From NCBI GenBank assembly GCA_027036135.1, contig JALVSY010000016.1:186001-250000 (forward strand): 64,000 bases of DNA, written 5' to 3'. The DNA is from Pyrodictiaceae archaeon (lineage in GTDB: Archaea > Thermoproteota > Thermoprotei_A > Sulfolobales > Pyrodictiaceae). This document shows, piece after piece, positions 1 through 64,000 of the stretch. A model generated the notes under the pieces. The model saw nothing but the letters and a program-made list of their open reading frames with translations. It had not been told where the DNA came from and did not search any database. The number at the start of each line of letters is the position of its first letter. Positions within the stretch are counted from its first letter, which is position 1. The position numbers were made by a program, and so were the translations under genes.

Positions 1-822
1 CTGTGCTAGGAGGTTTTCAGCTTTCCTAACAATTGCGCTAATTGCCTCTAGCAAGATGGTCTCGGGTGGCAATGCACCTGTAGACTCAACCTTGAGTATG
101 AATTCCTTATCATCATAGGTTAGCTTAGCTCCCTTCTCGCATTTCTTTGTAACACACCAGTAAAGGCCGGAGGTGTTTATGTCGTCGAGTATCCTTAGTG
201 TGCCTTTGCGCATGTTCTTTATCTTCTCTGCTATCTGGGGGTAGCTCATCTCTATGCACTTAACACACTCATTACTCATCTCATCTAGGTCAAATTCCAG
301 GACTGGAACATACTTGTGTGCAGCAACGCTTACTGGCATCCACTTTGCATGCTCTTTCCCGTAGCCGAGGCGAGCATATGCTTGGAGGCGGAGCCTCTGG
401 TCTGGGGCCATTAGGACTATTGGCATATTATCGTAGACTGGTTTTACGTCTGGGTCACTAGTCTCTAGGTCTCCGCTATAGACCATTCTTTCTTCCTGTG
501 GCCCTGTCTCAACCTCTAACCGAAAAGTTACATAGCAATCAAGGTCTCCTAGTTTCGCATTTACGCATTCTTCTGGCCGCTTATACTTCTCTAGAGCCTC
601 TTTACTGGTAAGAGGTATCATAGCCAATCTATGAGCTATTATCTCGTCATAGAGCACCGTGTTATTATCGAATACCTCTACAAGGTCAATAGCCATAACT
701 GGTACATCGGTGTAGCTTGCTCGCCTAACGGCGTTTACGAGGGGGAGGGGATAGCCCTTGATACGTATTCTTATTGTGTTTGCGGCCCTCTCTACTATAC
801 ATATGCTCCTTTGCTCATCCAT
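1..822 (-). CDS. rpo3: DNA-directed RNA polymerase subunit D (Rpo3), N-terminal part
   Basis: Open frame on the minus strand running off the window edge; the C-terminus is missing. The protein starts MDEQRSICIVERAANTIRIR and continues with segments such as YPLPLVNAVRRASYTDVPVM, typical of the archaeal alpha-like subunit D, which assembles with Rpo11 to nucleate RNA polymerase. The ATG at 820-822 is chosen because a GAGGT Shine-Dalgarno lies just upstream and the frame closes a few codons earlier. It follows rps11 in the conserved archaeal order rps13-rps4-rps11-rpo3, so it is very probably co-transcribed with them. Several Cys (for example around 560 and 140-260) could belong to the Fe-S/Zn domain that some archaeal subunits carry, but I did not resolve that domain. 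Confidence 0.9.
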   Translation of the reverse strand, partial: MDEQRSICIVERAANTIRIRIKGYPLPLVNAVRRASYTDVPVMAIDLVEVFDNNTVLYDEIIAHRLAMIPLTSKEALEKYKRPEECVNAKLGDLDCYVTFRLEVETGPQEERMVYSGDLETSDPDVKPVYDNMPIVLMAPDQRLRLQAYARLGYGKEHAKWMPVSVAAHKYVPVLEFDLDEMSNECVKCIEMSYPQIAEKIKNMRKGTLRILDDINTSGLYWCVTKKCEKGAKLTYDDKEFILKVESTGALPPETILLEAISAIVRKAENLLAQ

Positions 823-943
823 ACCACATACCTCGATAACGTAGAGCTGAGGCCCCGTATAGGGCAATAGGTTATGGAAAATACATTGGAGTGATAAACT
901 GACCCTGGTTTAGAGAATTGAAACTTAAAATGGCTTCATTATG

Positions 944-1345
944 TTAGACGCGGCGTCCTCTTCTACCGCCTGGCCTTCTCGTAGTATCGTGCGGCAGCGG
1001 TGTTACATCTTCTATTCTTCCTATTATGAATCCTGCACGTGCAAGCGCCCTTATTGCTGCCTGTGCACCTGGACCCGGCGTCTTTGGGCCGTGACCACCA
1101 GGTGCTCTGACCTTTATGTGAAGAGCGACTATGCCTTTCTCCATTGCCTCTTGCGCGACACGGCTTGCTGCGAGCATAGCGGCGTAGGGGCTTGGCTTCT
1201 CTCTATCGGCTTTTACCACCATGCCTCCGCTGGCGCGTGCAACTGTCTCTGCACCAGTTAGGTCGGTTATGTGGATTATTGTGTTGTTATAGCTCGAGTA
1301 GATGTGCGCAACTCCCCATTTTATCTCACGAGCCGAGAACGCCAT
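944..1345 (-). CDS. rps11: 30S ribosomal protein S11 (uS11)
   Basis: 133-aa protein of normal archaeal length. The stretch [20 protein letters not shown] and the glycine-rich segment [18 protein letters not shown] are hallmark uS11 sequences, and the basic C-terminus ([12 protein letters not shown]) contacts rRNA in the small-subunit platform. It lies 21 bp downstream of rps4 on the same strand and about 120 bp before rpo3, within the conserved S13-S4-S11-rpo3 operon. Confidence 0.97.
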
Positions 1346-1366
1346 GCAGGCTCACCTCTCATGGAG

Positions 1367-1909
1367 CTAGCCTTGCTCCGGAGCTTGTTGCTCGGAAGTA
1401 GTTGTCTCGGATTCCGTGAGACGCGCTCTTAGTGGACTAGTAGGTGCATAATCTATCAAGTCTTCTTCATGTCTTTTGACAAGGTAGCCTGGGCTACGTA
1501 TCCGTCTCCCAGCTATCGCTATGTGGCCATGTACTATTAGTTGACGGGCCTCGTAGATTGAGCGGGCAAGTCCTTTGCGGTAAACTATTGTTTGTAATCT
1601 TCTCTCGAGGAAGTGCTCAGCTGTTAGGCCTAGGACATCGTCTAGGGTTGCATTCTCGGAGAGGACTCCTAGCTCGTGAAGCTTAGCTAGGAGGAATTTT
1701 GCTTGTTTCTCCCTAGCCTCGGGTGAGAGAGCTAGTAGGCGACGGGCACGGTGCCTAAAGTAGCGTGCAAGAGTCTCTAGTTTCCAGAGCTCCCTCTTGT
1801 TGCGAAGCCCGTACTTGCCTACTAATTCTATCTCTTTTACTAGGCGCTCCTTTATCCATGGATGCTTGGGGCCAACCCACGTCTTTCGAGGCTTCTTGGG
1901 ATCACCCAC
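1367..1909 (-). CDS. rps4: 30S ribosomal protein S4 (uS4)
   Basis: 180-aa protein. The N-terminus (MGDPKKPRKTWVGPKHPW) and the S4 RNA-binding domain near residues 100-160 (LERRLQTIVYRKGLARSIYE, then RQLIVHGHI) identify uS4, an early 16S rRNA-binding assembly protein. The C-terminal tail is Thr/Ser/Glu-rich and probably disordered. It sits between rps13 (19 bp upstream) and rps11 (21 bp downstream), consistent with one transcript. Confidence 0.97.
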   Translation of the reverse strand: MGDPKKPRKTWVGPKHPWIKERLVKEIELVGKYGLRNKRELWKLETLARYFRHRARRLLALSPEAREKQAKFLLAKLHELGVLSENATLDDVLGLTAEHFLERRLQTIVYRKGLARSIYEARQLIVHGHIAIAGRRIRSPGYLVKRHEEDLIDYAPTSPLRARLTESETTTSEQQAPEQG

Positions 1910-1928
1910 AGCTTATCACCTACTCCTC

Positions 1929-2402
1929 TTATCTCCTTCTCTTCACTCCTATCGTCATACCCAGGCGGCCGGTTGTGGCTGTTCTCTGGCCACGTACCTT
2001 GAGGCCTAGTGCGTGGCGTATACCTCTCCAGCTCTTTATTCTCTTCTCCCTCTCTATGTCGCGGCGCACATAGTATATAAGATCGGCTCCTATTAGGTGT
2101 AGGTCCTTGCCAGTCTCGTAGTCCTTCCTCCTATTAAGCATCCATGCAGGAACGCCGACAGCAAGAGGGTTTGAGAGAGCACTCTCTATTTTCTCTACCT
2201 CAGCATCTGTTAGGAATCCTATGCGCTTGTTCGGATCTATTCCCAGTAAGCGGCAGAGAGTAAGGGCTAGGTTTACCCCAACACCCTTAATGAGGGCCAG
2301 GCCATATGGAACCTTTAAATCACCGGGTATATCTGTGCCCGCAATCCTAACAATATACCTGTATTGCTGCTCGCTCAGCCCGTACCACCTCGCTACCCAC
2401 AT
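1929..2402 (-). CDS. rps13: 30S ribosomal protein S13 (uS13)
   Basis: 157-aa uS13, the small-subunit head protein that contacts the 50S subunit and tRNA. The segments YRYIVRIAGTDIPGDLKVPY and WRGIRHALGLKVRGQRTATT are diagnostic, and the protein ends in a basic tail. It is first in the S13-S4-S11-rpo3 operon. The annotated ATG gives about seven more N-terminal residues than most archaeal S13 proteins, so the true start may lie slightly downstream, although no better start codon is obvious. Confidence 0.96.
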   Translation of the reverse strand: MWVARWYGLSEQQYRYIVRIAGTDIPGDLKVPYGLALIKGVGVNLALTLCRLLGIDPNKRIGFLTDAEVEKIESALSNPLAVGVPAWMLNRRKDYETGKDLHLIGADLIYYVRRDIEREKRIKSWRGIRHALGLKVRGQRTATTGRLGMTIGVKRRR

Positions 2403-2625
2403 CCCGCGGAGAAGCCTATGCAGACCCCCTCTATAAGTGAAGCTGCTCAGCCGCCACGGTAGGCGTCAATGCCCCCTAGGGGCTCGAATGGGCAAGTCCT
2501 CATCACAGCAGCTTTATTCCTACCTATAATAGTGTTTCCCCGCCATTCTTAGATATACTCTTCTTGCATTGCACCCTCTCTGAATGAGAGAATAGGAGAA
2601 GAACGAGTTTGATATATGCATGCTC

Positions 2626-2700
2626 TGGTGCCGCCGCGGGGATTCGAACCCCGGACCGCCCGGTCTTCAGCCGGGCGCTCTCCCGCTGAGCTACGGCGGC
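2626..2700 (-). tRNA. tRNA-Phe (GAA)
   Basis: Full cloverleaf on the minus strand: acceptor GCCGCCG paired with CGGCGGC, anticodon loop CTGAAGA (GAA), T-loop GGTTCGAATCC and encoded CCA. No intron. A TATA-like stretch is expected upstream near 2701-2730 but is not distinctive. Confidence 0.95.
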
Positions 2701-2887
2701 ACCCGTGAAGATTACAGCGATATAGGTCCCCCTTCTTAAGACTTGCCGCTTACAAGACCATACTGGTCTCAGCTTTTCCGGCTATCTTCATCCCGTTGGG
2801 GATGGTCAAGAGACCCTCTTCTCAGCACCACCAAGGCAAATATACCCCTGGGAGGGGAGTATAAGACTTCGTAATTGGGCTTGAGGA

Positions 2888-2966
2888 GCGGCGGTCGTCT
2901 AGCCTGGACTAGGACGCCGGCCTTCCAAGCCGGTGATCCCGGGTTCAAATCCCGGCCGCCGCACCA
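2888..2966 (+). tRNA. tRNA-Gly (TCC), host site of the island
   Basis: Complete cloverleaf: acceptor GCGGCGG paired with CCGCCGC, anticodon loop CTTCCAA (TCC), T-loop GGTTCAAATCC and encoded CCA. Its 3' portion (2933-2960) recurs with one mismatch at 14148-14175. This is what integration of an element at the 3' end of this gene would leave. Confidence 0.94.
2933..2960 (+). repeat. Left direct repeat of the island (within tRNA-Gly)
   Basis: 28 nt covering the T-arm and acceptor 3' strand of tRNA-Gly. It matches 14148-14175 except for one C/T difference. Confidence 0.7.
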
Positions 2967-3381
2967 ATTCCACATACCTTACAGGGACCTTCTCCTGCAA
3001 TTCATACAACTCCTACGTTTCATACATCACATTAAGCTGTGAAACACAAGTATACGAATCCATCCAGAGTATTAGGGTATTAGAAGAGCCCCGTGTTGGC
3101 CTGGTACTCTCAGTCGGACTCAAACATGTTAGACCATAAAACGGGTCTGCGTATTCTGCGCTTACCCTTAGAAGTATGGGAAGCGGGCTATTATGAGGGC
3201 TCTCAGTGTTATAACGTATCACGCTCTGGCATTGTTTGAGCGGCAGCAGGATACCTGGCGACAGCCTCCTACACTATTCTCCGGAAGGTTAGTTTCATGT
3301 CCCGAGTTCAAGCAGCTAATAGCAGCCACCAAAAGGCTGCGAGCGCTAAGCATACTTTAAGATAACGACATCATAGACTAT

Positions 3382-3750
3382 GGCCCAGCTCTAAAGGTGC
3401 TGACAATCGCCAAGCAAGACGAGCATTCAGAACAAGTGCTATCACACTTCGTGGTGTGAGAGTTCCGTAAAGATCTTAAAGAAGATGTTAGGCATAAGCT
3501 TTTGCAGGCATTAGGCTTGAGTAGAGCTGGGACTTCGGACACTACCTATCTGAGAGGAGGAAGAAGTCCAGAAAGGGTGTTGTGAAGAAGCAAATCACGT
3601 ACTACCACAACCTGCTCGAATAATATCTCGAAGACAGAAAGCTTGCGAAGAGTCTGGTGGAATAGCAGTTACTACCGCAGCTTGTAGGAGGACCGGAAGC
3701 CATCTTAAACAGATACACTCCACTTGAAAAACCTAGAGCTGCTATCTGAG
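3382..3750 (+). pseudogene. Decayed coding sequence, family not recognised
   Basis: Protein-like reading is visible only with in-frame stops and at least one frameshift. One frame gives EFRKDLKEDVRHKLLQALGL from about 3450, and another gives KKQITYYHNLLE, a stop, YLEDRKLAKSLVE, a stop, QLLPQLVGGPEAILNRYTP. The composition resembles ordinary coding DNA of the neighbourhood, which argues for a dead gene rather than noise. It could be the remains of an integrase, transposase or toxin-antitoxin gene; I cannot assign it. Confidence 0.4.
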
Positions 3751-4690
3751 CCATGCTTTTCTTTAAGAGTGCAAGAGTAAACTCTTTCTTTGCTCTTGAT
3801 GCTGTCTGGGTAATAATTTGCCCGTCTCTATGTTATTTCAAAAGGTTTTCTAGCTTATTAAGTTATGTCAAAACTCTTTCAAAACATCTAATGGTTTCTT
3901 CATAAACAACATGGTTTTATATACGCTCTATTTATTGAAGTATTTAGCTGCATAGAAACAGCTCTCGGCAATGTATTCCTCACAAGAATGTATGTCTTAA
4001 ACTATTTTATTCTAATTCAGCCTCTAGCCATCTTACATATCTTTGTTTTAAATATTGTCTAAGATTTACTAATATTCTTAATTAACTGTTTGATTAAAGT
4101 AGCTATTCTATGAACGCTTATTCTATTCCTGATGATACATGTATAGATGTATTCCATTAATCCATCATAGTCAAGTCCTAGTTTTCAAGTAAGTGGACAC
4201 ATGCATATAATCGCTACTATATCTCATAGTAATGTTTTTATCTAGCTAAATATTTCTTCATTAAAATTACTGATTTCTTTGTTATCAATGTTATGTTGAA
4301 TACTAAAAATGATTTTGGAGAAGTTTCCTAATTCATTAATACATGCTTCGCAGCTGCTCAATGCCCTCTTTTCTTTGATTTTATTCTACATGTTCTATGT
4401 ATCATACTTTTCTACATCAGGCCAGGATTAAGTACCAGCATTAGGTGAACTGGAGTTCCTAGCAGAAACATATCAGGATTTGAAATTTGAGGCGGGAATG
4501 AGAGAACTATCATTAGGCCTAAGACTTCATAGGGGGAAACTAGTGCCGAGTTGAATCTTCGCAGGCATATAAGCTAAAAACAAAGTGTCACATAGCACTA
4601 GAGTTGTGTGAAAGAGGCAAAGAATGATAATAGGCATGGGTTCAAAGTTCAAAATACATTATCAAGATTAATTGATGTGCCGGCACCCCA
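3751..4690. other. A+T-rich stretch without a supported gene
   Basis: About 0.9 kb of strongly A+T-rich sequence with frequent stops in all frames. No tRNA, repeat array or long inverted repeat was seen. It lies downstream of the 4691-6277 gene and probably consists of decayed island DNA. Confidence 0.5.
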
Positions 4691-6277
4691 TTAAGCATCA
4701 AACACCTTCTGGTTACTCCTCGTTAGCCAATATGTTAGCTTAATTTTCTCCAAGCCAAGCGTCATAAGTGAGGATCTATCTTCCATAAATCGATTTATAC
4801 AAATAAGCTTTAGATGAATATCACGTAGTACTTGTGGGCTTAATTCCCTGGCTCTCGAAAGAGTGTTGCGGGCTTCTTCTAATACATGACGCAGCCCAGC
4901 CAAGTACGGGTTGGGGCATCTATAGTGTTGAGGTTGGGGACTACAATGGAGCCTCAGAATGAAATCGTATATATCCTCTCTCCGGAGCCTAAGAGCTAGC
5001 GATCCTCTCGGTTCCCCGGATGACAAGCCGCGACGGGCATATCTAGGGCCTATCGGGATGGCATCAGGGTCAAAACGCTCTAATTCGAGGCTATTTATTA
5101 CACAGTCCAGGCTACTAAGTTCTCTAATTGTATTATCGAGGGTCTCCGCGGCATATTTCGTATTCAAAGTATAGAGAGCTCTGGCGGCATCCCCTAGCAT
5201 CGACCTAATCCTCTCAAGTACTGTAGGCAAGGCACTTACTATTCTATTAAGGCATTTTGAGGAGAGCGTAGTCGCAATATAGTAATATATTTTATAGAAG
5301 TTAAGGAGACTTAGGTCCTCTCCACTTAGGACATCATCTATGTAAAGAAGCATAATACTTGTATTAACGTCCCTCCCAGCAAGACTATATTCTGTTACAA
5401 ATGTTACTATCCCGTTCAAACAAGACTTGGGCTCAAGCTCGTCTGTATTAATGCCCATAAGCGCTAAATCGTTAACATTAATATTGACATCTCTTATAAC
5501 TCTTGGAAGTGTTAAGTCATCATATATATAAGGAGTAAAGCCTGAAGGAACTAGTATGTCAGCTTTGAAAACTGTGATAGTACGTGGCCTAATACTGGTA
5601 TTTCCGAAAGGAAGCTCTACTCTTACACCAGTCCAGCTAGATTGCCTTGAGGTAGTTCGGACCTTTAGACAGATAAGGCCTTGATGCAGCGATATAAATA
5701 TCAGTTTATGTTTTACCTCATTATATTCAACTGTACCTCCATCAAGGAGTGAGGCCAGGGCATACCTAAAGTTCCGGTAGTGTGGCGGCGGCTGTGTAGC
5801 CGCTTGAAGGAGGGCACGGCTTGAAATTCTCTGTGTTTTCGTGCTAGTTTCACGGGCAATTATAGTGTTCGTTAGCGGAGTATATTCGCCGTTTATTTCG
5901 ATAATCTTATCTGTGAGAACTTTTTCGGCAAGAACGGATCGAAGCATATCGTGTTGCTGCCAGCCGATTATATAGGTTTGCATATAGGGTATCTGCATCT
6001 GAAACGGCATGCGCCAATTGCCAAGTACTAGGAACACGTTGCGCATAGCGAGGCTGTGGACAGGAACTTTCGTACCCTTTATGCCTAGCGCATAAGCGCT
6101 ACTAGCAGAGAGAGGCTCTAGGTGAATGCTACATCCGTGAAAGGATACTGGCTTAGCCAGTTTTTCCAATGTGGCTTCCTCAAGTACCCAATTGAGTTGC
6201 TCTCTTTCGATTGCATAGGATAATGCTTTTTTAACTTTTAATCCATGGCTACGTTGACCACTCACATCCACCCGCAC
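4691..6277 (-). CDS. Uncharacterised 528-aa protein in the DISARM-like locus
   Basis: Not recognised. 528 aa, predicted soluble, with no signal peptide, membrane segment, P-loop or zinc cluster visible. The first third has mixed alpha/beta character, the middle (about residues 185-300) has beta-rich segments such as KHKLIFISLHQGLICLKVRT, and the C-terminal half is largely helical (around DAARALYTLNTKYAAETLDN). It starts 49 bp after the methyltransferase stop on the same strand, so the two are probably co-transcribed, divergently from the helicase operon. Position suggests it belongs to the defence cassette. It is not a SNF2 helicase, so it is not a drmD homologue in any obvious sense. Confidence 0.75.
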   Translation of the reverse strand: MRVDVSGQRSHGLKVKKALSYAIEREQLNWVLEEATLEKLAKPVSFHGCSIHLEPLSASSAYALGIKGTKVPVHSLAMRNVFLVLGNWRMPFQMQIPYMQTYIIGWQQHDMLRSVLAEKVLTDKIIEINGEYTPLTNTIIARETSTKTQRISSRALLQAATQPPPHYRNFRYALASLLDGGTVEYNEVKHKLIFISLHQGLICLKVRTTSRQSSWTGVRVELPFGNTSIRPRTITVFKADILVPSGFTPYIYDDLTLPRVIRDVNINVNDLALMGINTDELEPKSCLNGIVTFVTEYSLAGRDVNTSIMLLYIDDVLSGEDLSLLNFYKIYYYIATTLSSKCLNRIVSALPTVLERIRSMLGDAARALYTLNTKYAAETLDNTIRELSSLDCVINSLELERFDPDAIPIGPRYARRGLSSGEPRGSLALRLRREDIYDFILRLHCSPQPQHYRCPNPYLAGLRHVLEEARNTLSRARELSPQVLRDIHLKLICINRFMEDRSSLMTLGLEKIKLTYWLTRSNQKVFDA

Positions 6278-6326
6278 CCGTTCTGGGAGGGTTGGAGAAC
6301 CGTGCTAATATCGACAGAGAATACCC

Positions 6327-7730
6327 CTATAGGGTTAGCTCTCGTCGTCCAATAAGCACTGTCACAGTGTTGCTGCCAGAAGTCTTGCTTCTATCACCTA
6401 TTGGCTTAACGGGCATATTAATAGTTTCCTCGGCTGTAAATCTGTAGCCAGCAGACTCTATTGCGTCGATCATTAATCTAAGCTTGCGTCGTTGCTCCTC
6501 GTGAAGAAAAATGGCTACTGTTGCTCCTCTACGCAGCACTAGGGCTATAGACCTAAATGCGTCATGCAGCTTACGGAGGTACTCGTTAACGCCTAGGCCT
6601 CGACGGGGGTTTACGACGATCTCGTACCTATAGGCATTTAGTGCCCGTTCTCTATCCTCGCTGCGAAGAGCATCAAGCAGCCATGCCAGGTGTAAAAAGC
6701 TAAGCTCATAATACTGTATCTCGTCAAAATGCGGCGGATCAGTTACGAGAGCATCGAAATACTCTCCCGGAAACATTTTGCTAACCTTACTGGCATCAGC
6801 CCATAGTATAGAGGCATTATAGTCTAGCCAGCGTAGCCTAGAGGCAGATCGCTCAGTATAGACAGCCTTGGCCCCGAGGGATTCCCTGGCTACACGCATA
6901 ACTCGGCTCCTAAACCTTAGAAACGGATTATACTCTGCATGGCGGCGCGGTACCCAGTAGCTATTAATAGCCCATGCGCCAGTACCGCGGCGCGCCATAC
7001 GGCTAGCATTATACGCTATAGCAGCCAAGGATAACCAAAGCAACGATCCGACAGACCCCTTTACGCTATACCCGCGCCTGCGGAGGAAACTGGCGATACC
7101 AGCCATCCCCGCTAGCATAAGGGGTGAGTAAAGCTCGTGTACATACTGGACATTCCTTCGCTTGTCGAAGTCAGCTTTATCAGAATAGCGGAGGGGCAGC
7201 CTAGGATACGGGTCTAAAACATCATCGATTAGATCGTCATAGTTAACCTCAACACTACACCCGGATATAGTGTAGACAATACACCTACGCTCGTCCTCGT
7301 CGCACTCACGGCGAAGAATAAGGCTACGAGCACCTCTACACTTAACCGAGAAGAGTTCCTTCCACCGAACCCGCTCAACCCTGCCATAACGGATCACGCG
7401 CAGCTTAACATTCTCAAAGGCCTTCCAAAAAGCACTTGTGGGCTTCCTAACTCTGCCAACAAGAACACGTGATATAAGCCAAGCGTAAAAATTAACGTCA
7501 AGCATTACAACCTTATAGCCCCAAGAGAGTAGGTGCCTACCTATGCTGCCAGCACCAGCAAAGGGATCAAGAACAAGCTCTCCACCTTTCAATAAGCCTA
7601 ATAATATGCCACGGAGACTCTCTACCGCTACACCCGCCTTGCGCCCCCAGTAGCGTATAGCAGAACGCGTTATAGCCACACCCACTAGCCCCCATGCGTG
7701 CAAGGAGCATGCTGTGGACTCTATACCCAT
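6327..7730 (-). CDS. DNA methyltransferase of the DISARM-like locus (COG1743-like, N4/N6-type)
   Basis: 467 aa. AdoMet-binding motif I (VLDPFAGAGS, near residue 54) precedes the catalytic motif IV, here TDPPHFDEIQYYEL near residue 335. This order and the long middle insertion resemble the COG1743/DUF1156 group of amino-methyltransferases, which act on exocyclic amines of DNA. Motif IV reads DPPH instead of the usual DPPY. Cys at CDEDERRCIVYTISGC could bind a metal. It is divergently transcribed from the helicase across a 131-bp promoter region. In DISARM the methylase marks host DNA; that role is inferred from context here. A tRNA/rRNA methyltransferase cannot be excluded from sequence alone. 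Confidence 0.8.
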   Translation of the reverse strand: MGIESTACSLHAWGLVGVAITRSAIRYWGRKAGVAVESLRGILLGLLKGGELVLDPFAGAGSIGRHLLSWGYKVVMLDVNFYAWLISRVLVGRVRKPTSAFWKAFENVKLRVIRYGRVERVRWKELFSVKCRGARSLILRRECDEDERRCIVYTISGCSVEVNYDDLIDDVLDPYPRLPLRYSDKADFDKRRNVQYVHELYSPLMLAGMAGIASFLRRRGYSVKGSVGSLLWLSLAAIAYNASRMARRGTGAWAINSYWVPRRHAEYNPFLRFRSRVMRVARESLGAKAVYTERSASRLRWLDYNASILWADASKVSKMFPGEYFDALVTDPPHFDEIQYYELSFLHLAWLLDALRSEDRERALNAYRYEIVVNPRRGLGVNEYLRKLHDAFRSIALVLRRGATVAIFLHEEQRRKLRLMIDAIESAGYRFTAEETINMPVKPIGDRSKTSGSNTVTVLIGRRELTL

Positions 7731-7861
7731 AGCCTAGCTACTGATAATGAACAGCTATATATGAATGCTGCATGCATGCAAAGGGTTAGATGGTAATACC
7801 GTAAAGTTGTGCCACAAAAATACGGTACATCACAGTATAATACCAGTGATACCCAGAGGGT
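7731..7861. promoter_or_regulatory. Divergent promoter with inverted repeat TACCGTA/TACGGTA
   Basis: Intergenic region between the methyltransferase and helicase start codons. It contains the inverted repeat TACCGTA (7797-7803) and TACGGTA (7821-7827) separated by 17 bp. A TATA-like AGCTATATATG lies at 7753-7763, suited to the minus-strand gene. The arrangement would let one regulator control both halves of the cassette; that control is inference. Confidence 0.45.
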
Positions 7862-10800
7862 ATGGCATTATCTAGGCGATATTTATTCAAACCTGGCCCG
7901 AAAAATATAGCTCAAAAAGGAGTCAACAATTTGCAACGTGTAAAAACGTTCAACAGCGATTATGACCTTGTACGTGTATACAAGGCCTTACTAAGACACG
8001 AAGTCGAACAGCTGCGGAAAAAGGCGAATTATTATCTCGACGGAAACACCGTAGACAAGATCGTATCGTCGGTCACGCAGAATGTAAAAACAATAGTCAA
8101 CCAACTCCTAGATAAAGGCCTGCTTATTCGCATAGGCGACAAGTACACAACAATGCATGCAGAACTCATCCGGAAAATAACTGACCTATCACTAAGGCCA
8201 GGAGAAATCCAAGTCTACGAGTGGCGTCTCTTGGAGCCCCGTGAAACGCCATTACCAAACTTTGCGGCATACCGATACGATGATACAGAGGGTGAAATCG
8301 CAGGCTACCTAGAGAGAAATAATGTAGATCTCGGTGTAGCTAGGAAGGCTGCAAGAGCACTTGTCAATGGACTAAAAGCTTTGGGAAGCGGGCTCTCTAG
8401 CTACCAGTATAAAATGATAAGACATGCCCTCCAGCATCAATGGCCAATAACGCTTGTACTTTCAGCGCCTACAGGCTCCGGTAAAACTCTCATATTCACC
8501 ATAATAGCGCTAGCCTATACATTAGCAAAGAAACTCACCCGTGATCCCAGAAGTAGAGAACCCTATGTCCTCCTCGTTTATCCTCGAAAAGCTCTAGCAA
8601 CAGACCAGCTATACAGACTCATAAAGTTACTATATCATGTGAATAAGGAGCTAGAAAAAGCTGGCCTAGGGGATGCTAAGATAGACGTGGGCATTCTCGA
8701 TGGAGATTCCCTACTAACAGCAACGCATGCAATAGAAGAAGGTAGAAAGTATGTCCGCGGAGTTCAGCAGATTGAGACAAGTAATGGTAATCTGGAATGT
8801 GTATACAGCACTGAAGACGACACTGTTGAATGCAAAGTTAATGGTCAGCCTCTAGGCTACAGGCTTGTAACAGACCTACGTTGCGATATGCTCAGACGAC
8901 CACCGTCAATACTAATTACAAATGTATGGATGCTAGAGGAACACATAATAAGATCTAAGTCCAACGCAAGGCTATGCAATACACAGCTAGGTATCGATGA
9001 CATATTATTCAATGCAAGGCTACTAGTACTAGACGAAGCACACGTTTATAAAGGCTTTCAGCAAGTTGCAATAGCCTCTCTAGTACATAGGTACGTAGTT
9101 GAACTTGCACGCAGAATAGTTGGTATGAGATTAGAGGAATTCAAAGCAAATAATAAGAATGCTGCAGAACTTATAGTGGGATCTCTAATTAATTCGGGAG
9201 ACTTTGCTATAATTCTAAGCTCGGCAACAATAACCACGGTAGACGAGGGTTGTCTAAGCACTAAGAATCCTGGCATTAAAGCTAAGTTTGAGAAAGACAT
9301 AGAGAATTTTGTAAGGTATACAATATCCCCCGGAGTTTACCGACTCATTGGTGACCGTAGGGCAATAGTATCTGAGAACTATGACTGCATAGAAACCAAT
9401 AGCAAAGACACAAGACTAACCATAGTATTAATTCTAGCTCCTAAGCCGGGTGTTTCAGCGTCAACACTACAGCAAGAGGTAATACTAACGACACTAGCCT
9501 GGTCAACAGCGTTTAAAGCTAAAACAAGGCGTCCAATAAAGTTCATAAGCTTCTTCGATAATAAGGATGAACTCTCGAGAGTGTACCGCTGGATAACAGA
9601 TATCATAATAAGAGAGCGCTGCGAGCACTGTGACCACCTGGCAATACCAGACTACAATAGCACACGTCCGCAGTGCGGAGTAAAACCAACGCTGCAAGCC
9701 AAGGCGGCATGGAAAAAATACATTGCATCAGTAATCGCGAAGCTAAACGTAAATATTAACAGCTTACAGCAAGTACCGAGGCTACATAATATAGCAGTAG
9801 AGGACATCATAAACGCGTTCTACAATAACCACGAATTCTGGGTAACATTTCCCCTTAACGAAAACATAAAAACAGCAGCCGACTTAGTAAGACAGATTGT
9901 CAATGTTGCTGGTGAAGTCTGCAAGGGCAGGGAGATAATAGGAGTCCACCATGGAGACCTAGATACCACAACACGGCAAGAAGTAGAACGTAAGTTCAAA
10001 AAGGGAGAGCTACTGGGCCTACTTTCAACACAAACCTTAGAGCTAGGCATAGACATAAACGACGTTGGAGTAGTAATACAGTTTAAACCACCACGTAAAG
10101 CAGAAAACTTTGTACAAAGAATTGGTAGAGCTGGCAGAAGTCGTGCAAGCTTCTATACAACACTAGGCATATTAGTCCTAAGCAGTATAGATACTGCATA
10201 CCTAATAGAAGACCATGCAAGAGAACAACTATTCCATGTCAGACCTGAGAAACCCCCCTACTCCAACTATAATATGGTGCTAGCAACTACATTACGCTAC
10301 ATACTCTACGTTCTATCAAAGTATAATGACGAAACACAACGACTATTAGCAAAGGCTATGTCACGTTATAACATAGCTATAGATAAGTTTGCTGATATAC
10401 AAAAGATACTAACAAGACGGCAAAGTCTACGTCAAGCATTAGCAGATTTACACGATATTATAGAAAGCCAAGAATTTAGGGACACCGTTGTTGATCTACT
10501 AGTGACGATGTATCAAGATAGCGACGTAACGAGAGACATGGTGCTAGGGGCCTATAACACCATACTAGCTGACATAGATAGTATATTACGAGGAGCAGAA
10601 GTAAAGGTAGAAGATGTTTACCAGATACTTGATTATCTTCGAGAAAGGGTTATAGAGCTAATTAATAAGTGCATAGAGCGAATGAAGAGTGATATAGCTA
10701 AACTTAGCAAAAAAGTCAATAAAATATATTATGTAAAAATCTTAGAGAGAGGTATTGAAGAGCAACGGCGAGCAATAAATAACCTGCTTGATGAACTCGC

Positions 10801-11032
10801 TAGAAAAATTGAGGGACTCGTTGAAAGTTGTAATAAGGCACGAATAGGCTGTGAGGATATAAACTATGTAGTTAGTAGCCTTAAGGAACTTTTAGAAACA
10901 AGTTTCGAACATCCCATACAAGTTATAGAGCACCTTGATAAGTGTAGAGAGATTAAAGTAGACGAAATAAATAAGGAGTATCCTAGTTGTAGAAAAATTT
11001 TATCGTTTGTTGAAAGTTTATGTACGTACTAA
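7862..11032 (+). CDS. DrmA-like superfamily 2 helicase
   Basis: 1056 aa. An N-terminal region of about 180 residues is followed by an SF2 core: Walker A APTGSGKT (about 201-208), DEAH box VLDEAH (about 388-393), motif III LSSAT (about 452-456), motif Va STQTLELGIDI (about 722-732) and motif VI QRIGRAGRS (about 751-759). A Cys cluster (RERCEHCDHL, then CGVKP, about 585-608) sits between the two RecA lobes. The C-terminal 300 residues are helical and coiled-coil-like. Length and domain order fit DrmA, the large DISARM helicase, and the next two genes match DrmB and DrmC. The gap to the next gene is about 25 bp. A DNA-repair helicase of the Hrq1/DUF1998 group is the main alternative for this protein viewed alone. 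Confidence 0.82.
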   Translation: MALSRRYLFKPGPKNIAQKGVNNLQRVKTFNSDYDLVRVYKALLRHEVEQLRKKANYYLDGNTVDKIVSSVTQNVKTIVNQLLDKGLLIRIGDKYTTMHAELIRKITDLSLRPGEIQVYEWRLLEPRETPLPNFAAYRYDDTEGEIAGYLERNNVDLGVARKAARALVNGLKALGSGLSSYQYKMIRHALQHQWPITLVLSAPTGSGKTLIFTIIALAYTLAKKLTRDPRSREPYVLLVYPRKALATDQLYRLIKLLYHVNKELEKAGLGDAKIDVGILDGDSLLTATHAIEEGRKYVRGVQQIETSNGNLECVYSTEDDTVECKVNGQPLGYRLVTDLRCDMLRRPPSILITNVWMLEEHIIRSKSNARLCNTQLGIDDILFNARLLVLDEAHVYKGFQQVAIASLVHRYVVELARRIVGMRLEEFKANNKNAAELIVGSLINSGDFAIILSSATITTVDEGCLSTKNPGIKAKFEKDIENFVRYTISPGVYRLIGDRRAIVSENYDCIETNSKDTRLTIVLILAPKPGVSASTLQQEVILTTLAWSTAFKAKTRRPIKFISFFDNKDELSRVYRWITDIIIRERCEHCDHLAIPDYNSTRPQCGVKPTLQAKAAWKKYIASVIAKLNVNINSLQQVPRLHNIAVEDIINAFYNNHEFWVTFPLNENIKTAADLVRQIVNVAGEVCKGREIIGVHHGDLDTTTRQEVERKFKKGELLGLLSTQTLELGIDINDVGVVIQFKPPRKAENFVQRIGRAGRSRASFYTTLGILVLSSIDTAYLIEDHAREQLFHVRPEKPPYSNYNMVLATTLRYILYVLSKYNDETQRLLAKAMSRYNIAIDKFADIQKILTRRQSLRQALADLHDIIESQEFRDTVVDLLVTMYQDSDVTRDMVLGAYNTILADIDSILRGAEVKVEDVYQILDYLRERVIELINKCIERMKSDIAKLSKKVNKIYYVKILERGIEEQRRAINNLLDELARKIEGLVESCNKARIGCEDINYVVSSLKELLETSFEHPIQVIEHLDKCREIKVDEINKEYPSCRKILSFVESLCTY

Positions 11033-11057
11033 CTAAATCTAATTGTAGGTGAGTACG

Positions 11058-13451
11058 ATGACTATGACAGCTCGAAGGGGAAGGAAAAAGAGACATCGTC
11101 GTGGCCAGCCTTTCCTCTATAGAGTATTGAGTGTCCTCGGTAGGCATTATAGTATTGCTGTAGACGGCAGTAAATACGTAGCTGGAAGCTATGGTTACAA
11201 CATTACGATAGAGCGTTATAAAAATCCATGGGATGGACCAAGAGAGGAGGCTGTGGTACTACTGCCAACATCGATAGTTGCACGGTATAGGCCGTTCAAC
11301 TTTATAGTAAGGGAAAATAACATTTATTTTGTACCGCCAAGGTTTTATCCGTGGCCTAACCGTGGGTTATACGTTCTAGGTGGAATTATCTCTAAAAGAG
11401 ATACAAAGATCGAAAACAACACTCTACGCATAAGGCCACGTATTGTTGTGGCTTATCTCAATAAACCTGTGCATTACATATTCTTCGGTACCCGATCGGA
11501 ACTCGAGGAATATGCGCATGAGATGCTTGTAAAGACTGCTTACGACTTAGAGCCCGTTAAGACCAGTATCGCGACGTTAAATAGGCTCTTCATGCTTAGA
11601 AGAATTAGAACATATAATGTAAACATTAACACAAATGATAATATCGCTATAATGTATATGCTCGTGAGTATAGATGAGGCTGGGCAAGCCAGACTCGCGG
11701 GTATTACAATGGTTAAGGTGGGCCCCTATCCGGGCTCTAGGCTTGTTGGCGTCATCGCTGATCGCCAAGCTCCCTATGCCACCTTAAGACTTGTAGCTGC
11801 AGGATTCACATTAGACGAACTTTCAAGCATGTTCCATGGGATCTTAGACCTTGATGACATACTGATAGATCTTTCGATATCCGGTCAAAATATAAACAGG
11901 TTGCGTAAGGAAGCATGGGCGTTAAGGATCTTAAAGGCGCTGAGGAATAGCAAGTATGTATTGAGGTTTAGCGATTTAAGAGACTATAAAGTTCAGATAG
12001 GCAGTAGTAGTGGCATGTACTTTAATGTTGAAGGAATTAGCATTAATGATCTGGGTGAGGCTTATGAAGTCGGTCATTTGCTGCGAGCAATAGATTTAGT
12101 AGCTACGCTTCACACTTTCACCGAGACTATTCGTGGTAGATCAAGTACCCTAGTTAAGGCACACTTATCGCCTAGCAATGGCAGTATCGCGGTAGACTAC
12201 GTAGATGGTGTAGATGCTATACTAAGATTCGCATCCTTTATGCTGACGTATCGAAGTAACTTCGTGGTACCACAGTTGGTTTATCCCCATGCATATATGG
12301 ATATAGCAATTAGTAGTAGCAAGGCACTAAGGTTCAGACTCGAGAATATTGACGAAAAAGTACTCACGGCAGTAGCGTTTACGGCTTCGGCAAAGAATCC
12401 AGAGTTTGCAGATATAATGGCTCTACGGCTAGCACTACAGAAACACTTTTACCCGCCAGGCTTGCAGGGCTCAGCTCCACTGCCTTGCATTAGTAAACGA
12501 AGCGAAGAACTACACGGATACGTAAACTTTCTAGACCTAGGCCTTCTGCTTGCACGGAAAATCCTATGTACACACACAACAAGCGTGAAAGACAAGAAGA
12601 GATTAGGCTGTAATCAGATTAATAACTATTATGCCCGCATTGAGAATATACTAAAGCTCGCAGAAGCGCTACGAAACGGTGATCTCGAGGAAATACGTAA
12701 TAGAATTAGCGAATGTCGTGCGAAAAGCTTCCTTAGATACAGCCTCGCCTGGAGCCTAGCCTATGCTATCCTTAAGGGTCTAGCCCAGGTTCAGGGTGGA
12801 GCATTACTAGATTCAGTAATACTTGCCTGCAGAAGAACAGGACAGGACTGTGACTCCGACTGTGAGGTACTTGTAGTTGAAGCTGGTGAGCAGGGCCTAG
12901 GCTTTATCGACGCTATTAAGGCAGACCCAAATCTACTCCTTAAAGCAGCCTCAGTAACGAAGAAAATCATAGACCAGTGTAACCCCGCAAACATGATGAA
13001 ACGAAAACAATCTACGATAAATACATTGGCTAAAACCCATAGTGAAGTACAAGAGCTTGATAAATGCTTCTATGAGTTCCTCGATGAGCTAAAGAGGATA
13101 AATATAAATAGACCGTCAATCGACATAGCTAGAGTCGCGTTCCACAAGTATCTAGAGCTTTGTAGTGATCCAAAGTACCAGCATCTATGCAGCCCAGCAT
13201 GCGTATGGACAGCTAGAAAAATAATATCACGTGAAAGTCAAGCCTCAGAATTCCTACGATCACTACTTCCCGAAATTTACGGTGCATATATACCAAGCTG
13301 TTGGGATGGCTGTCTGATCTGTATCCATGTCTCGCAAAGGGTGTTAGCCAGCGGGTTAACAAATCATGAGCAGATGATATATGTCTCGAAGACGCTAGCT
13401 CACATACTACTATCAGCGCTTTTAACTGGTAAGGGAGGCGGCAAGCAATGA
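11058..13451 (+). CDS. DrmB-like protein with DUF1998-type C-terminus
   Basis: 797 aa from the ATG at 11058, preferred because AGGTGA lies 5 nt upstream; a GTG at 11049 is also possible. A very basic N-terminus (RRGRKKRHRRGQ) leads into a long mixed domain. The last 200 residues contain CDSDCEVLVVEAGEQGLGF (about 597-616), CSPAC near 710 and CWDGCLIC near 750, the acidic/Gly motif plus Cys clusters expected of a DUF1998 helicase-associated domain. DrmB of DISARM carries this domain. It lies between the helicase and PLD genes, and its stop overlaps the PLD start (ATGA). The assignment depends on context as much as on the weak domain match. Confidence 0.72.
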   Translation: MTMTARRGRKKRHRRGQPFLYRVLSVLGRHYSIAVDGSKYVAGSYGYNITIERYKNPWDGPREEAVVLLPTSIVARYRPFNFIVRENNIYFVPPRFYPWPNRGLYVLGGIISKRDTKIENNTLRIRPRIVVAYLNKPVHYIFFGTRSELEEYAHEMLVKTAYDLEPVKTSIATLNRLFMLRRIRTYNVNINTNDNIAIMYMLVSIDEAGQARLAGITMVKVGPYPGSRLVGVIADRQAPYATLRLVAAGFTLDELSSMFHGILDLDDILIDLSISGQNINRLRKEAWALRILKALRNSKYVLRFSDLRDYKVQIGSSSGMYFNVEGISINDLGEAYEVGHLLRAIDLVATLHTFTETIRGRSSTLVKAHLSPSNGSIAVDYVDGVDAILRFASFMLTYRSNFVVPQLVYPHAYMDIAISSSKALRFRLENIDEKVLTAVAFTASAKNPEFADIMALRLALQKHFYPPGLQGSAPLPCISKRSEELHGYVNFLDLGLLLARKILCTHTTSVKDKKRLGCNQINNYYARIENILKLAEALRNGDLEEIRNRISECRAKSFLRYSLAWSLAYAILKGLAQVQGGALLDSVILACRRTGQDCDSDCEVLVVEAGEQGLGFIDAIKADPNLLLKAASVTKKIIDQCNPANMMKRKQSTINTLAKTHSEVQELDKCFYEFLDELKRININRPSIDIARVAFHKYLELCSDPKYQHLCSPACVWTARKIISRESQASEFLRSLLPEIYGAYIPSCWDGCLICIHVSQRVLASGLTNHEQMIYVSKTLAHILLSALLTGKGGGKQ

Positions 13452-13915
13452 CAAACACCAGAATACAAAGGTACACCGGCAAAAACCTTTACACAAAACT
13501 CGTGAAAGAGCTGGAAAAAGCTAGAAAATTAATAATAGCAGTTACACCATTCATAGACCGAGATAGCGTAGACAAGCTAACAAAGTTGGCAGCAGGAGGA
13601 ACAAGAGTCTACATAGTGACCTTAAATGATCCCCGAAAAACAATGAAGACGCTACAGTACATAGCAGAAAAAGCGAGCGAAGTTCAAAACCTATGGTGCT
13701 ACGCTTTACGCAGCATACATGCAAAGATATACATAGTAGACCTCGAAAAAATGCTAACAGGCTCCGTAAACCTGGTAAAGACGGCTAATAAAAACATAGA
13801 GAACCTTGAGGTAATAGACGATCCCGATTATATAGCCATAGAAGCAGTAAAACTAATTTCAACAGTGCTACGAGAGGCAAAATCCTGCAAGGAAGCAGCC
13901 GCGGAGAAACAATAA
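13448..13915 (+). CDS. DrmC-like phospholipase D family protein
   Basis: 155 aa with a single PLD (HKD-type) motif, IHAKIYIVD with His91 and Lys93, followed by GSVN and a downstream acidic stretch (NLEVIDD). One-motif PLD proteins dimerise to form the active site and cleave phosphodiesters, often in nucleic acids. Its ATG overlaps the TGA of the DUF1998-like gene. It has the size and position of DrmC, the PLD component of DISARM that is dispensable in characterised systems. Confidence 0.82.
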   Translation: MTNTRIQRYTGKNLYTKLVKELEKARKLIIAVTPFIDRDSVDKLTKLAAGGTRVYIVTLNDPRKTMKTLQYIAEKASEVQNLWCYALRSIHAKIYIVDLEKMLTGSVNLVKTANKNIENLEVIDDPDYIAIEAVKLISTVLREAKSCKEAAAEKQ

Positions 13916-14147
13916 CGGTACCACAACTTTATATAGCATACCTTGAGAAAGCTAAATCTCGGCATGTACCGTTTTCCACTTGTCAGCTACCATATGTGGT
14001 GGGGAACAAGCAGGGTTAGTTTAACGATTATGAGACAATTCCATTATAACAGTGATAGCGTTGCATAGAGTTTATAAGGCTAATGTTCTACAATTACGTG
14101 TTTATGTCACCTAGTATAGCATAAAAACTATCTTTTCTACAACATAT

Positions 14148-14175
14148 GTGATCCCGGGTTCAAATCCTGGCCGCC
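14148..14175 (+). repeat. Right direct repeat of the island (tRNA-Gly 3' remnant)
   Basis: Near-exact copy (one internal C/T difference) of 2933-2960, without the rest of a tRNA. It fits the displaced 3' end left by integration into tRNA-Gly(TCC). It lies directly before the HerA-like gene, and a spurious ATG within it lengthens that reading frame artificially. Confidence 0.65.
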
Positions 14176-14312
14176 ACCCAGCTTCTTCCCTTACCGTCTT
14201 ACACGCTGAGATTTCTCTAGAGCTAACTTCAATTATCGGTGCCGGGGTCCTTAGCTTAGTTACTCCTACCCCTCTATATCATTATCGAGGCAATTCCTTA
14301 GCTGGGGTATCT

Positions 14313-15728
14313 GTGAAGTTAATACCACATCAGCTCCGTCGTCGAAGAGTTCTTTGCGTAAGGCAGTATTCGCGTAGCTTCTATAGCGTAGTAGATAGTT
14401 ATTACAAACTATTGGATAATCTTGGCGCTAGATATGTTTATGAATGTAGGAAGGGAGTATGCTACTCCTACATAGTTGTGAATAATAACTCCTCCGTAGC
14501 TCTTCTCGAAGCCCCAGGGCTCGTCATAGAAGAGGCGAAAAAGCCGCAGGACTGCATATCGGATAACGTGATGCCGTTACCGCTATCCGAGGCCGGGTTT
14601 CTCGATACGGGTCTAGTTGAGCCGCCGAGTGGCGAGTGTTTTGTGCTTGGCTTTGTTGGGTCGAAGAGGCTTTGCATAGAGATTGATGATGTGTGGCGAC
14701 ATATATGGGTTCTTGGATCAACTGGTTCTGGTAAGACTCATACAGCTGCTAGACTAGCTCGCTGTCTATCAGGTAAGGGATTAGGTATCCTTGTTCTCGA
14801 CTGGCATGGGGAGTATGCACGGTTGCTCAGAGAGATAGGCGTTGAGTATAAGCTGCTAAGCTATCCCTCGGCGCCGAGCCTGCCTTTAGTGAATACTGAT
14901 ATGCCCTTAGAGGTCTCGATAGATATTCTTGAGCACGTGCTTAGTCTCAGCCCGTTTCAGACATCGATACTCTCTCTTTTGCTAGCGCTAGTCTCGGGTG
15001 TACTAACGCCCGAGGAGCTTAAACGTACCGAGAACGCGCTCGGCTCAACTATGTTTAATACTATTAGTAAGGTTTTTGAGCGGAAGCCTATTAGCCGGGG
15101 AAGCAGCCTCCGCGATCTCTACACACTACTTCTCAGCGCCTACGAGGAGGTCTCGACACAGATAACGCGCTCTGAGAGGGAGATTTGGTCCGCGCTTATC
15201 CGTAGAATACAGATATTCATAACGAGTGGGTACGAGGACCTTTTCAAAGTCTATGACTCATTCCCGGACACGATAAGGGATCCGAGAGGAGTAGTAGTTG
15301 TTGACTTATCGTCGATTCGTTCCCTTAGAGCTAGGAGACTTTACGCATACTTCCTCCTCTATGGGCTCTATTTCTCAAAGCTAGGACACGCTGCTTCGCC
15401 GGGGCTTGTAGTCGTTATTGAAGAGGCCCATAACCTCCTCGACCTGGATATCGTTCCTGTAATGCTACAGGAGGCCAGGAAGTATAAACTCGGACTAATA
15501 ATAGTAACCCATACGCCATCCCTCTTACCAGTGGTTGCACAAACTAATCTAAACACGCTGATAATCCATAGGATGATGGGGGAGAAGGACAAGGAGTTCC
15601 TTAGCCACGTTATAGGTGTTAGAGAGCTAAGTGAGATAGCCTCTTCCCTAAGACCTGGCGAGGCAATAGTCTTTACTAGGCAAGGCCCCGTAATAGCCAC
15701 AATAAGGCTGGACGCCGAGTGCACATAG
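14313..15728 (+). CDS. HerA/DUF87-type ATPase
   Basis: About 471 aa from GTG 14313. Walker A WVLGSTGSGKTHTAARLARC, the HerA signature ILVLDWHGEYARLL just after it, and Walker B VVVIEEAHNLLDL are clear, with a C-terminal arginine-rich region. HerA-family hexameric translocases work with NurA in DNA end resection; paralogues without NurA, as here, have other or unknown roles. The open frame extends to an ATG at 14148, but those codons read through a tRNA fragment, so I prefer GTG 14313, preceded by GGGGT. It lies just outside the island repeat and is probably chromosomal. Confidence 0.85.
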   Translation: MKLIPHQLRRRRVLCVRQYSRSFYSVVDSYYKLLDNLGARYVYECRKGVCYSYIVVNNNSSVALLEAPGLVIEEAKKPQDCISDNVMPLPLSEAGFLDTGLVEPPSGECFVLGFVGSKRLCIEIDDVWRHIWVLGSTGSGKTHTAARLARCLSGKGLGILVLDWHGEYARLLREIGVEYKLLSYPSAPSLPLVNTDMPLEVSIDILEHVLSLSPFQTSILSLLLALVSGVLTPEELKRTENALGSTMFNTISKVFERKPISRGSSLRDLYTLLLSAYEEVSTQITRSEREIWSALIRRIQIFITSGYEDLFKVYDSFPDTIRDPRGVVVVDLSSIRSLRARRLYAYFLLYGLYFSKLGHAASPGLVVVIEEAHNLLDLDIVPVMLQEARKYKLGLIIVTHTPSLLPVVAQTNLNTLIIHRMMGEKDKEFLSHVIGVRELSEIASSLRPGEAIVFTRQGPVIATIRLDAECT

Positions 15729-15808
15729 TGCCTGAGGCGTATTATCTTTAAACTAGATCTCTGCTGCTAAAGAGAGTAAGTGGAAGGAAAGAGAGTGGGT
15801 ATCCTCCC

Positions 15809-16363
15809 TTGAGCCTAGAGAACCTAACCGAGTCAAAGAAGCGGATCCTGGAACTCCTAGCCGAGAAGAAGGAGGCAGACATACAGACAATAGCAACCAC
15901 CATGGGGCTTCGCTCATCAACTGTTAGGAAGTACCTAGCAGAGCTAGAGCGCAGCGGCCTCGTAGAACGAATGGGCTCAGTTGCAAAGATAACTGAGAAA
16001 GCACTACAACTCCTTGGAGTAGAGGCAGCCAAGGCAGAGAAGCCAAGCGAGGAACAACCAGTAGAGGAGGCCGTGACGCCTAAGCCGAGCGAGCAGCTCA
16101 TAGAACCCTTCTACTTCCTAGTCAAGGGCTCAGTAGTACCACTAAAGATTAAGAGCAAGCGCCAACTAGCAGCCGCAATAGTCTATGGCCTCGTAGAGCC
16201 AGAAGAACTTAGCTACGTTCTGCGAACAGGGTACCTCACAACATGGCTCCGAACCGCTCTGAGAGAAGAGGAGCTAGCAAAGAAACTAGAGGAGCTAAAA
16301 GGCTTAGAACCACCACAACTCTACGACGAGGCCACGAAAATACTAAGAGAACACCTAGACTAG
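15809..16363 (+). CDS. Winged-helix transcription regulator
   Basis: 184 aa. The N-terminal 70 residues form a winged helix (KRILELLAEKKEADIQTIA, then RSSTVRKYLAELERSGLVER). A Glu/Pro-rich linker and a C-terminal domain of unknown family follow (FYFLVKGSVVPLKIKSKRQL). The N-terminus resembles MarR/ArsR-like archaeal regulators. The 80-bp gap after the HerA-like gene suggests its own promoter. Targets are not visible from sequence. Confidence 0.8.
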   Translation: MSLENLTESKKRILELLAEKKEADIQTIATTMGLRSSTVRKYLAELERSGLVERMGSVAKITEKALQLLGVEAAKAEKPSEEQPVEEAVTPKPSEQLIEPFYFLVKGSVVPLKIKSKRQLAAAIVYGLVEPEELSYVLRTGYLTTWLRTALREEELAKKLEELKGLEPPQLYDEATKILREHLD

Positions 16364-16533
16364 GGAAGTGCACCGATAAACCGATGCCTAAAACAACATA
16401 CAGACTTTTTTAATGTGATTCATCCCAGCCTCAATGATATTCTTGTGTTAAGCAATTATCAATAAGTCTACATTCAGCGTTCTTGACGCAAGCCTCTCCA
16501 GCCCAAGGCGTGAGAACCACAGGGATCAAGGTA

Positions 16534-16605
16534 TGTGGTGCGGGGGGTGGGATTTGAACCCACGCAGGCCTACGCCAGCGGGTCCTCAGCCCGCCCCCTT
16601 TGACC
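16534..16605. repeat. attL: 72-bp direct repeat, tRNA-Leu 3' fragment
   Basis: Identical to 33454-33525. It contains only the 3' part of the tRNA (anticodon region to CCA, minus-strand sense); flanking bases differ at both ends. Confidence 0.93.
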
Positions 16606-17414
16606 AGACACGTTCAACTCCCTTGGGTAGCTATGTTTCAATCCCTAATGGGTTGCAGCAGGATGAGGGCTCTGATACTGGCGGGGTTGCTGCAACTCTG
16701 CAGGGGTTCCTCGAGTGGTGCAAGAGGCATGCTAGTGATAAGACGTGTACCCAGTACGCTAGAAGGGTTGAGGAGATACTCTCTGGCAGGGCGGGGCCCG
16801 ATAAGAGCAGGTGGCACATCACTGCCTGGAAGCGTTTCAACAAGTGGCTGTGCGAGGAGAGGGGTAGGAGCGAGGCCTGCGAGGAGTATAGGCGGTGGAA
16901 GAGCAGGAGCAGTAGGCCAGACTTCTACGTGCCCAGCCTGGGAGAGGTCAAGGCGGCGCTGGTCTCCGCGGCGGAGCCTTACCGCACCGTGTACAGGGTG
17001 CTAGTGGAGAGCGGGCTAAGACTAACAGAGGCCACTAGGCTGCTCAGAGAGATAGAGGGGCTAAGACTGGTTAGGTTAGACGGGTTCGTGCGGATAGAGC
17101 TCGCCTGGGAACGGGGCACAAAGAAGGCCTTCTGGGCCTACCTGGTCGAGAAGCCGCCCAGGGTCGACGTATCAGCGGAGCAGGTCTCAAAGTACGCTGA
17201 CAGGGAAGACCTACTGCCACCAAAGTATATGAGAAAGTTCGTGGCCACCCAGCTAGCCAACCTAGGCTGCGACATGGACACAATAGACTTCATACAGGGC
17301 AGGACACCGACAAGGATACTAACAAAGCACTACGCAGACCTAACCGCGCGAGCAGACAAGTGCTACAAGCGCTACGCGGAATGGCTACGAAACAGCCTAC
17401 TAGGCTCCCTGTAG
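16534..17414 (+). CDS. SSV-type integrase, C-terminal fragment (intC)
   Basis: Tyrosine recombinase catalytic part, separated from its N-terminus by integration. Motifs: Arg box ESGLRLTEATRLL (near 17011-17049), Lys in RGTKKAFW, the KxxR box KYMRKF, and the nucleophile Tyr in KHYADL (codon 17331-17333). The first 24 codons lie in the att repeat and read tRNA antisense. Joined to intN (33228-33525) the frame is continuous and gives 368 aa. As integrated, the fragment has no natural start, apart from an ATG created at 16533 by the junction. Its 3' end overlaps the convergent 17400-17975 gene by 15 bp. Confidence 0.93.
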
Positions 17415-17975
17415 GCCCTCTTTGAAGGCTTTTGCGCTTTGCTTTGCTGCCCTGATCGAGGCGATTATCCCGCCCAGCACTAGGAGTGCTAGACCGAGCC
17501 CTATAAGCCCGTCTGCTAGCCCAGAGACTTGTTGCTCGGTCTTAGTTATGCTCTCCTTGTAGTAGAGCGTGGCATGGATACTGGCATACTTGGTCGTCAC
17601 TAGGCTAAAGGCATTGCTTAGGCGGAGCTGGTAGTCCCCAGGGCCTGGCAACAGTATATCTCTCTCAGCGAAGCCAGCTATTCTCTCACTATATACTTTC
17701 TCACCGCCAGAGGTGAGAACAATTACATCGACGTCCTTGTTGCCGCCACTATACACCGTCACTATGACATGGAGACGTGGATCCACGGAGCCAGGCGGCA
17801 CCGTGAAGTCCCAGTAATAATAGTGGCCAGGATCGATGCTGAGCTTGGTATCCGCTATAGTATATTCATGTGGAACCACGATAGTCTTGCGAACCGTCGA
17901 GGGGTTAAGCGTAAAAAACGCGCCAGCAGCTATGAGGAGCAGGCCAAGTATCGCTATCTTAGACTCAGGGCGCAA
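17400..17975 (-). CDS. Membrane-anchored beta-sandwich protein (GOLD-like), provirus
   Basis: 191 aa. N-terminal hydrophobic segment (about 7-24), an extracytoplasmic domain of about 110 residues with alternating beta pattern (DPGHYYYWDFTV, then VDVIVLTSGGEKVYSERI), a second membrane segment (about 153-173) and a short basic tail. The domain looks like the GOLD/emp24-type beta sandwich, by eye only. No close neighbour shares its strand, and it has its own upstream region. A virion membrane or cell-surface protein is a reasonable guess. Confidence 0.7.
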   Translation of the reverse strand: MRPESKIAILGLLLIAAGAFFTLNPSTVRKTIVVPHEYTIADTKLSIDPGHYYYWDFTVPPGSVDPRLHVIVTVYSGGNKDVDVIVLTSGGEKVYSERIAGFAERDILLPGPGDYQLRLSNAFSLVTTKYASIHATLYYKESITKTEQQVSGLADGLIGLGLALLVLGGIIASIRAAKQSAKAFKEGLQGA

Positions 17976-18319
17976 AAGAAGAGCACCGATAAGGTGTTAC
18001 TTTTTAAGCAGGTGTGTTAAGCACTGCGCCCAGCCAGGCACATAGAGCAACAAAACAAAATATATAAGACACGCACATCATAATTCACGTATCCATATCA
18101 GTCTCCATGCATCACACAAATCATAATAGGCTAGGCCATTTGGCCGTACTACAGTATATTATTAGATATGAAGATATAAACCTGTCAGGCATTTTAGTTT
18201 ATGTCTTTCCGCGCCGATATAGTAATTCCTCATACTCATGTATTACGCATGATGCTAGGTAGCAATATTATCGCTCTTTAGCCTTAAGTGGTGTTAGCAA
18301 TCACCACGACATACTATGG
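17976..18319. other. Intergenic region between divergent provirus genes
   Basis: About 345 bp, A+T-rich in its middle (18050-18190), serving as upstream region for both the GOLD-like gene and the DUF3800 gene. AAATATATAAGA near 18058-18069 is a plausible TATA element. No coding sequence is supported. Confidence 0.5.
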
Positions 18320-19114
18320 GTGGCTAAGCTGGCGGTACTCATTTTCATAGATGAAAGCGGCAAGCCAGGGCTAAGGGAAGAGGATCCCTTTGTTCTAGCA
18401 GCATTAATAGTACATGAAAGCGTCTTCTTCGACCTCGAGAACGAGGTTTCAGCTATTGTGCAAAGTACTCTAGGTTCTTACGGGCTACCAGGCGTAGAGC
18501 TACACGCCAAGGATTTGATCCAGGGCAAGGGCGACTTTAGAAGCGTACCTGTAACAGCGAGAGTCAATGTCTATAGATCGGTGATCGAAGCCGTCGCCAG
18601 ATACGCCGACGAAGGCTTCGTAAAGGGCATAATCATCGAGACCTATAAGGATTTCGTGACCAGACCATCAGAGGAACAAGCAAGGAAATGCATAGCTAGA
18701 GAAGCTTATCACCTCATGTTAGAGCGTGTTGCCTGGGCACTCTATGACCACCATACAGAGGGCATCGCGCTCTTAGTCATAGATGAGAGCGAGCTAGATA
18801 ATCATATAAGGGACGTGGTTGAGGAAGAAATCCTCAAAGGCAAGTATACATCTAGAGTACCCACATCAAAGAGAATATTGCTCGATCCCGTATTCGCTAG
18901 ATCGCAGCATTATCGTAGCCTACAGGTTACAGACCTCATAGCATACACTGCTCGGAGAGCCGCAACCATGAGAAGAAGAGCACCAACCAATACCGACACA
19001 TATTTCTCAATAAGAGATACCCTAGAGACTATAAAGAAGAGAATCCTGCGAAAGAGTCCCCAAGGCACACTCTATGGATACGGCTACAAGACATGGAATA
19101 TTGTGAGTTGCTAG
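18320..19114 (+). CDS. DUF3800 family protein
   Basis: 264 aa. The N-terminal LIFIDESGKPG and the late LQVTDLIAYTARRA are the two conserved acidic motifs of DUF3800, a family with a predicted RNase H-like fold whose function is not established; members are common in mobile elements and near defence genes. The GTG start is preferred because the hydrophobic beta strand LAVLIFIDESG follows directly. It is a single-gene unit with its own upstream region and a strong hairpin 4 bp after the stop, as expected for accessory cargo. Confidence 0.85.
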   Translation: MAKLAVLIFIDESGKPGLREEDPFVLAALIVHESVFFDLENEVSAIVQSTLGSYGLPGVELHAKDLIQGKGDFRSVPVTARVNVYRSVIEAVARYADEGFVKGIIIETYKDFVTRPSEEQARKCIAREAYHLMLERVAWALYDHHTEGIALLVIDESELDNHIRDVVEEEILKGKYTSRVPTSKRILLDPVFARSQHYRSLQVTDLIAYTARRAATMRRRAPTNTDTYFSIRDTLETIKKRILRKSPQGTLYGYGYKTWNIVSC

Positions 19115-19117
19115 AGA

Positions 19118-19151
19118 CCCGCGGGACGGCCGCGGGGGACCGTCCCGCGGG
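19118..19151 (+). terminator. 12-bp GC-rich perfect hairpin after the DUF3800 gene
   Basis: CCCGCGGGACGG (19118-19129) and its exact reverse complement (19140-19151) enclose a 10-nt loop. It starts 4 bp after the stop codon. No U-tract follows, so termination is inferred from position; an RNA-stabilising or processing element is an alternative. Confidence 0.55.
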
Positions 19152-19411
19152 CGGCGGCCGACAGGGACCGCCTGATGGCAGATCTTGCTAGACTTCTCTA
19201 GAACGCTGCTAGGTTTCCCGTAGAAGGGCCTACTATTACTATCCTCTTTTATTCTCTACCCCTAATCATTATAAAGGGTAATACTGAAAAAGTAATATCA
19301 AAACGCTTCCTCATAAAAATACCCTCGCCCAGCTCTCCTTCTATATGTAACCTGTGTCCACGTCTCCTTAACTATACTCTAGAGTCGATCAGAGCAGAGT
19401 GGAGAGGAGCC
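19152..19411. other. Intergenic region, nothing recognised
   Basis: 260 bp, GC-rich at the left and A+T-rich near 19240-19320. It probably contains the promoter of the small gene at 19412; no other signal was seen. Confidence 0.4.
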
Positions 19412-19582
19412 GTGGGATGCACACAGGCAGAAATCCTAAGACTCTTGACTCTAATAGAGAAGCGGGTAATCCTGGCAGCTAAGGATATGCAGGACTTGAA
19501 GAGGAGATGGCAGGTACTAAAGGCCTCGATTGAGGAGAAATCGCTCGAGGAGCTAGAGAGCCAGCTAGGAGTATTTGTCTAG
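19412..19582 (+). CDS. Small helical protein, provirus (56 aa)
   Basis: GTG start preceded by GGAGAGGAG, a strong Shine-Dalgarno. The product is Leu/Lys/Glu-rich and almost entirely helical (EILRLLTLIEKRVILAAKDM, then LEELESQLGVFV), suggesting a coiled coil. It overlaps the convergent 70-aa gene by 4 bp at the stop codons. No family recognised. Confidence 0.55.
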   Translation: MGCTQAEILRLLTLIEKRVILAAKDMQDLKRRWQVLKASIEEKSLEELESQLGVFV

Positions 19583-19791
19583 CCGAAGCTTGTTTTTATG
19601 ATTCTTTCCAAGTAATCATAGTTTTCCTTTATTCTTTTTCTAAGATCACGTGCTACGAAGATGAATGATACCATTTCTTCTTCATAAGCGGCTTCTTCTA
19701 GTTCGTCCACCATCTTTAGTGCATTGCCTAGTAGGTTTAAGAGACCTACAGCTACGTTATATGTTCTCGGTGCCTGCGCTATAGCTGACAT
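19579..19791 (-). CDS. Small helical protein downstream of a regulator, provirus
   Basis: 70 aa, predicted helical (VGLLNLLGNALKMVDELEEA, then FVARDLRKRIKENYDYLERI). It starts 4 bp after the winged-helix gene and is probably co-transcribed with it. No family recognised; a partner or modulator of the regulator is a guess. Confidence 0.6.
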   Translation of the reverse strand: MSAIAQAPRTYNVAVGLLNLLGNALKMVDELEEAAYEEEMVSFIFVARDLRKRIKENYDYLERIIKTSFG

Positions 19792-19795
19792 GATT

Positions 19796-20062
19796 TCACC
19801 TGTCGCCCTCTACTACTTGGTACATTTGCATTAGGAGCTCTGCTACTTTGCGCCCTTTCTCTGTGAGCCTGTATTTTGGGCTACCGTTGATAATTACTGG
19901 CTCTACGAGGCCTAGTTCTTTGAGGCGCTTCATTATACGGGACGCTGTCGACCCGCCTACTATGCCTCTTGTTTGTAGGTCGTTTGTGTTCATGGGCTCC
20001 TTGTAGAGGGCTAGGATTACGTCCTCTATCTTCTCGCGGGTGCAGAGGCGGAACAAGAGCAT
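19796..20062 (-). CDS. Winged-helix regulator, provirus
   Basis: 88 aa. A winged helix-turn-helix (NTNDLQTRGIVGGSTASRIM, RLKELGLVEP) ends in a beta wing (GSPKYRLTEKGRKVAELL), typical of archaeal viral and plasmid regulators. It reads away from a region with repeated TTAGCGG/TAATAG motifs that probably includes its own operator. Confidence 0.82.
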   Translation of the reverse strand: MLLFRLCTREKIEDVILALYKEPMNTNDLQTRGIVGGSTASRIMKRLKELGLVEPVIINGSPKYRLTEKGRKVAELLMQMYQVVEGDR

Positions 20063-20074
20063 CCCCGCTTACTA

Positions 20075-20272
20075 TTAGCGGTTAATAGCAATCTATTAAC
20101 TGTAACCCGTTAGCCTTGAGCCTCTCTGCGCGAACACTTAGAAGAGCTGGGTCTATTAAATAACTAATAGCTGTTAATAGGAAATACCGCGATGTTGCTC
20201 TCTAATATATTTAGTATGTATTTCTCTGGGAGAGAGTCTTTCGCTTTCTGTTAGCGGTTTGCGGCTAATAGC
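20075..20272. promoter_or_regulatory. Repeated TTAGCGG / TAATAG operator-like motifs
   Basis: About 200 bp between two minus-strand regulator genes with several related motifs: TTAGCGGTTAATAGC (20075-20089), CTAATAG (20164-20170), TTAATAG (20174-20180), and TTAGCGGTTTGCGGCTAATA (from 20251). The same words recur at 20738-20784 upstream of the other regulators. They probably bind one of the encoded RHH or winged-helix proteins; iterons of a replication origin are an alternative. Confidence 0.5.
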
Positions 20273-20724
20273 TATTTATTAGAGCTGTACGCGTCTAGAA
20301 AAGCCTCGAGGACTCGGGCCACGAGCTCTGAGCGGTTAAGCCCATGCTTCTTCGCTATCTCGTCTATCTTTTGGATAACCTCGTCAGCCAAGTAGACCGA
20401 GATTACTCTCCTGTAGCCCCTGCGCCTAGGGCTTGTCTGGAATAAGCGACTCAAGTCCCACTCGATCTTGATATGGACTATTTTCTGCTGGGGCTGTTGC
20501 TTCTCTTGTTTCAGCGAGACCTTGCTCTTATTCATAAGCCTGAGTGCTAGTGGCGCTAGCTTTTCGCGCTTAGAGGGCTCTAGCTCTGAGATGTCGACCA
20601 CGTAGTAGTCTCCCCATTCACGGGCCTCGAGCTCTATGCCTAGCTTCCTCATACAATCGATGAAGTCCCTCTTTACTATGAGTGTCTGAGGGTCTAGTGC
20701 GTCTATCACGTATTCTTCGCACAT
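20272..20724 (-). CDS. Ribbon-helix-helix regulator with N-terminal extension, provirus
   Basis: 150 aa. The C-terminal 50 residues are a ribbon-helix-helix DNA-binding domain (YRRVISVYLADEVIQKIDEI, then HGLNRSELVARVLEAFLDAY). The first 100 residues are of unknown family, with a Cys pair early in the chain and a Lys/Gln-rich linker. Most RHH repressors keep the domain at the N-terminus, so the C-terminal position is unusual. It is divergent from the winged-helix gene at 20854 across a motif-rich promoter. Confidence 0.8.
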   Translation of the reverse strand: MCEEYVIDALDPQTLIVKRDFIDCMRKLGIELEAREWGDYYVVDISELEPSKREKLAPLALRLMNKSKVSLKQEKQQPQQKIVHIKIEWDLSRLFQTSPRRRGYRRVISVYLADEVIQKIDEIAKKHGLNRSELVARVLEAFLDAYSSNK

Positions 20725-20730
20725 TGCGGT

Positions 20731-20840
20731 TTCCCGCTAATAGATAATAGTGGTATCAGCTTTTTTTAGGTTTGCGGTTAGCGGTAAAGTGCAATATATT
20801 TAAATATTGCCGTTTGCGGTTTACAGTAAACGGAAACCCG
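20731..20840. promoter_or_regulatory. Divergent early promoter with dyads and TATA box
   Basis: Contains CCCGCTAATAG near 20737, TTTGCGGTTAGCGG (20771-20784), an A+T box ATATATTTAAATATT (about 20793-20807) that fits a TATA element for the plus-strand gene, and immediately after it CCGTTTGCGG followed by the dyad GTTTACAGTAAAC (20819-20831, 6-bp arms). The position of the dyad over the expected transcription start suggests repression. Confidence 0.55.
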
Positions 20841-20853
20841 CGAGGTGAGAAAT

Positions 20854-21102
20854 GTGGAACGCCTACTCCCCGCAAAAATCCAGATCCTAGCTTTTTTGGA
20901 GAAAAATGGCCCAGCCCGCGGAACAAAAATATCAAGAGAACTAGGCATCAGCGTATCAGCAACCTATGCGGCTCTTAGAGAGCTACGTGCTGCAGGCCTA
21001 ATAAAATACGATGAAGTAACAAAGCAGTATGAGATTACCGACAAGGGCAAGGCGGAGCTTGAGAGGATTAGGCGGGAGCTTGCTGTGGGGGTGGTGGCCT
21101 AG
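20854..21102 (+). CDS. Winged-helix regulator, first gene of the provirus plus-strand operon
   Basis: 82 aa from GTG 20854, chosen for the AGGTGA 5 nt upstream; an in-frame GTG at 20845 overlaps that signal. Clear winged helix (KISRELGISVSATYAALREL, RAAGLIKYDEVTKQYEITDK). It heads an operon of closely packed genes up to about 23.6 kb, with the next start 3 bp after its stop region. Probable autoregulator through the dyad at 20819-20831. Confidence 0.82.
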   Translation: MERLLPAKIQILAFLEKNGPARGTKISRELGISVSATYAALRELRAAGLIKYDEVTKQYEITDKGKAELERIRRELAVGVVA

Positions 21103-21104
21103 CC

Positions 21105-21896
21105 ATGGCTGAGCACGGGGTAAGGTTCTACGCTAGCGCTGCCCCTGGCTGGTGGCCTTACCAGCTGGTATCGCTGGGGAATAGGCGGCTCCCGCCCCGC
21201 AGGATAGGCTACTACAGCGTGCTGGTCGACAACGGGATGTTCGCCTACACCAAGACATCAAAGCAGCCACCCAGCCTCGATAACTGGTATCATCGCTTAC
21301 TGCTCTTCCTGCAGGAGATAGAGCGCCTAAGGAGACCCAAGGAGATCCTAGTCATCCTGCCAGACTGGCTCTACGAGCCCAGCTTCGTCTTGGACGCATT
21401 GGAGCACCCATTGGCTGCGAGGATATGTGCGCGCTACAGGTGCCTAGCCGTGGTGCATAGCGACAACAAGTGGGGCGGTTACCGCGAGGCAGCAGAAGAC
21501 CTTGCCAGCTACCACGACATGCTCTACGGCCTAGCAGCCCCGCTGAAGCTGACATGCTCAAGGTTCAGCATCAAGGCAATGAGGCGGATAATACGCAGAG
21601 AATGCCAGCTAACCATCACGGAGCAGGTCTGCAGCGTGGCTAAGAGATACAAGCTAGCATGTCATGGCCTAGGAGCATTACTGAATCCACAGCACATAGC
21701 GAGGCTAGCGGAGCTAGGGCTTAGCAGCTTCGATAGCAGCTCGTGGACGCGTCCGAACAACTCCGTGATCGCGAAGACCGCTAACTGGTCGGCGAAGACT
21801 AGCACGGAGAAGGAGCGCTTCTTCCAGGCAGTCCTGCAGCGCCTAGGCGCTCACGTAGAACTCACAGGCATAAAGACCGTCGAGGTGATGGCCTAG
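21105..21896 (+). CDS. TGT/DpdA-like base-exchange enzyme, provirus
   Basis: 263 aa. It follows the motif pattern of the tRNA-guanine transglycosylase TIM barrel: LVDNGMFAYT with Asp42 (TGT substrate Asp), ILPDWLYEP with Asp87, and HGLGALL plus GLSSFDSSSWTR with His187 and Asp210, the last matching the region of the TGT nucleophile Asp. TGTs put 7-deazaguanines into tRNA; the shorter viral and bacterial DpdA relatives insert them into DNA. No zinc site of classical TGT is evident. Its place in the early operon of the element favours a DpdA-like, DNA-directed role, but that is inference and the family match is by motif only. Confidence 0.62.
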   Translation: MAEHGVRFYASAAPGWWPYQLVSLGNRRLPPRRIGYYSVLVDNGMFAYTKTSKQPPSLDNWYHRLLLFLQEIERLRRPKEILVILPDWLYEPSFVLDALEHPLAARICARYRCLAVVHSDNKWGGYREAAEDLASYHDMLYGLAAPLKLTCSRFSIKAMRRIIRRECQLTITEQVCSVAKRYKLACHGLGALLNPQHIARLAELGLSSFDSSSWTRPNNSVIAKTANWSAKTSTEKERFFQAVLQRLGAHVELTGIKTVEVMA

Positions 21897-22450
21897 TGTT
21901 CACGAGCATCTACAGGGTCTATGGCGAGAAGGGTAGGCTGGAGATAGAGGCTGTGGGGGACAAGCTGCGGGTAACAGTCATCGATGCTGGCAGGGCCCTT
22001 GACGCCGATGTCAGCGCTGCCAGCTTCTTCGAGGCCCTCTTCAACCTAGTAGTCGACGAGAGCGAGGCCGAGGATACGCGGCTATTGATGCAGAGGCGCT
22101 CGACGTGCTACTATGATGAGAGGTGCAGCGAGCTCTGGGTACCAGACACTAGCCTAGTAGCCCACACGCTCTACGCTCTACGCAGCATCCTAGCCAAGGC
22201 GCCTGCGAGGCCAATCAAGCGCCTCGAGGAAGAATGCAGCGGCGGAGAGGACTGCTACCTGTGGAGCCCCGAGGAAGCAAGGGCAGCAGCCAAGGCAGCG
22301 ATACTCCTAGACCTAGCCGCCATGCTGCTAAGGAGCCCAGAGACCGTAGACAAGCTGCCAAGAGACGTAGACATGCTGGTCAAGGAGCACCAAGGCCCAC
22401 TCATGAAGCTCCTAAAGCAACAAGCAGAAGCCAAGGCCGCCGAGGGATGA
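21896..22450 (+). CDS. Uncharacterised 184-aa provirus protein
   Basis: GTG start overlaps the stop of the TGT-like gene by one base (TAGTG), so translation is probably coupled. The first 60 residues are beta-rich (YRVYGEKGRLEIEAVGDKLR); the rest is helical with Cys at CYYDERC and CSGGEDC, possibly a metal site. No family recognised. Confidence 0.7.
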   Translation: MFTSIYRVYGEKGRLEIEAVGDKLRVTVIDAGRALDADVSAASFFEALFNLVVDESEAEDTRLLMQRRSTCYYDERCSELWVPDTSLVAHTLYALRSILAKAPARPIKRLEEECSGGEDCYLWSPEEARAAAKAAILLDLAAMLLRSPETVDKLPRDVDMLVKEHQGPLMKLLKQQAEAKAAEG

Positions 22451-22453
22451 GTG

Positions 22454-22627
22454 ATGAGGGTCGTGACGTTCAAGATTGATGAGGATGAGTTGGAGAGGCT
22501 TGACAGCTTTGCACGATTGAAGGGCTGGACAAGGAGCGAGGTAATCAGGAAGGCACTGGATCTCTACCTGAGACTCGAGGAGTACAAGGTGCAGCCACGC
22601 TACAAGATAGTGAGGCTGCTATCATGA
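22454..22627 (+). CDS. Small ribbon-helix-helix protein, provirus
   Basis: 57 aa. MRVVTFKIDEDELERLDSFA followed by KGWTRSEVIRKALDLYLRLE is a textbook CopG-type RHH. The ATG is used, with an adjacent in-frame GTG at 22451 as alternative. Its TGA overlaps the next gene's ATG (ATGA). Confidence 0.85.
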   Translation: MRVVTFKIDEDELERLDSFARLKGWTRSEVIRKALDLYLRLEEYKVQPRYKIVRLLS

Positions 22628-22857
22628 CTGATGTCCTTGTTGCGGCTGCGAGGGACAAGGTGGTCATAACTATTGGCAGGGTCTCTGTGCGGCTCAGCAT
22701 GGCTGAGGCGAGGCTGCTCCACTACAAGCTATCAGCACTACTAGCGACCACGAACAAGGACTACGACAACTACATTGAGGACTGCGAGGTAGCCGACGAG
22801 GACACCGAGGACATTGATGGAAGCATCATAGAAGCAGGAGAATGCATAGAGAGGTGA
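22624..22857 (+). CDS. Small acidic provirus protein (77 aa)
   Basis: Start overlaps the preceding RHH stop. The N-terminal half is beta-like (DKVVITIGRVSVRLSMAEAR), the C-terminal half strongly acidic (EDCEVADEDTEDIDG). The pairing with an RHH gene resembles antitoxin or anti-repressor pairs, but no family match supports that. Confidence 0.6.
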   Translation: MTDVLVAAARDKVVITIGRVSVRLSMAEARLLHYKLSALLATTNKDYDNYIEDCEVADEDTEDIDGSIIEAGECIER

Positions 22858-22864
22858 CGGGGTA

Positions 22865-23224
22865 GTGGTGGCGCAGCTGGATGCCAGTATTAGGGCTGTG
22901 TACGAGCTAGCGGCTTTCAGCGAGACGGAGAAAAAGACATTGAAGCTGATAGCGGAGTATCTGCGCTATCGCAGGGAGAACAGCGAGCCAGACAAGCCAC
23001 CACCCAAGTGCTTCACGTACAAGGGGCTGCGCTGGTACTATAACAAGCAGCGATGGTACAAGACTCTGGAGTGGCACACCGTGGAGCGCAACATTAGGAG
23101 ATTTGCTGAGCTAGGCTGGCTCTCTAGGAGAATATTCGGTACACCCAGGGGCGGCAAGACCGCGCTATTCTGCCTAACAAGCAACCTGGAATACATCTTA
23201 GAGAAGCTGGGGTGGCTGCAGTGA
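22865..23224 (+). CDS. Helix-turn-helix-like provirus protein (119 aa)
   Basis: GTG start after GGTGACGGGG. The aromatic-rich middle (KGLRWYYNKQRWYKTLEWHT) and HTVERNIRRFAELGWLSRRI followed by GTPRGGKTALFCLT look like a winged helix with recognition helix and wing. A DNA-binding or replication-initiation role is possible. It overlaps the next gene by 4 bp. Confidence 0.65.
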   Translation: MVAQLDASIRAVYELAAFSETEKKTLKLIAEYLRYRRENSEPDKPPPKCFTYKGLRWYYNKQRWYKTLEWHTVERNIRRFAELGWLSRRIFGTPRGGKTALFCLTSNLEYILEKLGWLQ

Positions 23225-23412
23225 CCAGCACCCTTGAGCGCATCTCTCGCGAGAAATGGGTAGAGACCGTGGAGAGGAACCTACGAGACCTAGCAGACCA
23301 GATAAAGGAGCTAGAAGCACTACTGGCACGAATAACAGAGACCTATGGCCGCCTAGCCCTACTAGTAGAGCTAGAGAAGAAGAGAGGTGACCACAGATAC
23401 CCTGGTACATAG
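23221..23412 (+). CDS. Small coiled-coil protein, provirus (63 aa)
   Basis: GTG at 23221 overlaps the previous stop (GTGA). The product is one long amphipathic helix (ETVERNLRDLADQIKELEAL, then RLALLVELEKKRG). No family recognised. Confidence 0.6.
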   Translation: MTSTLERISREKWVETVERNLRDLADQIKELEALLARITETYGRLALLVELEKKRGDHRYPGT

Positions 23413-23588
23413 TAGTAGTCTACGACGTAGACCAAGTACGCGATGTCCTGAAGTTCCTCAGCAAGCACGGCAGCGTAAAAGCAATAGCTATACTCGCATC
23501 CCTCGAGGACGCCAGGGTCATAGGCGGGCTAAGGGCGAAGACCAGGGCAAAAATAATCAAGGGCTATATGCCTTTGCCCGCTCCATAG
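23391..23588 (+). CDS. Open frame without a canonical start, provirus
   Basis: 65 open codons reading PQIPWYIVVVYDVDQVRDVL and then GGLRAKTRAKIIKGYMPLPA look protein-like, with a hydrophobic strand then helix. No ATG, GTG or TTG occurs between the preceding in-frame TGA (23388-23390) and the conserved-looking part. It overlaps the end of the coiled-coil gene in another frame. Options are frameshifted expression, a rare start codon or a gene broken by mutation. Confidence 0.35.
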   Translation, partial: PQIPWYIVVVYDVDQVRDVLKFLSKHGSVKAIAILASLEDARVIGGLRAKTRAKIIKGYMPLPAP

Positions 23589-23622
23589 GTTTTGTGTTAG
23601 AAAAGCCTGGGGATAGGTATAA

Positions 23623-24468
23623 TTACTGCTCATCGTCTATGCCTAGTCTCTTCCTAAGCATCTTCACGAGTAGCTGGTCTCCCTCTTCCTCTACTAGGTC
23701 TACTATGTTTCTGAGCTTGCGCCTAGCGTAGCGGCTGTAGGCGTTCCTTATGATGCTGTAGTACTCGTACACAGGGTCTGGGAGATACACGGTGAAGTAG
23801 TCCCTGAACAGTTCTTGGCGCAGAAGCCTATCATCGTATATGCCCTCTATGTTCCTAGCAGCCATTATCACGGCTGTCTTGAGCCTCTTACCCTCATAGG
23901 TCTTTACACCGTGTTTATTCACCCTAGCTATGACCGCGTCCGCGTCCTCACGTATCCTGGGCGGCAGCTTCTTCTTACTAGGCGTTGTCATTATCAACAC
24001 GCTTACATCGGTCCTGGCCACGTCGTACCAGTCCAGTAGTGCCTCTAGGTACCGCCTCATCACTGGGTCGAACCACATATACGTGGAGCCCCAGAGCCCA
24101 GCATCGTCCCAGATGATTATCTCTGCGCCGTGCTCCATCTTCTCCAAGAGGTCGCGTGGAGAGAACACTAGCGCCATGAGGGCTCTCTGGTAGGCCTCGC
24201 CGCACTCCATGTCCTCGGCGCGCATATAGTAGGTGGCCACGGACTTTATGCTATAGGTGCTCTTCCCGCCACCCTTCTTCCCGTAGATTATTACGCCGAG
24301 GAACTCCTTGTCTACGAGGGCCTCGTGCATGAACCTGTGAAAAGCGTAGGGGGTGGCTCTGCACCCTAGCTCGTTCCTCAAGCCCCCTATCTCTTCCCAG
24401 AGGTCTGCGAGCCTCTCCTTCTGCTCCTCGCTTAGCTGGCTAAATATCTCCAGGGCTTGCATCTCCAC
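23623..24468 (-). CDS. Viral-type P-loop ATPase (SSV B251-like?)
   Basis: 281 aa. Walker A IIYGKKGGGKSTY (Lys69) and Walker B EIIIWDDAGLW (Asp121, Asp122), followed by MTTPSKKKLPPRIREDADAV, a pattern seen in small ATPases of crenarchaeal viruses and plasmids such as fusellovirus B251. Likely roles are DNA packaging or replication. It is last in a four-gene minus-strand block (25489 to 23623) and overlaps the upstream gene by 29 bp, suggesting translational coupling. The family link is by motif recall, not alignment. Confidence 0.75.
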   Translation of the reverse strand: MEMQALEIFSQLSEEQKERLADLWEEIGGLRNELGCRATPYAFHRFMHEALVDKEFLGVIIYGKKGGGKSTYSIKSVATYYMRAEDMECGEAYQRALMALVFSPRDLLEKMEHGAEIIIWDDAGLWGSTYMWFDPVMRRYLEALLDWYDVARTDVSVLIMTTPSKKKLPPRIREDADAVIARVNKHGVKTYEGKRLKTAVIMAARNIEGIYDDRLLRQELFRDYFTVYLPDPVYEYYSIIRNAYSRYARRKLRNIVDLVEEEGDQLLVKMLRKRLGIDDEQ

Positions 24469-24778
24469 CCACCAGTGTCTCCCTCTTCCTTATCAATAGT
24501 CCCAGCTTGTCGAGGACGCCTATGGCCTCAGCAACCCAGTTATCGAGGTCTCTTAGACTATAGCCCTTGGGGTCTGGCAGCCTCTGCCTAGCCCTAGGCG
24601 GTAACAACATGTATAGAGTATATACTGTCGACCTATACTCCGCGAGCCTGCGCTCATACTCAGCCCTCATCACTTTGCCATGTAGCTTACTCCTAGCCTC
24701 GGCTATCCTGTCAAGCTGGCGCGCAAGAGCCCAAGTATAATCAATTGTCTCCCTGTAGCGCTCCTGTACGTAGCTCAT
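24440..24778 (-). CDS. Uncharacterised helical protein, provirus ATPase operon
   Basis: 112 aa, helical, Arg-rich (QLDRIAEARSKLHGKVMRAE, then YRSTVYTLYMLLPPRARQRL). It overlaps both neighbours (29 bp with the ATPase gene, 4 bp with the upstream gene). No family recognised. Confidence 0.65.
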   Translation of the reverse strand: MSYVQERYRETIDYTWALARQLDRIAEARSKLHGKVMRAEYERRLAEYRSTVYTLYMLLPPRARQRLPDPKGYSLRDLDNWVAEAIGVLDKLGLLIRKRETLVGGDASPGDI

Positions 24779-25080
24779 CTCTTCCTCTCCCTCATCCTCT
24801 TAAGCCTCTTCTTAGCCTGCTCTATCTCCCTGTAGGCCTTGCGCTTCCCACGGAACTTCTTATCCTTCTTCACTACGAGCTTCAATAGGTTAAGCCTGCT
24901 CATCGCTGTGCGATAGCTTATCCTACCGCTCTTGTAGTCCTCTATGACGGCGTTAGTGATTCCCTTGACCTCTTTCGGGTTGTCTAGGCCTGGCTTACCC
25001 GTGTCCTTGACGCGGTGCCCTAGGTAGACTGTCCTGCGCCCCGTCCTCGGGTCGCGGAGCCGTATCCTCTTCCTCGCCAC
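24775..25080 (-). CDS. Very basic protein, provirus ATPase operon
   Basis: 101 aa, GTG start. Extremely rich in Lys/Arg (ARKRIRLRDPRTGRRTVYLG, ending AKKRLKRMRERKR). Nucleic-acid binding is likely, perhaps genome condensation in the virion. It overlaps the next gene by 4 bp (ATGA). Confidence 0.65.
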   Translation of the reverse strand: MARKRIRLRDPRTGRRTVYLGHRVKDTGKPGLDNPKEVKGITNAVIEDYKSGRISYRTAMSRLNLLKLVVKKDKKFRGKRKAYREIEQAKKRLKRMRERKR

Positions 25081-25117
25081 GGCTCATCGCCTGTGCCTCT
25101 TGTGATGCCTACGGTGC

Positions 25118-25489
25118 CTACTCCTGTGACTCCTCTTCCTTCTCACCCGTATCCACCTCTGCTATCTGTGAGTCAGAGACCACGAGCTTACGGCTCGAGG
25201 AAACATAGGCTCGTAGGAGCTCGGGCCTCATGGTTGGTGGCATGGGCTCGCTGCCTGGGTTCTTGCCCTTAAGGCTCGCCAGCAGCATTCGGCGCTTCCA
25301 CCTAGCGATCTCCCTTGCTAGGAGAGGATCTAGCTTGTCAAGGTAGACTGCTATGTCCGCGCCCTTCGCTATGCTCTCCTGCAATACCTCTCTTGCTTCC
25401 ACGAGGCTTCCTCTGCCCAGGAGATAGGTATATTCATGTAGTTTCACACACCGCTCACCCCAGGGTCTTTCAGTTCTGGTTAGGAGCAT
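25118..25489 (-). CDS. Uncharacterised protein, first gene of the provirus ATPase operon
   Basis: 123 aa: helical first half (LVEAREVLQESIAKGADIAV), then a Pro-rich linker and an acidic C-terminus (TGEKEEESQE). It is divergent from the virion operon across the region with two CCCC/GGGG palindromes. No family recognised. Confidence 0.6.
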   Translation of the reverse strand: MLLTRTERPWGERCVKLHEYTYLLGRGSLVEAREVLQESIAKGADIAVYLDKLDPLLAREIARWKRRMLLASLKGKNPGSEPMPPTMRPELLRAYVSSSRKLVVSDSQIAEVDTGEKEEESQE

Positions 25490-25511
25490 GTGGCTCTGGA
25501 TGTACTTCTAC

Positions 25512-25562
25512 CCCTTCATTGAAGGGTCTCATTAACTGCATGAACCCCTATCGTGAAGGGGT
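25512..25562. promoter_or_regulatory. Two palindromic operators upstream of the virion operon
   Basis: CCCTTC-ATT-GAAGGG (25512-25526) and ACCCCT-N7-AGGGGT (25544-25562) lie in the divergent region before the 25623 gene. A third, stronger copy (CCCCTTC-CAA-GAAGGGG) is at 31081-31097. The shared core suggests one RHH-type repressor controlling the structural operons. Confidence 0.6.
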
Positions 25563-25622
25563 CTAAGAAGACCCGCTGCTAGCTCTCTACACGATATAGA
25601 AATGAATAGGTGAGGCGCAGAA

Positions 25623-26756
25623 ATGAATAAGCGGATCCTATACACCCTGCCCCTAGTCCTAGCCCTACTAGCCCTAGCAGCCCCCCTGCTAACAGGAGTA
25701 CACATAGCAAGAGCAGACGACGAGACAACGAAGATAACGGTTCTTAACACGTATAATTTCACGGCGCTGAGTAGCTACATGTACAACGCCACAGCGGGCA
25801 AACTGGAAGCCGTGAATAGCTCCTATGTACAAGTATTGAGCGACGAGATAAAGGATCTGAGCGCGGGCGATAATATCCAGCCAGCAGTGGTGCTTGACCT
25901 CTCAGCGCCGACACAGGACCTGAACACGAATGAGTCGATAACGTATGCGTATCTCCTCAGCGGCACCTATGGAGATCTAGTGGTCGGCGTGGCCGATGTC
26001 AACACCACCGACAACAGTGTCTCGAACCTACAGCTGGTCAAGGTCTCCCCCGTGAGCGGCGACGTAGCAATAGTTAGGACTAGCAGCGATATAACAATAT
26101 ATGCGAACGGCGTCAAGCTCTCGATACCGTTAGCGAACTACACGAATCCACGCGTACTAGTCATGACACCTGATGACGCGAGCTACCTGGCTGCTAGCAC
26201 GGTGCAGGAAGTAGAGCTCCGCGCGGTCAGGAACCCGCCGACAGGCTTCGCTCTGATAAGGAGCGGCTCTGGGCCAGCAGAGTTCACCATAAGCGCTAGC
26301 GGGCCTATGAGAGTCTGGTTCGACGAGGCACACGACAGCGGAGACGCAGACCTCTTCATATTCGATAGCAGTAATCCAAGCTTCTCAAGCGCTAGCACTA
26401 GTCAGTCATGGACATGGCTATGGACTCATGCCACAGCTCACATCTACAGCGACTTCGCGCCAGAGACAAGGACAATAACAGCCCATGGCCAAGTCAAGTT
26501 CGTCGTACAGATGTTCCGCGGCAATAGTGTAAGCCAGTGGCGGGTAGCCGTACGCCTACTAAGCAGCAACAACCCGCAGCCAGAGCCCACCCAGACCCCT
26601 AGCCAGCCAAGCACAACCCCGACCACCACAACCAATCAGCAGATCAACGAGGGAGCACTAGCATCGCTAAGAAACGCGTACGAGCAGAACCCAGGCCTCT
26701 TCATCATAGCAGTCCTACTGTTCCTAGCATTCATAGTGCTCCTGCTACGCCGCTAA
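25623..26756 (+). CDS. Secreted glycoprotein-like surface protein, provirus
   Basis: 377 aa. Signal peptide (LPLVLALLALAAPLLTGVHI, cleavage near ARA-DD), a large beta-rich ectodomain with many N-x-S/T sequons, a Pro/Thr/Gln-rich stalk (about 310-340: QPEPTQTPSQPSTTPTTTTN), a C-terminal membrane anchor (about 356-374) and LLRR at the end. This is the architecture of archaeal S-layer-like or virion spike proteins. It starts the probable virion operon, preceded by GGTGAGG and by the palindromes at 25512-25562. Confidence 0.75.
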   Translation: MNKRILYTLPLVLALLALAAPLLTGVHIARADDETTKITVLNTYNFTALSSYMYNATAGKLEAVNSSYVQVLSDEIKDLSAGDNIQPAVVLDLSAPTQDLNTNESITYAYLLSGTYGDLVVGVADVNTTDNSVSNLQLVKVSPVSGDVAIVRTSSDITIYANGVKLSIPLANYTNPRVLVMTPDDASYLAASTVQEVELRAVRNPPTGFALIRSGSGPAEFTISASGPMRVWFDEAHDSGDADLFIFDSSNPSFSSASTSQSWTWLWTHATAHIYSDFAPETRTITAHGQVKFVVQMFRGNSVSQWRVAVRLLSSNNPQPEPTQTPSQPSTTPTTTTNQQINEGALASLRNAYEQNPGLFIIAVLLFLAFIVLLLRR

Positions 26757-26824
26757 CACTAGCATCTACAAGCAATGCCTCGCCAATGTTTTTGAAAGAA
26801 TAAATGCAGTATGGGGTGGATAAG

Positions 26825-29800
26825 ATGGCGCGGAGAAGCGGTGCAGGAATATACCTGCTGGCAGGAGTAGGCATAGCGTTCATACTGATACTAGTGCTAC
26901 TGCTGGCCAGCGTCCACGAGCTACCCTTGAGCCCAGCACACCTAAACATCCTAGGCCACGAGCTCACAGAAGAAGTGCAGTCACCACAAGTACTCTACTC
27001 AACGACTCTGAGCATGCAGCCAGGCCAAGTCTATCAAATAACATATGATAGCAACGGCATACACATAGAGCAGAGGAGCAGCCAGCTAATAGAGAGACTG
27101 AACTTGTCAAATGTAGACTTGAGCGTGAACGATGTCATATCAGCGCATCTATATGACTTATACGTTCCTCAGTGTGGGAACGGCTGTGCTCATGTAAAAT
27201 ACTACGATGTGTTTACCTCTACACCGCAGAGTGGCTGGGTGTATTTCTACGCGAAGCTGCTGAACTATTGGGAGTCATTGATAGTGCCTATGGTGTTTCC
27301 TGGTATCCGTGCACCGATGAAATATGGTGGGTTACTTAGGTTTGGTGTAAGCTACGGCAACTCTACTGTTCATAGCTGGGTCGTGAGTCCGACAAACTTG
27401 AACGGGAAGTTTGGGGACTGGCACCTCTACGCGATAAACTATAACGCTAATGGATATACAACATACGTCGATGACCTGTCTACAGCGATAGATACTGTCT
27501 CTAGGCCGAGCACGTTGGCTGCATCGGTCTACTCTGGGAACGAGAACGTCATGCTAGGGGGAGACGATGCGAGTCCCAACGGCTATGGCTGGATAGCGTT
27601 CATGGCATACAGCACGTCTTCAGCAGACATCCAGAGACATATACTACCGAGTGCAAGTAGGCTCTTCGATCCAACGTTCTACAACGGCAGCGCGTACTTC
27701 GAGCTGGTAAAGGGCACTGTCGGTATTCCTACGGGAGTCGTTAGAGTCCCAGCCTCGCAGACGTGGCTCTGGCTAGTAAAGGGGGTAACAAGCGATAACT
27801 ATCTCCACGTTAGGTATGTGCCGCCTGGCAGCATTCTACGCATAAAGTACAATGGCATGGTCTACGAGTTCCGCATCAATGGGGAGCCAAACCCAGCGGG
27901 GCTCATAGAGGACTACAAGATAGACCTAGCGGGCATCTTCGGCAGCACTGTGCTGCCGAACGCCACGGTGGAGCTGGTCTATCCGTCGCAGAAAGTGCGG
28001 TTCTACGTGCCGAGCGGCTTCCAGGTAGTCATCGAAGGGAGTGGCTGGTCTGAGACCCACGAGGTGCCACTATCAAGCAGCTACGTGGACTTCGGCTTGC
28101 CGAGCTCTGGTAGCTACACGGTCGAGGTGCTGGGCTATCGGGAACAGCCTAGGGTGCACATAGAGACTAGTGCGGATGGCAAGGTGAGGATCACGGTTAC
28201 TGATGAGGCTGGTTATGCGCTTGCTGGTGCGAAGGTCTACGTCTTCGATGGCAGCAACTTGGCGGCTACAGGGTACACCAATGACCTGGGCATCTACGAG
28301 TTCAACAAGACCTTGCTGAGCGGTGACCAGGCAAGGATAGTGGTAACGGCGCTGAAGAACGGGACATACTATCACCTAGATAAGGTAGTGAGCCTGAGCA
28401 GCAACGTGGATATCGAGCCGCAGCCAAGGCAGCCAGTACAAGAAGTCGCAAGTGCTACTGAGAATAGTCATAGCGGCACAGGGCTAGCGATAATCATAGT
28501 AGTCTTGCTGGCGGGCATAGCACTACTATTGCTGGGCAGGGGCAAGAGGAGAGCATACATCATACCGCTACTCCTACTACTGCTTTTTCCACTAGTTGCC
28601 AGCTATGCTCATGCTGAGCAGATATACTTGCAATGGCGCGATACTGGCTATGATTTGGCCCCTGGCTATAGGCATACTATCTCGCTTCACGTGAGCTACA
28701 CGAATTACCCGTTCTATCACAGCGCTGGTAAGGCGATGGTGCAGGCTGGGCCTCTGAAGATAGTCTTGGAGCCGCATAGTAACTGGTTCTGGGGCTTCAC
28801 CTATAGCTTCGACATATACATCAACGGTGAGCGAGAGTACCACGAGAGCATAGGGGCTGGGGGCACGGGTAGCAACAGCATTGACCGTGTAGTACAGGTA
28901 GAGGTAGACTGCAACGGCAACGCGCTAGTCTATTATGATGGCCAGCAAGTCGGCAGCTTCACCATCAACGGGAACACGGATATACTGAGGAACACCGAGA
29001 ACGGGGGCCGAGTAACAGTTACAGCCACGAGGCTCTACAACTGCAACAGCGACAATAGCGGCGGAAGCGACGGGGAAGCGACGCCGACCCCGCCCCCAGG
29101 CCCAAACAATCCAAGCCACTACCTAGACAGCATAAGCCATGCGCTCGGAACAGCAGCTACCGCTGGGCTACTATTTCTAGTACTAGGCGGCGTAGGACTA
29201 GCTTTACTCATAGGCTACAAGCAAGCGAAGAAGCACAAACTATTAGCTCTCCTACCACTACTGCTATTGTTTTTTCTACCTGTAGCCGCTCACGCCGAGA
29301 CTATTCACATTAAGTGGAGCGATCCCTGGCACGTACAAGAGATAAGCATTGTTAGCCACCAGCCTGGCAGCGATAACCCACATGGCAGGTACATGGCTAG
29401 ATACTACTTCTCGCCCACGAGTAGGCAGGAGATGAGGTTCAGCAACGAGGCATGGGTGCCAGCAGGCGCGTACATCATACAATTCCTTGATGAGGGGAGT
29501 TATCTTTGGTTGTTGCAGGGTAGGGCTTGGGGGCATACAAATGGTTATTGCTGGTGGATGAAGATACGTCTGAGAACAATACCGCCCAGCACGCTATCAA
29601 TAACAATAGAGAATGCTACGAGGATAGGAACAAGCAATATGTATGCAGCATTCGCGGTTCTAAGCTATTATCGTGAGCCCCAGCCGCTATCTTGCATTGG
29701 GAGCTCAGAGCTGACTGTCTTAACAAGCAACGGGGAAGCCACACTGATAAGCATGAGTAGCGGGGGCATAGATCAAGCCTCTCTCATCGTATGCGGCCCG

Positions 29801-30187
29801 CCTAGAGGGCACTTACACTTTACATATAATGTAGATGTCTGGGGCAGGCACTACAATACTTATGAGTATGAGGGAGACCTAGTACTGCCAGACGCGCCAG
29901 CACCAAGCAGCAATCCAAATGGCAGCAACAATAGCGGCGGCTCAACCACTACGACTACTCCGAGCAACAACAATAACAGCAGCAATAGTAGCTCAAACAA
30001 TAACAACAATGGCGGCTCAGGTAGTGCATCTACTCAGCCAAGCATTGATTGGAGTAGCTTCCAGGAGAAGCTGAGTAACGCGCTAGGCTCTCTGCGCGGA
30101 GCCATCGAGAGCCCTAGCCACGCTATGCTGTTCCTAGTAATCGTTCTCCTAGCAATCATAGCGATAATACTGTTGCTGAGGGGGTGA
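26825..30187 (+). CDS. Giant envelope protein: three ectodomains joined by internal signal peptides
   Basis: 1120 aa from ATG 26825 (GGGGTG 6 nt upstream; an ATG at 26804 is the alternative). Layout: N-terminal membrane segment; ectodomain 1 with a laminin-G/concanavalin-like region (about 86-280) and a carboxypeptidase-regulatory-like beta domain (about 443-526); membrane segment (about 553-571), GRGKRR, then a hydrophobic stretch ending VASYAHA-EQ (about 577-598); ectodomain 2; membrane segment (about 780-797), a Lys-rich turn, another hydrophobic stretch ending PVAAHA-ET (about 805-826); ectodomain 3 with an Asn/Ser/Gly-rich stalk; C-terminal anchor (about 1100-1118). The two internal AxA sites look like signal-peptidase sites, so three mature proteins are predicted. 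Its stop overlaps the protease start. Confidence 0.78.
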   Translation: MARRSGAGIYLLAGVGIAFILILVLLLASVHELPLSPAHLNILGHELTEEVQSPQVLYSTTLSMQPGQVYQITYDSNGIHIEQRSSQLIERLNLSNVDLSVNDVISAHLYDLYVPQCGNGCAHVKYYDVFTSTPQSGWVYFYAKLLNYWESLIVPMVFPGIRAPMKYGGLLRFGVSYGNSTVHSWVVSPTNLNGKFGDWHLYAINYNANGYTTYVDDLSTAIDTVSRPSTLAASVYSGNENVMLGGDDASPNGYGWIAFMAYSTSSADIQRHILPSASRLFDPTFYNGSAYFELVKGTVGIPTGVVRVPASQTWLWLVKGVTSDNYLHVRYVPPGSILRIKYNGMVYEFRINGEPNPAGLIEDYKIDLAGIFGSTVLPNATVELVYPSQKVRFYVPSGFQVVIEGSGWSETHEVPLSSSYVDFGLPSSGSYTVEVLGYREQPRVHIETSADGKVRITVTDEAGYALAGAKVYVFDGSNLAATGYTNDLGIYEFNKTLLSGDQARIVVTALKNGTYYHLDKVVSLSSNVDIEPQPRQPVQEVASATENSHSGTGLAIIIVVLLAGIALLLLGRGKRRAYIIPLLLLLLFPLVASYAHAEQIYLQWRDTGYDLAPGYRHTISLHVSYTNYPFYHSAGKAMVQAGPLKIVLEPHSNWFWGFTYSFDIYINGEREYHESIGAGGTGSNSIDRVVQVEVDCNGNALVYYDGQQVGSFTINGNTDILRNTENGGRVTVTATRLYNCNSDNSGGSDGEATPTPPPGPNNPSHYLDSISHALGTAATAGLLFLVLGGVGLALLIGYKQAKKHKLLALLPLLLLFFLPVAAHAETIHIKWSDPWHVQEISIVSHQPGSDNPHGRYMARYYFSPTSRQEMRFSNEAWVPAGAYIIQFLDEGSYLWLLQGRAWGHTNGYCWWMKIRLRTIPPSTLSITIENATRIGTSNMYAAFAVLSYYREPQPLSCIGSSELTVLTSNGEATLISMSSGGIDQASLIVCGPPRGHLHFTYNVDVWGRHYNTYEYEGDLVLPDAPAPSSNPNGSNNSGGSTTTTTPSNNNNSSNSSSNNNNNGGSGSASTQPSIDWSSFQEKLSNALGSLRGAIESPSHAMLFLVIVLLAIIAIILLLRG

Positions 30188-31032
30188 GCATGAAGCGCCT
30201 AGCCCTTCTCCTACTACTTGTTTTTACTATATCGTTGCTACCTGTAGCGAGCGCAACCCCTACTAACACTACCAAGCAGCCTCTATCCTTCAGCGAGGAC
30301 TGGCTAAAGGGCACGGTCATAGTAGTGTACAATAATCAGTACGGCACAGGCTGGTGGATGAACCCATCATACGTGGCTACCGCCGCGCATGTGGTAGGAT
30401 GGAACCCGCGTGCAACAGTCACAATAATCCGAGGCAACGTAGAGAGTAGTGGCCATGTAGTGGCATTGGATAGGAACGGCGATGTCTGTATCATAAGAGT
30501 TGATCATCCCGAGCGCTTCGGAGACAAACATGTATTCCCATTGGCTCACTACATGCCGCCGCCCACGAGCACTATCTATGTCATCGGGTACCCAAGTGAG
30601 CTCCTACAAGTGCTAAACAATGACTTGCATGCTCTCAGCGAGCACCCCCGCGTCCTCGAGAGCCACCTGACGTGGACGGCCTCGGGCTTGATAGAGCTCG
30701 GCGGCATCACGGATGCAGGCAACTCTGGCGGCCCAGTCGTCGATAGTGCTGGGAATGTCATTGGACTGGTATCGTTCGCTCTCCGTGGCCCCGCAGGCAC
30801 ATTGTACTTCGCCACAAGTGTTAGGAACTTGAAGGAGCTGGCGCAGCAGCATGGAATCAGTTATGAGGAAGGCTCAGCGGGGATAATCGCGAGCATACAG
30901 GACAACCCAGCAGCAGTAGCAGCAGCCACAGCAGCTGGGGTAAACATTGTGATGGACTTAGCGATACTCGGGCTAGGCATAGCGATAGGCTCGGGCGCGC
31001 TAGCGGCTCATAGGCGTAGGTCTAGGCGTTAG
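30184..31032 (+). CDS. Secreted, membrane-anchored trypsin-like serine protease, provirus
   Basis: 282 aa. Signal peptide (LALLLLLVFTISLLPVASA), then a chymotrypsin-fold domain with catalytic His69 (VATAAHVV), Asp100 (DRNGDVCIIRV) and Ser181 (TDAGNSGGPVV), and a C-terminal membrane segment before HRRRSRR. S1-family proteases like this act outside the cell. The GTG start overlaps the TGA of the envelope gene; an ATG 6 nt later is also possible. Direct coupling to the polyprotein-like gene suggests it may mature envelope proteins or attack the host surface layer; both are inference. Confidence 0.9.
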   Translation: MSMKRLALLLLLVFTISLLPVASATPTNTTKQPLSFSEDWLKGTVIVVYNNQYGTGWWMNPSYVATAAHVVGWNPRATVTIIRGNVESSGHVVALDRNGDVCIIRVDHPERFGDKHVFPLAHYMPPPTSTIYVIGYPSELLQVLNNDLHALSEHPRVLESHLTWTASGLIELGGITDAGNSGGPVVDSAGNVIGLVSFALRGPAGTLYFATSVRNLKELAQQHGISYEEGSAGIIASIQDNPAAVAAATAAGVNIVMDLAILGLGIAIGSGALAAHRRRSRR

Positions 31033-31080
31033 CCTTTTTCCTTGAACCCCTTTTCATCAAAGCTTCATCAGTTTTATGAC

Positions 31081-31097
31081 CCCCTTCCAAGAAGGGG
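31081..31097. promoter_or_regulatory. Palindromic operator upstream of the second structural operon
   Basis: CCCCTTC-CAA-GAAGGGG, 7-bp perfect arms, 40 bp before the RHH gene at 31137. A half site (GAACCCCTTTT) lies about 36 bp upstream. Same core as the two palindromes at 25512-25562. Confidence 0.6.
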
Positions 31098-31136
31098 TTT
31101 ATTATTTCATCGATTTCTCCATCACATGGTGATTGT

Positions 31137-31310
31137 ATGAGGGTGTGCATCTACCTGCGTAATAGCCTCGTGAACGAGATAATGAAGAACACTGGGATGC
31201 ATAGCCCAGCCACAGCTGTGAGGCGGATACTGCTCGACCTGCTAGCGAGGCATGGGGACGAGCCTCTGCGGACTCTTGCCAGGGCAGAGTTGCTAGAGGA
31301 AGAGGGCTGA
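31137..31310 (+). CDS. Small ribbon-helix-helix-like protein, provirus
   Basis: 57 aa: MRVCIYLRNSLVNEIMKNTG then SPATAVRRILLDLLARHGDE. The strand-helix-helix pattern matches CopG-type RHH proteins though more divergent than the 22454 gene. It lies directly behind the palindrome at 31081-31097 and could be its autoregulator. Confidence 0.7.
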   Translation: MRVCIYLRNSLVNEIMKNTGMHSPATAVRRILLDLLARHGDEPLRTLARAELLEEEG

Positions 31311-31315
31311 GAGCA

Positions 31316-31681
31316 GTGGCTGACCCGCTTGCACAAGCAGTGCTGTATCTGGTCTACTCTGCTATCTTCTTCATACTCGCTGCTATCGCTAGCATGCTGT
31401 GGCCCAGGAAGACCGAGAAGCGCTTGAAAGAGGTAATTGAGAGGAAGGAGAGGGAGATAGGGGAGCTCAAGAAGCGGATAGCCAGGCTAGAGGAACGGCT
31501 CGCGGAGAAGGACACCGAGTGCTACCAGAAGATGCAGAGACTATGCGGACTGGAGCGGGATGCGGCTGCTCTCCTCGATGCTTTGGAGAATGGCGAGGCA
31601 GTAGTCATGTGCAGGGATGGTAGGCCAGCGGCTGTGATAGGGGGGAAGCTTGTATGCCTGGAGAGGCCAGCCCAGAGCTAA
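31316..31681 (+). CDS. Membrane-anchored coiled-coil protein, provirus
   Basis: 121 aa, GTG start. One N-terminal membrane segment (LAQAVLYLVYSAIFFILAAI), a long charged coiled coil (KEREIGELKKRIARLEERLA), then a short domain with Cys (CRDGRPAAVIGGKLVCLE). It overlaps the next gene by 28 bp. Possibly a virion or replication-scaffold component. Confidence 0.68.
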   Translation: MADPLAQAVLYLVYSAIFFILAAIASMLWPRKTEKRLKEVIERKEREIGELKKRIARLEERLAEKDTECYQKMQRLCGLERDAAALLDALENGEAVVMCRDGRPAAVIGGKLVCLERPAQS

Positions 31682-32841
31682 TCCAGCAGGCAAGGGAGCT
31701 CCTGCAGTGGCTCATACAGCACCATATCCAGAGCGAGCAACAATACATATGGTATATACTGTTATCCGTGCCTATCGGTATACTGTTCTTCCTAGCACTG
31801 ACGCGCAGAGAGCAGGCGGCGCATCTTAGCAGTATCTGGGATAAGCTGAGATTCTTCTTCTCGCCGTTTGCACCAGACATGTTCGTGATAGTGCTTGACA
31901 GCTATGGGTGGCATGTGGGATACGATGTAGAGGTGATTCCTGGCAAGAAGTATAACGTGATACGGTTTGCTGGGAAGGAGTATCGCATGCTTGATGATCC
32001 TAGGCGCTGGGCGGAGCCCCTCAGCCTGCTCGATATGAAGGCGCCGCCTGGGATACCGTCTCCCTTTGGGCTTGTTGCGCGCCTAGTGGTCTCGTGGATG
32101 CTGGCGCTGATATTCGCTACGTACGCGTTTAGCCAGACAGCATACATCAGCTACTTTGCCTACCACATTAACCCTACATGGATTGATGTGCTAAGTGTAG
32201 TGTGGTTCGGCGTGATGCTTGCATGGTTCATACGCAACGTGCTAGAGCTCCATAGGAGCACGGGTATGGGTATAGAGCTCTGGGTAATACCACCAACCAA
32301 TATAGTAATACCAGCCACGCCTGGCCCACAGACCATGAAAGAGTGGAAGGACTTGCTGCTCCGCAGCCTAGACTCGACAGAGGCCGAAAAATGCGAAGCC
32401 ATAGAGAAGCTAGCCAAGAAGCTAGAAGGAGTAAAGGACGAGGAAGCAGCCGCCCAGATAATCGCCATGGCACGGGATGCCATTATCTGGAGACAGCGCT
32501 ACGCCGAGCTAGAAGAACAATTAGATAAACATGTTGAGGCTGCCGAGGCTGCTGCTCTGAGGGCTGGCCAGCCTGCCCCAGTAGGCGGGCCGAGGCTGTG
32601 GAGATGGATGCCCTGGATAGTGGTAGGTGCAATACTCTTAGCGCTAGTAGCCGTGTTCATAGCGCTGCAGCCATCAGTTCACTCAGTAGCCCATAACGCG
32701 ACGACGACCACAACATATACACATGCCGTCGGCCCAGCGACCCCGCCGCCACCGCCAAGCCATGCTACTAGCACGCCTACAGCTACTCCTGCCCAGCCGC
32801 CACCGCCGCCTACGAACACCACGGTGGTGAGGCATGGCTGA
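31654..32841 (+). CDS. Multi-spanning membrane protein with Pro/Thr-rich tail, provirus
   Basis: 395 aa. Membrane segments near 32-50, 142-162, 176-196 and 319-338, a coiled-coil region (about 245-310: EAIEKLAKKLEGVKDEEAAA) and a Pro/Thr/Ala-rich C-terminal tail of about 50 residues that probably lies outside the cell and is glycosylated. No family recognised. It overlaps both neighbours in a tight operon. Confidence 0.7.
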   Translation: MPGEASPELIQQARELLQWLIQHHIQSEQQYIWYILLSVPIGILFFLALTRREQAAHLSSIWDKLRFFFSPFAPDMFVIVLDSYGWHVGYDVEVIPGKKYNVIRFAGKEYRMLDDPRRWAEPLSLLDMKAPPGIPSPFGLVARLVVSWMLALIFATYAFSQTAYISYFAYHINPTWIDVLSVVWFGVMLAWFIRNVLELHRSTGMGIELWVIPPTNIVIPATPGPQTMKEWKDLLLRSLDSTEAEKCEAIEKLAKKLEGVKDEEAAAQIIAMARDAIIWRQRYAELEEQLDKHVEAAEAAALRAGQPAPVGGPRLWRWMPWIVVGAILLALVAVFIALQPSVHSVAHNATTTTTYTHAVGPATPPPPPSHATSTPTATPAQPPPPPTNTTVVRHG

Positions 32842-33124
32842 TCTCGGGGCCTATGTGCTTGCTGGGATAGCTATTGCTACCCTGGGCTACATGTATGTGA
32901 GGATATTCGAGAGGGCTGGCCTGCTCCCAGCGCTCTTCGGCACCTCGCTAATGGTGGATCTCTTCACGTTGATGCTGATACTCCTAGGCATAGACCGTCC
33001 ATGGCTGCTGCTCTGCACTAAGCTAGGATGTGTAACAATAACCTACGCTACTGCTTTCCTCTCAGTAAAGCTGCCACTGACACTGTACACAGGCTACAAG
33101 CTAGTAACCCATGGCAGGAGATAG
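32834..33124 (+). CDS. Small membrane protein, provirus (96 aa)
   Basis: Three predicted membrane segments (LGAYVLAGIAIATLGYMYVR; LFGTSLMVDLFTLMLILLGI; VTITYATAFLSVKLPLTLYT) and a basic C-terminus. Size and hydrophobicity would suit a structural protein of a membrane-containing virion, but it lacks the clear two-helix pattern of fusellovirus VP1/VP3. Last gene before the integrase region. Confidence 0.65.
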   Translation: MADLGAYVLAGIAIATLGYMYVRIFERAGLLPALFGTSLMVDLFTLMLILLGIDRPWLLLCTKLGCVTITYATAFLSVKLPLTLYTGYKLVTHGRR

Positions 33125-33128
33125 CCTG

Positions 33129-33271
33129 CTGCAACCTCTTGCATGGTTGCAGTCGTTTTCTTCGCTGAAGTTGCAGCAAAGCACAAATCCACAATGCCTG
33201 ACAGGTCTGGGATAAGGGGATTGAATAATGCCTGAAGGGAAACCACTCGCCTATCAAGGGCGACTGCAACC
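33129..33271. promoter_or_regulatory. GGTTGCAG repeats next to attR (possible integrase arm sites)
   Basis: The octamer GGTTGCAG occurs as CTGCAACC (33129-33136), GGTTGCAG (33145-33152, forming an inverted repeat with the first) and CTGCAACC (33264-33271), with a 7-bp partial copy GTTGCAG at 33170. Another exact copy is at 16651-16658, 46 bp beyond attL. In the excised circle all lie within about 330 bp of the core site, like arm-type sites. Confidence 0.4.
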
Positions 33272-33525
33272 CTTGTACATCTACATACGCAGCTTCAGGA
33301 AGAACGGCAAACAGTACAAGTACTTGATAGTAGAGGAGTACCAGGGCAGCGGCAGGCGCAGAGTAATCGCCAGATACAACGCCGAGGAAGCAGCCAAGCT
33401 CCTAGCATACCTAGCAAGAAACGGGATAAACAACCTAGAGGAGCTAATGAGGGTGTGGTGCGGGGGGTGGGATTTGAACCCACGCAGGCCTACGCCAGCG
33501 GGTCCTCAGCCCGCCCCCTTTGACC
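33228..33525 (+). CDS. SSV-type integrase, N-terminal fragment (intN)
   Basis: About 99 codons up to the end of the att repeat; in the integrated state the frame runs on into tRNA and flank and stops at 33578. The N-terminal domain (KQYKYLIVEEYQGSGRRRVI, then NAEEAAKLLAYLARNG) resembles the DNA-binding N-terminus of fusellovirus integrases. At 33453 the frame phase equals that of intC at 16533, so excision restores one 368-aa gene. It reads into the 3' end of the minus-strand tRNA, the canonical SSV orientation. Confidence 0.9.
33454..33525. repeat. attR: 72-bp direct repeat within the intact tRNA-Leu
   Basis: Identical to 16534-16605; here it is part of the complete tRNA-Leu(GAG) gene. Confidence 0.93.
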
Positions 33526-33543
33526 TGGCTCGGGCACCCCCGC
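33456..33543 (-). tRNA. tRNA-Leu (GAG), integration target
   Basis: Complete class II tRNA: acceptor GCGGGGG paired with CCCCCGC, anticodon loop CTGAGGA (GAG), long variable arm, T-loop GGTTCAAATCC and encoded CCA. Its 3' end faces the provirus; integration keeps it intact. Confidence 0.95.
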
Positions 33544-33604
33544 ACCCGTGCCCATGTATTGTCTTTAGACTAGGATAGGGGAGGAGTTTTTGTAGCTTAA
33601 GGTG

Positions 33605-33731
33605 TGGCGCCGGGGGCGGGATTTGAACCCGCGCGCCCCTTGCGGGGCAGTGGGTCTCCCGCTACCAACTGGGGAGCCGGAAAATACTCTGGTCTCGAGC
33701 CCACCGCCTTGGACCGCTCGGCCACCCCGGC
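33605..33731 (-). tRNA. tRNA-Ser (CGA) with a 38-nt intron
   Basis: Acceptor GCCGGGG paired with CCCCGGC, anticodon loop CTCGAGA (CGA), long variable arm GCCCCGCAAGGGGC and encoded CCA. The anticodon stem GTGGG/CCCAC closes only if 33656-33693 is removed, placing a 38-nt intron at the canonical 37/38 position for the archaeal splicing endonuclease. Confidence 0.93.
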
Positions 33732-33836
33732 GCCCAGAGGGTACTTTCGCCATTATAGTAACGTGTTGTACTGTTTTACTCACTTATTTTTTACTCGGCA
33801 AAGGGGGGATGGTGGTTATTCGTGTTTACAGGTAGG

Positions 33837-34757
33837 CTAGACGGGGACGTATACGGGGTTTTTGTCTGTAGCGTAATCCTTTATCGTTTCTAGTAACTCC
33901 CTTATTGGTTTTGGCAGGCTGAACATCCATGTATGTGTTTCCTCGTCGTAGAAGCGTAGACTAGTTCCTATTCTCTCTCTTAGCCGCTTGGCAACCTCCT
34001 CCCTGCTAAGCTCCTTAGGGCTTAGCTTATCCGAGCCAGTAACGAACCCCCAGAGCCCATTATAGCTCCTAACATATGTTACATACGGCGTGGTTATCCT
34101 GAATACCCTGGCTATACTATTTTTTACAACAGCGTATACGCGGGGCGTTAGTGTAGGCGAGGTTGCCTGAGTAACCATGATACCCTCTCCTCTTAGCACC
34201 TCTCTTACTTTCTCATAGAACTCAACTGTGTAGAGTTTAGTAGCAGGGCCACCCTCAGTGGGATCCACTAGATCCAGGATTACCACGTCGAAGTACTCGC
34301 CGCGCCTAGCAGCATTAGTTATGTACTCCCGGCCATCACCTATTACGAGCCTAACCCGCTTATCATTAAAGGAGCCCTGATGCCATTCTCCTAGATGCTT
34401 CTTAGCGAACTCGATAACATCCCTATCTATATCAACCATGACTACTTCTTCAACACTCCTATGTCTTAGTACCTCGCGTATTGTAGCCCCCTCACCGCCC
34501 CCCAGTACAAGTACTCTCCGTGGCCTCGGATGAGTTATCATAACTGGGTGAACAAGGGCCTCATGATACCAGTGCTCGTCGAGGAGACTACTCTGAACCT
34601 TGCCATCAATTACAAGTGACTTACCAAGCCCGCTAAGCTCAGCCACCATAACCTCTTGGAACCTAGTACGCTTCTCTGCCAAAACACTCACTATTTCGCG
34701 GAAACAGCCCTCTCCCTCACTAATCCACTCAACTACAAGCTTCCAAGGCAGCTTCAT
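33837..34757 (-). CDS. speE: Polyamine aminopropyltransferase (spermidine synthase family)
   Basis: 306 aa from ATG 34757, preferred over the TTG at 34820 because it gives the usual family length and follows GGAGAGG. Motifs: LVLGGGEGATIREVLRH (decarboxylated-AdoMet site), VDIDRDVIEFAK, and LDLVDPTEGGPATKLYTVEF with the catalytic Asp. The enzyme transfers aminopropyl groups to a diamine to make polyamines that protect nucleic acids at high temperature. In hyperthermophilic Crenarchaeota the acceptor may be agmatine or cadaverine as well as putrescine, which sequence alone does not settle. Confidence 0.93.
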   Translation of the reverse strand: MKLPWKLVVEWISEGEGCFREIVSVLAEKRTRFQEVMVAELSGLGKSLVIDGKVQSSLLDEHWYHEALVHPVMITHPRPRRVLVLGGGEGATIREVLRHRSVEEVVMVDIDRDVIEFAKKHLGEWHQGSFNDKRVRLVIGDGREYITNAARRGEYFDVVILDLVDPTEGGPATKLYTVEFYEKVREVLRGEGIMVTQATSPTLTPRVYAVVKNSIARVFRITTPYVTYVRSYNGLWGFVTGSDKLSPKELSREEVAKRLRERIGTSLRFYDEETHTWMFSLPKPIRELLETIKDYATDKNPVYVPV

Positions 34758-34971
34758 TGCCAATAACGACCTCTCCACAAAATCTACGAAAACCAAAAGA
34801 AGGGGGTTAAAATGAGCCAAGCCCCGTCACTGATAACGAGAGTGGCTCGGACGCGCGGGTTCTCCTCATCCCCCTATCAGGCGGTGGATCACTCCACACA
34901 GCCCACATACTCCATATAATGGTCTTAAGACAGCAACATGAAGGGGTATTTTAAGGAAGCGAGAAGAGGAT

Positions 34972-35265
34972 ATGCCAGAGGGCATTTACTACAAGGAAAA
35001 GAGGGTATGTGTTAGGGTAGAGAATGCAGGAACTGAGCTAAGGATGGGTAGCACTTGCTTTAGGGCAGTGACACTTGAGAGAGCAATAGCTCAAGCTCAG
35101 CACAGTCCCGATGTAGCCAAAATGGATTGCAAGGGTTGTGAATACTCGATACTGACGACGCCATGTGGCATGTTGAGAGGAGTAAGCAACTGGCTAATAG
35201 AAATACATGGAGCTGAGACTCTAGTAGTAGACCGTATGCTGAGTGCGGCTTTGCACACAGGGTAA
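34972..35265 (+). pseudogene. FkbM-type methyltransferase fragment
   Basis: 97 aa containing AKMDCKGCEYSIL and LIEIHG, the conserved second half of FkbM-family methyltransferases, which normally have 230-300 residues. The AdoMet motif I half is missing, so this is probably a truncated remnant, or a short paralogue without activity. It precedes other fragment-like DNA in a tRNA-rich zone. Confidence 0.5.
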
Positions 35266-35357
35266 TGAAACGGTTCAACAGCCTCGTGTCATTGATTCTC
35301 TTTCACCTAGCCTAGCCCCAGGGCTCTCCGCATTGTTACTGCCCCTGGGGCGCTTCT

Positions 35358-35843
35358 GTGCCTCACAGGAAGAGGAGCAACCCACGGCTAAGATGGAGAA
35401 AGAAGTACGAGGCGCTCCTAGGCATAGAGAATGCCGCCCAGGAGCTGGGAGAGTACCTTATCCACTACATTGACCGAGCGCTTGGTCTCCTCGCTAGCGG
35501 CGAGCATAAGAGGGCTAAGAGGCTCGCTAAGAGGGCTCTGCGCAGAGGCCACGCAAGCCTAGTCGGGGTCAGAAGGGATAAGAAGGGATTGGCGCAGCTC
35601 GTAGACCACCTCGTAGTCAATGGCAGGGGCGGGATAAGACACTACGGCATCCACGGCGCACGGGGCTGGAGCCCCGAACATCCCGATGAAGTCCAATTTA
35701 AGAACAAGCGGGGAGAAGACCTAGAATGGGAAGAAATAGGCGAGGTAGAGAAAGAGGGCAGGCTCTGGCCAGAGAGAACGAGGCGCTGGAAACGGGCAGG
35801 CAGGAAGAGCAACCCTAATAAGAAGAGACGTAGCTACTCCTAG
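35358..35843 (+). CDS. Uncharacterised basic protein (161 aa)
   Basis: GTG start. N-terminal helical part (ENAAQELGEYLIHYIDRALG, then HKRAKRLAKRALRRGHASLV), a middle rich in His/Gly (GIRHYGIHGARGWSPEHPDE) and a very basic C-terminal tail. The codon pattern looks real, but no family is recognised. It may be a nucleic-acid-binding accessory protein. Confidence 0.5.
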   Translation: MPHRKRSNPRLRWRKKYEALLGIENAAQELGEYLIHYIDRALGLLASGEHKRAKRLAKRALRRGHASLVGVRRDKKGLAQLVDHLVVNGRGGIRHYGIHGARGWSPEHPDEVQFKNKRGEDLEWEEIGEVEKEGRLWPERTRRWKRAGRKSNPNKKRRSYS

Positions 35844-35849
35844 CTCGGT

Positions 35850-36030
35850 GGAGAGCCCCGCGGGCGAATGACGCCGCCGGGTGGCGGGGAGCCACTGCGG
35901 GGCGAATGATCCGAGGCCTTGTTCTCCCATAAGCACTTATTACTAGTGTTCTCCGGGATTATCCCCCTCGGAGAGCCCGGGGGGATGTGCGCCGAGGAGC
36001 GGCTGAACCCCGCCGACGGCGAATGACCCG
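35850..36030. ncRNA. GC-rich structured region with three GGCGAATGA repeats
   Basis: Intergenic, strongly GC-rich. The 9-mer GGCGAATGA occurs at 35864-35872, 35902-35910 and 36019-36027. Around the first copy, CCCCGC (35857-35862) can pair with GCGGGG (35898-35903) and CCGCC (35875-35879) with GGCGG (35884-35888), leaving an internal UGA/GA loop like a kink-turn. This suggests structured RNA, possibly several small RNAs, but no known class (C/D, H/ACA) is satisfied. Strand unknown. Confidence 0.35.
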
Positions 36031-36141
36031 CATGCTTTCTTCTCCTTGCTTGGTTCTAGTCTTGCCTGTTTCTCCGCACATTGCTTACTTGGTCTTTCTT
36101 GGATGCTTCTATTCCGTGTCTAGCAGGCATAGGGGATTTGT

Positions 36142-36403
36142 ATGAGTACAAGTATAGCGATCAGCCATGGTTATACAGAGTGGCTGAGAGACGTGGACAA
36201 GGAGACAGCTAGGCTGATAGTGCTTTGGGCAATCCAGCTCTACGGGCCCAAGAAGCTAGGCATAACGCGCTCATACGCGCACCAGCTCCGCCGAGGAGAA
36301 CGACAACCCAGCCAAGAGCTCCTAAACCGAGCACTAGAAACAATGACAGCAAAAGACTTATTGCAACTCGTAAGAATACTCGGAGACTACCATGGAGAGT
36401 GCT
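36142..36403 (+). pseudogene. HTH-containing fragment ending at tRNA-Val
   Basis: About 87 codons open from ATG 36142 to the tRNA, with no stop before the tRNA. The sequence (KETARLIVLWAIQLYGPKKL, then ITRSYAHQLRRGERQPSQEL) looks like the helix-turn-helix N-terminus found on some archaeal tyrosine recombinases. Running directly into a tRNA without a stop is typical of a gene cut by integration. The orientation, entering the 5' end of the tRNA, does not fit the SSV rule seen for the provirus, so the assignment is weak. Confidence 0.4.
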
Positions 36404-36481
36404 GGGCCCGTCGTCTAGCCTGGTTAGGACGCCGCCCTCACACGGCGGAGGTCCGGGGTTCAAATCCCCGCGGGCCCACCA
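36404..36481 (+). tRNA. tRNA-Val (CAC)
   Basis: Acceptor GGGCCCG paired with CGGGCCC, anticodon loop CTCACAC (CAC), T-loop GGTTCAAATCC, encoded CCA; no intron. Confidence 0.95.
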
Positions 36482-36623
36482 TTCCTCTAAGTAATTCCTA
36501 CATGCCTCGTCCTTGGAGGAAATGTTCCGGGCACAAAGCATATATAGGGTCTTCGTGGCAAAAGCGCCTCTGGCCGAATCCTTGCCTAGAAGGAGGCCGA
36601 GAAGAGAACTCGGGGGAACAGCG

Positions 36624-36920
36624 TTGAAGTTCTGCCCGCGATGCGGCGGCTTAATGATACCAGTAGGCAAGCAAGGAGACAAAATTATACTCAAGTGTAC
36701 AAGATGCGGCTACGTAGAGGTCGTTGATAGTAAGCAGCTCAAGGATTATACGCTAAAGGAGGAGACACCTGCTGAGGAGCGAACGATAACAACGCTGAAA
36801 GTCAGTGAAGCTAAGAAGAAGCCGCCTAAATCGCTTGAGGAGTGGGAGCAGGAGCGAGAGGAGTACCGAGAAGTATTGCAGGAACTGCTGCAAGAAGAGC
36901 TTGAAGGCGGTGAAGAATAG
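36624..36920 (+). CDS. RpoM/TFS-like zinc-ribbon protein
   Basis: 98 aa from TTG 36624, chosen because LKFCPRCGGLMIPVG is the typical N-terminus of RpoM/TFS proteins; the longer frame upstream reads unrelated sequence. One zinc ribbon is present (CPRCGG and CTRCGYVEV). The C-terminal catalytic zinc ribbon of TFS with its DE motif is absent and replaced by an acidic helical tail (EEWEQEREEYREVLQELLQE). It could be an RNA polymerase-associated factor without cleavage activity; the function is not established. Confidence 0.7.
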   Translation: MKFCPRCGGLMIPVGKQGDKIILKCTRCGYVEVVDSKQLKDYTLKEETPAEERTITTLKVSEAKKKPPKSLEEWEQEREEYREVLQELLQEELEGGEE

Positions 36921-37046
36921 CATACAACGATAGTAGGTGTATGCATTCAATTGCATGTTACTAGCCGAATAATACCTGGCTTCCTGCCTATTTTGATAAA
37001 GACTTTAGACCCGTATTCTTGGCAGTAAATAGTTAATGGTGTTGGT

Positions 37047-37134
37047 GCGGGGGTGCCCGAGCCAGGTCGAAGGGGGCGGGCTTAAGACCCGCTGGCGTAG
37101 GCCGGCGTGGGTTCAAATCCCACCCCCCGCACCA
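37047..37134 (+). tRNA. tRNA-Leu (TAA)
   Basis: Class II tRNA, acceptor GCGGGGG/CCCCCGC, anticodon loop CTTAAGA (TAA), encoded CCA. Its sequence differs from the 72-bp att repeat of the provirus at only a few positions. Confidence 0.95.
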
Positions 37135-37286
37135 ATAACTTAACCATCAAATACGTTTGCTCATTTATCTAACCTCTCGATACATATCTATTCCTGGCTG
37201 CTATTCATAATGCTTAAATAGTGTGCTGTACTGCTAGCCTTTCCCATAGATTTCTTCTATAGTTGCAGTCTCTTGAGGGAGCCGTG

Positions 37287-38915
37287 GTGCAGGTTGAGAG
37301 AAGGATAGGGTTTCGTGAAGCCTTTAGCATTGGAGTCGGGGGCATGATTGGTGGCGGGATATTCGCGGTCCTGGGTCTCAGTCTAGAGCTTGCTGGGGCG
37401 GCAGCCCCGGTAGCCTTTCTCTTGGCAGGCATCATAGCTCTAGTGACCGCATATTCCTATGCTAAGCTTTCCTTGCGTTTTCCTAGTCGCGGTGGTACTG
37501 TTGAGTTCCTTGTACAGGGTTTCGGCACGGGGGTTCTCTCGGGCGGGTTAAACGTGCTCTTACTTGCCAGCTATGTTGTAATGATATCGCTGTATGCCTA
37601 TGCTTTTGGAAGCTATGGCGCGAGCACCGTTCATGGCGGCTGGCTTGTATCACATATTCTTGCGAGCCTAGCAATACTCGCATTTACTATTGTTAATGCC
37701 TTTGGTGCCTACGTGAGTGGGAGTGTTGAGGACGCTCTTGTCTTCTTCAAGCTAAGCGTACTAGTACTAGTAGCGGCGATAGGGCTGCCGCTTGTGGAGT
37801 GGGCAAAGTTCTCGCCGAGCCACTGGCCCTCGTCGCTGAACATACTAGTTGGTGGCTTGATAATATTCCTGGCATACGAGGGCTTCGAGCTAATAGCGAA
37901 CGCGGCAGCCGATGTTGAGTCGCCCAGGGTCCTGCCAAGGGCGTTCTATGCATCAGTGATCGTCGTTATCACCGTGTATGTGGTCATAGCTTTGGTTTCA
38001 GCGGGGGTGCTAAGCCCCGAGGAAGTGATACGTGTAAGAGATTATGCGTTAGCAGAGGTCGCTGCAAAGGGCCTTGGCTCTGCCGGGTTTCTCCTAGTAG
38101 TTGCTGCTGCTCTTGCCTCGACGGCATCGGCCATCAACGCCACGCTGTACGGCACCGCAGGCATTAGCTACATTGTCGCAAAGTATGGCCAGCTACCGAG
38201 GGAACTTGGTAAGAAAATATGGCGTAATGCCCCGGAAGGTCTTGTGGCCATATCTCTACTATCCCTTGTCCTTGTTAACACAGAGGGTCTCGAGGCAATC
38301 TCTTTCACCGGTAGCGGAGGCTTCCTCCTAGTCTTTGGCTTCGTAAACCTAACCGCGTACAAGTTAAGGAAGAAGATAAGGGCTAATCCACTATTGACGC
38401 TCCTAGGTGCTGCTCTAGCATTTACTGCCTTGGCGATAATGACCTATAAAACAATCATAACTAGCCCCTTTCAAGTAGCCCTATTCGCAGCAATAGTAGC
38501 TATGTCATTCATAATAGAATATACCTATAGGGCTATTACGCATAGAGAACTCGAAAGATACATTGATGAAAACCTGAGGGCACGAGAAGAGGCAATAGCT
38601 AACTGGGATAAATGGCTTCCAAGTGTTATCAAACACATAGTCAGTAGGCTAAAAGCAATAGAAGTCTACCTAGTTGGTAGTGTTGCTCGAGGAGAACTCC
38701 ACGTCGCCCACGACGTTGACATACTCGTTGTAACTGAGGCCAAGATAGCCGAGGACGAAGTGAAAAAACTGGTACACGAGCTCCGAGAAAGAGGTATTCT
38801 AAAACACCACCACCCACTGGATATCCATGTATCAACACTGGAAGAAAGGGAGAAATGGCTACAACATAGCAAGAAGTATAAGACTTTATACCAGGGCAAG
38901 AAGAGTAATGAGTGA
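37287..38915 (+). CDS. APC-family amino-acid permease fused to a nucleotidyltransferase domain
   Basis: 542 aa. The first 400 residues form a 12-helix APC transporter: FSIGVGGMIGGGIFAVLGLS in TM1 is the family signature, and LIIFLAYEGFELIANAAADV in TM6 is the substrate segment. A charged linker leads to a C-terminal domain of about 100 residues with VYLVGSVARGELHVAHDVDI, the GS-x(n)-DxD motif of MNT-type nucleotidyltransferases, and HHHPLDIHVST. The domain would be cytoplasmic. GTG 37287 follows GAGGGAG; GTG 37284 and TTG 37263 are alternatives. The fusion suggests nucleotide-dependent control of uptake, which is inference. Confidence 0.85.
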   Translation: MQVERRIGFREAFSIGVGGMIGGGIFAVLGLSLELAGAAAPVAFLLAGIIALVTAYSYAKLSLRFPSRGGTVEFLVQGFGTGVLSGGLNVLLLASYVVMISLYAYAFGSYGASTVHGGWLVSHILASLAILAFTIVNAFGAYVSGSVEDALVFFKLSVLVLVAAIGLPLVEWAKFSPSHWPSSLNILVGGLIIFLAYEGFELIANAAADVESPRVLPRAFYASVIVVITVYVVIALVSAGVLSPEEVIRVRDYALAEVAAKGLGSAGFLLVVAAALASTASAINATLYGTAGISYIVAKYGQLPRELGKKIWRNAPEGLVAISLLSLVLVNTEGLEAISFTGSGGFLLVFGFVNLTAYKLRKKIRANPLLTLLGAALAFTALAIMTYKTIITSPFQVALFAAIVAMSFIIEYTYRAITHRELERYIDENLRAREEAIANWDKWLPSVIKHIVSRLKAIEVYLVGSVARGELHVAHDVDILVVTEAKIAEDEVKKLVHELRERGILKHHHPLDIHVSTLEEREKWLQHSKKYKTLYQGKKSNE

Positions 38916-39043
38916 TGATGTTCGCTAGGGCAGACCTCGTCACCCTAATGGGATGAAGACTTATGGCGGAGGCTGATATTATCCCATGCGCAAGACATTT
39001 TTTACTAAAGAACTCCTAGGCTAGAGCCTATGGGTGAACCACT

Positions 39044-41101
39044 ATGAAGCTGAGAACCCTTACTGTACTGATCATACCCTTGCTATTATTAATACCAATA
39101 ATCGGCGTGGCTCATAGCGAGCAAGGATACATCTGGATAAGAACCGTGACGATGCTAGTACCAGCTGTCGCTGAGACGCCTCAGGGCTATGTTGGCGTTG
39201 CATCAAGGCTCGTGGTCTCCGTTGCATATCCGGGTCATGGCATAGTATACTTCGCAGCAGAACCGTTAACACAGCTTGATACACAAGCCGCTGCAAGGAT
39301 AGCAGCAATAGTCGCATCTATCCTTGCAGGAACTGATTTCTATTCATACGATTACTTCATACACTTAAAAGCAAACTCAACAATAGTTGGGGGCCCGAGC
39401 GCCAGCGGAGCAATGGCTGTAGCCATTCTAGCCGCGCTGAGAGGAAAGACGATACCAAGCAATTTCTCCATGACGGGGATGGTTGACCCAGACACAACTC
39501 TTGGCCCAGTGGGCGGAATTCCCGAAAAGCTAGAAGCTATGGCTAGGAACGGCGTCAAGGTATTCGTTATACCGGCAGGGCAATCAATAGCCCTTGACCT
39601 AAACACTGGGCGCTACGTGAATGTCACCGCTCTCGGAAAAACACTGGGGGTAAGGGTAATAGAAGCTGATACGATCCTTGATGCCTATATTGTTGCCACA
39701 CATGACAAGGAGCTACTTATGCACATAGAAAGGCTATTAAATAAGAAGATGAATATATATGAGAAGTTTCCTTTGCTCAAGGAAAACCTCCTAGGCGTAA
39801 TAAAGACATTTATGAAACAAGGTAACACAAACCTAACATGCGCACAGAAGCTCGTAGACCAATTAGACCCAGCTATAAGGGGGTTTGTAGAGAAACTCAT
39901 TAAGGAAGCAAAAGAATACCTTGTAGAAGAGAATCGACTTGAACAGCAGGGATTATTCTACTCAGCTGCATCAAGGGCCTTTGCGGCCGCCATAGACTCC
40001 TCGATTGCTTGTAGTGTAGCTAGCTCGTTTAGCTCAAAAAATGTTCTAGACTCCTTGAGAAATCAAGCACAAAGATACATAAACGCGAGCAGCTCAATAA
40101 TTATGGAGGCAAAGAACTCTCTGAAGAAAATGCTTAGTAGGAGTCTGAACGTGGTTGAGCTACAAGTCGCTATAGCTGCAGAGAACAGGATAGATTCTGC
40201 TAACTCAGCTATAAGCGAAGCAAAGTACTATGTAAGAGTAGCAAACCAGACCACGGGTTTCGGCAAAGTAGAGGCTCTCCTCAACGCCGTACAAAGCGCG
40301 GTATATGCATACTATAGGGCAATAACTGTTAAGCAGTGGCTAGATCTTCTAAGCTTAGCCAAGCACGTGCACTCTATTAGGATAGACAAGAAGAGAATAG
40401 CAGGACTAGCAGAGAACTATTACTATATAGCCTCATCGGCTGCGACATACCTACAAGCCTTAGCGAGCAGCGCAGGACTAGTAGTCTCTCCGCCTAGCCA
40501 GTTAGCAGAAGCAAGCAAGATACTAGCAAGAGGAACGCTACAACACAACGTGACTGCTGCACTCCGTGTCCTAGCAATAAGCATAACATCGCTCTCCAAT
40601 ATAGCTACAACAATACATAAGGTATTCAACACAAATACTGAGAAGACCCTGAAAGCTAGCAGGAAGGCATTAACAATTCTAATTGGGCTCGACGAGGCAA
40701 ATAATGCGACACCAATACTCCCAGCCCTCTACGCAGAATATGCATCAATACAACAAGACATTGAAACACAGCTATCACTCTATATGCAAGCAGCTAGCTA
40801 CGCAATTCTACTCAGCGCACTCACGCAACATCGCCAGGGACAAGTCACGGTGGCAAAAACCACTTCCCCAGCCACCAAAACCGTGACAAAGACAGTTACG
40901 AGAACAGTGACAAGCACAGCTACACAAACAAAGACCCTTGTAAAGACAATTACGAAGAGCATACCCACAACGATAACAATGACGAAGACAGAGACATTTA
41001 CAAAGACACGGTCACTAACCAGCTATATATCAAGCCTGCTTATAGCCGCTATAATAGGGATAGCAATAGGCTATATAATAGGTCGCTCAAGGCCCCTATA
41101 G
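39044..41101 (+). CDS. Secreted, membrane-anchored S16 (Lon-type) serine protease
   Basis: 685 aa. Signal peptide (VLIIPLLLLIPIIGVAHS), then a Lon proteolytic domain with the Ser-Lys dyad: VGGPSASGAM (Ser119) and GGIPEKLEAMARNG (Lys162). No AAA domain is present. Residues 220-590 are helical and repeat-like, followed by a Thr/Lys-rich stalk (TKTVTKTVTRTVTSTATQTK) and a C-terminal membrane anchor. The active site would face outside the cell, anchored through a glycosylated stalk. ATP-independent extracellular Lon-type proteases occur in crenarchaea, but their substrates are not known to me. Confidence 0.88.
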   Translation: MKLRTLTVLIIPLLLLIPIIGVAHSEQGYIWIRTVTMLVPAVAETPQGYVGVASRLVVSVAYPGHGIVYFAAEPLTQLDTQAAARIAAIVASILAGTDFYSYDYFIHLKANSTIVGGPSASGAMAVAILAALRGKTIPSNFSMTGMVDPDTTLGPVGGIPEKLEAMARNGVKVFVIPAGQSIALDLNTGRYVNVTALGKTLGVRVIEADTILDAYIVATHDKELLMHIERLLNKKMNIYEKFPLLKENLLGVIKTFMKQGNTNLTCAQKLVDQLDPAIRGFVEKLIKEAKEYLVEENRLEQQGLFYSAASRAFAAAIDSSIACSVASSFSSKNVLDSLRNQAQRYINASSSIIMEAKNSLKKMLSRSLNVVELQVAIAAENRIDSANSAISEAKYYVRVANQTTGFGKVEALLNAVQSAVYAYYRAITVKQWLDLLSLAKHVHSIRIDKKRIAGLAENYYYIASSAATYLQALASSAGLVVSPPSQLAEASKILARGTLQHNVTAALRVLAISITSLSNIATTIHKVFNTNTEKTLKASRKALTILIGLDEANNATPILPALYAEYASIQQDIETQLSLYMQAASYAILLSALTQHRQGQVTVAKTTSPATKTVTKTVTRTVTSTATQTKTLVKTITKSIPTTITMTKTETFTKTRSLTSYISSLLIAAIIGIAIGYIIGRSRPL

Positions 41102-41965
41102 CCATGGAACATCTTCTGGATCCCTTGGCTCAATACTCACGTTGATCTCTTTTCCCGTTATCTTCTTGAGCATTGATTGTAACTCCTCGGAGAGTTCATC
41201 GTACCGCTCGCCACTCTTCCTAGCATTGGATGGATGCGCCCTACGTGGTATCCAAACCTGAATAACCAATGCCTCCGAGCGCAGCGTTATCCTCGAGACC
41301 TTGTAGTCTAGACTATTAGCAAGCTTCTCTGCTACAAGCCAAAGCCCGCTCCTTTGAGAAAAAGCCCTCCTGGCCTCCCCGACGGGGTCGCTTCCCGCTA
41401 TTGACGAAATGTTTCTAGCAAGCAACAATACGTACTCAGGCACGGGATCGTCAACATCAAATTCCTCGAAAAGTCCCTCCAAGAGGCTAGCCCGTCTCGC
41501 AGTATCAAATGCCTCTAAGACGCTTAGCTGAGGAGCGGTCTCTAGGCCACAGCATGTTCGTGTACTTATCTCGGCAAGTGTCTCCGGCAACGACCTCTCC
41601 TCCACAAACATGAGCCAAGCAGCTGCTATTACTGAGCTTCGACCACAGCCGCGAAAGCAATGAACTAGTACTGGCTCTTTGAACTTCTTAAGCATCTTCA
41701 CGATATCTACTAGTGTTGGCGCGTTATACTCGCCTATCGGGCGCCAAATAATCCTTATCCCCGGCTTAAGCCTAGGCAAGGCTCTAGGATCGTAGCCAGC
41801 ACTAAGTACGTGCTCGCTAGGCGGTGAGAGAGAAACCACTGTGTTAAACATACTAGCTATTTTCTCTTCCTCGCCTAGCCTAGGCATGGGGGATACCGCT
41901 AATCTGTTTTCACGGATCCAGCGAAGCTTGAGGCCAGGAGCCCATGTAGTACTCAATGCATTCAC
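41096..41965 (-). CDS. Protein tyrosine/dual-specificity phosphatase family protein
   Basis: 289 aa. The P-loop LVHCFRGCGRSSV (Cys103, Arg109) is the CX5R signature of cysteine-based phosphatases. The N-terminus (NRLAVSPMPRLGEEEKIASM) fits the Cdc14/DSP fold, while the C-terminal 120 residues are an extension of unknown role. Its GTG/ATG overlaps the NikR-like gene by 4 bp, making it the last gene of the metal-uptake operon, an unusual partner. It converges with the S16 protease gene with a 6-bp overlap. Confidence 0.82.
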   Translation of the reverse strand: MNALSTTWAPGLKLRWIRENRLAVSPMPRLGEEEKIASMFNTVVSLSPPSEHVLSAGYDPRALPRLKPGIRIIWRPIGEYNAPTLVDIVKMLKKFKEPVLVHCFRGCGRSSVIAAAWLMFVEERSLPETLAEISTRTCCGLETAPQLSVLEAFDTARRASLLEGLFEEFDVDDPVPEYVLLLARNISSIAGSDPVGEARRAFSQRSGLWLVAEKLANSLDYKVSRITLRSEALVIQVWIPRRAHPSNARKSGERYDELSEELQSMLKKITGKEINVSIEPRDPEDVPWL

Positions 41966-42351
41966 CCTGTTTGCTCCATTATAGGTACATACCTAACTAT
42001 ACAATCCTTGATACTCGTTAAAGCTGAGTGAAGCTCAGCTATCTTCTTAGAAGAGCCCTTGACGACCAGAATATCCACGCAGAGATCCCCTATGTGGTGA
42101 TGCATATTGCTGAGCACTATGTCCCGGTACTTCTCTATTATTTTGGCCGTATCCCCGCTTCCATTCCGTTTCACAGCTATCATTACTCCCTTACATTCAT
42201 GCTCATACAAGTAATGAGCATACTCGTGGAGAAACGACTCCAGCGCCCTCTCGACGAGCCTAGACCTATCAACACCGAGTCTCTTAGCAAGCTTATCAAG
42301 CCACTCAGCAATGCTAGATGAGACTGAGATACCAAACCTCCTCCTACTCAT
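41962..42351 (-). CDS. NikR-like metal-responsive RHH regulator
   Basis: 129 aa. N-terminal ribbon-helix-helix (RRRFGISVSSSIAEWLDKLA, RLGVDRSRLVERALESFLHE), C-terminal ACT-like metal domain with HHHIGDLCVDILVVKG. The His and Cys there correspond to the NikR nickel site. It lies in the operon of a metal ABC permease and binding protein and is the obvious candidate for binding the TTGTGCACAG operators upstream. Ni or another divalent metal could be the effector. Confidence 0.87.
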   Translation of the reverse strand: MSRRRFGISVSSSIAEWLDKLAKRLGVDRSRLVERALESFLHEYAHYLYEHECKGVMIAVKRNGSGDTAKIIEKYRDIVLSNMHHHIGDLCVDILVVKGSSKKIAELHSALTSIKDCIVRYVPIMEQTG

Positions 42352-42368
42352 TACTCCTCGTCCCCGCG

Positions 42369-43244
42369 CTACTGTCTTCCATAGAGGCTAGCTACTGCAT
42401 AAATAAGGAGCATAGATACACCAACAGCCCCAGAAGGTGATACAGGAACCACCATACTAATAAGCATACCCAAGGAGCCAGCCGTCATGGAGGCAACTAG
42501 CGAGACAAACAGGGCCTCTCTAGAACTCTTACCATAACTAGCTCCCAGGGCACCAGGTAAGAGAATCAATATATGCTCAAGAACAAAACCAACAACCTTA
42601 ATGAGAGAGACAACAACGGCTCCGAGAAGAGTAAAGAACACCAAGTCATAGAGCCAAATAGGCGCGCCAGTAAGAAGCGCTGAGTCACGGTCAACACCGA
42701 GGTATATCTGTGCATCAAATGTCAGTACTACACCAACAATAGTGATAATAGCCACTATGGAGGCTATAACGAGTTCGCGAAACGTTACTAGGAGGGGGTC
42801 TCCAAATACCACAGACATTATGTCGAAAGACACCGGTAAGCTAGTCTTAATATAGTATGCTGCGAGCACGCTAAAAGAGCTGGCAAACGCGACCAGGATC
42901 GAGGTAGCTAGATCCGGGTCCACCCCCTTAAATATGAGATAACCAGCAAAATAGATAACGATCACACCCATAAGGATAGATAATGCATAGATGGCATAGA
43001 TTGATGACAAGCCTATGCCAAGCCAATACGCGGTTATCACTGCGCTAAGAGCCGCGAATAGGGCTGAGTGAGGACTTGCACCTGCTAGGAAGTACAAGCG
43101 CCTAGCCGCTATGATTGAGCCAACTAAGCCAAAGAGAATGCTAGCAATAAGTAGTGCAAGAGCTGCGGCTAGCTCAACTCGGATAGCAAAGGAGTAAACC
43201 ATGAGCAAGTCAAATATTATCAGAGAGATAGCGAGCTTTCTCAA
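42369..43244 (-). CDS. Metal ABC transporter permease (ZnuB/MntB family)
   Basis: 291 aa with about eight hydrophobic segments; the region GASPHSALFAALSAVITAYW and the late ILILLPGALGASYGKSSREA match ABC-3 family permeases for Zn/Mn/Fe. It lies 7 bp after the binding-protein gene and 17 bp before the regulator. The ATPase is encoded divergently at 44276. Confidence 0.9.
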   Translation of the reverse strand: MRKLAISLIIFDLLMVYSFAIRVELAAALALLIASILFGLVGSIIAARRLYFLAGASPHSALFAALSAVITAYWLGIGLSSIYAIYALSILMGVIVIYFAGYLIFKGVDPDLATSILVAFASSFSVLAAYYIKTSLPVSFDIMSVVFGDPLLVTFRELVIASIVAIITIVGVVLTFDAQIYLGVDRDSALLTGAPIWLYDLVFFTLLGAVVVSLIKVVGFVLEHILILLPGALGASYGKSSREALFVSLVASMTAGSLGMLISMVVPVSPSGAVGVSMLLIYAVASLYGRQ

Positions 43245-43251
43245 AGGTATC

Positions 43252-44169
43252 TCACCTCGTTGAGAATATCGAGTAAAGAGCCTTGACTTGTACTATAATG
43301 GTTCCCAGCTTATCTGGTATAGGCTCCTGTAATAGGGGAGATGGAACGCAAAGAACCGGTACCTTATACTGCTTGGCTAGAGCTAAGGTCTTTTCATCAG
43401 CCTTACCCATAGGAGTACATTTACCCAGACTAGAGCTAACTATTACTGCTATCTCCGCTCTACGACTAGCCAGGAGCTCCTTTACTTTCTCGAATTGCTG
43501 GCTAGTTATCCCTGCCTCAGGGCTAGTCATCATTAATGCCTTGAGCCTTATACCTAGCCAACTAACCGCGTATTGTACTAGAGGAGTTGAGCCGACTCCT
43601 TGTACGTCTAGCCTAGGACTGGACTCGGTTATTTCGGCTACTCTGTCGGAGATTTTTCTCGCCATTGCCAAGTAGTGCGAGCTACACGCTGGACGTAGCT
43701 CCGCTAATCTCTTCGCAACATAGTTCACAAATACTATGTAGTTATGTGGATCATATATGGGCATATGCAAGTTAGGAGAAGAAGTGCCAATAATGTTCTC
43801 TATCTTAATGCCAGGTATTCTTGGTATCTCTACTAGCTTTTTGCTGTCAATGTAGTCTCTTAACTTTATCTCGAAGGGTGCATGCCCTGTAGATATCACT
43901 AGGTCCGCTCTTTTTGCCTCCTCTATATCCTCTAGGCTTAGAGTATAGGTATGCGGATCAACACCGGGCGGTACAAGACTAATAACCCTATCTTGTGGGC
44001 AAAGTAGTTGTTTAACATCACTAGCTAATGAAGGAAAGGTTACTACTACTAAGAGGCCCTTACCCTTGCTCTGTGTACTGTATTGGTTAGGCGAGGTAAC
44101 TGTAACGTATCCAGCTATCAATACTCCCGCGATAATTATCGCTAATGAGGCCATCAGTTCGCGGTCCAT
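43252..44169 (-). CDS. Metal ABC transporter substrate-binding protein (ZnuA-like)
   Basis: 305 aa. N-terminal membrane anchor (SLAIIIAGVLIAGYVTVTSP), then the cluster A-I fold: SLVPPGVDPHTYTLSLEDIE, ISTGHAPFE and LHMPIYDPHNYIVF, whose His residues are expected metal ligands. It delivers the metal to the permease encoded just downstream. First gene of the minus-strand operon driven from the 44217-44258 operator region. Confidence 0.88.
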   Translation of the reverse strand: MDRELMASLAIIIAGVLIAGYVTVTSPNQYSTQSKGKGLLVVVTFPSLASDVKQLLCPQDRVISLVPPGVDPHTYTLSLEDIEEAKRADLVISTGHAPFEIKLRDYIDSKKLVEIPRIPGIKIENIIGTSSPNLHMPIYDPHNYIVFVNYVAKRLAELRPACSSHYLAMARKISDRVAEITESSPRLDVQGVGSTPLVQYAVSWLGIRLKALMMTSPEAGITSQQFEKVKELLASRRAEIAVIVSSSLGKCTPMGKADEKTLALAKQYKVPVLCVPSPLLQEPIPDKLGTIIVQVKALYSIFSTR

Positions 44170-44216
44170 CGTTAGTCGCCCTTGGCTAGCTAGGATGGCT
44201 TAGAGCCCCGGATGTA

Positions 44217-44258
44217 TTGTGCACAGATATTTATAGAAGTTAATATTAGTTGTGCACA
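44217..44258. promoter_or_regulatory. Duplicated palindromic operator in the metal-uptake divergent promoter
   Basis: TTGTGCACAG occurs twice in the same orientation (44217-44226 and 44250-44259), each holding the perfect palindrome TGTGCACA; spacing is 33 bp, about three helical turns. Between them lies an A+T box (ATATTTATAG) suited to TATA elements. The likely ligand is the NikR-like regulator of the operon. Confidence 0.75.
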
Positions 44259-44275
44259 GTAGGGGGTTGTAAGGT

Positions 44276-45067
44276 ATGCAAGAGTACTTGCTGAAACAAC
44301 GCACCAACATTCATGGCCTGATAGTGGAGGTAAGGGATCTCGAGGTAAGGTACAGAGACATAGTAGCTGTTAGAGTTGATAAGCTACGGCTGGAGGGCCC
44401 AGCCCTTGTACAAGTACTTGGGCCAAACGGAGCTGGTAAAACATCATTGCTTAGAACTATGCTTGGCCTCATAAAGCCGAGCAGGGGCAGGGTAATTATC
44501 TGTGGTAGAGACGTTACTGCTAATCCCAGGGAGGCTGGTAAGTGTACAGGCTATGTCCCTCAAGTCATTACGCAGAGTACCCATTATCCCGTTACCCCCC
44601 TTGAGCTTGTAAACTATGAGCTGCGGCTACGTGGGCTAAGAAAAACCCGCACAGAGATCGAAGACCTGCTAAGAGCTGTAGGCTTATCACCGGAGGCCTG
44701 GAATAAACCACTAAGAGAGCTTAGTGGCGGACAGAGACAAAGAGCATTCATAGCAAGAGCACTTATCCATAACCCCGAGGTATTATTAATGGATGAGCCC
44801 TTCTCAGCGGTTGATCCGAGAGGCAGGGCAGCACTAGCAAGGTTTATAGGTTCTCTTAGCAAGGAGAAGCTCGTAATAGTAACTAGTCATGATCCAATGC
44901 TTCTACTGCCCTATACATCCACTATAGTCTTGATTAACCGTAGCATAGTGGCGATTGGACGCCCAGAAGAAGTTCTTAACATGGAGCTACTTGAGCGTGT
45001 TTACGGCGAGGCAGTAATGTGGGTTGAAAGACACATCCATATAAGTGATAGCCATATCGCTACTTAG
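44276..45067 (+). CDS. Metal ABC transporter ATP-binding protein (ZnuC-like)
   Basis: 263 aa. Walker A VLGPNGAGKTSLLRT, signature LSGGQRQRAFIARAL, Walker B VLLMDEPFSAVDP and switch His TSHDP. It energises the permease encoded on the opposite strand. AAGGT lies just before the ATG. The C-terminal His-containing segment (ERHIHISDSHIA) might bind metal. Confidence 0.93.
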   Translation: MQEYLLKQRTNIHGLIVEVRDLEVRYRDIVAVRVDKLRLEGPALVQVLGPNGAGKTSLLRTMLGLIKPSRGRVIICGRDVTANPREAGKCTGYVPQVITQSTHYPVTPLELVNYELRLRGLRKTRTEIEDLLRAVGLSPEAWNKPLRELSGGQRQRAFIARALIHNPEVLLMDEPFSAVDPRGRAALARFIGSLSKEKLVIVTSHDPMLLLPYTSTIVLINRSIVAIGRPEEVLNMELLERVYGEAVMWVERHIHISDSHIAT

Positions 45068-45752
45068 CCCTAGTAATCTCGAATATTATCTTTTCAACCT
45101 CGCCTCTCTCAATAACATTTCTAGGAGGCCTTTTTCCAAGACATTTTTCATCGTTTATGGGCTCGCTACAGTACATTGCCTCACTAATCTCTCCGCGCAG
45201 CTCAACAGGTGGTAGTATTGCTGCCGCTCTTATCTCGCCCTTCTTTATTGACTCTATATTCGTTATAATAGTGTATGTTAATACACCTTGAGCCCTAGTC
45301 ACGTATAGTTTCCCCGCTCCGTAATGCTTAGCCACACTAAGAACTCTCACACACTCGATATCAATAGCATAAAGGGGGTCATTTTCATCGCCGAGAATGA
45401 GTCGGTACGGCAAACCATATAGTATCCTTATAGCGTACTTAGCTTTCGCGATGCTCATCCGCGCCTTCTTATCAAGACTCATAGTCCTGATCTTATCCCA
45501 GGGTAGTAGGCGCCTCGCTATCTCTTTGCTAATCTCTTGGAGCCGCTTAACGGATTCATGCTCAGCAAGCATGCGTGGAGGGAGAAAGCTATACTTTATG
45601 CTCATTAGCTGCTTCCTAGCCTCCTCTACTAAGGCCTCTAGGCTTCTCCACTCAACAACCCCAGGTATGCTACGTGCCCGGACAATATTCTCTAACAAGC
45701 CTAGGGCATGCTCAGCTACGAGTACTCGGTAATCGTTACGTGTATCACTCAT
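45060..45752 (-). CDS. Predicted RNA-binding protein with C-terminal EMAP-like domain (COG2517-like)
   Basis: 230 aa. The N-terminal helical half (SLEALVEEARKQLMSIKYSF) is followed by an OB-fold resembling the EMAP/CsaA tRNA-binding domain: ECVRVLSVAKHYGAGKLYVT, YTIITNIESIKKGE, PPVELRGEISEAMYCS. The final part matches the G-x-x-S-E-A/G-M signature of this fold. Probably binds structured RNA such as tRNA. Convergent with the ABC ATPase gene, overlapping by 8 bp. Confidence 0.75.
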   Translation of the reverse strand: MSDTRNDYRVLVAEHALGLLENIVRARSIPGVVEWRSLEALVEEARKQLMSIKYSFLPPRMLAEHESVKRLQEISKEIARRLLPWDKIRTMSLDKKARMSIAKAKYAIRILYGLPYRLILGDENDPLYAIDIECVRVLSVAKHYGAGKLYVTRAQGVLTYTIITNIESIKKGEIRAAAILPPVELRGEISEAMYCSEPINDEKCLGKRPPRNVIERGEVEKIIFEITRAK

Positions 45753-45801
45753 CCCGAAACCATTCCCCTATCTCGGAGAACCTGGTAAGGGGCAAAACAA
45801 G

Positions 45802-46149
45802 TTACTCCTCTATATCCGCAAGGCGCTCGAGAGCTAAGCGTAGCTGACCAAGCACAAGCCTCTTCTTACTAACTAGCTTAGAAACAAGCTCGTCAACACC
45901 TCTAGCAAACGCGTAAACACCGTAGGGAGTATAGAGAAGCTCGTCGCAATGCCACATATACGGCTTAACACTACCCTCAGCAACCATCTTCACGTAAACC
46001 CAGCCATCATGCTCGGACACAGCTATAAGGACACCATCACCACCATCACAGTACAAGAGCGTGCATCCAGGCTTCTCCTCGACAACGCCTATCTTCGAGC
46101 ACATGCCGCGCTCCTTTAGAAGCTTCCTCACCGCTTCAGCCAACGTCAT
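45802..46149 (-). CDS. Uncharacterised 115-aa protein
   Basis: N-terminal helix (TLAEAVRKLLKERGMCSKIG), then a beta-rich part with Cys/His (GCTLLYCDGGDGVLIAVSEH, MWHCDELLYTPYG) and a C-terminal helix. No family recognised. It stands alone between the RNA-binding gene and a 316-bp gap. Confidence 0.65.
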   Translation of the reverse strand: MTLAEAVRKLLKERGMCSKIGVVEEKPGCTLLYCDGGDGVLIAVSEHDGWVYVKMVAEGSVKPYMWHCDELLYTPYGVYAFARGVDELVSKLVSKKRLVLGQLRLALERLADIEE

Positions 46150-46466
46150 ACCGTGTTACCTCGCCTCTTCCTCTATGCAGCAACATCGCTAGCAGAGATA
46201 ATTAAACCCCAACGCCGAGCCAGAATACGACACAGGAACAACCCACTATCGCAATCTACATGATGACCCCGCGCCTCCAGAGCGAAACAGCCTACGCGAT
46301 GAAGAAGGTCTTGAGTGCTGACCTAGGTTTGTGTAGTCAAGTACAATTCTTGGTATAATTAATGAGTCCTATTAAAGTGAGGAATCTTATTTATTAAAGT
46401 CTTTTTTATATTAGTTAAAAATTATAAAAGATTAGAGAGAATTTTAGTATTAGCGATTACATGTTC
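46150..46466. other. Intergenic region, nothing recognised
   Basis: 316 bp, A+T-rich between about 46330 and 46450. It probably includes the promoter of the 46149 gene on the minus strand and the 3' end of the superoxide reductase transcript. No RNA gene or repeat seen. Confidence 0.4.
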
Positions 46467-46841
46467 TTACTCTACTGTTATGTCCTTTCTTTCTTCCCAT
46501 ATTCCGTGGAGGTTGCAGTAGGCTAGGGCATATATTGTGCCGCTTTTCTCTAGCTTGACCTTTATCGTTATCTCTGGCTCTGAGTAGACTGGTTCGAGCT
46601 CAATACTGGCTATTCTTATTGGGTTGAATACTCTGCCTTCCTCGTAGAACCATAGCTCTATTCTCCTAATGGAGTGCTGGGGTTCATTAGGGTGTGGGCC
46701 TACTTTGACTTTTACCTCAAAGGGCTCGCCTTTCTTTACCTTGTCTGGTGCTTCTAGCTTCGGTGTGTGGCTTTCGGCCTTGGTTGCTACTGGTCCTCCG
46801 GCTTCCTTTGTGTATATGAGTTCTCCGAATTTCTTAGCCAT
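46467..46841 (-). CDS. Superoxide reductase (neelaredoxin type)
   Basis: 124 aa, one-iron SOR without the desulforedoxin domain. Iron ligands are visible: AESHTPKLEAPDKVKKGEPF, VGPHPNEPQHSIRRIELWF, and CNLHGIWEE supplying Cys and His. It reduces superoxide to hydrogen peroxide in anaerobes, with electrons from rubredoxin-like donors. The upstream region 46842-47035 is shared with the divergent pyruvate kinase gene. Confidence 0.95.
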   Translation of the reverse strand: MAKKFGELIYTKEAGGPVATKAESHTPKLEAPDKVKKGEPFEVKVKVGPHPNEPQHSIRRIELWFYEEGRVFNPIRIASIELEPVYSEPEITIKVKLEKSGTIYALAYCNLHGIWEERKDITVE

Positions 46842-47035
46842 GGGTTGTTCACCGTGTTAGTGTTTATAGTTATTTGTGAGTAGAAATAGTTTTTGTTTTG
46901 TGGTTGCTTTAAAGGGATTTACTAACCCAATTTGTTTAACTCACGTTTACATAGTGTAGGTATAGAAGCACCTCTTATCACCGATTCGAATATTATAAGC
47001 TAGGCTCCCTTTAGGTAAGGCGAGGAGACTATGCA

Positions 47036-48454
47036 ATGCACGTAAAGATTATTGCCTCCCTTGGTCCCTCAACGCGCGAGGAGAGCATTATTGAGAGATT
47101 AATTCTATTGGGCGCGACTGGTTTCCGAATAAACTTTGCCCACGGTGACCCTAGTTTCTGGGAAGAGCTTATCAAGGCTGTTAGAGGAGCCGAGGAGAAG
47201 CTGGGACGACCCGTAGCTATTATGGGCGACCTTGTCGGCCCAAGTATCCGTCTAGGCATCCTAGAAGAGCCGGTTACGTTGAACCCAGGCGATAAGGCTA
47301 GTATTGTCCTAGCTGAGCACGCGAAGGGCAGGAAGGAAGCTGTTATTCCTCTTCCTCTCGAGAGGTTCTTTGCAGAGATAGAAGAAGGTGACATTATTAT
47401 TATGGACGATGGTCGTGTTCGTCTCCGTGTCATAGAGGTTGCAGGCGACCAGGTAATTGTTGAGGCACTTACTCCTGCACGGATAACTTCTCGTAAAGCG
47501 ATAGTTGTCCAGGGCAAGGAGTTCAGCTTGCCAGCTATAACGGAGAGGGATCTTGAAGCAATAGACTTCGCGGTACGAAATGACTTCGACTACATATCGC
47601 TAAGCTATGTGCGCGATGCCGAGGATCTCCGCGTTCTCCGGAAAATCGTGCACGATAAGGGCGGTGAACAAGCAATAGCTGCTAAGATCGAGACCCGGAG
47701 CGCTGTCGAGAACCTTGAGCAAATAGTTGAGGAAGCCGACCTAGTTGTTGTCGCGCGGGGCGACCTGGGCATGAACTATGGCTTAGAGGAGGTCCCGCTG
47801 CTACAAGAAAGGATAATAGATGAGGCAAGGAGGCGGGGAAGGCCCGTTGTTGTTGCTACCCAGGTCCTGGAAAGCATGGTTAATTCCCCTACCCCTACGA
47901 GGGCAGAGGTAACTGATGTCTATGTCGCGGTAAGCCAGGGTGTTGATGCAATAATGCTTACAGGTGAGACCGCTATTGGGCGTTACCCTGTTGAGACCAT
48001 TAAGTGGCTGAGGAAGATACTGAGACGCGCTGAGGAGAACATTGCTGTAAACCGGTACCCGCCTCAGGAGACCAGGTGGGCATATGCCAATAGCATTGTT
48101 GAGACAGCTGAGGCTATTGGCGCTGATGCCATATTAGTGTTCTCCATGGGCGGCTCTCTCCCACCAAAGATAGCGGCGTCGAGGCCATATGTACGCACCG
48201 TTATAGGTACTCCCAGTAAGCGTATAGCTAGGAAACTGTCTATACTATGGCGCCTAGACGTGCTCCTAGTCAATGCCGGGAGCTACGAGGAGGGACTTGC
48301 TAGGCTCGAGGAGGAGCTGTGCAGGAAAGGCGAATTATCTATAGGCGACACGGTTATCGAGGCTTATCGCTCCAATAACGAGAACAGAGTAATAATAAAA
48401 CAAATACTTAGCTGCCAGAGCGGAGTCAAGTCATCCCCCAGCACTCCTAGCTAA
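47036..48454 (+). CDS. pyk: Pyruvate kinase
   Basis: 472 aa. KIIASLGPSTREESII at the N-terminus, IAAKIETRSAVENLEQIVEE (catalytic Lys and Glu) and AIMLTGETAIGRYPVETIKW are pyruvate kinase signatures; the C-terminal regulatory domain is present at normal length. It makes ATP and pyruvate from phosphoenolpyruvate. Monocistronic, convergent with the SDR gene with 1 bp between the ends. Confidence 0.96.
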   Translation: MHVKIIASLGPSTREESIIERLILLGATGFRINFAHGDPSFWEELIKAVRGAEEKLGRPVAIMGDLVGPSIRLGILEEPVTLNPGDKASIVLAEHAKGRKEAVIPLPLERFFAEIEEGDIIIMDDGRVRLRVIEVAGDQVIVEALTPARITSRKAIVVQGKEFSLPAITERDLEAIDFAVRNDFDYISLSYVRDAEDLRVLRKIVHDKGGEQAIAAKIETRSAVENLEQIVEEADLVVVARGDLGMNYGLEEVPLLQERIIDEARRRGRPVVVATQVLESMVNSPTPTRAEVTDVYVAVSQGVDAIMLTGETAIGRYPVETIKWLRKILRRAEENIAVNRYPPQETRWAYANSIVETAEAIGADAILVFSMGGSLPPKIAASRPYVRTVIGTPSKRIARKLSILWRLDVLLVNAGSYEEGLARLEEELCRKGELSIGDTVIEAYRSNNENRVIIKQILSCQSGVKSSPSTPS

Positions 48455-48455
48455 C

Positions 48456-49277
48456 CTAGACACAACCCGTCATAGCGCCGTCGAGTACTAGTGTCGAGCC
48501 GTTCATGTACTCGCTTAGTGGAGACAAGAGGTAGGCTAGGAGAGCGCCTAACTCCTCTGGCTTAGCTACTCTTCTTAGAGGAGTCATTTCTATGACGAAT
48601 CTCCTCCATGCCTCCTCAAAGCTAATTCCATGCCTTTCTGCGATCCTGGCTATGCTCCTCCTGGCACCAGGGGTATCAAAGCTGCCCAGCAGCACCGTGT
48701 AGGCTCTTATACCATTACCTGCGTACCGTAGAGCTATGCTCTTGGATAACTGTACTAATCCTGCCCGAGCGGTATCAGCTAAAGCGAAGACAGGCATAGG
48801 GTGCTTCACGGAGACCGATGAAAGGAAGACCATTACACCGCTACGCTTCTCCGCCAAGAGCTTCCTTATGTAGAGTGATGCTATGTAGCCAGGTGCTACT
48901 AGGTGGTGTTTAGCCGCCTCAACCCAGTCATCGTAACTTGCCTCGTGTATGTAACACGGCTCGCACGAGATGTTGCCTATGTTGAATATTATTGCGTCTA
49001 GCCCGCCTAGTCTGCGCCATGCCTCGCTAAGCACATTCTCTATTCCATCCCTTAGCGTTATATCAGCTCTGATGGTAATAGGGCTTTGACCCGTGGAGCT
49101 GCGTATCTCGTTCGCTGCCCTAGCTAGATTCTCTTGGCTCCTAGACACGATTGCTACTCTTGCACCAAGCCTTGCTAGTTCACGTGCAGTGAAGAAACCT
49201 ATCCCCTTCGTGGAGGCTGTCACCAGCACCCTCTTACCGCTAACCAGCTTGCTGAGAGCAGTGTACTGCTCGCTCAA
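48456..49277 (-). CDS. Short-chain dehydrogenase/reductase with atypical active site
   Basis: 273 aa. Rossmann start VLVTASTKGIGFFTARELAR, NAG-like FNIGNIS, and the catalytic Ser region MVFLSSVSVKHPMPVFALAD. Where YxxxK is expected the sequence reads ADTAR, so Tyr and Lys are replaced by Ala and Arg. SDRs with this change are known in archaea, but their chemistry is uncertain. The C-terminus GALLAYLLSPLSEYMNGSTL is typical of the family. Confidence 0.85.
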   Translation of the reverse strand: MSEQYTALSKLVSGKRVLVTASTKGIGFFTARELARLGARVAIVSRSQENLARAANEIRSSTGQSPITIRADITLRDGIENVLSEAWRRLGGLDAIIFNIGNISCEPCYIHEASYDDWVEAAKHHLVAPGYIASLYIRKLLAEKRSGVMVFLSSVSVKHPMPVFALADTARAGLVQLSKSIALRYAGNGIRAYTVLLGSFDTPGARRSIARIAERHGISFEEAWRRFVIEMTPLRRVAKPEELGALLAYLLSPLSEYMNGSTLVLDGAMTGCV

Positions 49278-49301
49278 GGCCTTATAGCCTTGGAGTAATT
49301 A

Positions 49302-49973
49302 CTATGTTAAAGCCCCTTCTAGTATCTTTATGCAATCCGGAGGCACATACTCTACGAGATAGACTGATTTACCAGCCTTAGAGACCCGGTAACCCTTGCG
49401 ATAAAGACACCTAGTATCAATAAGGAGAACCACAATATTCCTGCCATGCCTCTTCGCAGTATCTATTGCGTCCTCAATGCTGTTGGTTAGGTGAACCGCT
49501 ATCCTCTTCATGGGCCTAAGTCCTTCTCTCAGTATACTCGGAACTCGCTGAGCAATAGTCCCGTGGTATAATACTGGAGGTACCTCGTCTAAGGATAATT
49601 CCCGGTGCCCAAGCCTAATAGACACGCTATGACCATAGCTAGCTCTTATGAAGCGACCATTGTCTCGGAGCTGGAAACGCCCCTTGGGATCAAGAAGTGC
49701 AACAGCCACTATGTGCTCGGGGGTAACCCATTGGTATTGCTCACGGTTACGCCATCTCTCCCTAATAGCCCTTGCTAGCTCATGGACACTAACCCAGCCC
49801 TCCTCGTCCAGTTGCAGTCCCGCCTCCCAGGGTATATGCCTTAGCAGTGCGCTCATTAGCTTGCTTAAGCGGAGCCTTTGCTGAGGCGTAAGCAAGAGCT
49901 GGGCTGGTTTCCCGCAGTGAATAGGCTCCTCCGTGTAGGCGCCGCATACCCTGCACTTGTAGATCGGCCTCAA
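49302..49973 (-). CDS. kptA: RNA 2'-phosphotransferase (Tpt1/KptA) with zinc-ribbon N-terminus
   Basis: 223 aa, TTG start. A small Cys cluster (YKCRVCGAYTEEPIHCGKPA) precedes the KptA core: RLSKLMSALLRHIPWEAGLQ, VLYHGTIAQRVPSILREGL, and VHLTNSIEDAIDTAKRHG. The enzyme removes a 2'-phosphate from RNA using NAD+. It lies 5 bp after the PAPS-reductase-like gene and is probably co-transcribed with it. Confidence 0.92.
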   Translation of the reverse strand: MRPIYKCRVCGAYTEEPIHCGKPAQLLLTPQQRLRLSKLMSALLRHIPWEAGLQLDEEGWVSVHELARAIRERWRNREQYQWVTPEHIVAVALLDPKGRFQLRDNGRFIRASYGHSVSIRLGHRELSLDEVPPVLYHGTIAQRVPSILREGLRPMKRIAVHLTNSIEDAIDTAKRHGRNIVVLLIDTRCLYRKGYRVSKAGKSVYLVEYVPPDCIKILEGALT

Positions 49974-49978
49974 GCTCT

Positions 49979-51238
49979 CTAGGCCTCTCTCCTTTCTCCT
50001 TCATTCTTCTCGTCCCTAACTATCCTAGTCGCCTCCTCAGCAAGCGCTACAGCCCTCTCATACGCCTCTAGAACAGTCTTGGCTATGACACTAACGGCCT
50101 CCTCCGGCGAGACACTTGGCACCTCTGGTAAATCCTCTACCCATAAGCTCCGATACATCTCCTCAACGCTTTTACCACTAAGCTCCTCTAGTCGCTGACG
50201 CTCAAGCATCGTCTTTGCTAGGTACATTTTCTTGGCTAGGATGGGATGGAACCGCCATAAGTGCTGCTCTCTGTAGTCCTCCCACGGTATTCCCTCCTGC
50301 TCATAGCGCCTCTTATAGCTAACACGTATAGCATCCTCTATTAGACCCGGATCCTCCACGAGGCTAAAGACGTGCTCCCCTAGCTCATGTAGCGACTTGT
50401 ACGGGCAGAACGTGCAAGCTACACGCGGCAAACCATCTAGGTAATCAGGATGAACAACCGCGTTCTCACGCACGACCTTTACAACGTCAAGGAGTGTCCA
50501 CACGTATATCGGTCTAAACCTACCACCACTATAGAGGCGCGGCATACGTGGCGACATGTGATAAAGCCTGTAGAATCTCTTAAATGCCTCCGTCATGCGA
50601 TCGCCGTCAGCTACTACATGGGGTCTTCTACGCTTCTTTAGCCGCTTTATTGGGCGAAGCTTCATGTACGTGCACCATCGCCTCCCGCGGAACGGCAATC
50701 CTTCCTCAAGCAGCCTCTTGCGCATAAGGCTTCTATCAGCCTCCACGACCTCTAGCTCCGCGCCTATACGCTCAGCTGCTTTTACCGCGAAGTCTATGTT
50801 TCGTTCAGCCTCGAGAAAAGATACATGACTATAAACAGCATAGACATTCATATCCTTAATAATCTTTGAGAGTTCCACAACTGTTTTCAGCACTGATGCG
50901 CTATCCTTTCCCCCGCTAAAATTAACCATAATAGTTTTGCCTTGGAGCTCCTCGCCGTAACTACGTGCTACCCACTCCACGTAGCTACTCAGATCACGGA
51001 CAACGTAGACAAGGGGCCATGGAATATCCTCCACGAGGCGTGCATACTCTATCCTAATACTACCTATCTCCAAGACGCCGCCTCTAACGAAGCCGCTAAC
51101 GAGTAGGGCGCGATCAGGGCTAATCCACATGTAGGAGCCAAGCAGTCTACCATCGTTGCTAAATACTAGTGTAAAGTCAGCCGAAGATAACACGTATCCC
51201 GTTACATCACCGGAGCGAAGCACCGGGTACCGCTCCAT
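49979..51238 (-). CDS. PAPS reductase / adenine nucleotide alpha hydrolase family protein
   Basis: 419 aa. An N-terminal domain of about 90 residues precedes the PP-loop MVNFSGGKDSASVLKTVVEL; later GRRWCTYMKLRPIK and VACTFCPYKSLHELGEHVFS supply conserved Cys. Archaeal members of this group have been proposed to act in sulfur transfer or RNA modification rather than sulfate assimilation. Substrate not determinable here. It is upstream of kptA on the same strand, which hints at an RNA-related role. Confidence 0.85.
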   Translation of the reverse strand: MERYPVLRSGDVTGYVLSSADFTLVFSNDGRLLGSYMWISPDRALLVSGFVRGGVLEIGSIRIEYARLVEDIPWPLVYVVRDLSSYVEWVARSYGEELQGKTIMVNFSGGKDSASVLKTVVELSKIIKDMNVYAVYSHVSFLEAERNIDFAVKAAERIGAELEVVEADRSLMRKRLLEEGLPFRGRRWCTYMKLRPIKRLKKRRRPHVVADGDRMTEAFKRFYRLYHMSPRMPRLYSGGRFRPIYVWTLLDVVKVVRENAVVHPDYLDGLPRVACTFCPYKSLHELGEHVFSLVEDPGLIEDAIRVSYKRRYEQEGIPWEDYREQHLWRFHPILAKKMYLAKTMLERQRLEELSGKSVEEMYRSLWVEDLPEVPSVSPEEAVSVIAKTVLEAYERAVALAEEATRIVRDEKNEGERREA

Positions 51239-51331
51239 TCAGCCACCCATGGGAAAACTAGGAAGAAGCATATCCCCCTTTAGAAGGCTCCCATTGTTAA
51301 AAATACTGTTCGGCAGGAATGCTTCAATGAT

Positions 51332-52348
51332 CTAGAATGGTGAGTAGCCTTCGCGGAGCCATTTAGCCACATCGAGAGCATGATAGGTTATTATTATGTC
51401 TGCTCCGGCTCTTTTTATAGCGGTCAGTATCTCGAACGTGACCAGTTTCTCGTCTATCCAGCCCTTCTCTGCAGCTGCTTTGACCATTGAGTATTCGCCG
51501 CTAACGTTGTATGCTGCTAGCGGGTAGTGCGGATAATTCTCTTTCACAAGCCTGATCACGTCCAGGTAGGCTAGTGCTGGCTTAACCATCAGTATGTCAG
51601 CACCCTCTTCTATGTCGAGGAAGGCCTCCTTAATGGCCTCGTAGGCATTGCGTGGATCCATTTGATAGCTACGCCTATCCCCGAAACGCGGCGCTGAGTC
51701 AGCAGCCTCTCGGAAGGGGCCATAGAATCCACTAGCGTATTTCACAGCATAGCTCATAATGCCTACCTCCGTGTAGCCCTCGTCGTCGAGTGCCTCCCTT
51801 ATTGCGCCAACCATTCCATCCATCATCCCGGAGGGGGCGACGAAGTCCGCACCAGCCTCCGCGTGAACTACAGCCATCCGGGAGATAACGTCGAGTGTCG
51901 AGTCATTGTCTATTAGGCTGCGCCCATGCTTCTCAACGGGTATACCACAGTGCCCATGGCTTGTATATCCACATATGCATACATCCGTGAAGATTACGGG
52001 TTCTTCGCCAAACTCTTTCCTTATAAGCCGAATCGCTTGGGGAACTGGACCGTTGGGGTCATAGGCTGCTGAGCCTAGGTGATCCTTTTTCTCGGGCAGC
52101 GGTATACCGAATAGTAGGAATACTTTAACACCATTCTCGAGAGCCTCTCCCACGACTTTGACAACGTCGCTTACTGGGTAGCGGTAGTAACCAGGCATGG
52201 CCTCTATGGGCTCCGGTTTATCCAAGCCCTCTTTGACGAATATGGGCATAATTAGGTCATCGATGCTTAGCTTCGTCTCGGCCACTAGGTCGCGTATTCC
52301 CTTTGTTAGGCGGAGCCTACGTGGCCTTGTTTGAGGAAAAAGAGGCAT
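51332..52348 (-). CDS. hemB: Porphobilinogen synthase (delta-aminolevulinate dehydratase)
   Basis: 338 aa. Zinc-binding segment DVCICGYTSHGHCG, Lys in MSYAVKYASGFYGPFREAAD and the Schiff-base Lys in ILMVKPALAYLDVI. It condenses two 5-aminolevulinates to porphobilinogen in tetrapyrrole synthesis. No other heme genes are adjacent in the window. Confidence 0.97.
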   Translation of the reverse strand: MPLFPQTRPRRLRLTKGIRDLVAETKLSIDDLIMPIFVKEGLDKPEPIEAMPGYYRYPVSDVVKVVGEALENGVKVFLLFGIPLPEKKDHLGSAAYDPNGPVPQAIRLIRKEFGEEPVIFTDVCICGYTSHGHCGIPVEKHGRSLIDNDSTLDVISRMAVVHAEAGADFVAPSGMMDGMVGAIREALDDEGYTEVGIMSYAVKYASGFYGPFREAADSAPRFGDRRSYQMDPRNAYEAIKEAFLDIEEGADILMVKPALAYLDVIRLVKENYPHYPLAAYNVSGEYSMVKAAAEKGWIDEKLVTFEILTAIKRAGADIIITYHALDVAKWLREGYSPF

Positions 52349-52454
52349 GCCTTATCCCACCCTCTCCTGCCAATAAGAGATGCTAAGCTTCCTGCAAATT
52401 AATTCGCTACCCTCTGTGCTCCTAAGGATCTGGTGACACACCATACCTCGGCAC

Positions 52455-53051
52455 GTGCTAGTGGTATTCCATAGACCTGGTAACCCCTCTGAGGCATCAA
52501 AGCTGCTAGCAGAGCTAAGAAGGCTTGTAGAGAGCCATTGCGAGTGCTCATTAATTTTGAAGCAATTAGACGAGGTTACTGTGGATGATTGCAGGGATAC
52601 GCACGAACACATACTCTTGTTACCTACAAGAGGCGGACACTGGCTAGAACTTATAGAGAGAGACTGCAAGCCAGAAATACTGCCCCCGTACCTACTCGCG
52701 CTTAGCATCACAAGGCAACTAGCAAGAATCAATGCTAAGAAGCCCCTACTAGTAGCGCTAAGAGCCAGGAGAGCAAAACAGCTCCAGGACAGGGATCTGC
52801 AAGTACTGACTAGGATAATGAGGCTGCACGGATACAACCCCGAAATAACAATGCTACAAAAAACAACAGATACTATACCTACTATACCAGATGCAGAAGC
52901 TGACTCCGTAGTTCCCCTCGCAATCCTTCCCGGCAAACTAGTAGATAACGCGGCCAACTACGCAAAGCAGAAAACAATACCAAGCCTAGGCCCAATACTG
53001 AGCTACGCCACCATAGACATAGCCTCGTGGATAACTAGTATAGCAGAGTAG
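52455..53051 (+). CDS. Uncharacterised protein divergent from hemB
   Basis: 198 aa, GTG start, reading away from hemB. It has alternating strand/helix character (LVVFHRPGNPSEASKLLAEL, ILLLPTRGGHWLELIERDC, KPLLVALRARRAKQL), compatible with a Rossmann-like or chelatase fold, and its position next to hemB is suggestive, but no family motif is clear. A long antisense frame covers 52352-52957; the plus frame has the more plausible protein composition. Confidence 0.55.
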   Translation: MLVVFHRPGNPSEASKLLAELRRLVESHCECSLILKQLDEVTVDDCRDTHEHILLLPTRGGHWLELIERDCKPEILPPYLLALSITRQLARINAKKPLLVALRARRAKQLQDRDLQVLTRIMRLHGYNPEITMLQKTTDTIPTIPDAEADSVVPLAILPGKLVDNAANYAKQKTIPSLGPILSYATIDIASWITSIAE

Positions 53052-53127
53052 CCAAAACCATAAACCCCCTTACACACTTAAGAGAAACCACAAGGAGGAA
53101 CCTAGGAGGCACCAAGGCGCCGCCGAA

Positions 53128-53454
53128 GAGGGCTCCGCGCGGGTAGGGCCGGGGGCTCGCCCTCCCCCACGCCCGAAGCTGGGCGCAACGCGGGGGCCAG
53201 TAACCCGTGTTGGCGGTGTTGGCTCCCACAGCGGCCCTGGCTGACCAATGACCCCCGTCCCGCGGGGCCGGCGGCGGCGGAGCCCCCTCCGGAGGGAGGG
53301 AGGCTACCGCCCTTACCGGGGGAACCAGGCCAGGCCCGGAAGGGAGCAACCTAACCCCGGACGCCCGGCGTTCGCGGGGAAGCGGGGTGAGGCAACAGCC
53401 AGGATAACCGCTGTGGGAGCCAACACCGCCAACACGGGGGCCGCGCGGGCCCTC
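53128..53454 (+). ncRNA. Signal recognition particle RNA (7S RNA)
   Basis: About 327 nt. The conserved helix 8 loop GGAAGGGAGCAA lies near 53337-53348, helix 5 is a perfect 31-bp pairing of 53204-53234 with 53408-53438, and helix 1 closes the 5' and 3' ends (GAGGGC from 53128 with GCCCTC ending 53454). It forms the RNA core of SRP with SRP19 and SRP54 for membrane protein targeting. Ends are set by helix 1 and may be off by a few bases. Confidence 0.93.
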
Positions 53455-53660
53455 GGTATAGGCGCGGTTCTCCTAATTACCCCCTTGCTGCTAGTTATCC
53501 GTAAGTGGCCCGGGTATCGCCCGGTGACGGCGCCGCGTAACGGCGCTGGGATGATGCCGGGTATCCGTTCCAGGCCCCTCTTAGCGGGGCACATTTCTTT
53601 CTCGTAGTTGTCTTGTTTTGGCGAGAAGAGGGTAGTGGCGGAGATAATCTGTTCCCTATG
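53455..53660 (+). ncRNA. Possible second structured RNA downstream of SRP RNA
   Basis: Non-coding, GC-rich, with nested stems: CCCGG (53520-53524)/CCGGG (53557-53561) around GCGCCG (53530-53535)/CGGCGC (53541-53546) with a 5-nt loop, separated by asymmetric UGA/GA-type bulges as in a kink-turn. A further hairpin GCCCC (53574-53578)/GGGGC (53586-53590) follows. It may be an H/ACA-like guide RNA or part of the SRP RNA trailer. No class is certain. Confidence 0.35.
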
Positions 53661-53666
53661 CACGTG

Positions 53667-54146
53667 TTAATCTGTTATCGCTATGTATTCTGGTAGCCAG
53701 GTTAGGAGCTCCTCTATTACCTGGTCTGGGTCTGTTATTTCCTCTACCTCTCCTTCTTCGGCCGATATTATTCCTTGGAGTGCATGAACTATTGCTGATA
53801 GTATGGGTGTATAGGACTCTCTTGTTAGCCTGGAGAGCTTGTCTGCCACACTGGCTATTTTGTCCCAGGCATTCTCGCCCTCAATTGCTATGCAGAAGTC
53901 GTCTGGCTCCTCGAGGCCAAAGTGACATACAAGGTATAGTTTATCGCTGATCCTTACTGCTACTATCCGTGAGCCCCGGTACTCCTCGGCTGCGACCACC
54001 TTGTCACTCATCCCTTTCTCTATTATCTCGCGTAAGGGAAGTCGCTGAGTTGGTGGACCGTTTATGCTTCCCCTTAGCCTTAGTCCCCTGAGGGGCTCAA
54101 GCGCCTCGTAGACGTCGTTGTACTTGACTGTTACCTGCATGCTCAC
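53667..54146 (-). CDS. Uncharacterised 159-aa protein
   Basis: Mixed alpha/beta (QVTVKYNDVYEALEPLRGLR, ISDKLYLVCHFGLEEPDDFC) with an acidic C-terminus. No membrane segment. Same strand as the RNA methyltransferase upstream (gap about 76 bp). No family recognised. Confidence 0.65.
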   Translation of the reverse strand: MSMQVTVKYNDVYEALEPLRGLRLRGSINGPPTQRLPLREIIEKGMSDKVVAAEEYRGSRIVAVRISDKLYLVCHFGLEEPDDFCIAIEGENAWDKIASVADKLSRLTRESYTPILSAIVHALQGIISAEEGEVEEITDPDQVIEELLTWLPEYIAITD

Positions 54147-54222
54147 GGCTTCTTCTCCTCAACTCCGTTGTCTCCGGGTATCCTAGGCCTGGGTAGCGGA
54201 GTATTTAAGCAGGGCCTTGGCC

Positions 54223-55521
54223 TCATAGCTTTACTAGCTTGGCTATGAAGAAGCCCTGGGTGCGGTGAACATGGGGTAGCATTCTCTGGGTCTTCGGCAG
54301 GGCCTTTGGCCTCTCCCCTATTACTGGCTCGGGCTCTGAGAGCTCAGCCTCCATGAGTTCTCGGATTACTCGCCTTATTACCCAGATAGTCTCACTATAC
54401 GTGAGAGTACAGACGCTATAGACTATGGTTGCTCCTCTCGGAGCTGCCTCGAGGATTGACCGGAGCATCCGGTACTGGAGTCTTCGGAAGAACTTGATAT
54501 CTCCGCGGCTTAGCCACATCTTTACCTCGGGCTCATACTGTAGCCTACCGATGTCGCTGCAAGGGGGATCAATTATCGCTGTACCGATGCGCGAGATGTA
54601 AGGGCTACGTGCATCCCCCACGACAAGGTCTACGAGGTGTCCTAGTCTTAGCCTCCTGAGGGTATGTCTTGCCTCATTGAGTCTCTTAGCCTTTACATCG
54701 CCTGCTACCACATATCTAGCCCCTAGCCATGCTAGGTGGGTGGCCTTTATCGCTGCACCCGCCGTAGGGTCAATACCTACTCGGCCCTGGGGCTTTGCTA
54801 CATACCCTACAAGGGCTGATGCCTTGTCCTGTAAGACGAAGAGACCCTCTTGGTACTCTCGCGTATGTGGGGCCTTAGAGGCACCCTTAACTATCATCGC
54901 GACATCATACAAGTCTTTGTCGGGCTCAATTACTACGCCGTATCTTGCTAGTCTCGTAGCTAGACTAGCTACACTTATCCATGGGCTTACTCGGAGCCAT
55001 CGCGTCGGATCCCTATTAAGGCTCTGGAGGAGCTGGGCAACGTTCTCTATGCCAGCGCTTAGTAGCTCCTCTATTATCCACCGAGGAAAACTGTAGAGTA
55101 CACTAAGCCTGTCAACGCCCCCTAGCCCCTTCACGAATTCTCTCGGATTAGCGCCACGAAGCTCTAGTAATTTATCAGTATCGATGCCTATCTTTGGTGC
55201 AAGTTTCCGAGCCCTACTAGGCTTTAGTTTCCCGCTCAGCGCCTCAAAGACCAGTACTCTCGCGGTCATCCACTTAACTGAGTGGCTTGGCGGCCCATAG
55301 CCCAGGCTTGTAAGCACGTGATCGAGCAATATGTAGTTACGGGCAACTCCCAGGCTTAGTACACGAACTATAGGCTTCATGTATCCTAGCTCGGGGTTTC
55401 TCGAGAAGAATCGTATCGCTACATCGCGTAATGATGTGCGTAGCCGTACCGAGTCCGCTAATATTATTGCTGCTACTTCCTCCGGCAGCATGCTGCGTGA
55501 CCCTCTTCCCTCTTGTTTCAT
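54223..55521 (-). CDS. RNA cytosine-C5 methyltransferase (NOL1/NOP2/Sun family)
   Basis: 432 aa. An N-terminal NusB-like helical domain (about 1-130) is joined to a Rossmann methyltransferase: DPTAGAAIKATHLAWLGARY (AdoMet), IDPPCSDIGRLQYEP with the release Cys, and YSVCTLTYSET with the catalytic Cys. The layout is that of RsmB-like enzymes acting on rRNA or tRNA. The exact substrate is not evident. Confidence 0.92.
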   Translation of the reverse strand: MKQEGRGSRSMLPEEVAAIILADSVRLRTSLRDVAIRFFSRNPELGYMKPIVRVLSLGVARNYILLDHVLTSLGYGPPSHSVKWMTARVLVFEALSGKLKPSRARKLAPKIGIDTDKLLELRGANPREFVKGLGGVDRLSVLYSFPRWIIEELLSAGIENVAQLLQSLNRDPTRWLRVSPWISVASLATRLARYGVVIEPDKDLYDVAMIVKGASKAPHTREYQEGLFVLQDKASALVGYVAKPQGRVGIDPTAGAAIKATHLAWLGARYVVAGDVKAKRLNEARHTLRRLRLGHLVDLVVGDARSPYISRIGTAIIDPPCSDIGRLQYEPEVKMWLSRGDIKFFRRLQYRMLRSILEAAPRGATIVYSVCTLTYSETIWVIRRVIRELMEAELSEPEPVIGERPKALPKTQRMLPHVHRTQGFFIAKLVKL

Positions 55522-55600
55522 GGAGGGCTATCTACATGGCTAGCAATATAGTTTTACAAGAGAGGTTGCACCAGTACTTAGCTGAGCACTAGCTGGGGGA

Positions 55601-57046
55601 ATGTCTAAGGCCTTGTCCTCCGTGGATGAATCCGTACTAGAAAAGGCAATTAACAAGATGCTTAGCGAGGGTGCTAGCTACGCTGAGGCTAGGTATCACG
55701 AGATAAGAAGAACAAGCATACTGCTAATCAACGGGGCCGTCATGGGTGTAGAGCAGAGTGTTCGCTCCGGCATTGCTCTGAGAGCCATAGTTAGTGGCGG
55801 CCTAGGCTTCGCCTCTACAACCAGCACGAGCACCGAGGCCGTAGAGAAGGCTGCACTGAGAGCTGTTGCGGCGGCAAAGACCTCCGCAACGGGCGTGAAG
55901 AACCCGGTTAGAATGTCTCCTGCAAGACTCGGTAGGGCCAAGTACAGTGTCGCCGAGAAGGAGCCTTTAGAGGACATCGCTATAGGTGATAAGATAGCCT
56001 CACTACTCGAGGAGTATAAGGTCCTCGTACTCGAGAGAAACGGGTTCAAAGTCCCAAACACAACAATGATTTATACTGATAGTGTAGAGTACAAGGTGCT
56101 CATCACCAGCGACGGTGCTTATGTTGAGAGCCGTGTTCCGCGCGTAGCCGCTATGTATAATCTAGCAGCTGTATATGGTGAGAAAAGAGCTAATCGCTTC
56201 GGAGAGCTGGGGGCAAGTGGTGGCTATGAGCGCCTAAAAGAGTTCAGGCTAGGCGAGAAGATACAGGACGACATTAATAGCCTATATATTAGCCTCGTGG
56301 AGGCAAAATCTCCTCCTAGGGGCAAATTAGACGTAGTCCTTTCCCCGGAGATAGTGGGGCTAATGGTCCACGAATCCGCTGGTCATCCAAGCGAGGCTGA
56401 TCGTGTACTTGGCAGGGAGGCTGCACAAGCTGGTATGAGTTTCCGAGCAACCTACAAGGAGGAGACAATAGGGAGCCCTACCGTAACTGTTGTTGATGAC
56501 CCGACTATACCTGGGAGTTTCGGCTTCTACCTATATGATGACGAGGGTGTTGCCGCCCGTGAACGAGTCCTCTACGATAAGGGCAAACTAGCTGAGCTGC
56601 TTCATAACCGCGAGACAGCCGCTATCTATGGGACCGAGAGTAATGGAGCAGCTAGGGCAATGGATTATTTGAGCGAGCCGATAGTACGCATGGCCAACAC
56701 TTACATGAAGCCCGGCGACTACAGCTTCAATGAGCTAATCGAGGACATAAAGCATGGTATCTATATAAAGAAGTACATGGAGTGGAACATAGACGATATA
56801 CGTTGGGGGCAGAGATACGTAGGTCTCGAGGCTTACGTTATAGAGAATGGTGAGCTCGGAGAACCAGTAACCAATGTAGCTCTCGAGGTAACCACGAAGG
56901 AACTCTATAGCTCCATAGACGCTGTTGGAAAGGACCTAGTTTTCTACGCTGGTCTTTGCGGTAAGGGGGAGCCTCCACAAGGCGTGCCCGTCTGGATGGG
57001 TGGTCCTCACGTAAGGCTTAGAGGGGTGACCATAAGGTGGGCATAG
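55601..57046 (+). CDS. tldD: TldD family metalloprotease subunit
   Basis: 481 aa. The zinc motif MVHESAGHPSEADRVL (HExxxH) is diagnostic, with PGSFGFYLYDDEGVAARERV downstream. TldD pairs with TldE/PmbA in a protease that degrades unfolded peptides and processes some RiPPs. It overlaps the tldE gene by 10 bp. Confidence 0.95.
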   Translation: MSKALSSVDESVLEKAINKMLSEGASYAEARYHEIRRTSILLINGAVMGVEQSVRSGIALRAIVSGGLGFASTTSTSTEAVEKAALRAVAAAKTSATGVKNPVRMSPARLGRAKYSVAEKEPLEDIAIGDKIASLLEEYKVLVLERNGFKVPNTTMIYTDSVEYKVLITSDGAYVESRVPRVAAMYNLAAVYGEKRANRFGELGASGGYERLKEFRLGEKIQDDINSLYISLVEAKSPPRGKLDVVLSPEIVGLMVHESAGHPSEADRVLGREAAQAGMSFRATYKEETIGSPTVTVVDDPTIPGSFGFYLYDDEGVAARERVLYDKGKLAELLHNRETAAIYGTESNGAARAMDYLSEPIVRMANTYMKPGDYSFNELIEDIKHGIYIKKYMEWNIDDIRWGQRYVGLEAYVIENGELGEPVTNVALEVTTKELYSSIDAVGKDLVFYAGLCGKGEPPQGVPVWMGGPHVRLRGVTIRWA

Positions 57047-58353
57047 ATCTCCACACGGTTGCCGAGAGCATTGCTAATAAAGTGAAGAACCGCGTTGATG
57101 AGTATATTGTCAAGCTTGGGGCAGAGAACAAGTTAATGGTCAAGTATGCGCGCGGCGAACCCAGCGTTACTCAGTCGTGGCAAACACTGCGCCTAAGCCT
57201 CTACTTAGCCAAGGCAGGAAGAATAAGTGTTAGTAGCTTTAGCGCCGAGAGACCCGATGAGATACTGAGGAGAGTCCTGGATAGCCTTGAGCTGCTCAAG
57301 CCCTCGCCCTTCTATGCCCCGTTACCAGAGCCGAGTGGCGAAAACACGGAATACGTTGATGAGACAATAAAGACCATCGTTGAGGAAGGAGATGCAACGA
57401 GGCAGGTAGAGGAGATAGGCTTCAGTGAGCCAGGCGACGTGGCTGGCAAGATAGAGTTCTGGTATCTAAAAGAAGTATTGCTGGGAAGCAATGGCGCTGA
57501 CCTAAGACATGAGGCCACTAGCTTCAACGGCTACATCAGAGTATTCAAGGGAGAAAGTAGTGGCCAGTGGAGCTGGACTAGCACCTTCTACAACCCTCTT
57601 ATCGCGCGCAAGGCGATAGAAAGAGCAGGGGAGCTCGCGAAGCAGTGCGCAAAGCTCCCGAAGCGGCGGATAGAGCCCGGTAAGTACAGAGTGCTCTTAT
57701 CACCCATGGTCGCTGGTAATCTCGTAGAGCACATAGCTATGGCAGCAAGCGCTGGCAGCATGATATTCGGGACAAGCTTCTTTCAGGGAAGAAAGCCCGG
57801 CGAGAAAGTGCTTAGCGAGAAACTAACACTACTAGACAAGCCACGGGACAATACACTACCGGGCTTCCGGGGCTTCGACGACGAAGGAGTAGCCACGACT
57901 AATAAGGCAATAATTAAGGAGGGTGTACTCGAGACGATTCTTCACAACACGAAGACAGCAAAACTCATGAATGCAAAGACTACTGGCAATGCTGGCTGGA
58001 TTATGCCAGCACCATTTAATCTCGAAGTTGAGCCCGGCGATGCCACACTAGATGAGCTGATATCAGAGCTCCGAAACGGTATATACATAACCAATAACTG
58101 GTACACAAGGTTCCAGAACCACGTAGAAGGAGTATTCTCAACAGTCTCGAGAGACGCTGTAATAGTATACGAGAACCGCGAGCCCAAGTACTGCACAGAG
58201 CGCATAAGGATAGCCGATACAATGCCACGCCTCTTCTCATCGATAGAACTCATAGAGAAGGAACAATGGCCTATACAGTGGTGGGAAGTAGAAATACCTA
58301 CCAGGATATCACACATATTGATCGCCGAAGCAAATATCTCGCTACCTCAATAA
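57037..58353 (+). CDS. tldE: TldE/PmbA family protein, partner of TldD
   Basis: 438 aa. TldD/PmbA fold without the HExxxH zinc motif: VAGNLVEHIAMAASAGSMIF in the equivalent position, and LPGFRGFDDEGVATTNKAII. This is the non-catalytic subunit of the TldD/E heterodimer. GTG start overlapping tldD suggests coupled translation. Confidence 0.93.
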   Translation: MGIDLHTVAESIANKVKNRVDEYIVKLGAENKLMVKYARGEPSVTQSWQTLRLSLYLAKAGRISVSSFSAERPDEILRRVLDSLELLKPSPFYAPLPEPSGENTEYVDETIKTIVEEGDATRQVEEIGFSEPGDVAGKIEFWYLKEVLLGSNGADLRHEATSFNGYIRVFKGESSGQWSWTSTFYNPLIARKAIERAGELAKQCAKLPKRRIEPGKYRVLLSPMVAGNLVEHIAMAASAGSMIFGTSFFQGRKPGEKVLSEKLTLLDKPRDNTLPGFRGFDDEGVATTNKAIIKEGVLETILHNTKTAKLMNAKTTGNAGWIMPAPFNLEVEPGDATLDELISELRNGIYITNNWYTRFQNHVEGVFSTVSRDAVIVYENREPKYCTERIRIADTMPRLFSSIELIEKEQWPIQWWEVEIPTRISHILIAEANISLPQ

Positions 58354-58545
58354 CCCTATCCACTATTTTACCCTTTTATTCCAAGCCTAGGCATTATTAG
58401 CGAACTACTAAACAAACACTATACTAATACCTAGCTTAACCTGAGTAAATTTTCTATATAACAGCGACTCGTACACTAAATCTATCTAGGATAAAGGCAT
58501 TATCAGTGACAATTACAGGGGGACACATCCGGAGGAGCAATTTGC

Positions 58546-58920
58546 ATGACCACCAGCAGAGCTAAAGAGCTAAGAATGTTATCTCTAACTAGTCCTCGAA
58601 GGCTTATAGGACTAATACTAGCAGCTATAGGTTATACACTAAGCCCTCTATCATGGTGGAATGATGGTTTCGTCAATATACCTTTAAGCATTGCCACCGC
58701 CTATGTACTGAATCGCTTCTTCGGCGTTGACCGATTGCTCGGTTTCTATATAGGTTATTTAACAACGAATACTATGGGCATGTTTCTCCTTATTTATGGA
58801 GGCAGATTAGTGGCTGCAAGGAGGCAAAGCTCTAGGAAGGAAATGGTTACTAGTACTATTATCAGCCTAGTATACACCGTTATAGCCTCCATCGTGCTAC
58901 GCATTATCGGCTTACTATAG
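58546..58920 (+). CDS. Small membrane protein, uncharacterised (124 aa)
   Basis: Four likely membrane segments (LIGLILAAIGYTLSPLSWWN; FVNIPLSIATAYVLNRFFG; YIGYLTTNTMGMFLLIYGG; IISLVYTVIASIVLRIIGLL). No family recognised. Convergent with the metallo-hydrolase gene, ends overlapping by 6 bp. Confidence 0.7.
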   Translation: MTTSRAKELRMLSLTSPRRLIGLILAAIGYTLSPLSWWNDGFVNIPLSIATAYVLNRFFGVDRLLGFYIGYLTTNTMGMFLLIYGGRLVAARRQSSRKEMVTSTIISLVYTVIASIVLRIIGLL

Positions 58921-59982
58921 GGTATCGATCAGCGGCTTCTTGCCAAGATACTCCGCAGCCGTCACTACGCGGACACCTCGCTGCCTCGCATAGTTCAGCA
59001 CGGGGCTTACTCCCTCACGCCATCTCTTCTCCCTTAGGAGATGATGATCATAAATAATGAGGTATGGATGTGAGCCAATAATTGTTATTGCGTTCTTTAT
59101 GGCTCTTTCCAAGTTTATGCGGTTAAACATGTACGGATATAGGTAGGTGGGAGGCCCATCAAGCACAACTATGTCCGGTCTCTTCTCGGCTATAAACGCG
59201 GCGTAATCCTCTATTATTGGGCCCATCACGTCACTAGTGTAGAATACGTTTGTATTACCTATTTTCGCGTTAAAGCCTACTACCCAGCCAGTCCTATCAT
59301 ACTCCACGCCGTGGAACCACGGCTCCGTGAACTCTATTTCCACTCCGCAAAGAGTTATCCTTCTCCCATCAGCCCACACGATAACGGCATCGTTACTGAC
59401 CTCGCTTAGCCACGGACCCTTGCTCCAGAGGCTTGTTAGTTTCCTGAACCACTTTTTGCCTCTTGCCAGGAGTTCTTTTCTTCTCTCCTCATAGCCCGGG
59501 AATCTCCTCGAAGAAGCTACTGGGAGAGACTCGATAGGATCGACATATTCCCTACTAATTGGTTCTGAATAGATATTATTCTTGTCTATGCCCAAGATAT
59601 TGGTGAGTTTCTCGTAGAACTCTCTAGCACGATGCCACTGGCTCTCATTTATGTACTCGTTGGGGTTCTTAGCGATTATCGTTTTACCCTTGAAGAGCTC
59701 TAGGGGTAGAAGCGGGTCGCCTGGACGAGGGTGATGATCATAGTGGTAATGAGTTATGATCACGCCTTTTACACGTGTGCTTGACAAATGTGTAGCTATT
59801 CTTAGTAGTGCTTGTTCTCGTAGCCTTCTCTTCTCTTCATCAGGTAGGGGGTAACTGGGCTGCATAGCGGCAGCTCCTGGATCAACCAATATATCACAGT
59901 CATCACCGTGTAGCAGTATTGATGCTGACTTTGCTCCTAGGCTATCGAACCATATTACCTCGAATAAGTTGTCCAGGTTCAT
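58915..59982 (-). CDS. Metallo-beta-lactamase-fold hydrolase (UPF0282-like)
   Basis: 355 aa from ATG 59982, preferred over the GTG at 60009 because MNLDNLFEVIWFDSLGAKSA matches the usual start and AGGAG lies upstream. Metal motif IITHYHYDHHPRPGD, further ligands FYTSDVMGP, and DHHLLREKRWRE near the C-terminus. UPF0282 members are predicted hydrolases of unknown substrate. Last of a two-gene minus-strand operon with the AAA ATPase. Confidence 0.85.
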   Translation of the reverse strand: MNLDNLFEVIWFDSLGAKSASILLHGDDCDILVDPGAAAMQPSYPLPDEEKRRLREQALLRIATHLSSTRVKGVIITHYHYDHHPRPGDPLLPLELFKGKTIIAKNPNEYINESQWHRAREFYEKLTNILGIDKNNIYSEPISREYVDPIESLPVASSRRFPGYEERRKELLARGKKWFRKLTSLWSKGPWLSEVSNDAVIVWADGRRITLCGVEIEFTEPWFHGVEYDRTGWVVGFNAKIGNTNVFYTSDVMGPIIEDYAAFIAEKRPDIVVLDGPPTYLYPYMFNRINLERAIKNAITIIGSHPYLIIYDHHLLREKRWREGVSPVLNYARQRGVRVVTAAEYLGKKPLIDTL

Positions 59983-59992
59983 GCCTAGGCTC

Positions 59993-60943
59993 CTAGCCCT
60001 CCTGGTCACTAATTATCTCAGCTATCAGGTCTCGGTACACGGGAAGACTCCAGACCCACTTCTCTTTGCTATATCCCCCGCCCAGTATGGGGGTATCCGC
60101 CCTAAGCACAATATCATGAGCTTGTAACAATTCTAGCAATTCCTTGAAGGCATTATCTAGCCCTTGAACCGCTTTTGAAAGCTCTCCTAGTAACCCCTTT
60201 TCCCTTACCAGTCTAATGACTCTACGAAGCCTAGCTGCTAGGGCTCTCTTCCAGAAATCTATATCTCCCTTATACCTTGTTGCAAGTATTATAGTCTCTC
60301 CAGGGTTACCACCAGTTAGGCGCCACAATGTCTCCGGGTCGACCTCTATGCCGAGACGACTTACAAGCACTTTGTAGGCGCTGAGAGGTAGGCCATTAAC
60401 TCTCAGTATCTCTATTCCTTTATTAGGGCTAGAGAGTAGTGCCTTTAGCCCCAGCTGTGTACCAGCTCCAATTATTGTAACACTTAGAGCTCTCCAGAAG
60501 ATTAGCTTCCTAGCAGTACCCATTAATGAATCTAGGTAGTCAAGTGTTTTCCCAGGCCCTATACCCCTATCGAGATGATCAACTATCACCAAGACATGCC
60601 TACCCATAACGCTTGGAAGACCCAGCCTTACAAGCACTATGGGCAAGGCGTAGAGAAGCGCGGATCCCGGTGGCATCTCGGAGCTAGAGGCTAGCTCGCG
60701 TAGAATAGGCTCCGCAGTCTCAGAGGCTATTAATGCGCTGTCTACGCGGTCACCCTCAATAGCGTCAACATATACTACGAGATAGTTACGGAACCCCTTC
60801 ATACTCGCGGCAAAGCGCCTCAATAAAGTACTAATCCCTACTCCCCGAGGACCGTAAAGATAAACAGCATGAACACCTTGCTTAACAAGCCCTATCAGTG
60901 CAGATAACTCCGCTTCTCTATCAACGAGGTTTTTGTACCTCAT
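59993..60943 (-). CDS. Archaeal AAA/STAND-type ATPase
   Basis: 316 aa. DREAELSALIGLVKQG, Walker A LYGPRGVGISTLLRRFA (Ile replaces the invariant Lys), and Walker B-like HVLVIVDHLDRGIG. The C-terminal part resembles a winged helix. With the P-loop Lys replaced, ATP hydrolysis may be lost. Gene neighbour is the UPF0282-like hydrolase; a shared function is not known. Confidence 0.8.
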   Translation of the reverse strand: MRYKNLVDREAELSALIGLVKQGVHAVYLYGPRGVGISTLLRRFAASMKGFRNYLVVYVDAIEGDRVDSALIASETAEPILRELASSSEMPPGSALLYALPIVLVRLGLPSVMGRHVLVIVDHLDRGIGPGKTLDYLDSLMGTARKLIFWRALSVTIIGAGTQLGLKALLSSPNKGIEILRVNGLPLSAYKVLVSRLGIEVDPETLWRLTGGNPGETIILATRYKGDIDFWKRALAARLRRVIRLVREKGLLGELSKAVQGLDNAFKELLELLQAHDIVLRADTPILGGGYSKEKWVWSLPVYRDLIAEIISDQEG

Positions 60944-61084
60944 CTACTTCCTCTCCACGTGGCTACCCTATCTATACCCGCTCTTAACAAGGCCTCGCCT
61001 CCCAACATCAATTCTGAAAATCCCTGCTAGGAATCATGGGGGGAAGTAGGGCTGAGAAAGAGGCTTGGACTGACCTCAACGATA

Positions 61085-62497
61085 ATGGTAAGGATTGTAG
61101 GAAACCTCATAGCATTGCTAATAAATATTGCCGCTGCCTTTGTACTCGTTCGCAGATTATCTCCAAGTGATTACGCGTTTTACCAAACACTCACGAAGAG
61201 AGGGACATGGATAGGATCACTAATAGTACTGCTACTAGGTGGCTGGATTTATCGATACAATGCACAGAGAATACCGGGCTCGTGGGAGGCTAGCATAGTA
61301 ATAAGCCTGCTATCTATCCTCTACGCATTCTCGTCAGGCCTACTTATAGCCTACTATCTTCACGTGAGCATGTATATCGCTCTCTTATCGGGACTCGCTG
61401 TCTCAGCGTTTATAGCCTATGTCATGATAAGGCAAGTCCTTAACGCCCTAAGACCGGTGCGCTATGCTTTTTTAGCGATAATTTATCGTCTTTTATATAC
61501 CAGTCTCATAGTTCTACTAGTCTACTTCATCGGCTATGGAGTAGCTGGAGCACTTTGGAGCATTGTTGCCGCGGGGGCCGTAGCTAGCTTTCTAGGCTAC
61601 ACGTGGGGGAAAAGAGCGAAGCCTCCTGCTAGTCGTTGGACAGGTATAGTAAGGGAATGGATTCGGCATAGCTTTGTATTTCTACCCTCAACTATCGCTC
61701 AAATATTAGCGAGCCTGGACGCCCTAATAGCCTACCATTTCTGGGGCAGCAGGATCGTTGCAGCTTTTTTTGCCACACTTATGATTTTTTCGCTAATAAG
61801 AGAATCTATTAGTGCCGGAGCAAGCTACGTTGCCACGTACTTACTCCAGGGAGGCGAAGAAGAGAAAAGTCTACAGGGTCTAGTAGCCTTACTAGCGCTT
61901 ACCATTCCTTTGCTAGTCTTTGTTGCATCTTATCCAACCCATATACTGTACCTGATAAATCCCCATTACGCATGGGCTAAGCCAGTCATCGCGTTTCATG
62001 CTATCTACACACTTATAGCGATGTTCGAGACGTATATAGCTTCAATCGCCAGCGGCTCTATTAAGGGGAGAGCAAGAGAGTCAGCTGGCAAGCTCCTAAG
62101 GCTTACATCTCTCGCCTTGATTACCCGCGTAACCTATTTCGTATTAATCACAGTGCTAGCTGCAACCATCACTGCTGGCTCCTCCGCGCTTATTGCATGG
62201 TCTGTCTCGCTAGCTACGATGTCCCTGCTATCCATAATAGGTTATATTGAGCTAACGCCTAGTCTAAGCTACACCACGTTCAAGAGACATATTATCCTCT
62301 TAACTATTTATACTATTTTGAGCTGTCTAGTAGCACGCCTAGTAAGGCTACCGCCGCCTGCTCAGCACTTCTTTGCAGAGGCAAAGATACTAGCCCTTCC
62401 TTTTATAGAGTATGTAGTAATAACATATATAATCATAGTTTTGGTAACACCTGAGCTCAGACAAATGCTAAAACACGTATTAAAAAATATAGCGTAA
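61085..62497 (+). CDS. Polysaccharide flippase / MATE-like membrane protein
   Basis: 470 aa with about 12 to 14 membrane segments. The N-terminus (NLIALLINIAAAFVLVRRLS, PSDYAFYQTLTKRG) follows the pattern of Wzx-type polysaccharide exporters, which flip lipid-linked sugars for surface glycans or protein N-glycosylation. Probably serves S-layer glycosylation; the substrate is inferred only by family. Confidence 0.83.
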   Translation: MVRIVGNLIALLINIAAAFVLVRRLSPSDYAFYQTLTKRGTWIGSLIVLLLGGWIYRYNAQRIPGSWEASIVISLLSILYAFSSGLLIAYYLHVSMYIALLSGLAVSAFIAYVMIRQVLNALRPVRYAFLAIIYRLLYTSLIVLLVYFIGYGVAGALWSIVAAGAVASFLGYTWGKRAKPPASRWTGIVREWIRHSFVFLPSTIAQILASLDALIAYHFWGSRIVAAFFATLMIFSLIRESISAGASYVATYLLQGGEEEKSLQGLVALLALTIPLLVFVASYPTHILYLINPHYAWAKPVIAFHAIYTLIAMFETYIASIASGSIKGRARESAGKLLRLTSLALITRVTYFVLITVLAATITAGSSALIAWSVSLATMSLLSIIGYIELTPSLSYTTFKRHIILLTIYTILSCLVARLVRLPPPAQHFFAEAKILALPFIEYVVITYIIIVLVTPELRQMLKHVLKNIA

Positions 62498-62710
62498 AAC
62501 AATCTGCCGACAAAGCAATTGAAGACCGAGGGAATGGACTACGTCATAGTTGTTGACATAAGAATCTTCAGCTATAATGTAATATTGTACTATGATATTG
62601 TAGTGGCAACAATAGCGCTATATCTGCATGGCATAAAGGAAAAGAAACAAGCAGCTACCAGTAAGAAGTGGCCATTAAAGCCTCTGCTAGCTAGTAAGCT
62701 ATTACTAGTG

Positions 62711-63427
62711 CTAATCGTTATAGCGTGTAAAGAGCAATGGATCATCAGTTATGATATAATCTAGTTTATCTCGTAGCTTATTAACTATTTCAACATCATT
62801 GACAGTCCAAAGAACCGTCTTGAGACCTAATCGCTTAACTTCAGATAAGTAGTTTTTAAGACCCTGGAGCCCCACGATCCCTATAGCTTCAACCGGTGGA
62901 TTAATGGTCTCAAGGCCTAGCTCCCTTGCTAGCGCTAGTGCCCGCTTGGCCTTCTCAATGCTATCAATGTTAATACCTAGTCGCGCATCTTTATCAAGTG
63001 TTCTTATGCGCCTTAGTGCTTCCTCGTTAAAGCTTATGAATATGACGTTTCTTAGCCATCCCTTTTCCGCGACAATATTGTAGGAGGGAGCCGCTGCGCC
63101 TAGCTCCTTAATCTCTACGAATACTTCATAGGTCTTGGGGATAGCACCTAGAACCTCTTCGAGCGTGGGGATTGTCTGCGCCATGCCTAGGTGTATACGT
63201 TTTAGCTCATGTAATGTTGCCTCGTTGACACGCATACTTAGGCCAGCTACTCTCTCAAGATCCTCGTCATGAATAACTACCGGGTAGTCATCCTTGCTCA
63301 TCCTAACATCCAGCTCAACTCCATGAGCGCCATGCAACAGTGCACCGAGGAATGACGCAATAGTGTTCTCAGGATAGCGCCTAGGAAACCCTCGGTGCCC
63401 GATCACTTTAGGCATCAATGCTAGCAT
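62711..63427 (-). CDS. Glycerophosphodiester phosphodiesterase
   Basis: 238 aa. VIGHRGFPRRYPENTIASF and GVELDVRMSKDDYPVVIHDE carry the catalytic HRG..PENT, E.D and HD motifs; the C-terminal VLWTVNDVEIVNKL completes the TIM barrel. Hydrolyses deacylated phospholipid headgroups. No signal peptide, so cytoplasmic. Confidence 0.94.
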   Translation of the reverse strand: MLALMPKVIGHRGFPRRYPENTIASFLGALLHGAHGVELDVRMSKDDYPVVIHDEDLERVAGLSMRVNEATLHELKRIHLGMAQTIPTLEEVLGAIPKTYEVFVEIKELGAAAPSYNIVAEKGWLRNVIFISFNEEALRRIRTLDKDARLGINIDSIEKAKRALALARELGLETINPPVEAIGIVGLQGLKNYLSEVKRLGLKTVLWTVNDVEIVNKLRDKLDYIITDDPLLFTRYND

Positions 63428-63521
63428 CCCCCTTGGAACTATTTTGGCCCGATTAGTGCTTGTTGCGAGGAAAGAGCTTAATATCTTAAGGTCCTACAAG
63501 GGTATAAAGGGGCCTATTAAG

Positions 63522-64000
63522 ATGGGGCCCTGGGTTTTAATAGCTTCCTTAATAGTCATAATCGTCGCTATACTTGTTCTATTAGCGTTTGCGGCTGCGA
63601 AGAGGCTGCTAAGTCCTCCGCGCAAGAAGGGAGCATGGACGCCTCAAGACTTTGGACTAGGATACCAGGACGTAGAGATTGTCGCGGATGATGGTGTAAA
63701 GCTGAGAGGCTGGTTCATAGATGTAGGGAGCATGAATACCGTTATCGCTATACATGGATATACGTCGAGCCGCTGGGACGAGACTTATATGAAGCCAGTT
63801 GTCCACATGCTTGCTCGCAATGGCTTCAATGTACTAGCCTTTGACTTCCGCGCACACGGTGAGAGCGAGGGCAAATACACTACTCTCGGCGTAAGGGAGC
63901 TGAGGGACTATAGGAGAATAATATCGTGGCTCAAAAACAATTACCCCGACAAAGCCAAGAAGGTAGGTGTCATCGGCTACTCTATGGGCGGAGCAGTGGC
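63522..64000 (+). CDS. Alpha/beta hydrolase with N-terminal membrane anchor, partial
   Basis: Open frame running off the right edge (about 159 codons seen). An N-terminal membrane helix (WVLIASLIVIIVAILVLLAF) precedes an alpha/beta hydrolase domain: IAIHGYTSSRWDETY (oxyanion loop), DFRAHGESEGKYTTLG, and the nucleophile elbow GVIGYSMGGAV with Ser. A TATA-like GGTATAAAGG lies upstream. Substrate unknown; the catalytic Asp and His lie beyond the window. Confidence 0.88.
   Translation, partial: MGPWVLIASLIVIIVAILVLLAFAAAKRLLSPPRKKGAWTPQDFGLGYQDVEIVADDGVKLRGWFIDVGSMNTVIAIHGYTSSRWDETYMKPVVHMLARNGFNVLAFDFRAHGESEGKYTTLGVRELRDYRRIISWLKNNYPDKAKKVGVIGYSMGGAV

Follow-up and report, generated by a model that had tools for sequence, protein, structure and literature searches.

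A putative helicase-nuclease defence cassette with a DISARM-like layout on a tRNA-Gly island of a Pyrodictiaceae archaeon

Background

DISARM, a proven antiviral system (PMC9142583), is built from parts similar to those considered here. According to Bell et al. (PMC12458937), the division of helicase and canopy between separate genes is consistent only in DISARM and sporadic elsewhere, and the phospholipase-D-type (PLD) proteins of DISARM mostly carry an N-terminal four-helix bundle, which those of Dpd lack. Beyond restriction-modification (R-M), CRISPR and argonautes, few defence systems are reportedly known in the Thermoproteota (PMC12988326).

We analysed a stretch of 64,000 nucleotides (the window) from a Pyrodictiaceae archaeon, in which an earlier note had proposed a minimal or variant DISARM. 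We consider it likely that the genes concerned form a horizontally acquired helicase-nuclease defence cassette, carried on a small tRNA-Gly island, which works like DISARM and represents a separate archaeal branch. With less assurance, we regard the cassette as probably methylation-licensed.

Gene content of the cassette

In the window's ORF list, all five ORFs of the cassette region lie where the earlier note had placed them, with a methylase gene divergent from an operon of helicase, canopy and PLD genes:

4691-6277, minus strand: protein without recognisable relatives, 528 aa, 3' of the methylase gene on the same strand
6327-7730, minus strand: methylase gene, 467 aa, with weak matches to PF01555 and PF02086
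7731-7861: divergent intergenic region between the methylase and helicase genes, 131 bp
7862-11032, plus strand: YprA-family SF2 helicase with a predicted DrmA-like role (component A), 1056 aa, called from domains, tree and motifs
11049-13451, plus strand: canopy protein with a divergent MZB/DUF1998 end and a predicted DrmB-like role (component B), 800 aa, called from profile comparison, motif alignment and a Pfam MZB match in a relative (L018)
13448-13915, plus strand: single-HKD phospholipase-D-type nuclease (component C, DrmC/DpdK-like), 155 aa, called from PF13091

The A and B genes are separated by 16 bp, and the start of the PLD gene overlaps the stop of the canopy gene by 4 bp. The set of parts, the gene order A-B-C and the methylase partner are as the earlier note had described them, and the context is mobile and of a defence type; the note mentioned neither the island nor the missing relatives of the 528-aa protein. 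Neither drmD nor drmE is among the five genes of the island, a difference from DISARM. The layout otherwise resembles that system, with split helicase and DUF1998 canopy genes, a PLD nuclease downstream and a methylase partner. A true DISARM in divergent or minimal form, with drmABC and a methylase, would have these same three kinds of protein in this order, with helicase and canopy on separate genes (PMC12458937); we judge this reading unlikely from the comparisons of the individual proteins given below.

For the 528-aa protein, searches of Pfam, PADLOC and NCBIfam found no family match, only a lone sub-threshold NCBIfam match (E 0.064), and a search of 299 further genomes from the phylum gave no homologue. 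It was considered as a specificity subunit and dropped, as nothing supported that role and it had no homologue; we regard it as an accessory or a passenger.

A genomic island at tRNA-Gly

The cassette lies inside an insertion at a tRNA gene, whose features are:

2888-2966, plus strand: tRNA-Gly(UCC), called by ARAGORN, the insertion target, with the left attachment site at its 3' end
2933-2960, plus strand: left copy of a 28-bp direct repeat (3' part of the tRNA-Gly gene)
2968-14147: genomic island, about 11.2 kb long and enclosing the complete cassette, delimited by empty sites and composition
2968-4690: stretch of 1.7 kb without an ORF of at least 80 aa
14148-14175, plus strand: right copy of the 28-bp tRNA-Gly repeat, marking the island end
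14148-15728, plus strand: flanking HerA/CedD-like ATPase gene (NCBIfam CedD 3.7e-46, below cut-off)

The two repeats are identical at 27 of 28 bases, and between them lie five genes and the 1.7 kb without ORFs. A sister genome of the same genus (G001, locus L162) is collinear with the window at 1-2967 (94.8%) and again at 14148-16605 (91.8%), collinearity ending at 2967; there the two collinear stretches share the tRNA-Gly end, and the flanking genes are adjacent without the intervening 11.2 kb. Two further loci (L163 and L164) have the same empty-site arrangement. With direct repeats of the tRNA end and an empty site in a relative both present, the locus is a tRNA-integrated genomic island. 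No integrase was found on the island (2968-14147), nor any integrase remnant in 2968-4690.

Composition also sets the island apart, with a G+C content of 0.40-0.49 per 2-kb block versus about 0.46-0.55 around it. Third-position G+C was 0.36-0.41 in genes A, B and C, 0.40 in the 528-aa gene and 0.48 in the methylase gene; the seven flanking genes used for comparison gave 0.48-0.56. The HerA/CedD-like gene, whose listed GTG start falls within the right repeat, has orthologues (93, 68 and 48%) in same-genus genomes that lack the island. It was rejected as a component of the system and excluded from the cassette because it is core chromosome in the genus.

A second integrated element, of about 17 kb, occupies window positions 16533-33525. 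It encodes an archaeal-type integrase (PF16795, 16533-17414), a DUF3800 protein, an RHH protein and mostly unknown genes, and is bounded by a perfect 72-bp repeat (16534-16605) of tRNA-Leu(GAG) at 33454-33525. The order of tRNA-Leu(GAG), tRNA-Val and tRNA-Leu(TAA) is inverted in window 16534-37134 relative to L162, as if both similar tRNA-Leu genes had recombined.

The helicase belongs to a separate archaeal clade

The helicase has intact DEAD (4e-13) and Helicase_C (1.5e-17) domains by Pfam, and the motifs APTGSGKT, VLDEAH and QRIGRAGRS reported in the earlier note can be read directly in its sequence. At the superfamily level the cassette is of the YprA family, with an SF2 core and an MZB/DUF1998 canopy both present, the canopy being separate in the window and part of the same chain in a relative (L122, described below). 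The best PADLOC/NCBIfam profile for the helicase was DpdJ; its PADLOC DrmA match was weak, and the NCBIfam DrmA model was absent among the best 25 matches listed. Motif VI reads QRIGRAGR, versus QA[TS]SRVGR in DrmA, and follows QR[IV]GR.GR in nearly all of the archaeal helicases.

In the maximum-likelihood tree, which covered 50 helicase cores but neither class 2 DISARM DrmA nor TALON, the window helicase and 16 archaeal helicases formed a single clade (support 100/98). Separate clades were formed by DrmA (100/100), DpdJ (100/100), BRIGADE (100/100) and ARMADA/Druantia (97/94), the labels BRIGADE, ARMADA and Druantia being our own reading of neighbouring genes in annotated records. YprA repair-type helicases also fell outside the archaeal clade, in another clade, where MZB and helicase belong to one chain. 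Because the branching order among the clades had weak support, a basal origin of the archaeal clade and an independent one are both compatible with the tree. A position outside the DrmA clade, a profile nearer to DpdJ and the missing DrmA motif VI all count against a minimal or variant DISARM.

The remaining described systems each share something with the cassette. Dpd has the best-matching profile, and the window PLD is close to DpdK in size, but DpdJ combines helicase and canopy in one chain and is monophyletic outside the archaeal clade; no 7-deazapurine insertion genes were found on the island with Pfam, PADLOC and NCBIfam. BRIGADE, ARMADA, TALON and Druantia (Bell et al. 2025, PMC12458937) likewise have a YprA-family helicase core within archaeal or bacterial defence cassettes, and BRIGADE pairs its helicase with a PLD protein. 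Their helicases, however, are much longer single chains and (TALON, which was not sampled, apart) form separate clades in the tree, and the window cassette has no BrxHII-like helicase, PglX-like methylase or second helicase. Among the YprA classes that the 2025 work (PMC12458937) describes, as far as its accessible part extends, the archaeal arrangement was not found. The helicase had no match in phage records, nor in viral contigs.

The canopy protein

No Pfam, PADLOC or NCBIfam model matched the window's canopy protein itself, and the NCBIfam DrmB model was not listed for it at E<=0.1. Its residues 450-799 could be aligned with the profile of an archaeal family (P 96%, E 3e-9, this and the following hhalign E-value being pairwise and not database-calibrated), one member of which, L018, exceeds the gathering threshold of Pfam MZB (DUF1998), with 27.4 versus 24.2 bits. 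By kinship to this family, the window protein is predicted to be DUF1998/MZB-like. The family pattern is LLHTLAHLL ... ExxxGGLG ... CWDGCxxC...C; the window protein retains CWDGCLIC, without the fourth zinc Cys of the family and without the HT.AH histidines. The earlier description of a DUF1998-like protein holds by way of the family profile and the MZB match of L018.

Compared with DrmB, the archaeal family gave P 62% (E 7.5e-5), with most of the protein aligned colinearly, which we take as a moderate link, unrelated controls giving 0.1% or less; compared with YprA canopies it gave P 54%. The window protein alone showed no link to DrmB (P 0.3%). Because of the MZB match and these two family comparisons, we describe the archaeal protein as a canopy module and not specifically as DrmB.

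A direct PDB search with the window protein gave no match, and an AlphaFold2 model built from four sequences (pLDDT 31) was discarded. The best solved-structure match of L018 was MrfA (6znp), a repair helicase that shares the helicase core and MZB domain, and helicases of the YprA-only repair type are present in these archaea (L057, L066). An MrfA/YprA-type DNA-repair module that came to lie on the island by chance would fit these two observations. MrfA/YprA, however, is one chain from another clade with neither a PLD nor a methylase partner, whereas the cassette is patchy, island-borne and accompanied by both, and PMC12458937 assigns PLD partners to the defence branch. The earlier note had named, as evidence against its own reading, best matches to repair families with no defence neighbourhood in relatives; the relatives instead have PLD and methylase partners. 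We hold the repair reading to be very improbable, and prefer that of a defence cassette.

The PLD protein and the methylase

The PLD protein matches PF13091 at 3.3e-12 and has one HKD motif (HAKIYIVD...GSVN), which bears out the single-HKD assignment made from the sequence. It also matches PADLOC DrmC (PDLC02614, 1.1e-9) as well as DpdK, and a PLD profile that included the window's own protein gave P 97.9% against DrmC. The profile match to DrmC speaks in favour of DISARM membership, as do the weak PADLOC matches to DrmC and, for the helicase, to DrmA. The NCBIfam DrmC model (NF038319), however, gave 19 bits, the cut-off being 133, and at 155 aa, versus 243-289 aa in DISARM, the window PLD has no room for an N-terminal helical bundle.

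Eight reference DISARM loci were extracted with the NCBI DrmC model. Reference locus L151 scored 1356 bits for DrmA (NF038325), 654 for DrmB and 153.6 for DrmC, each above cut-off. Where true DISARM proteins reach hundreds of bits, the window gave no NCBIfam match to DrmA among the best 25 listed for its helicase, nor to DrmB at E<=0.1.

The putative DNA methylase matches PF01555 at 7.8e-5, with motif X/I (RYWGRK...DPFAGAG) preceding motif IV (DPPH); DPPH is an atypical motif, and the enzyme is probably amino-methylating, as judged from these motifs. It is 23-31% identical to the methylases adjoining the cassette in relatives. A profile of the methylase family found nothing at E<=10 among the proteins of the eight DISARM loci, whose methylases are PglX-like and 1346-1375 aa long. 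The small, PF01555-type window enzyme is thus not DrmMI-like.

Since the DrmA, DrmB and DrmC models, motif VI, the tree and the methylase all differ, we conclude that the cassette is a distinct YprA-family system and not a minimal DISARM. No PADLOC or NCBIfam model was reached in it at the level of named systems; standard defence-gene models miss this archaeal branch of YprA-family systems, and the apparent defence poverty of the Thermoproteota may partly be a detection gap.

Recurrence and gene fusions in the Thermoproteota

A contig scan with the window helicase sequence alone gave no match, and one with the helicase family alignment gave 80 loci. Cassettes found elsewhere in the phylum through the helicase profile were studied with their surroundings in 16 genomes from nine families of Thermoproteota, family assignments serving as kinship labels. 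In these, the helicase gene is followed by that of the second protein, or the second protein is fused to the helicase. The window's own canopy protein was not found in any of 97 further genomes, a sample drawn entirely from the same order.

Most archaeal relatives, unlike DISARM, have the PLD domain fused to the canopy. It forms the end of B in 11 loci (L013, L015, L017, L018, L039, L120, L121, L123, L124, L125 and L041, of which L039 is a Thermoprotei MAG contig and L041 a Staphylothermus MAG contig). In L122 (3777-10291), helicase, canopy and PLD form one 1593-aa protein, followed by a methylase; its middle part matched the canopy profile with P 99.8%. A PLD gene of its own is present in the window, in a Pyrolobus-labelled contig (L072) whose protein in this position has 180 aa, an HTK-type motif and no Pfam match, and in L014, where it is convergent. 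No PLD was found beside the helicases of L011, L012 and L016, and in three of the four closest sister lineages of the window none adjoins the helicase. At L011 a weakly Cas4-like protein (11738-12295), in a lineage without a PLD alongside, overlaps the start of the helicase gene, and is perhaps a nuclease swap. A gene of 418 or 424 aa lies directly 5' of the helicase gene at L013 (9811-11067) and L120 (11168-12442), the L013 copy being without a Pfam match.

Two genomes of different families (G253 and G443) have helicases 85.6% identical and B proteins 79.3% identical. Their ribosomal S4 proteins are 71% identical, and this difference from the helicase value therefore indicates lateral transfer between families.

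A homologue of the methylase adjoins the cassette in 12 of the 16 genomes, and no related methylase is nearby in the other four. This adjacency, like the single helicase-canopy-PLD chain with its methylase in L122, would also suit an ATP-dependent R-M system acting at entry by type I/III logic, and not DISARM logic, with methylase and helicase-nuclease sharing a target motif. One cassette, L012 (891-13435), does adjoin a type I R-M operon, with HsdM, HsdS and HsdR (two ORFs) directly 5' on the same strand. We nevertheless think this reading quite improbable: no target-recognition subunit was found, save a possible domain within the methylase, and the related methylase is missing at four of the 16 loci. 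DISARM, moreover, is itself able to act on phages that lack the sites it methylates (cited in PMC9142583).

Proposed mode of action

In favour of a DISARM-like defence cassette we count the island with its repeats and empty site, its few genes, the recurrence in nine families, the fusions, the frequent methylase neighbour, the transfer between families, the R-M operon next to L012, the MZB and DrmB matches of the canopy family and the proven antiviral role of DISARM; the moderate strength of the DrmB link, the missing fourth Cys, the four genomes without a related methylase, the sister lineages without a PLD and the atypical DPPH motif count against it. In such a cassette, the divergent methylase would mark host DNA. 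The gene fusions support a physical association of helicase, canopy and PLD, and the PLD-canopy fusions and the single chain of L122 therefore predict one complex. By homology and from these fusions, helicase A and canopy B would make up one DNA-translocating unit, as do DrmA-DrmB and single-chain MrfA, and would clamp DNA by analogy with MrfA and DrmAB (PMC9142583, PMC12458937). Such a complex may load on foreign DNA without the host mark or with exposed single strands or ends, and the PLD nuclease C, carried or recruited by the canopy, would then cut this DNA.

More tentatively, these loci may constitute a separate and so far undescribed class of YprA-family immunity in archaea. Helicase, canopy and PLD nuclease, encoded by three genes, by two or as a single chain, would together with their own small methylase form a compact methylation-licensed restriction machine, with an origin independent of, or basal to, DISARM and Dpd.

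Other YprA-family loci

Two further loci were noted. A Marine Group I thaumarchaeote contig (L053, 9833-18876) encodes a 2072-aa YprA-type helicase and a DPPH-family methylase. The Thermoprotei MAG that contributed L039 also holds a second, DISARM-type cassette fragment (L152; G446:C173, 1-3573), made up of a DrmA-like fragment, a 408-aa DrmB (PDLC02580, 6e-33) and a 269-aa DrmC with an N-terminal HTH-like part.
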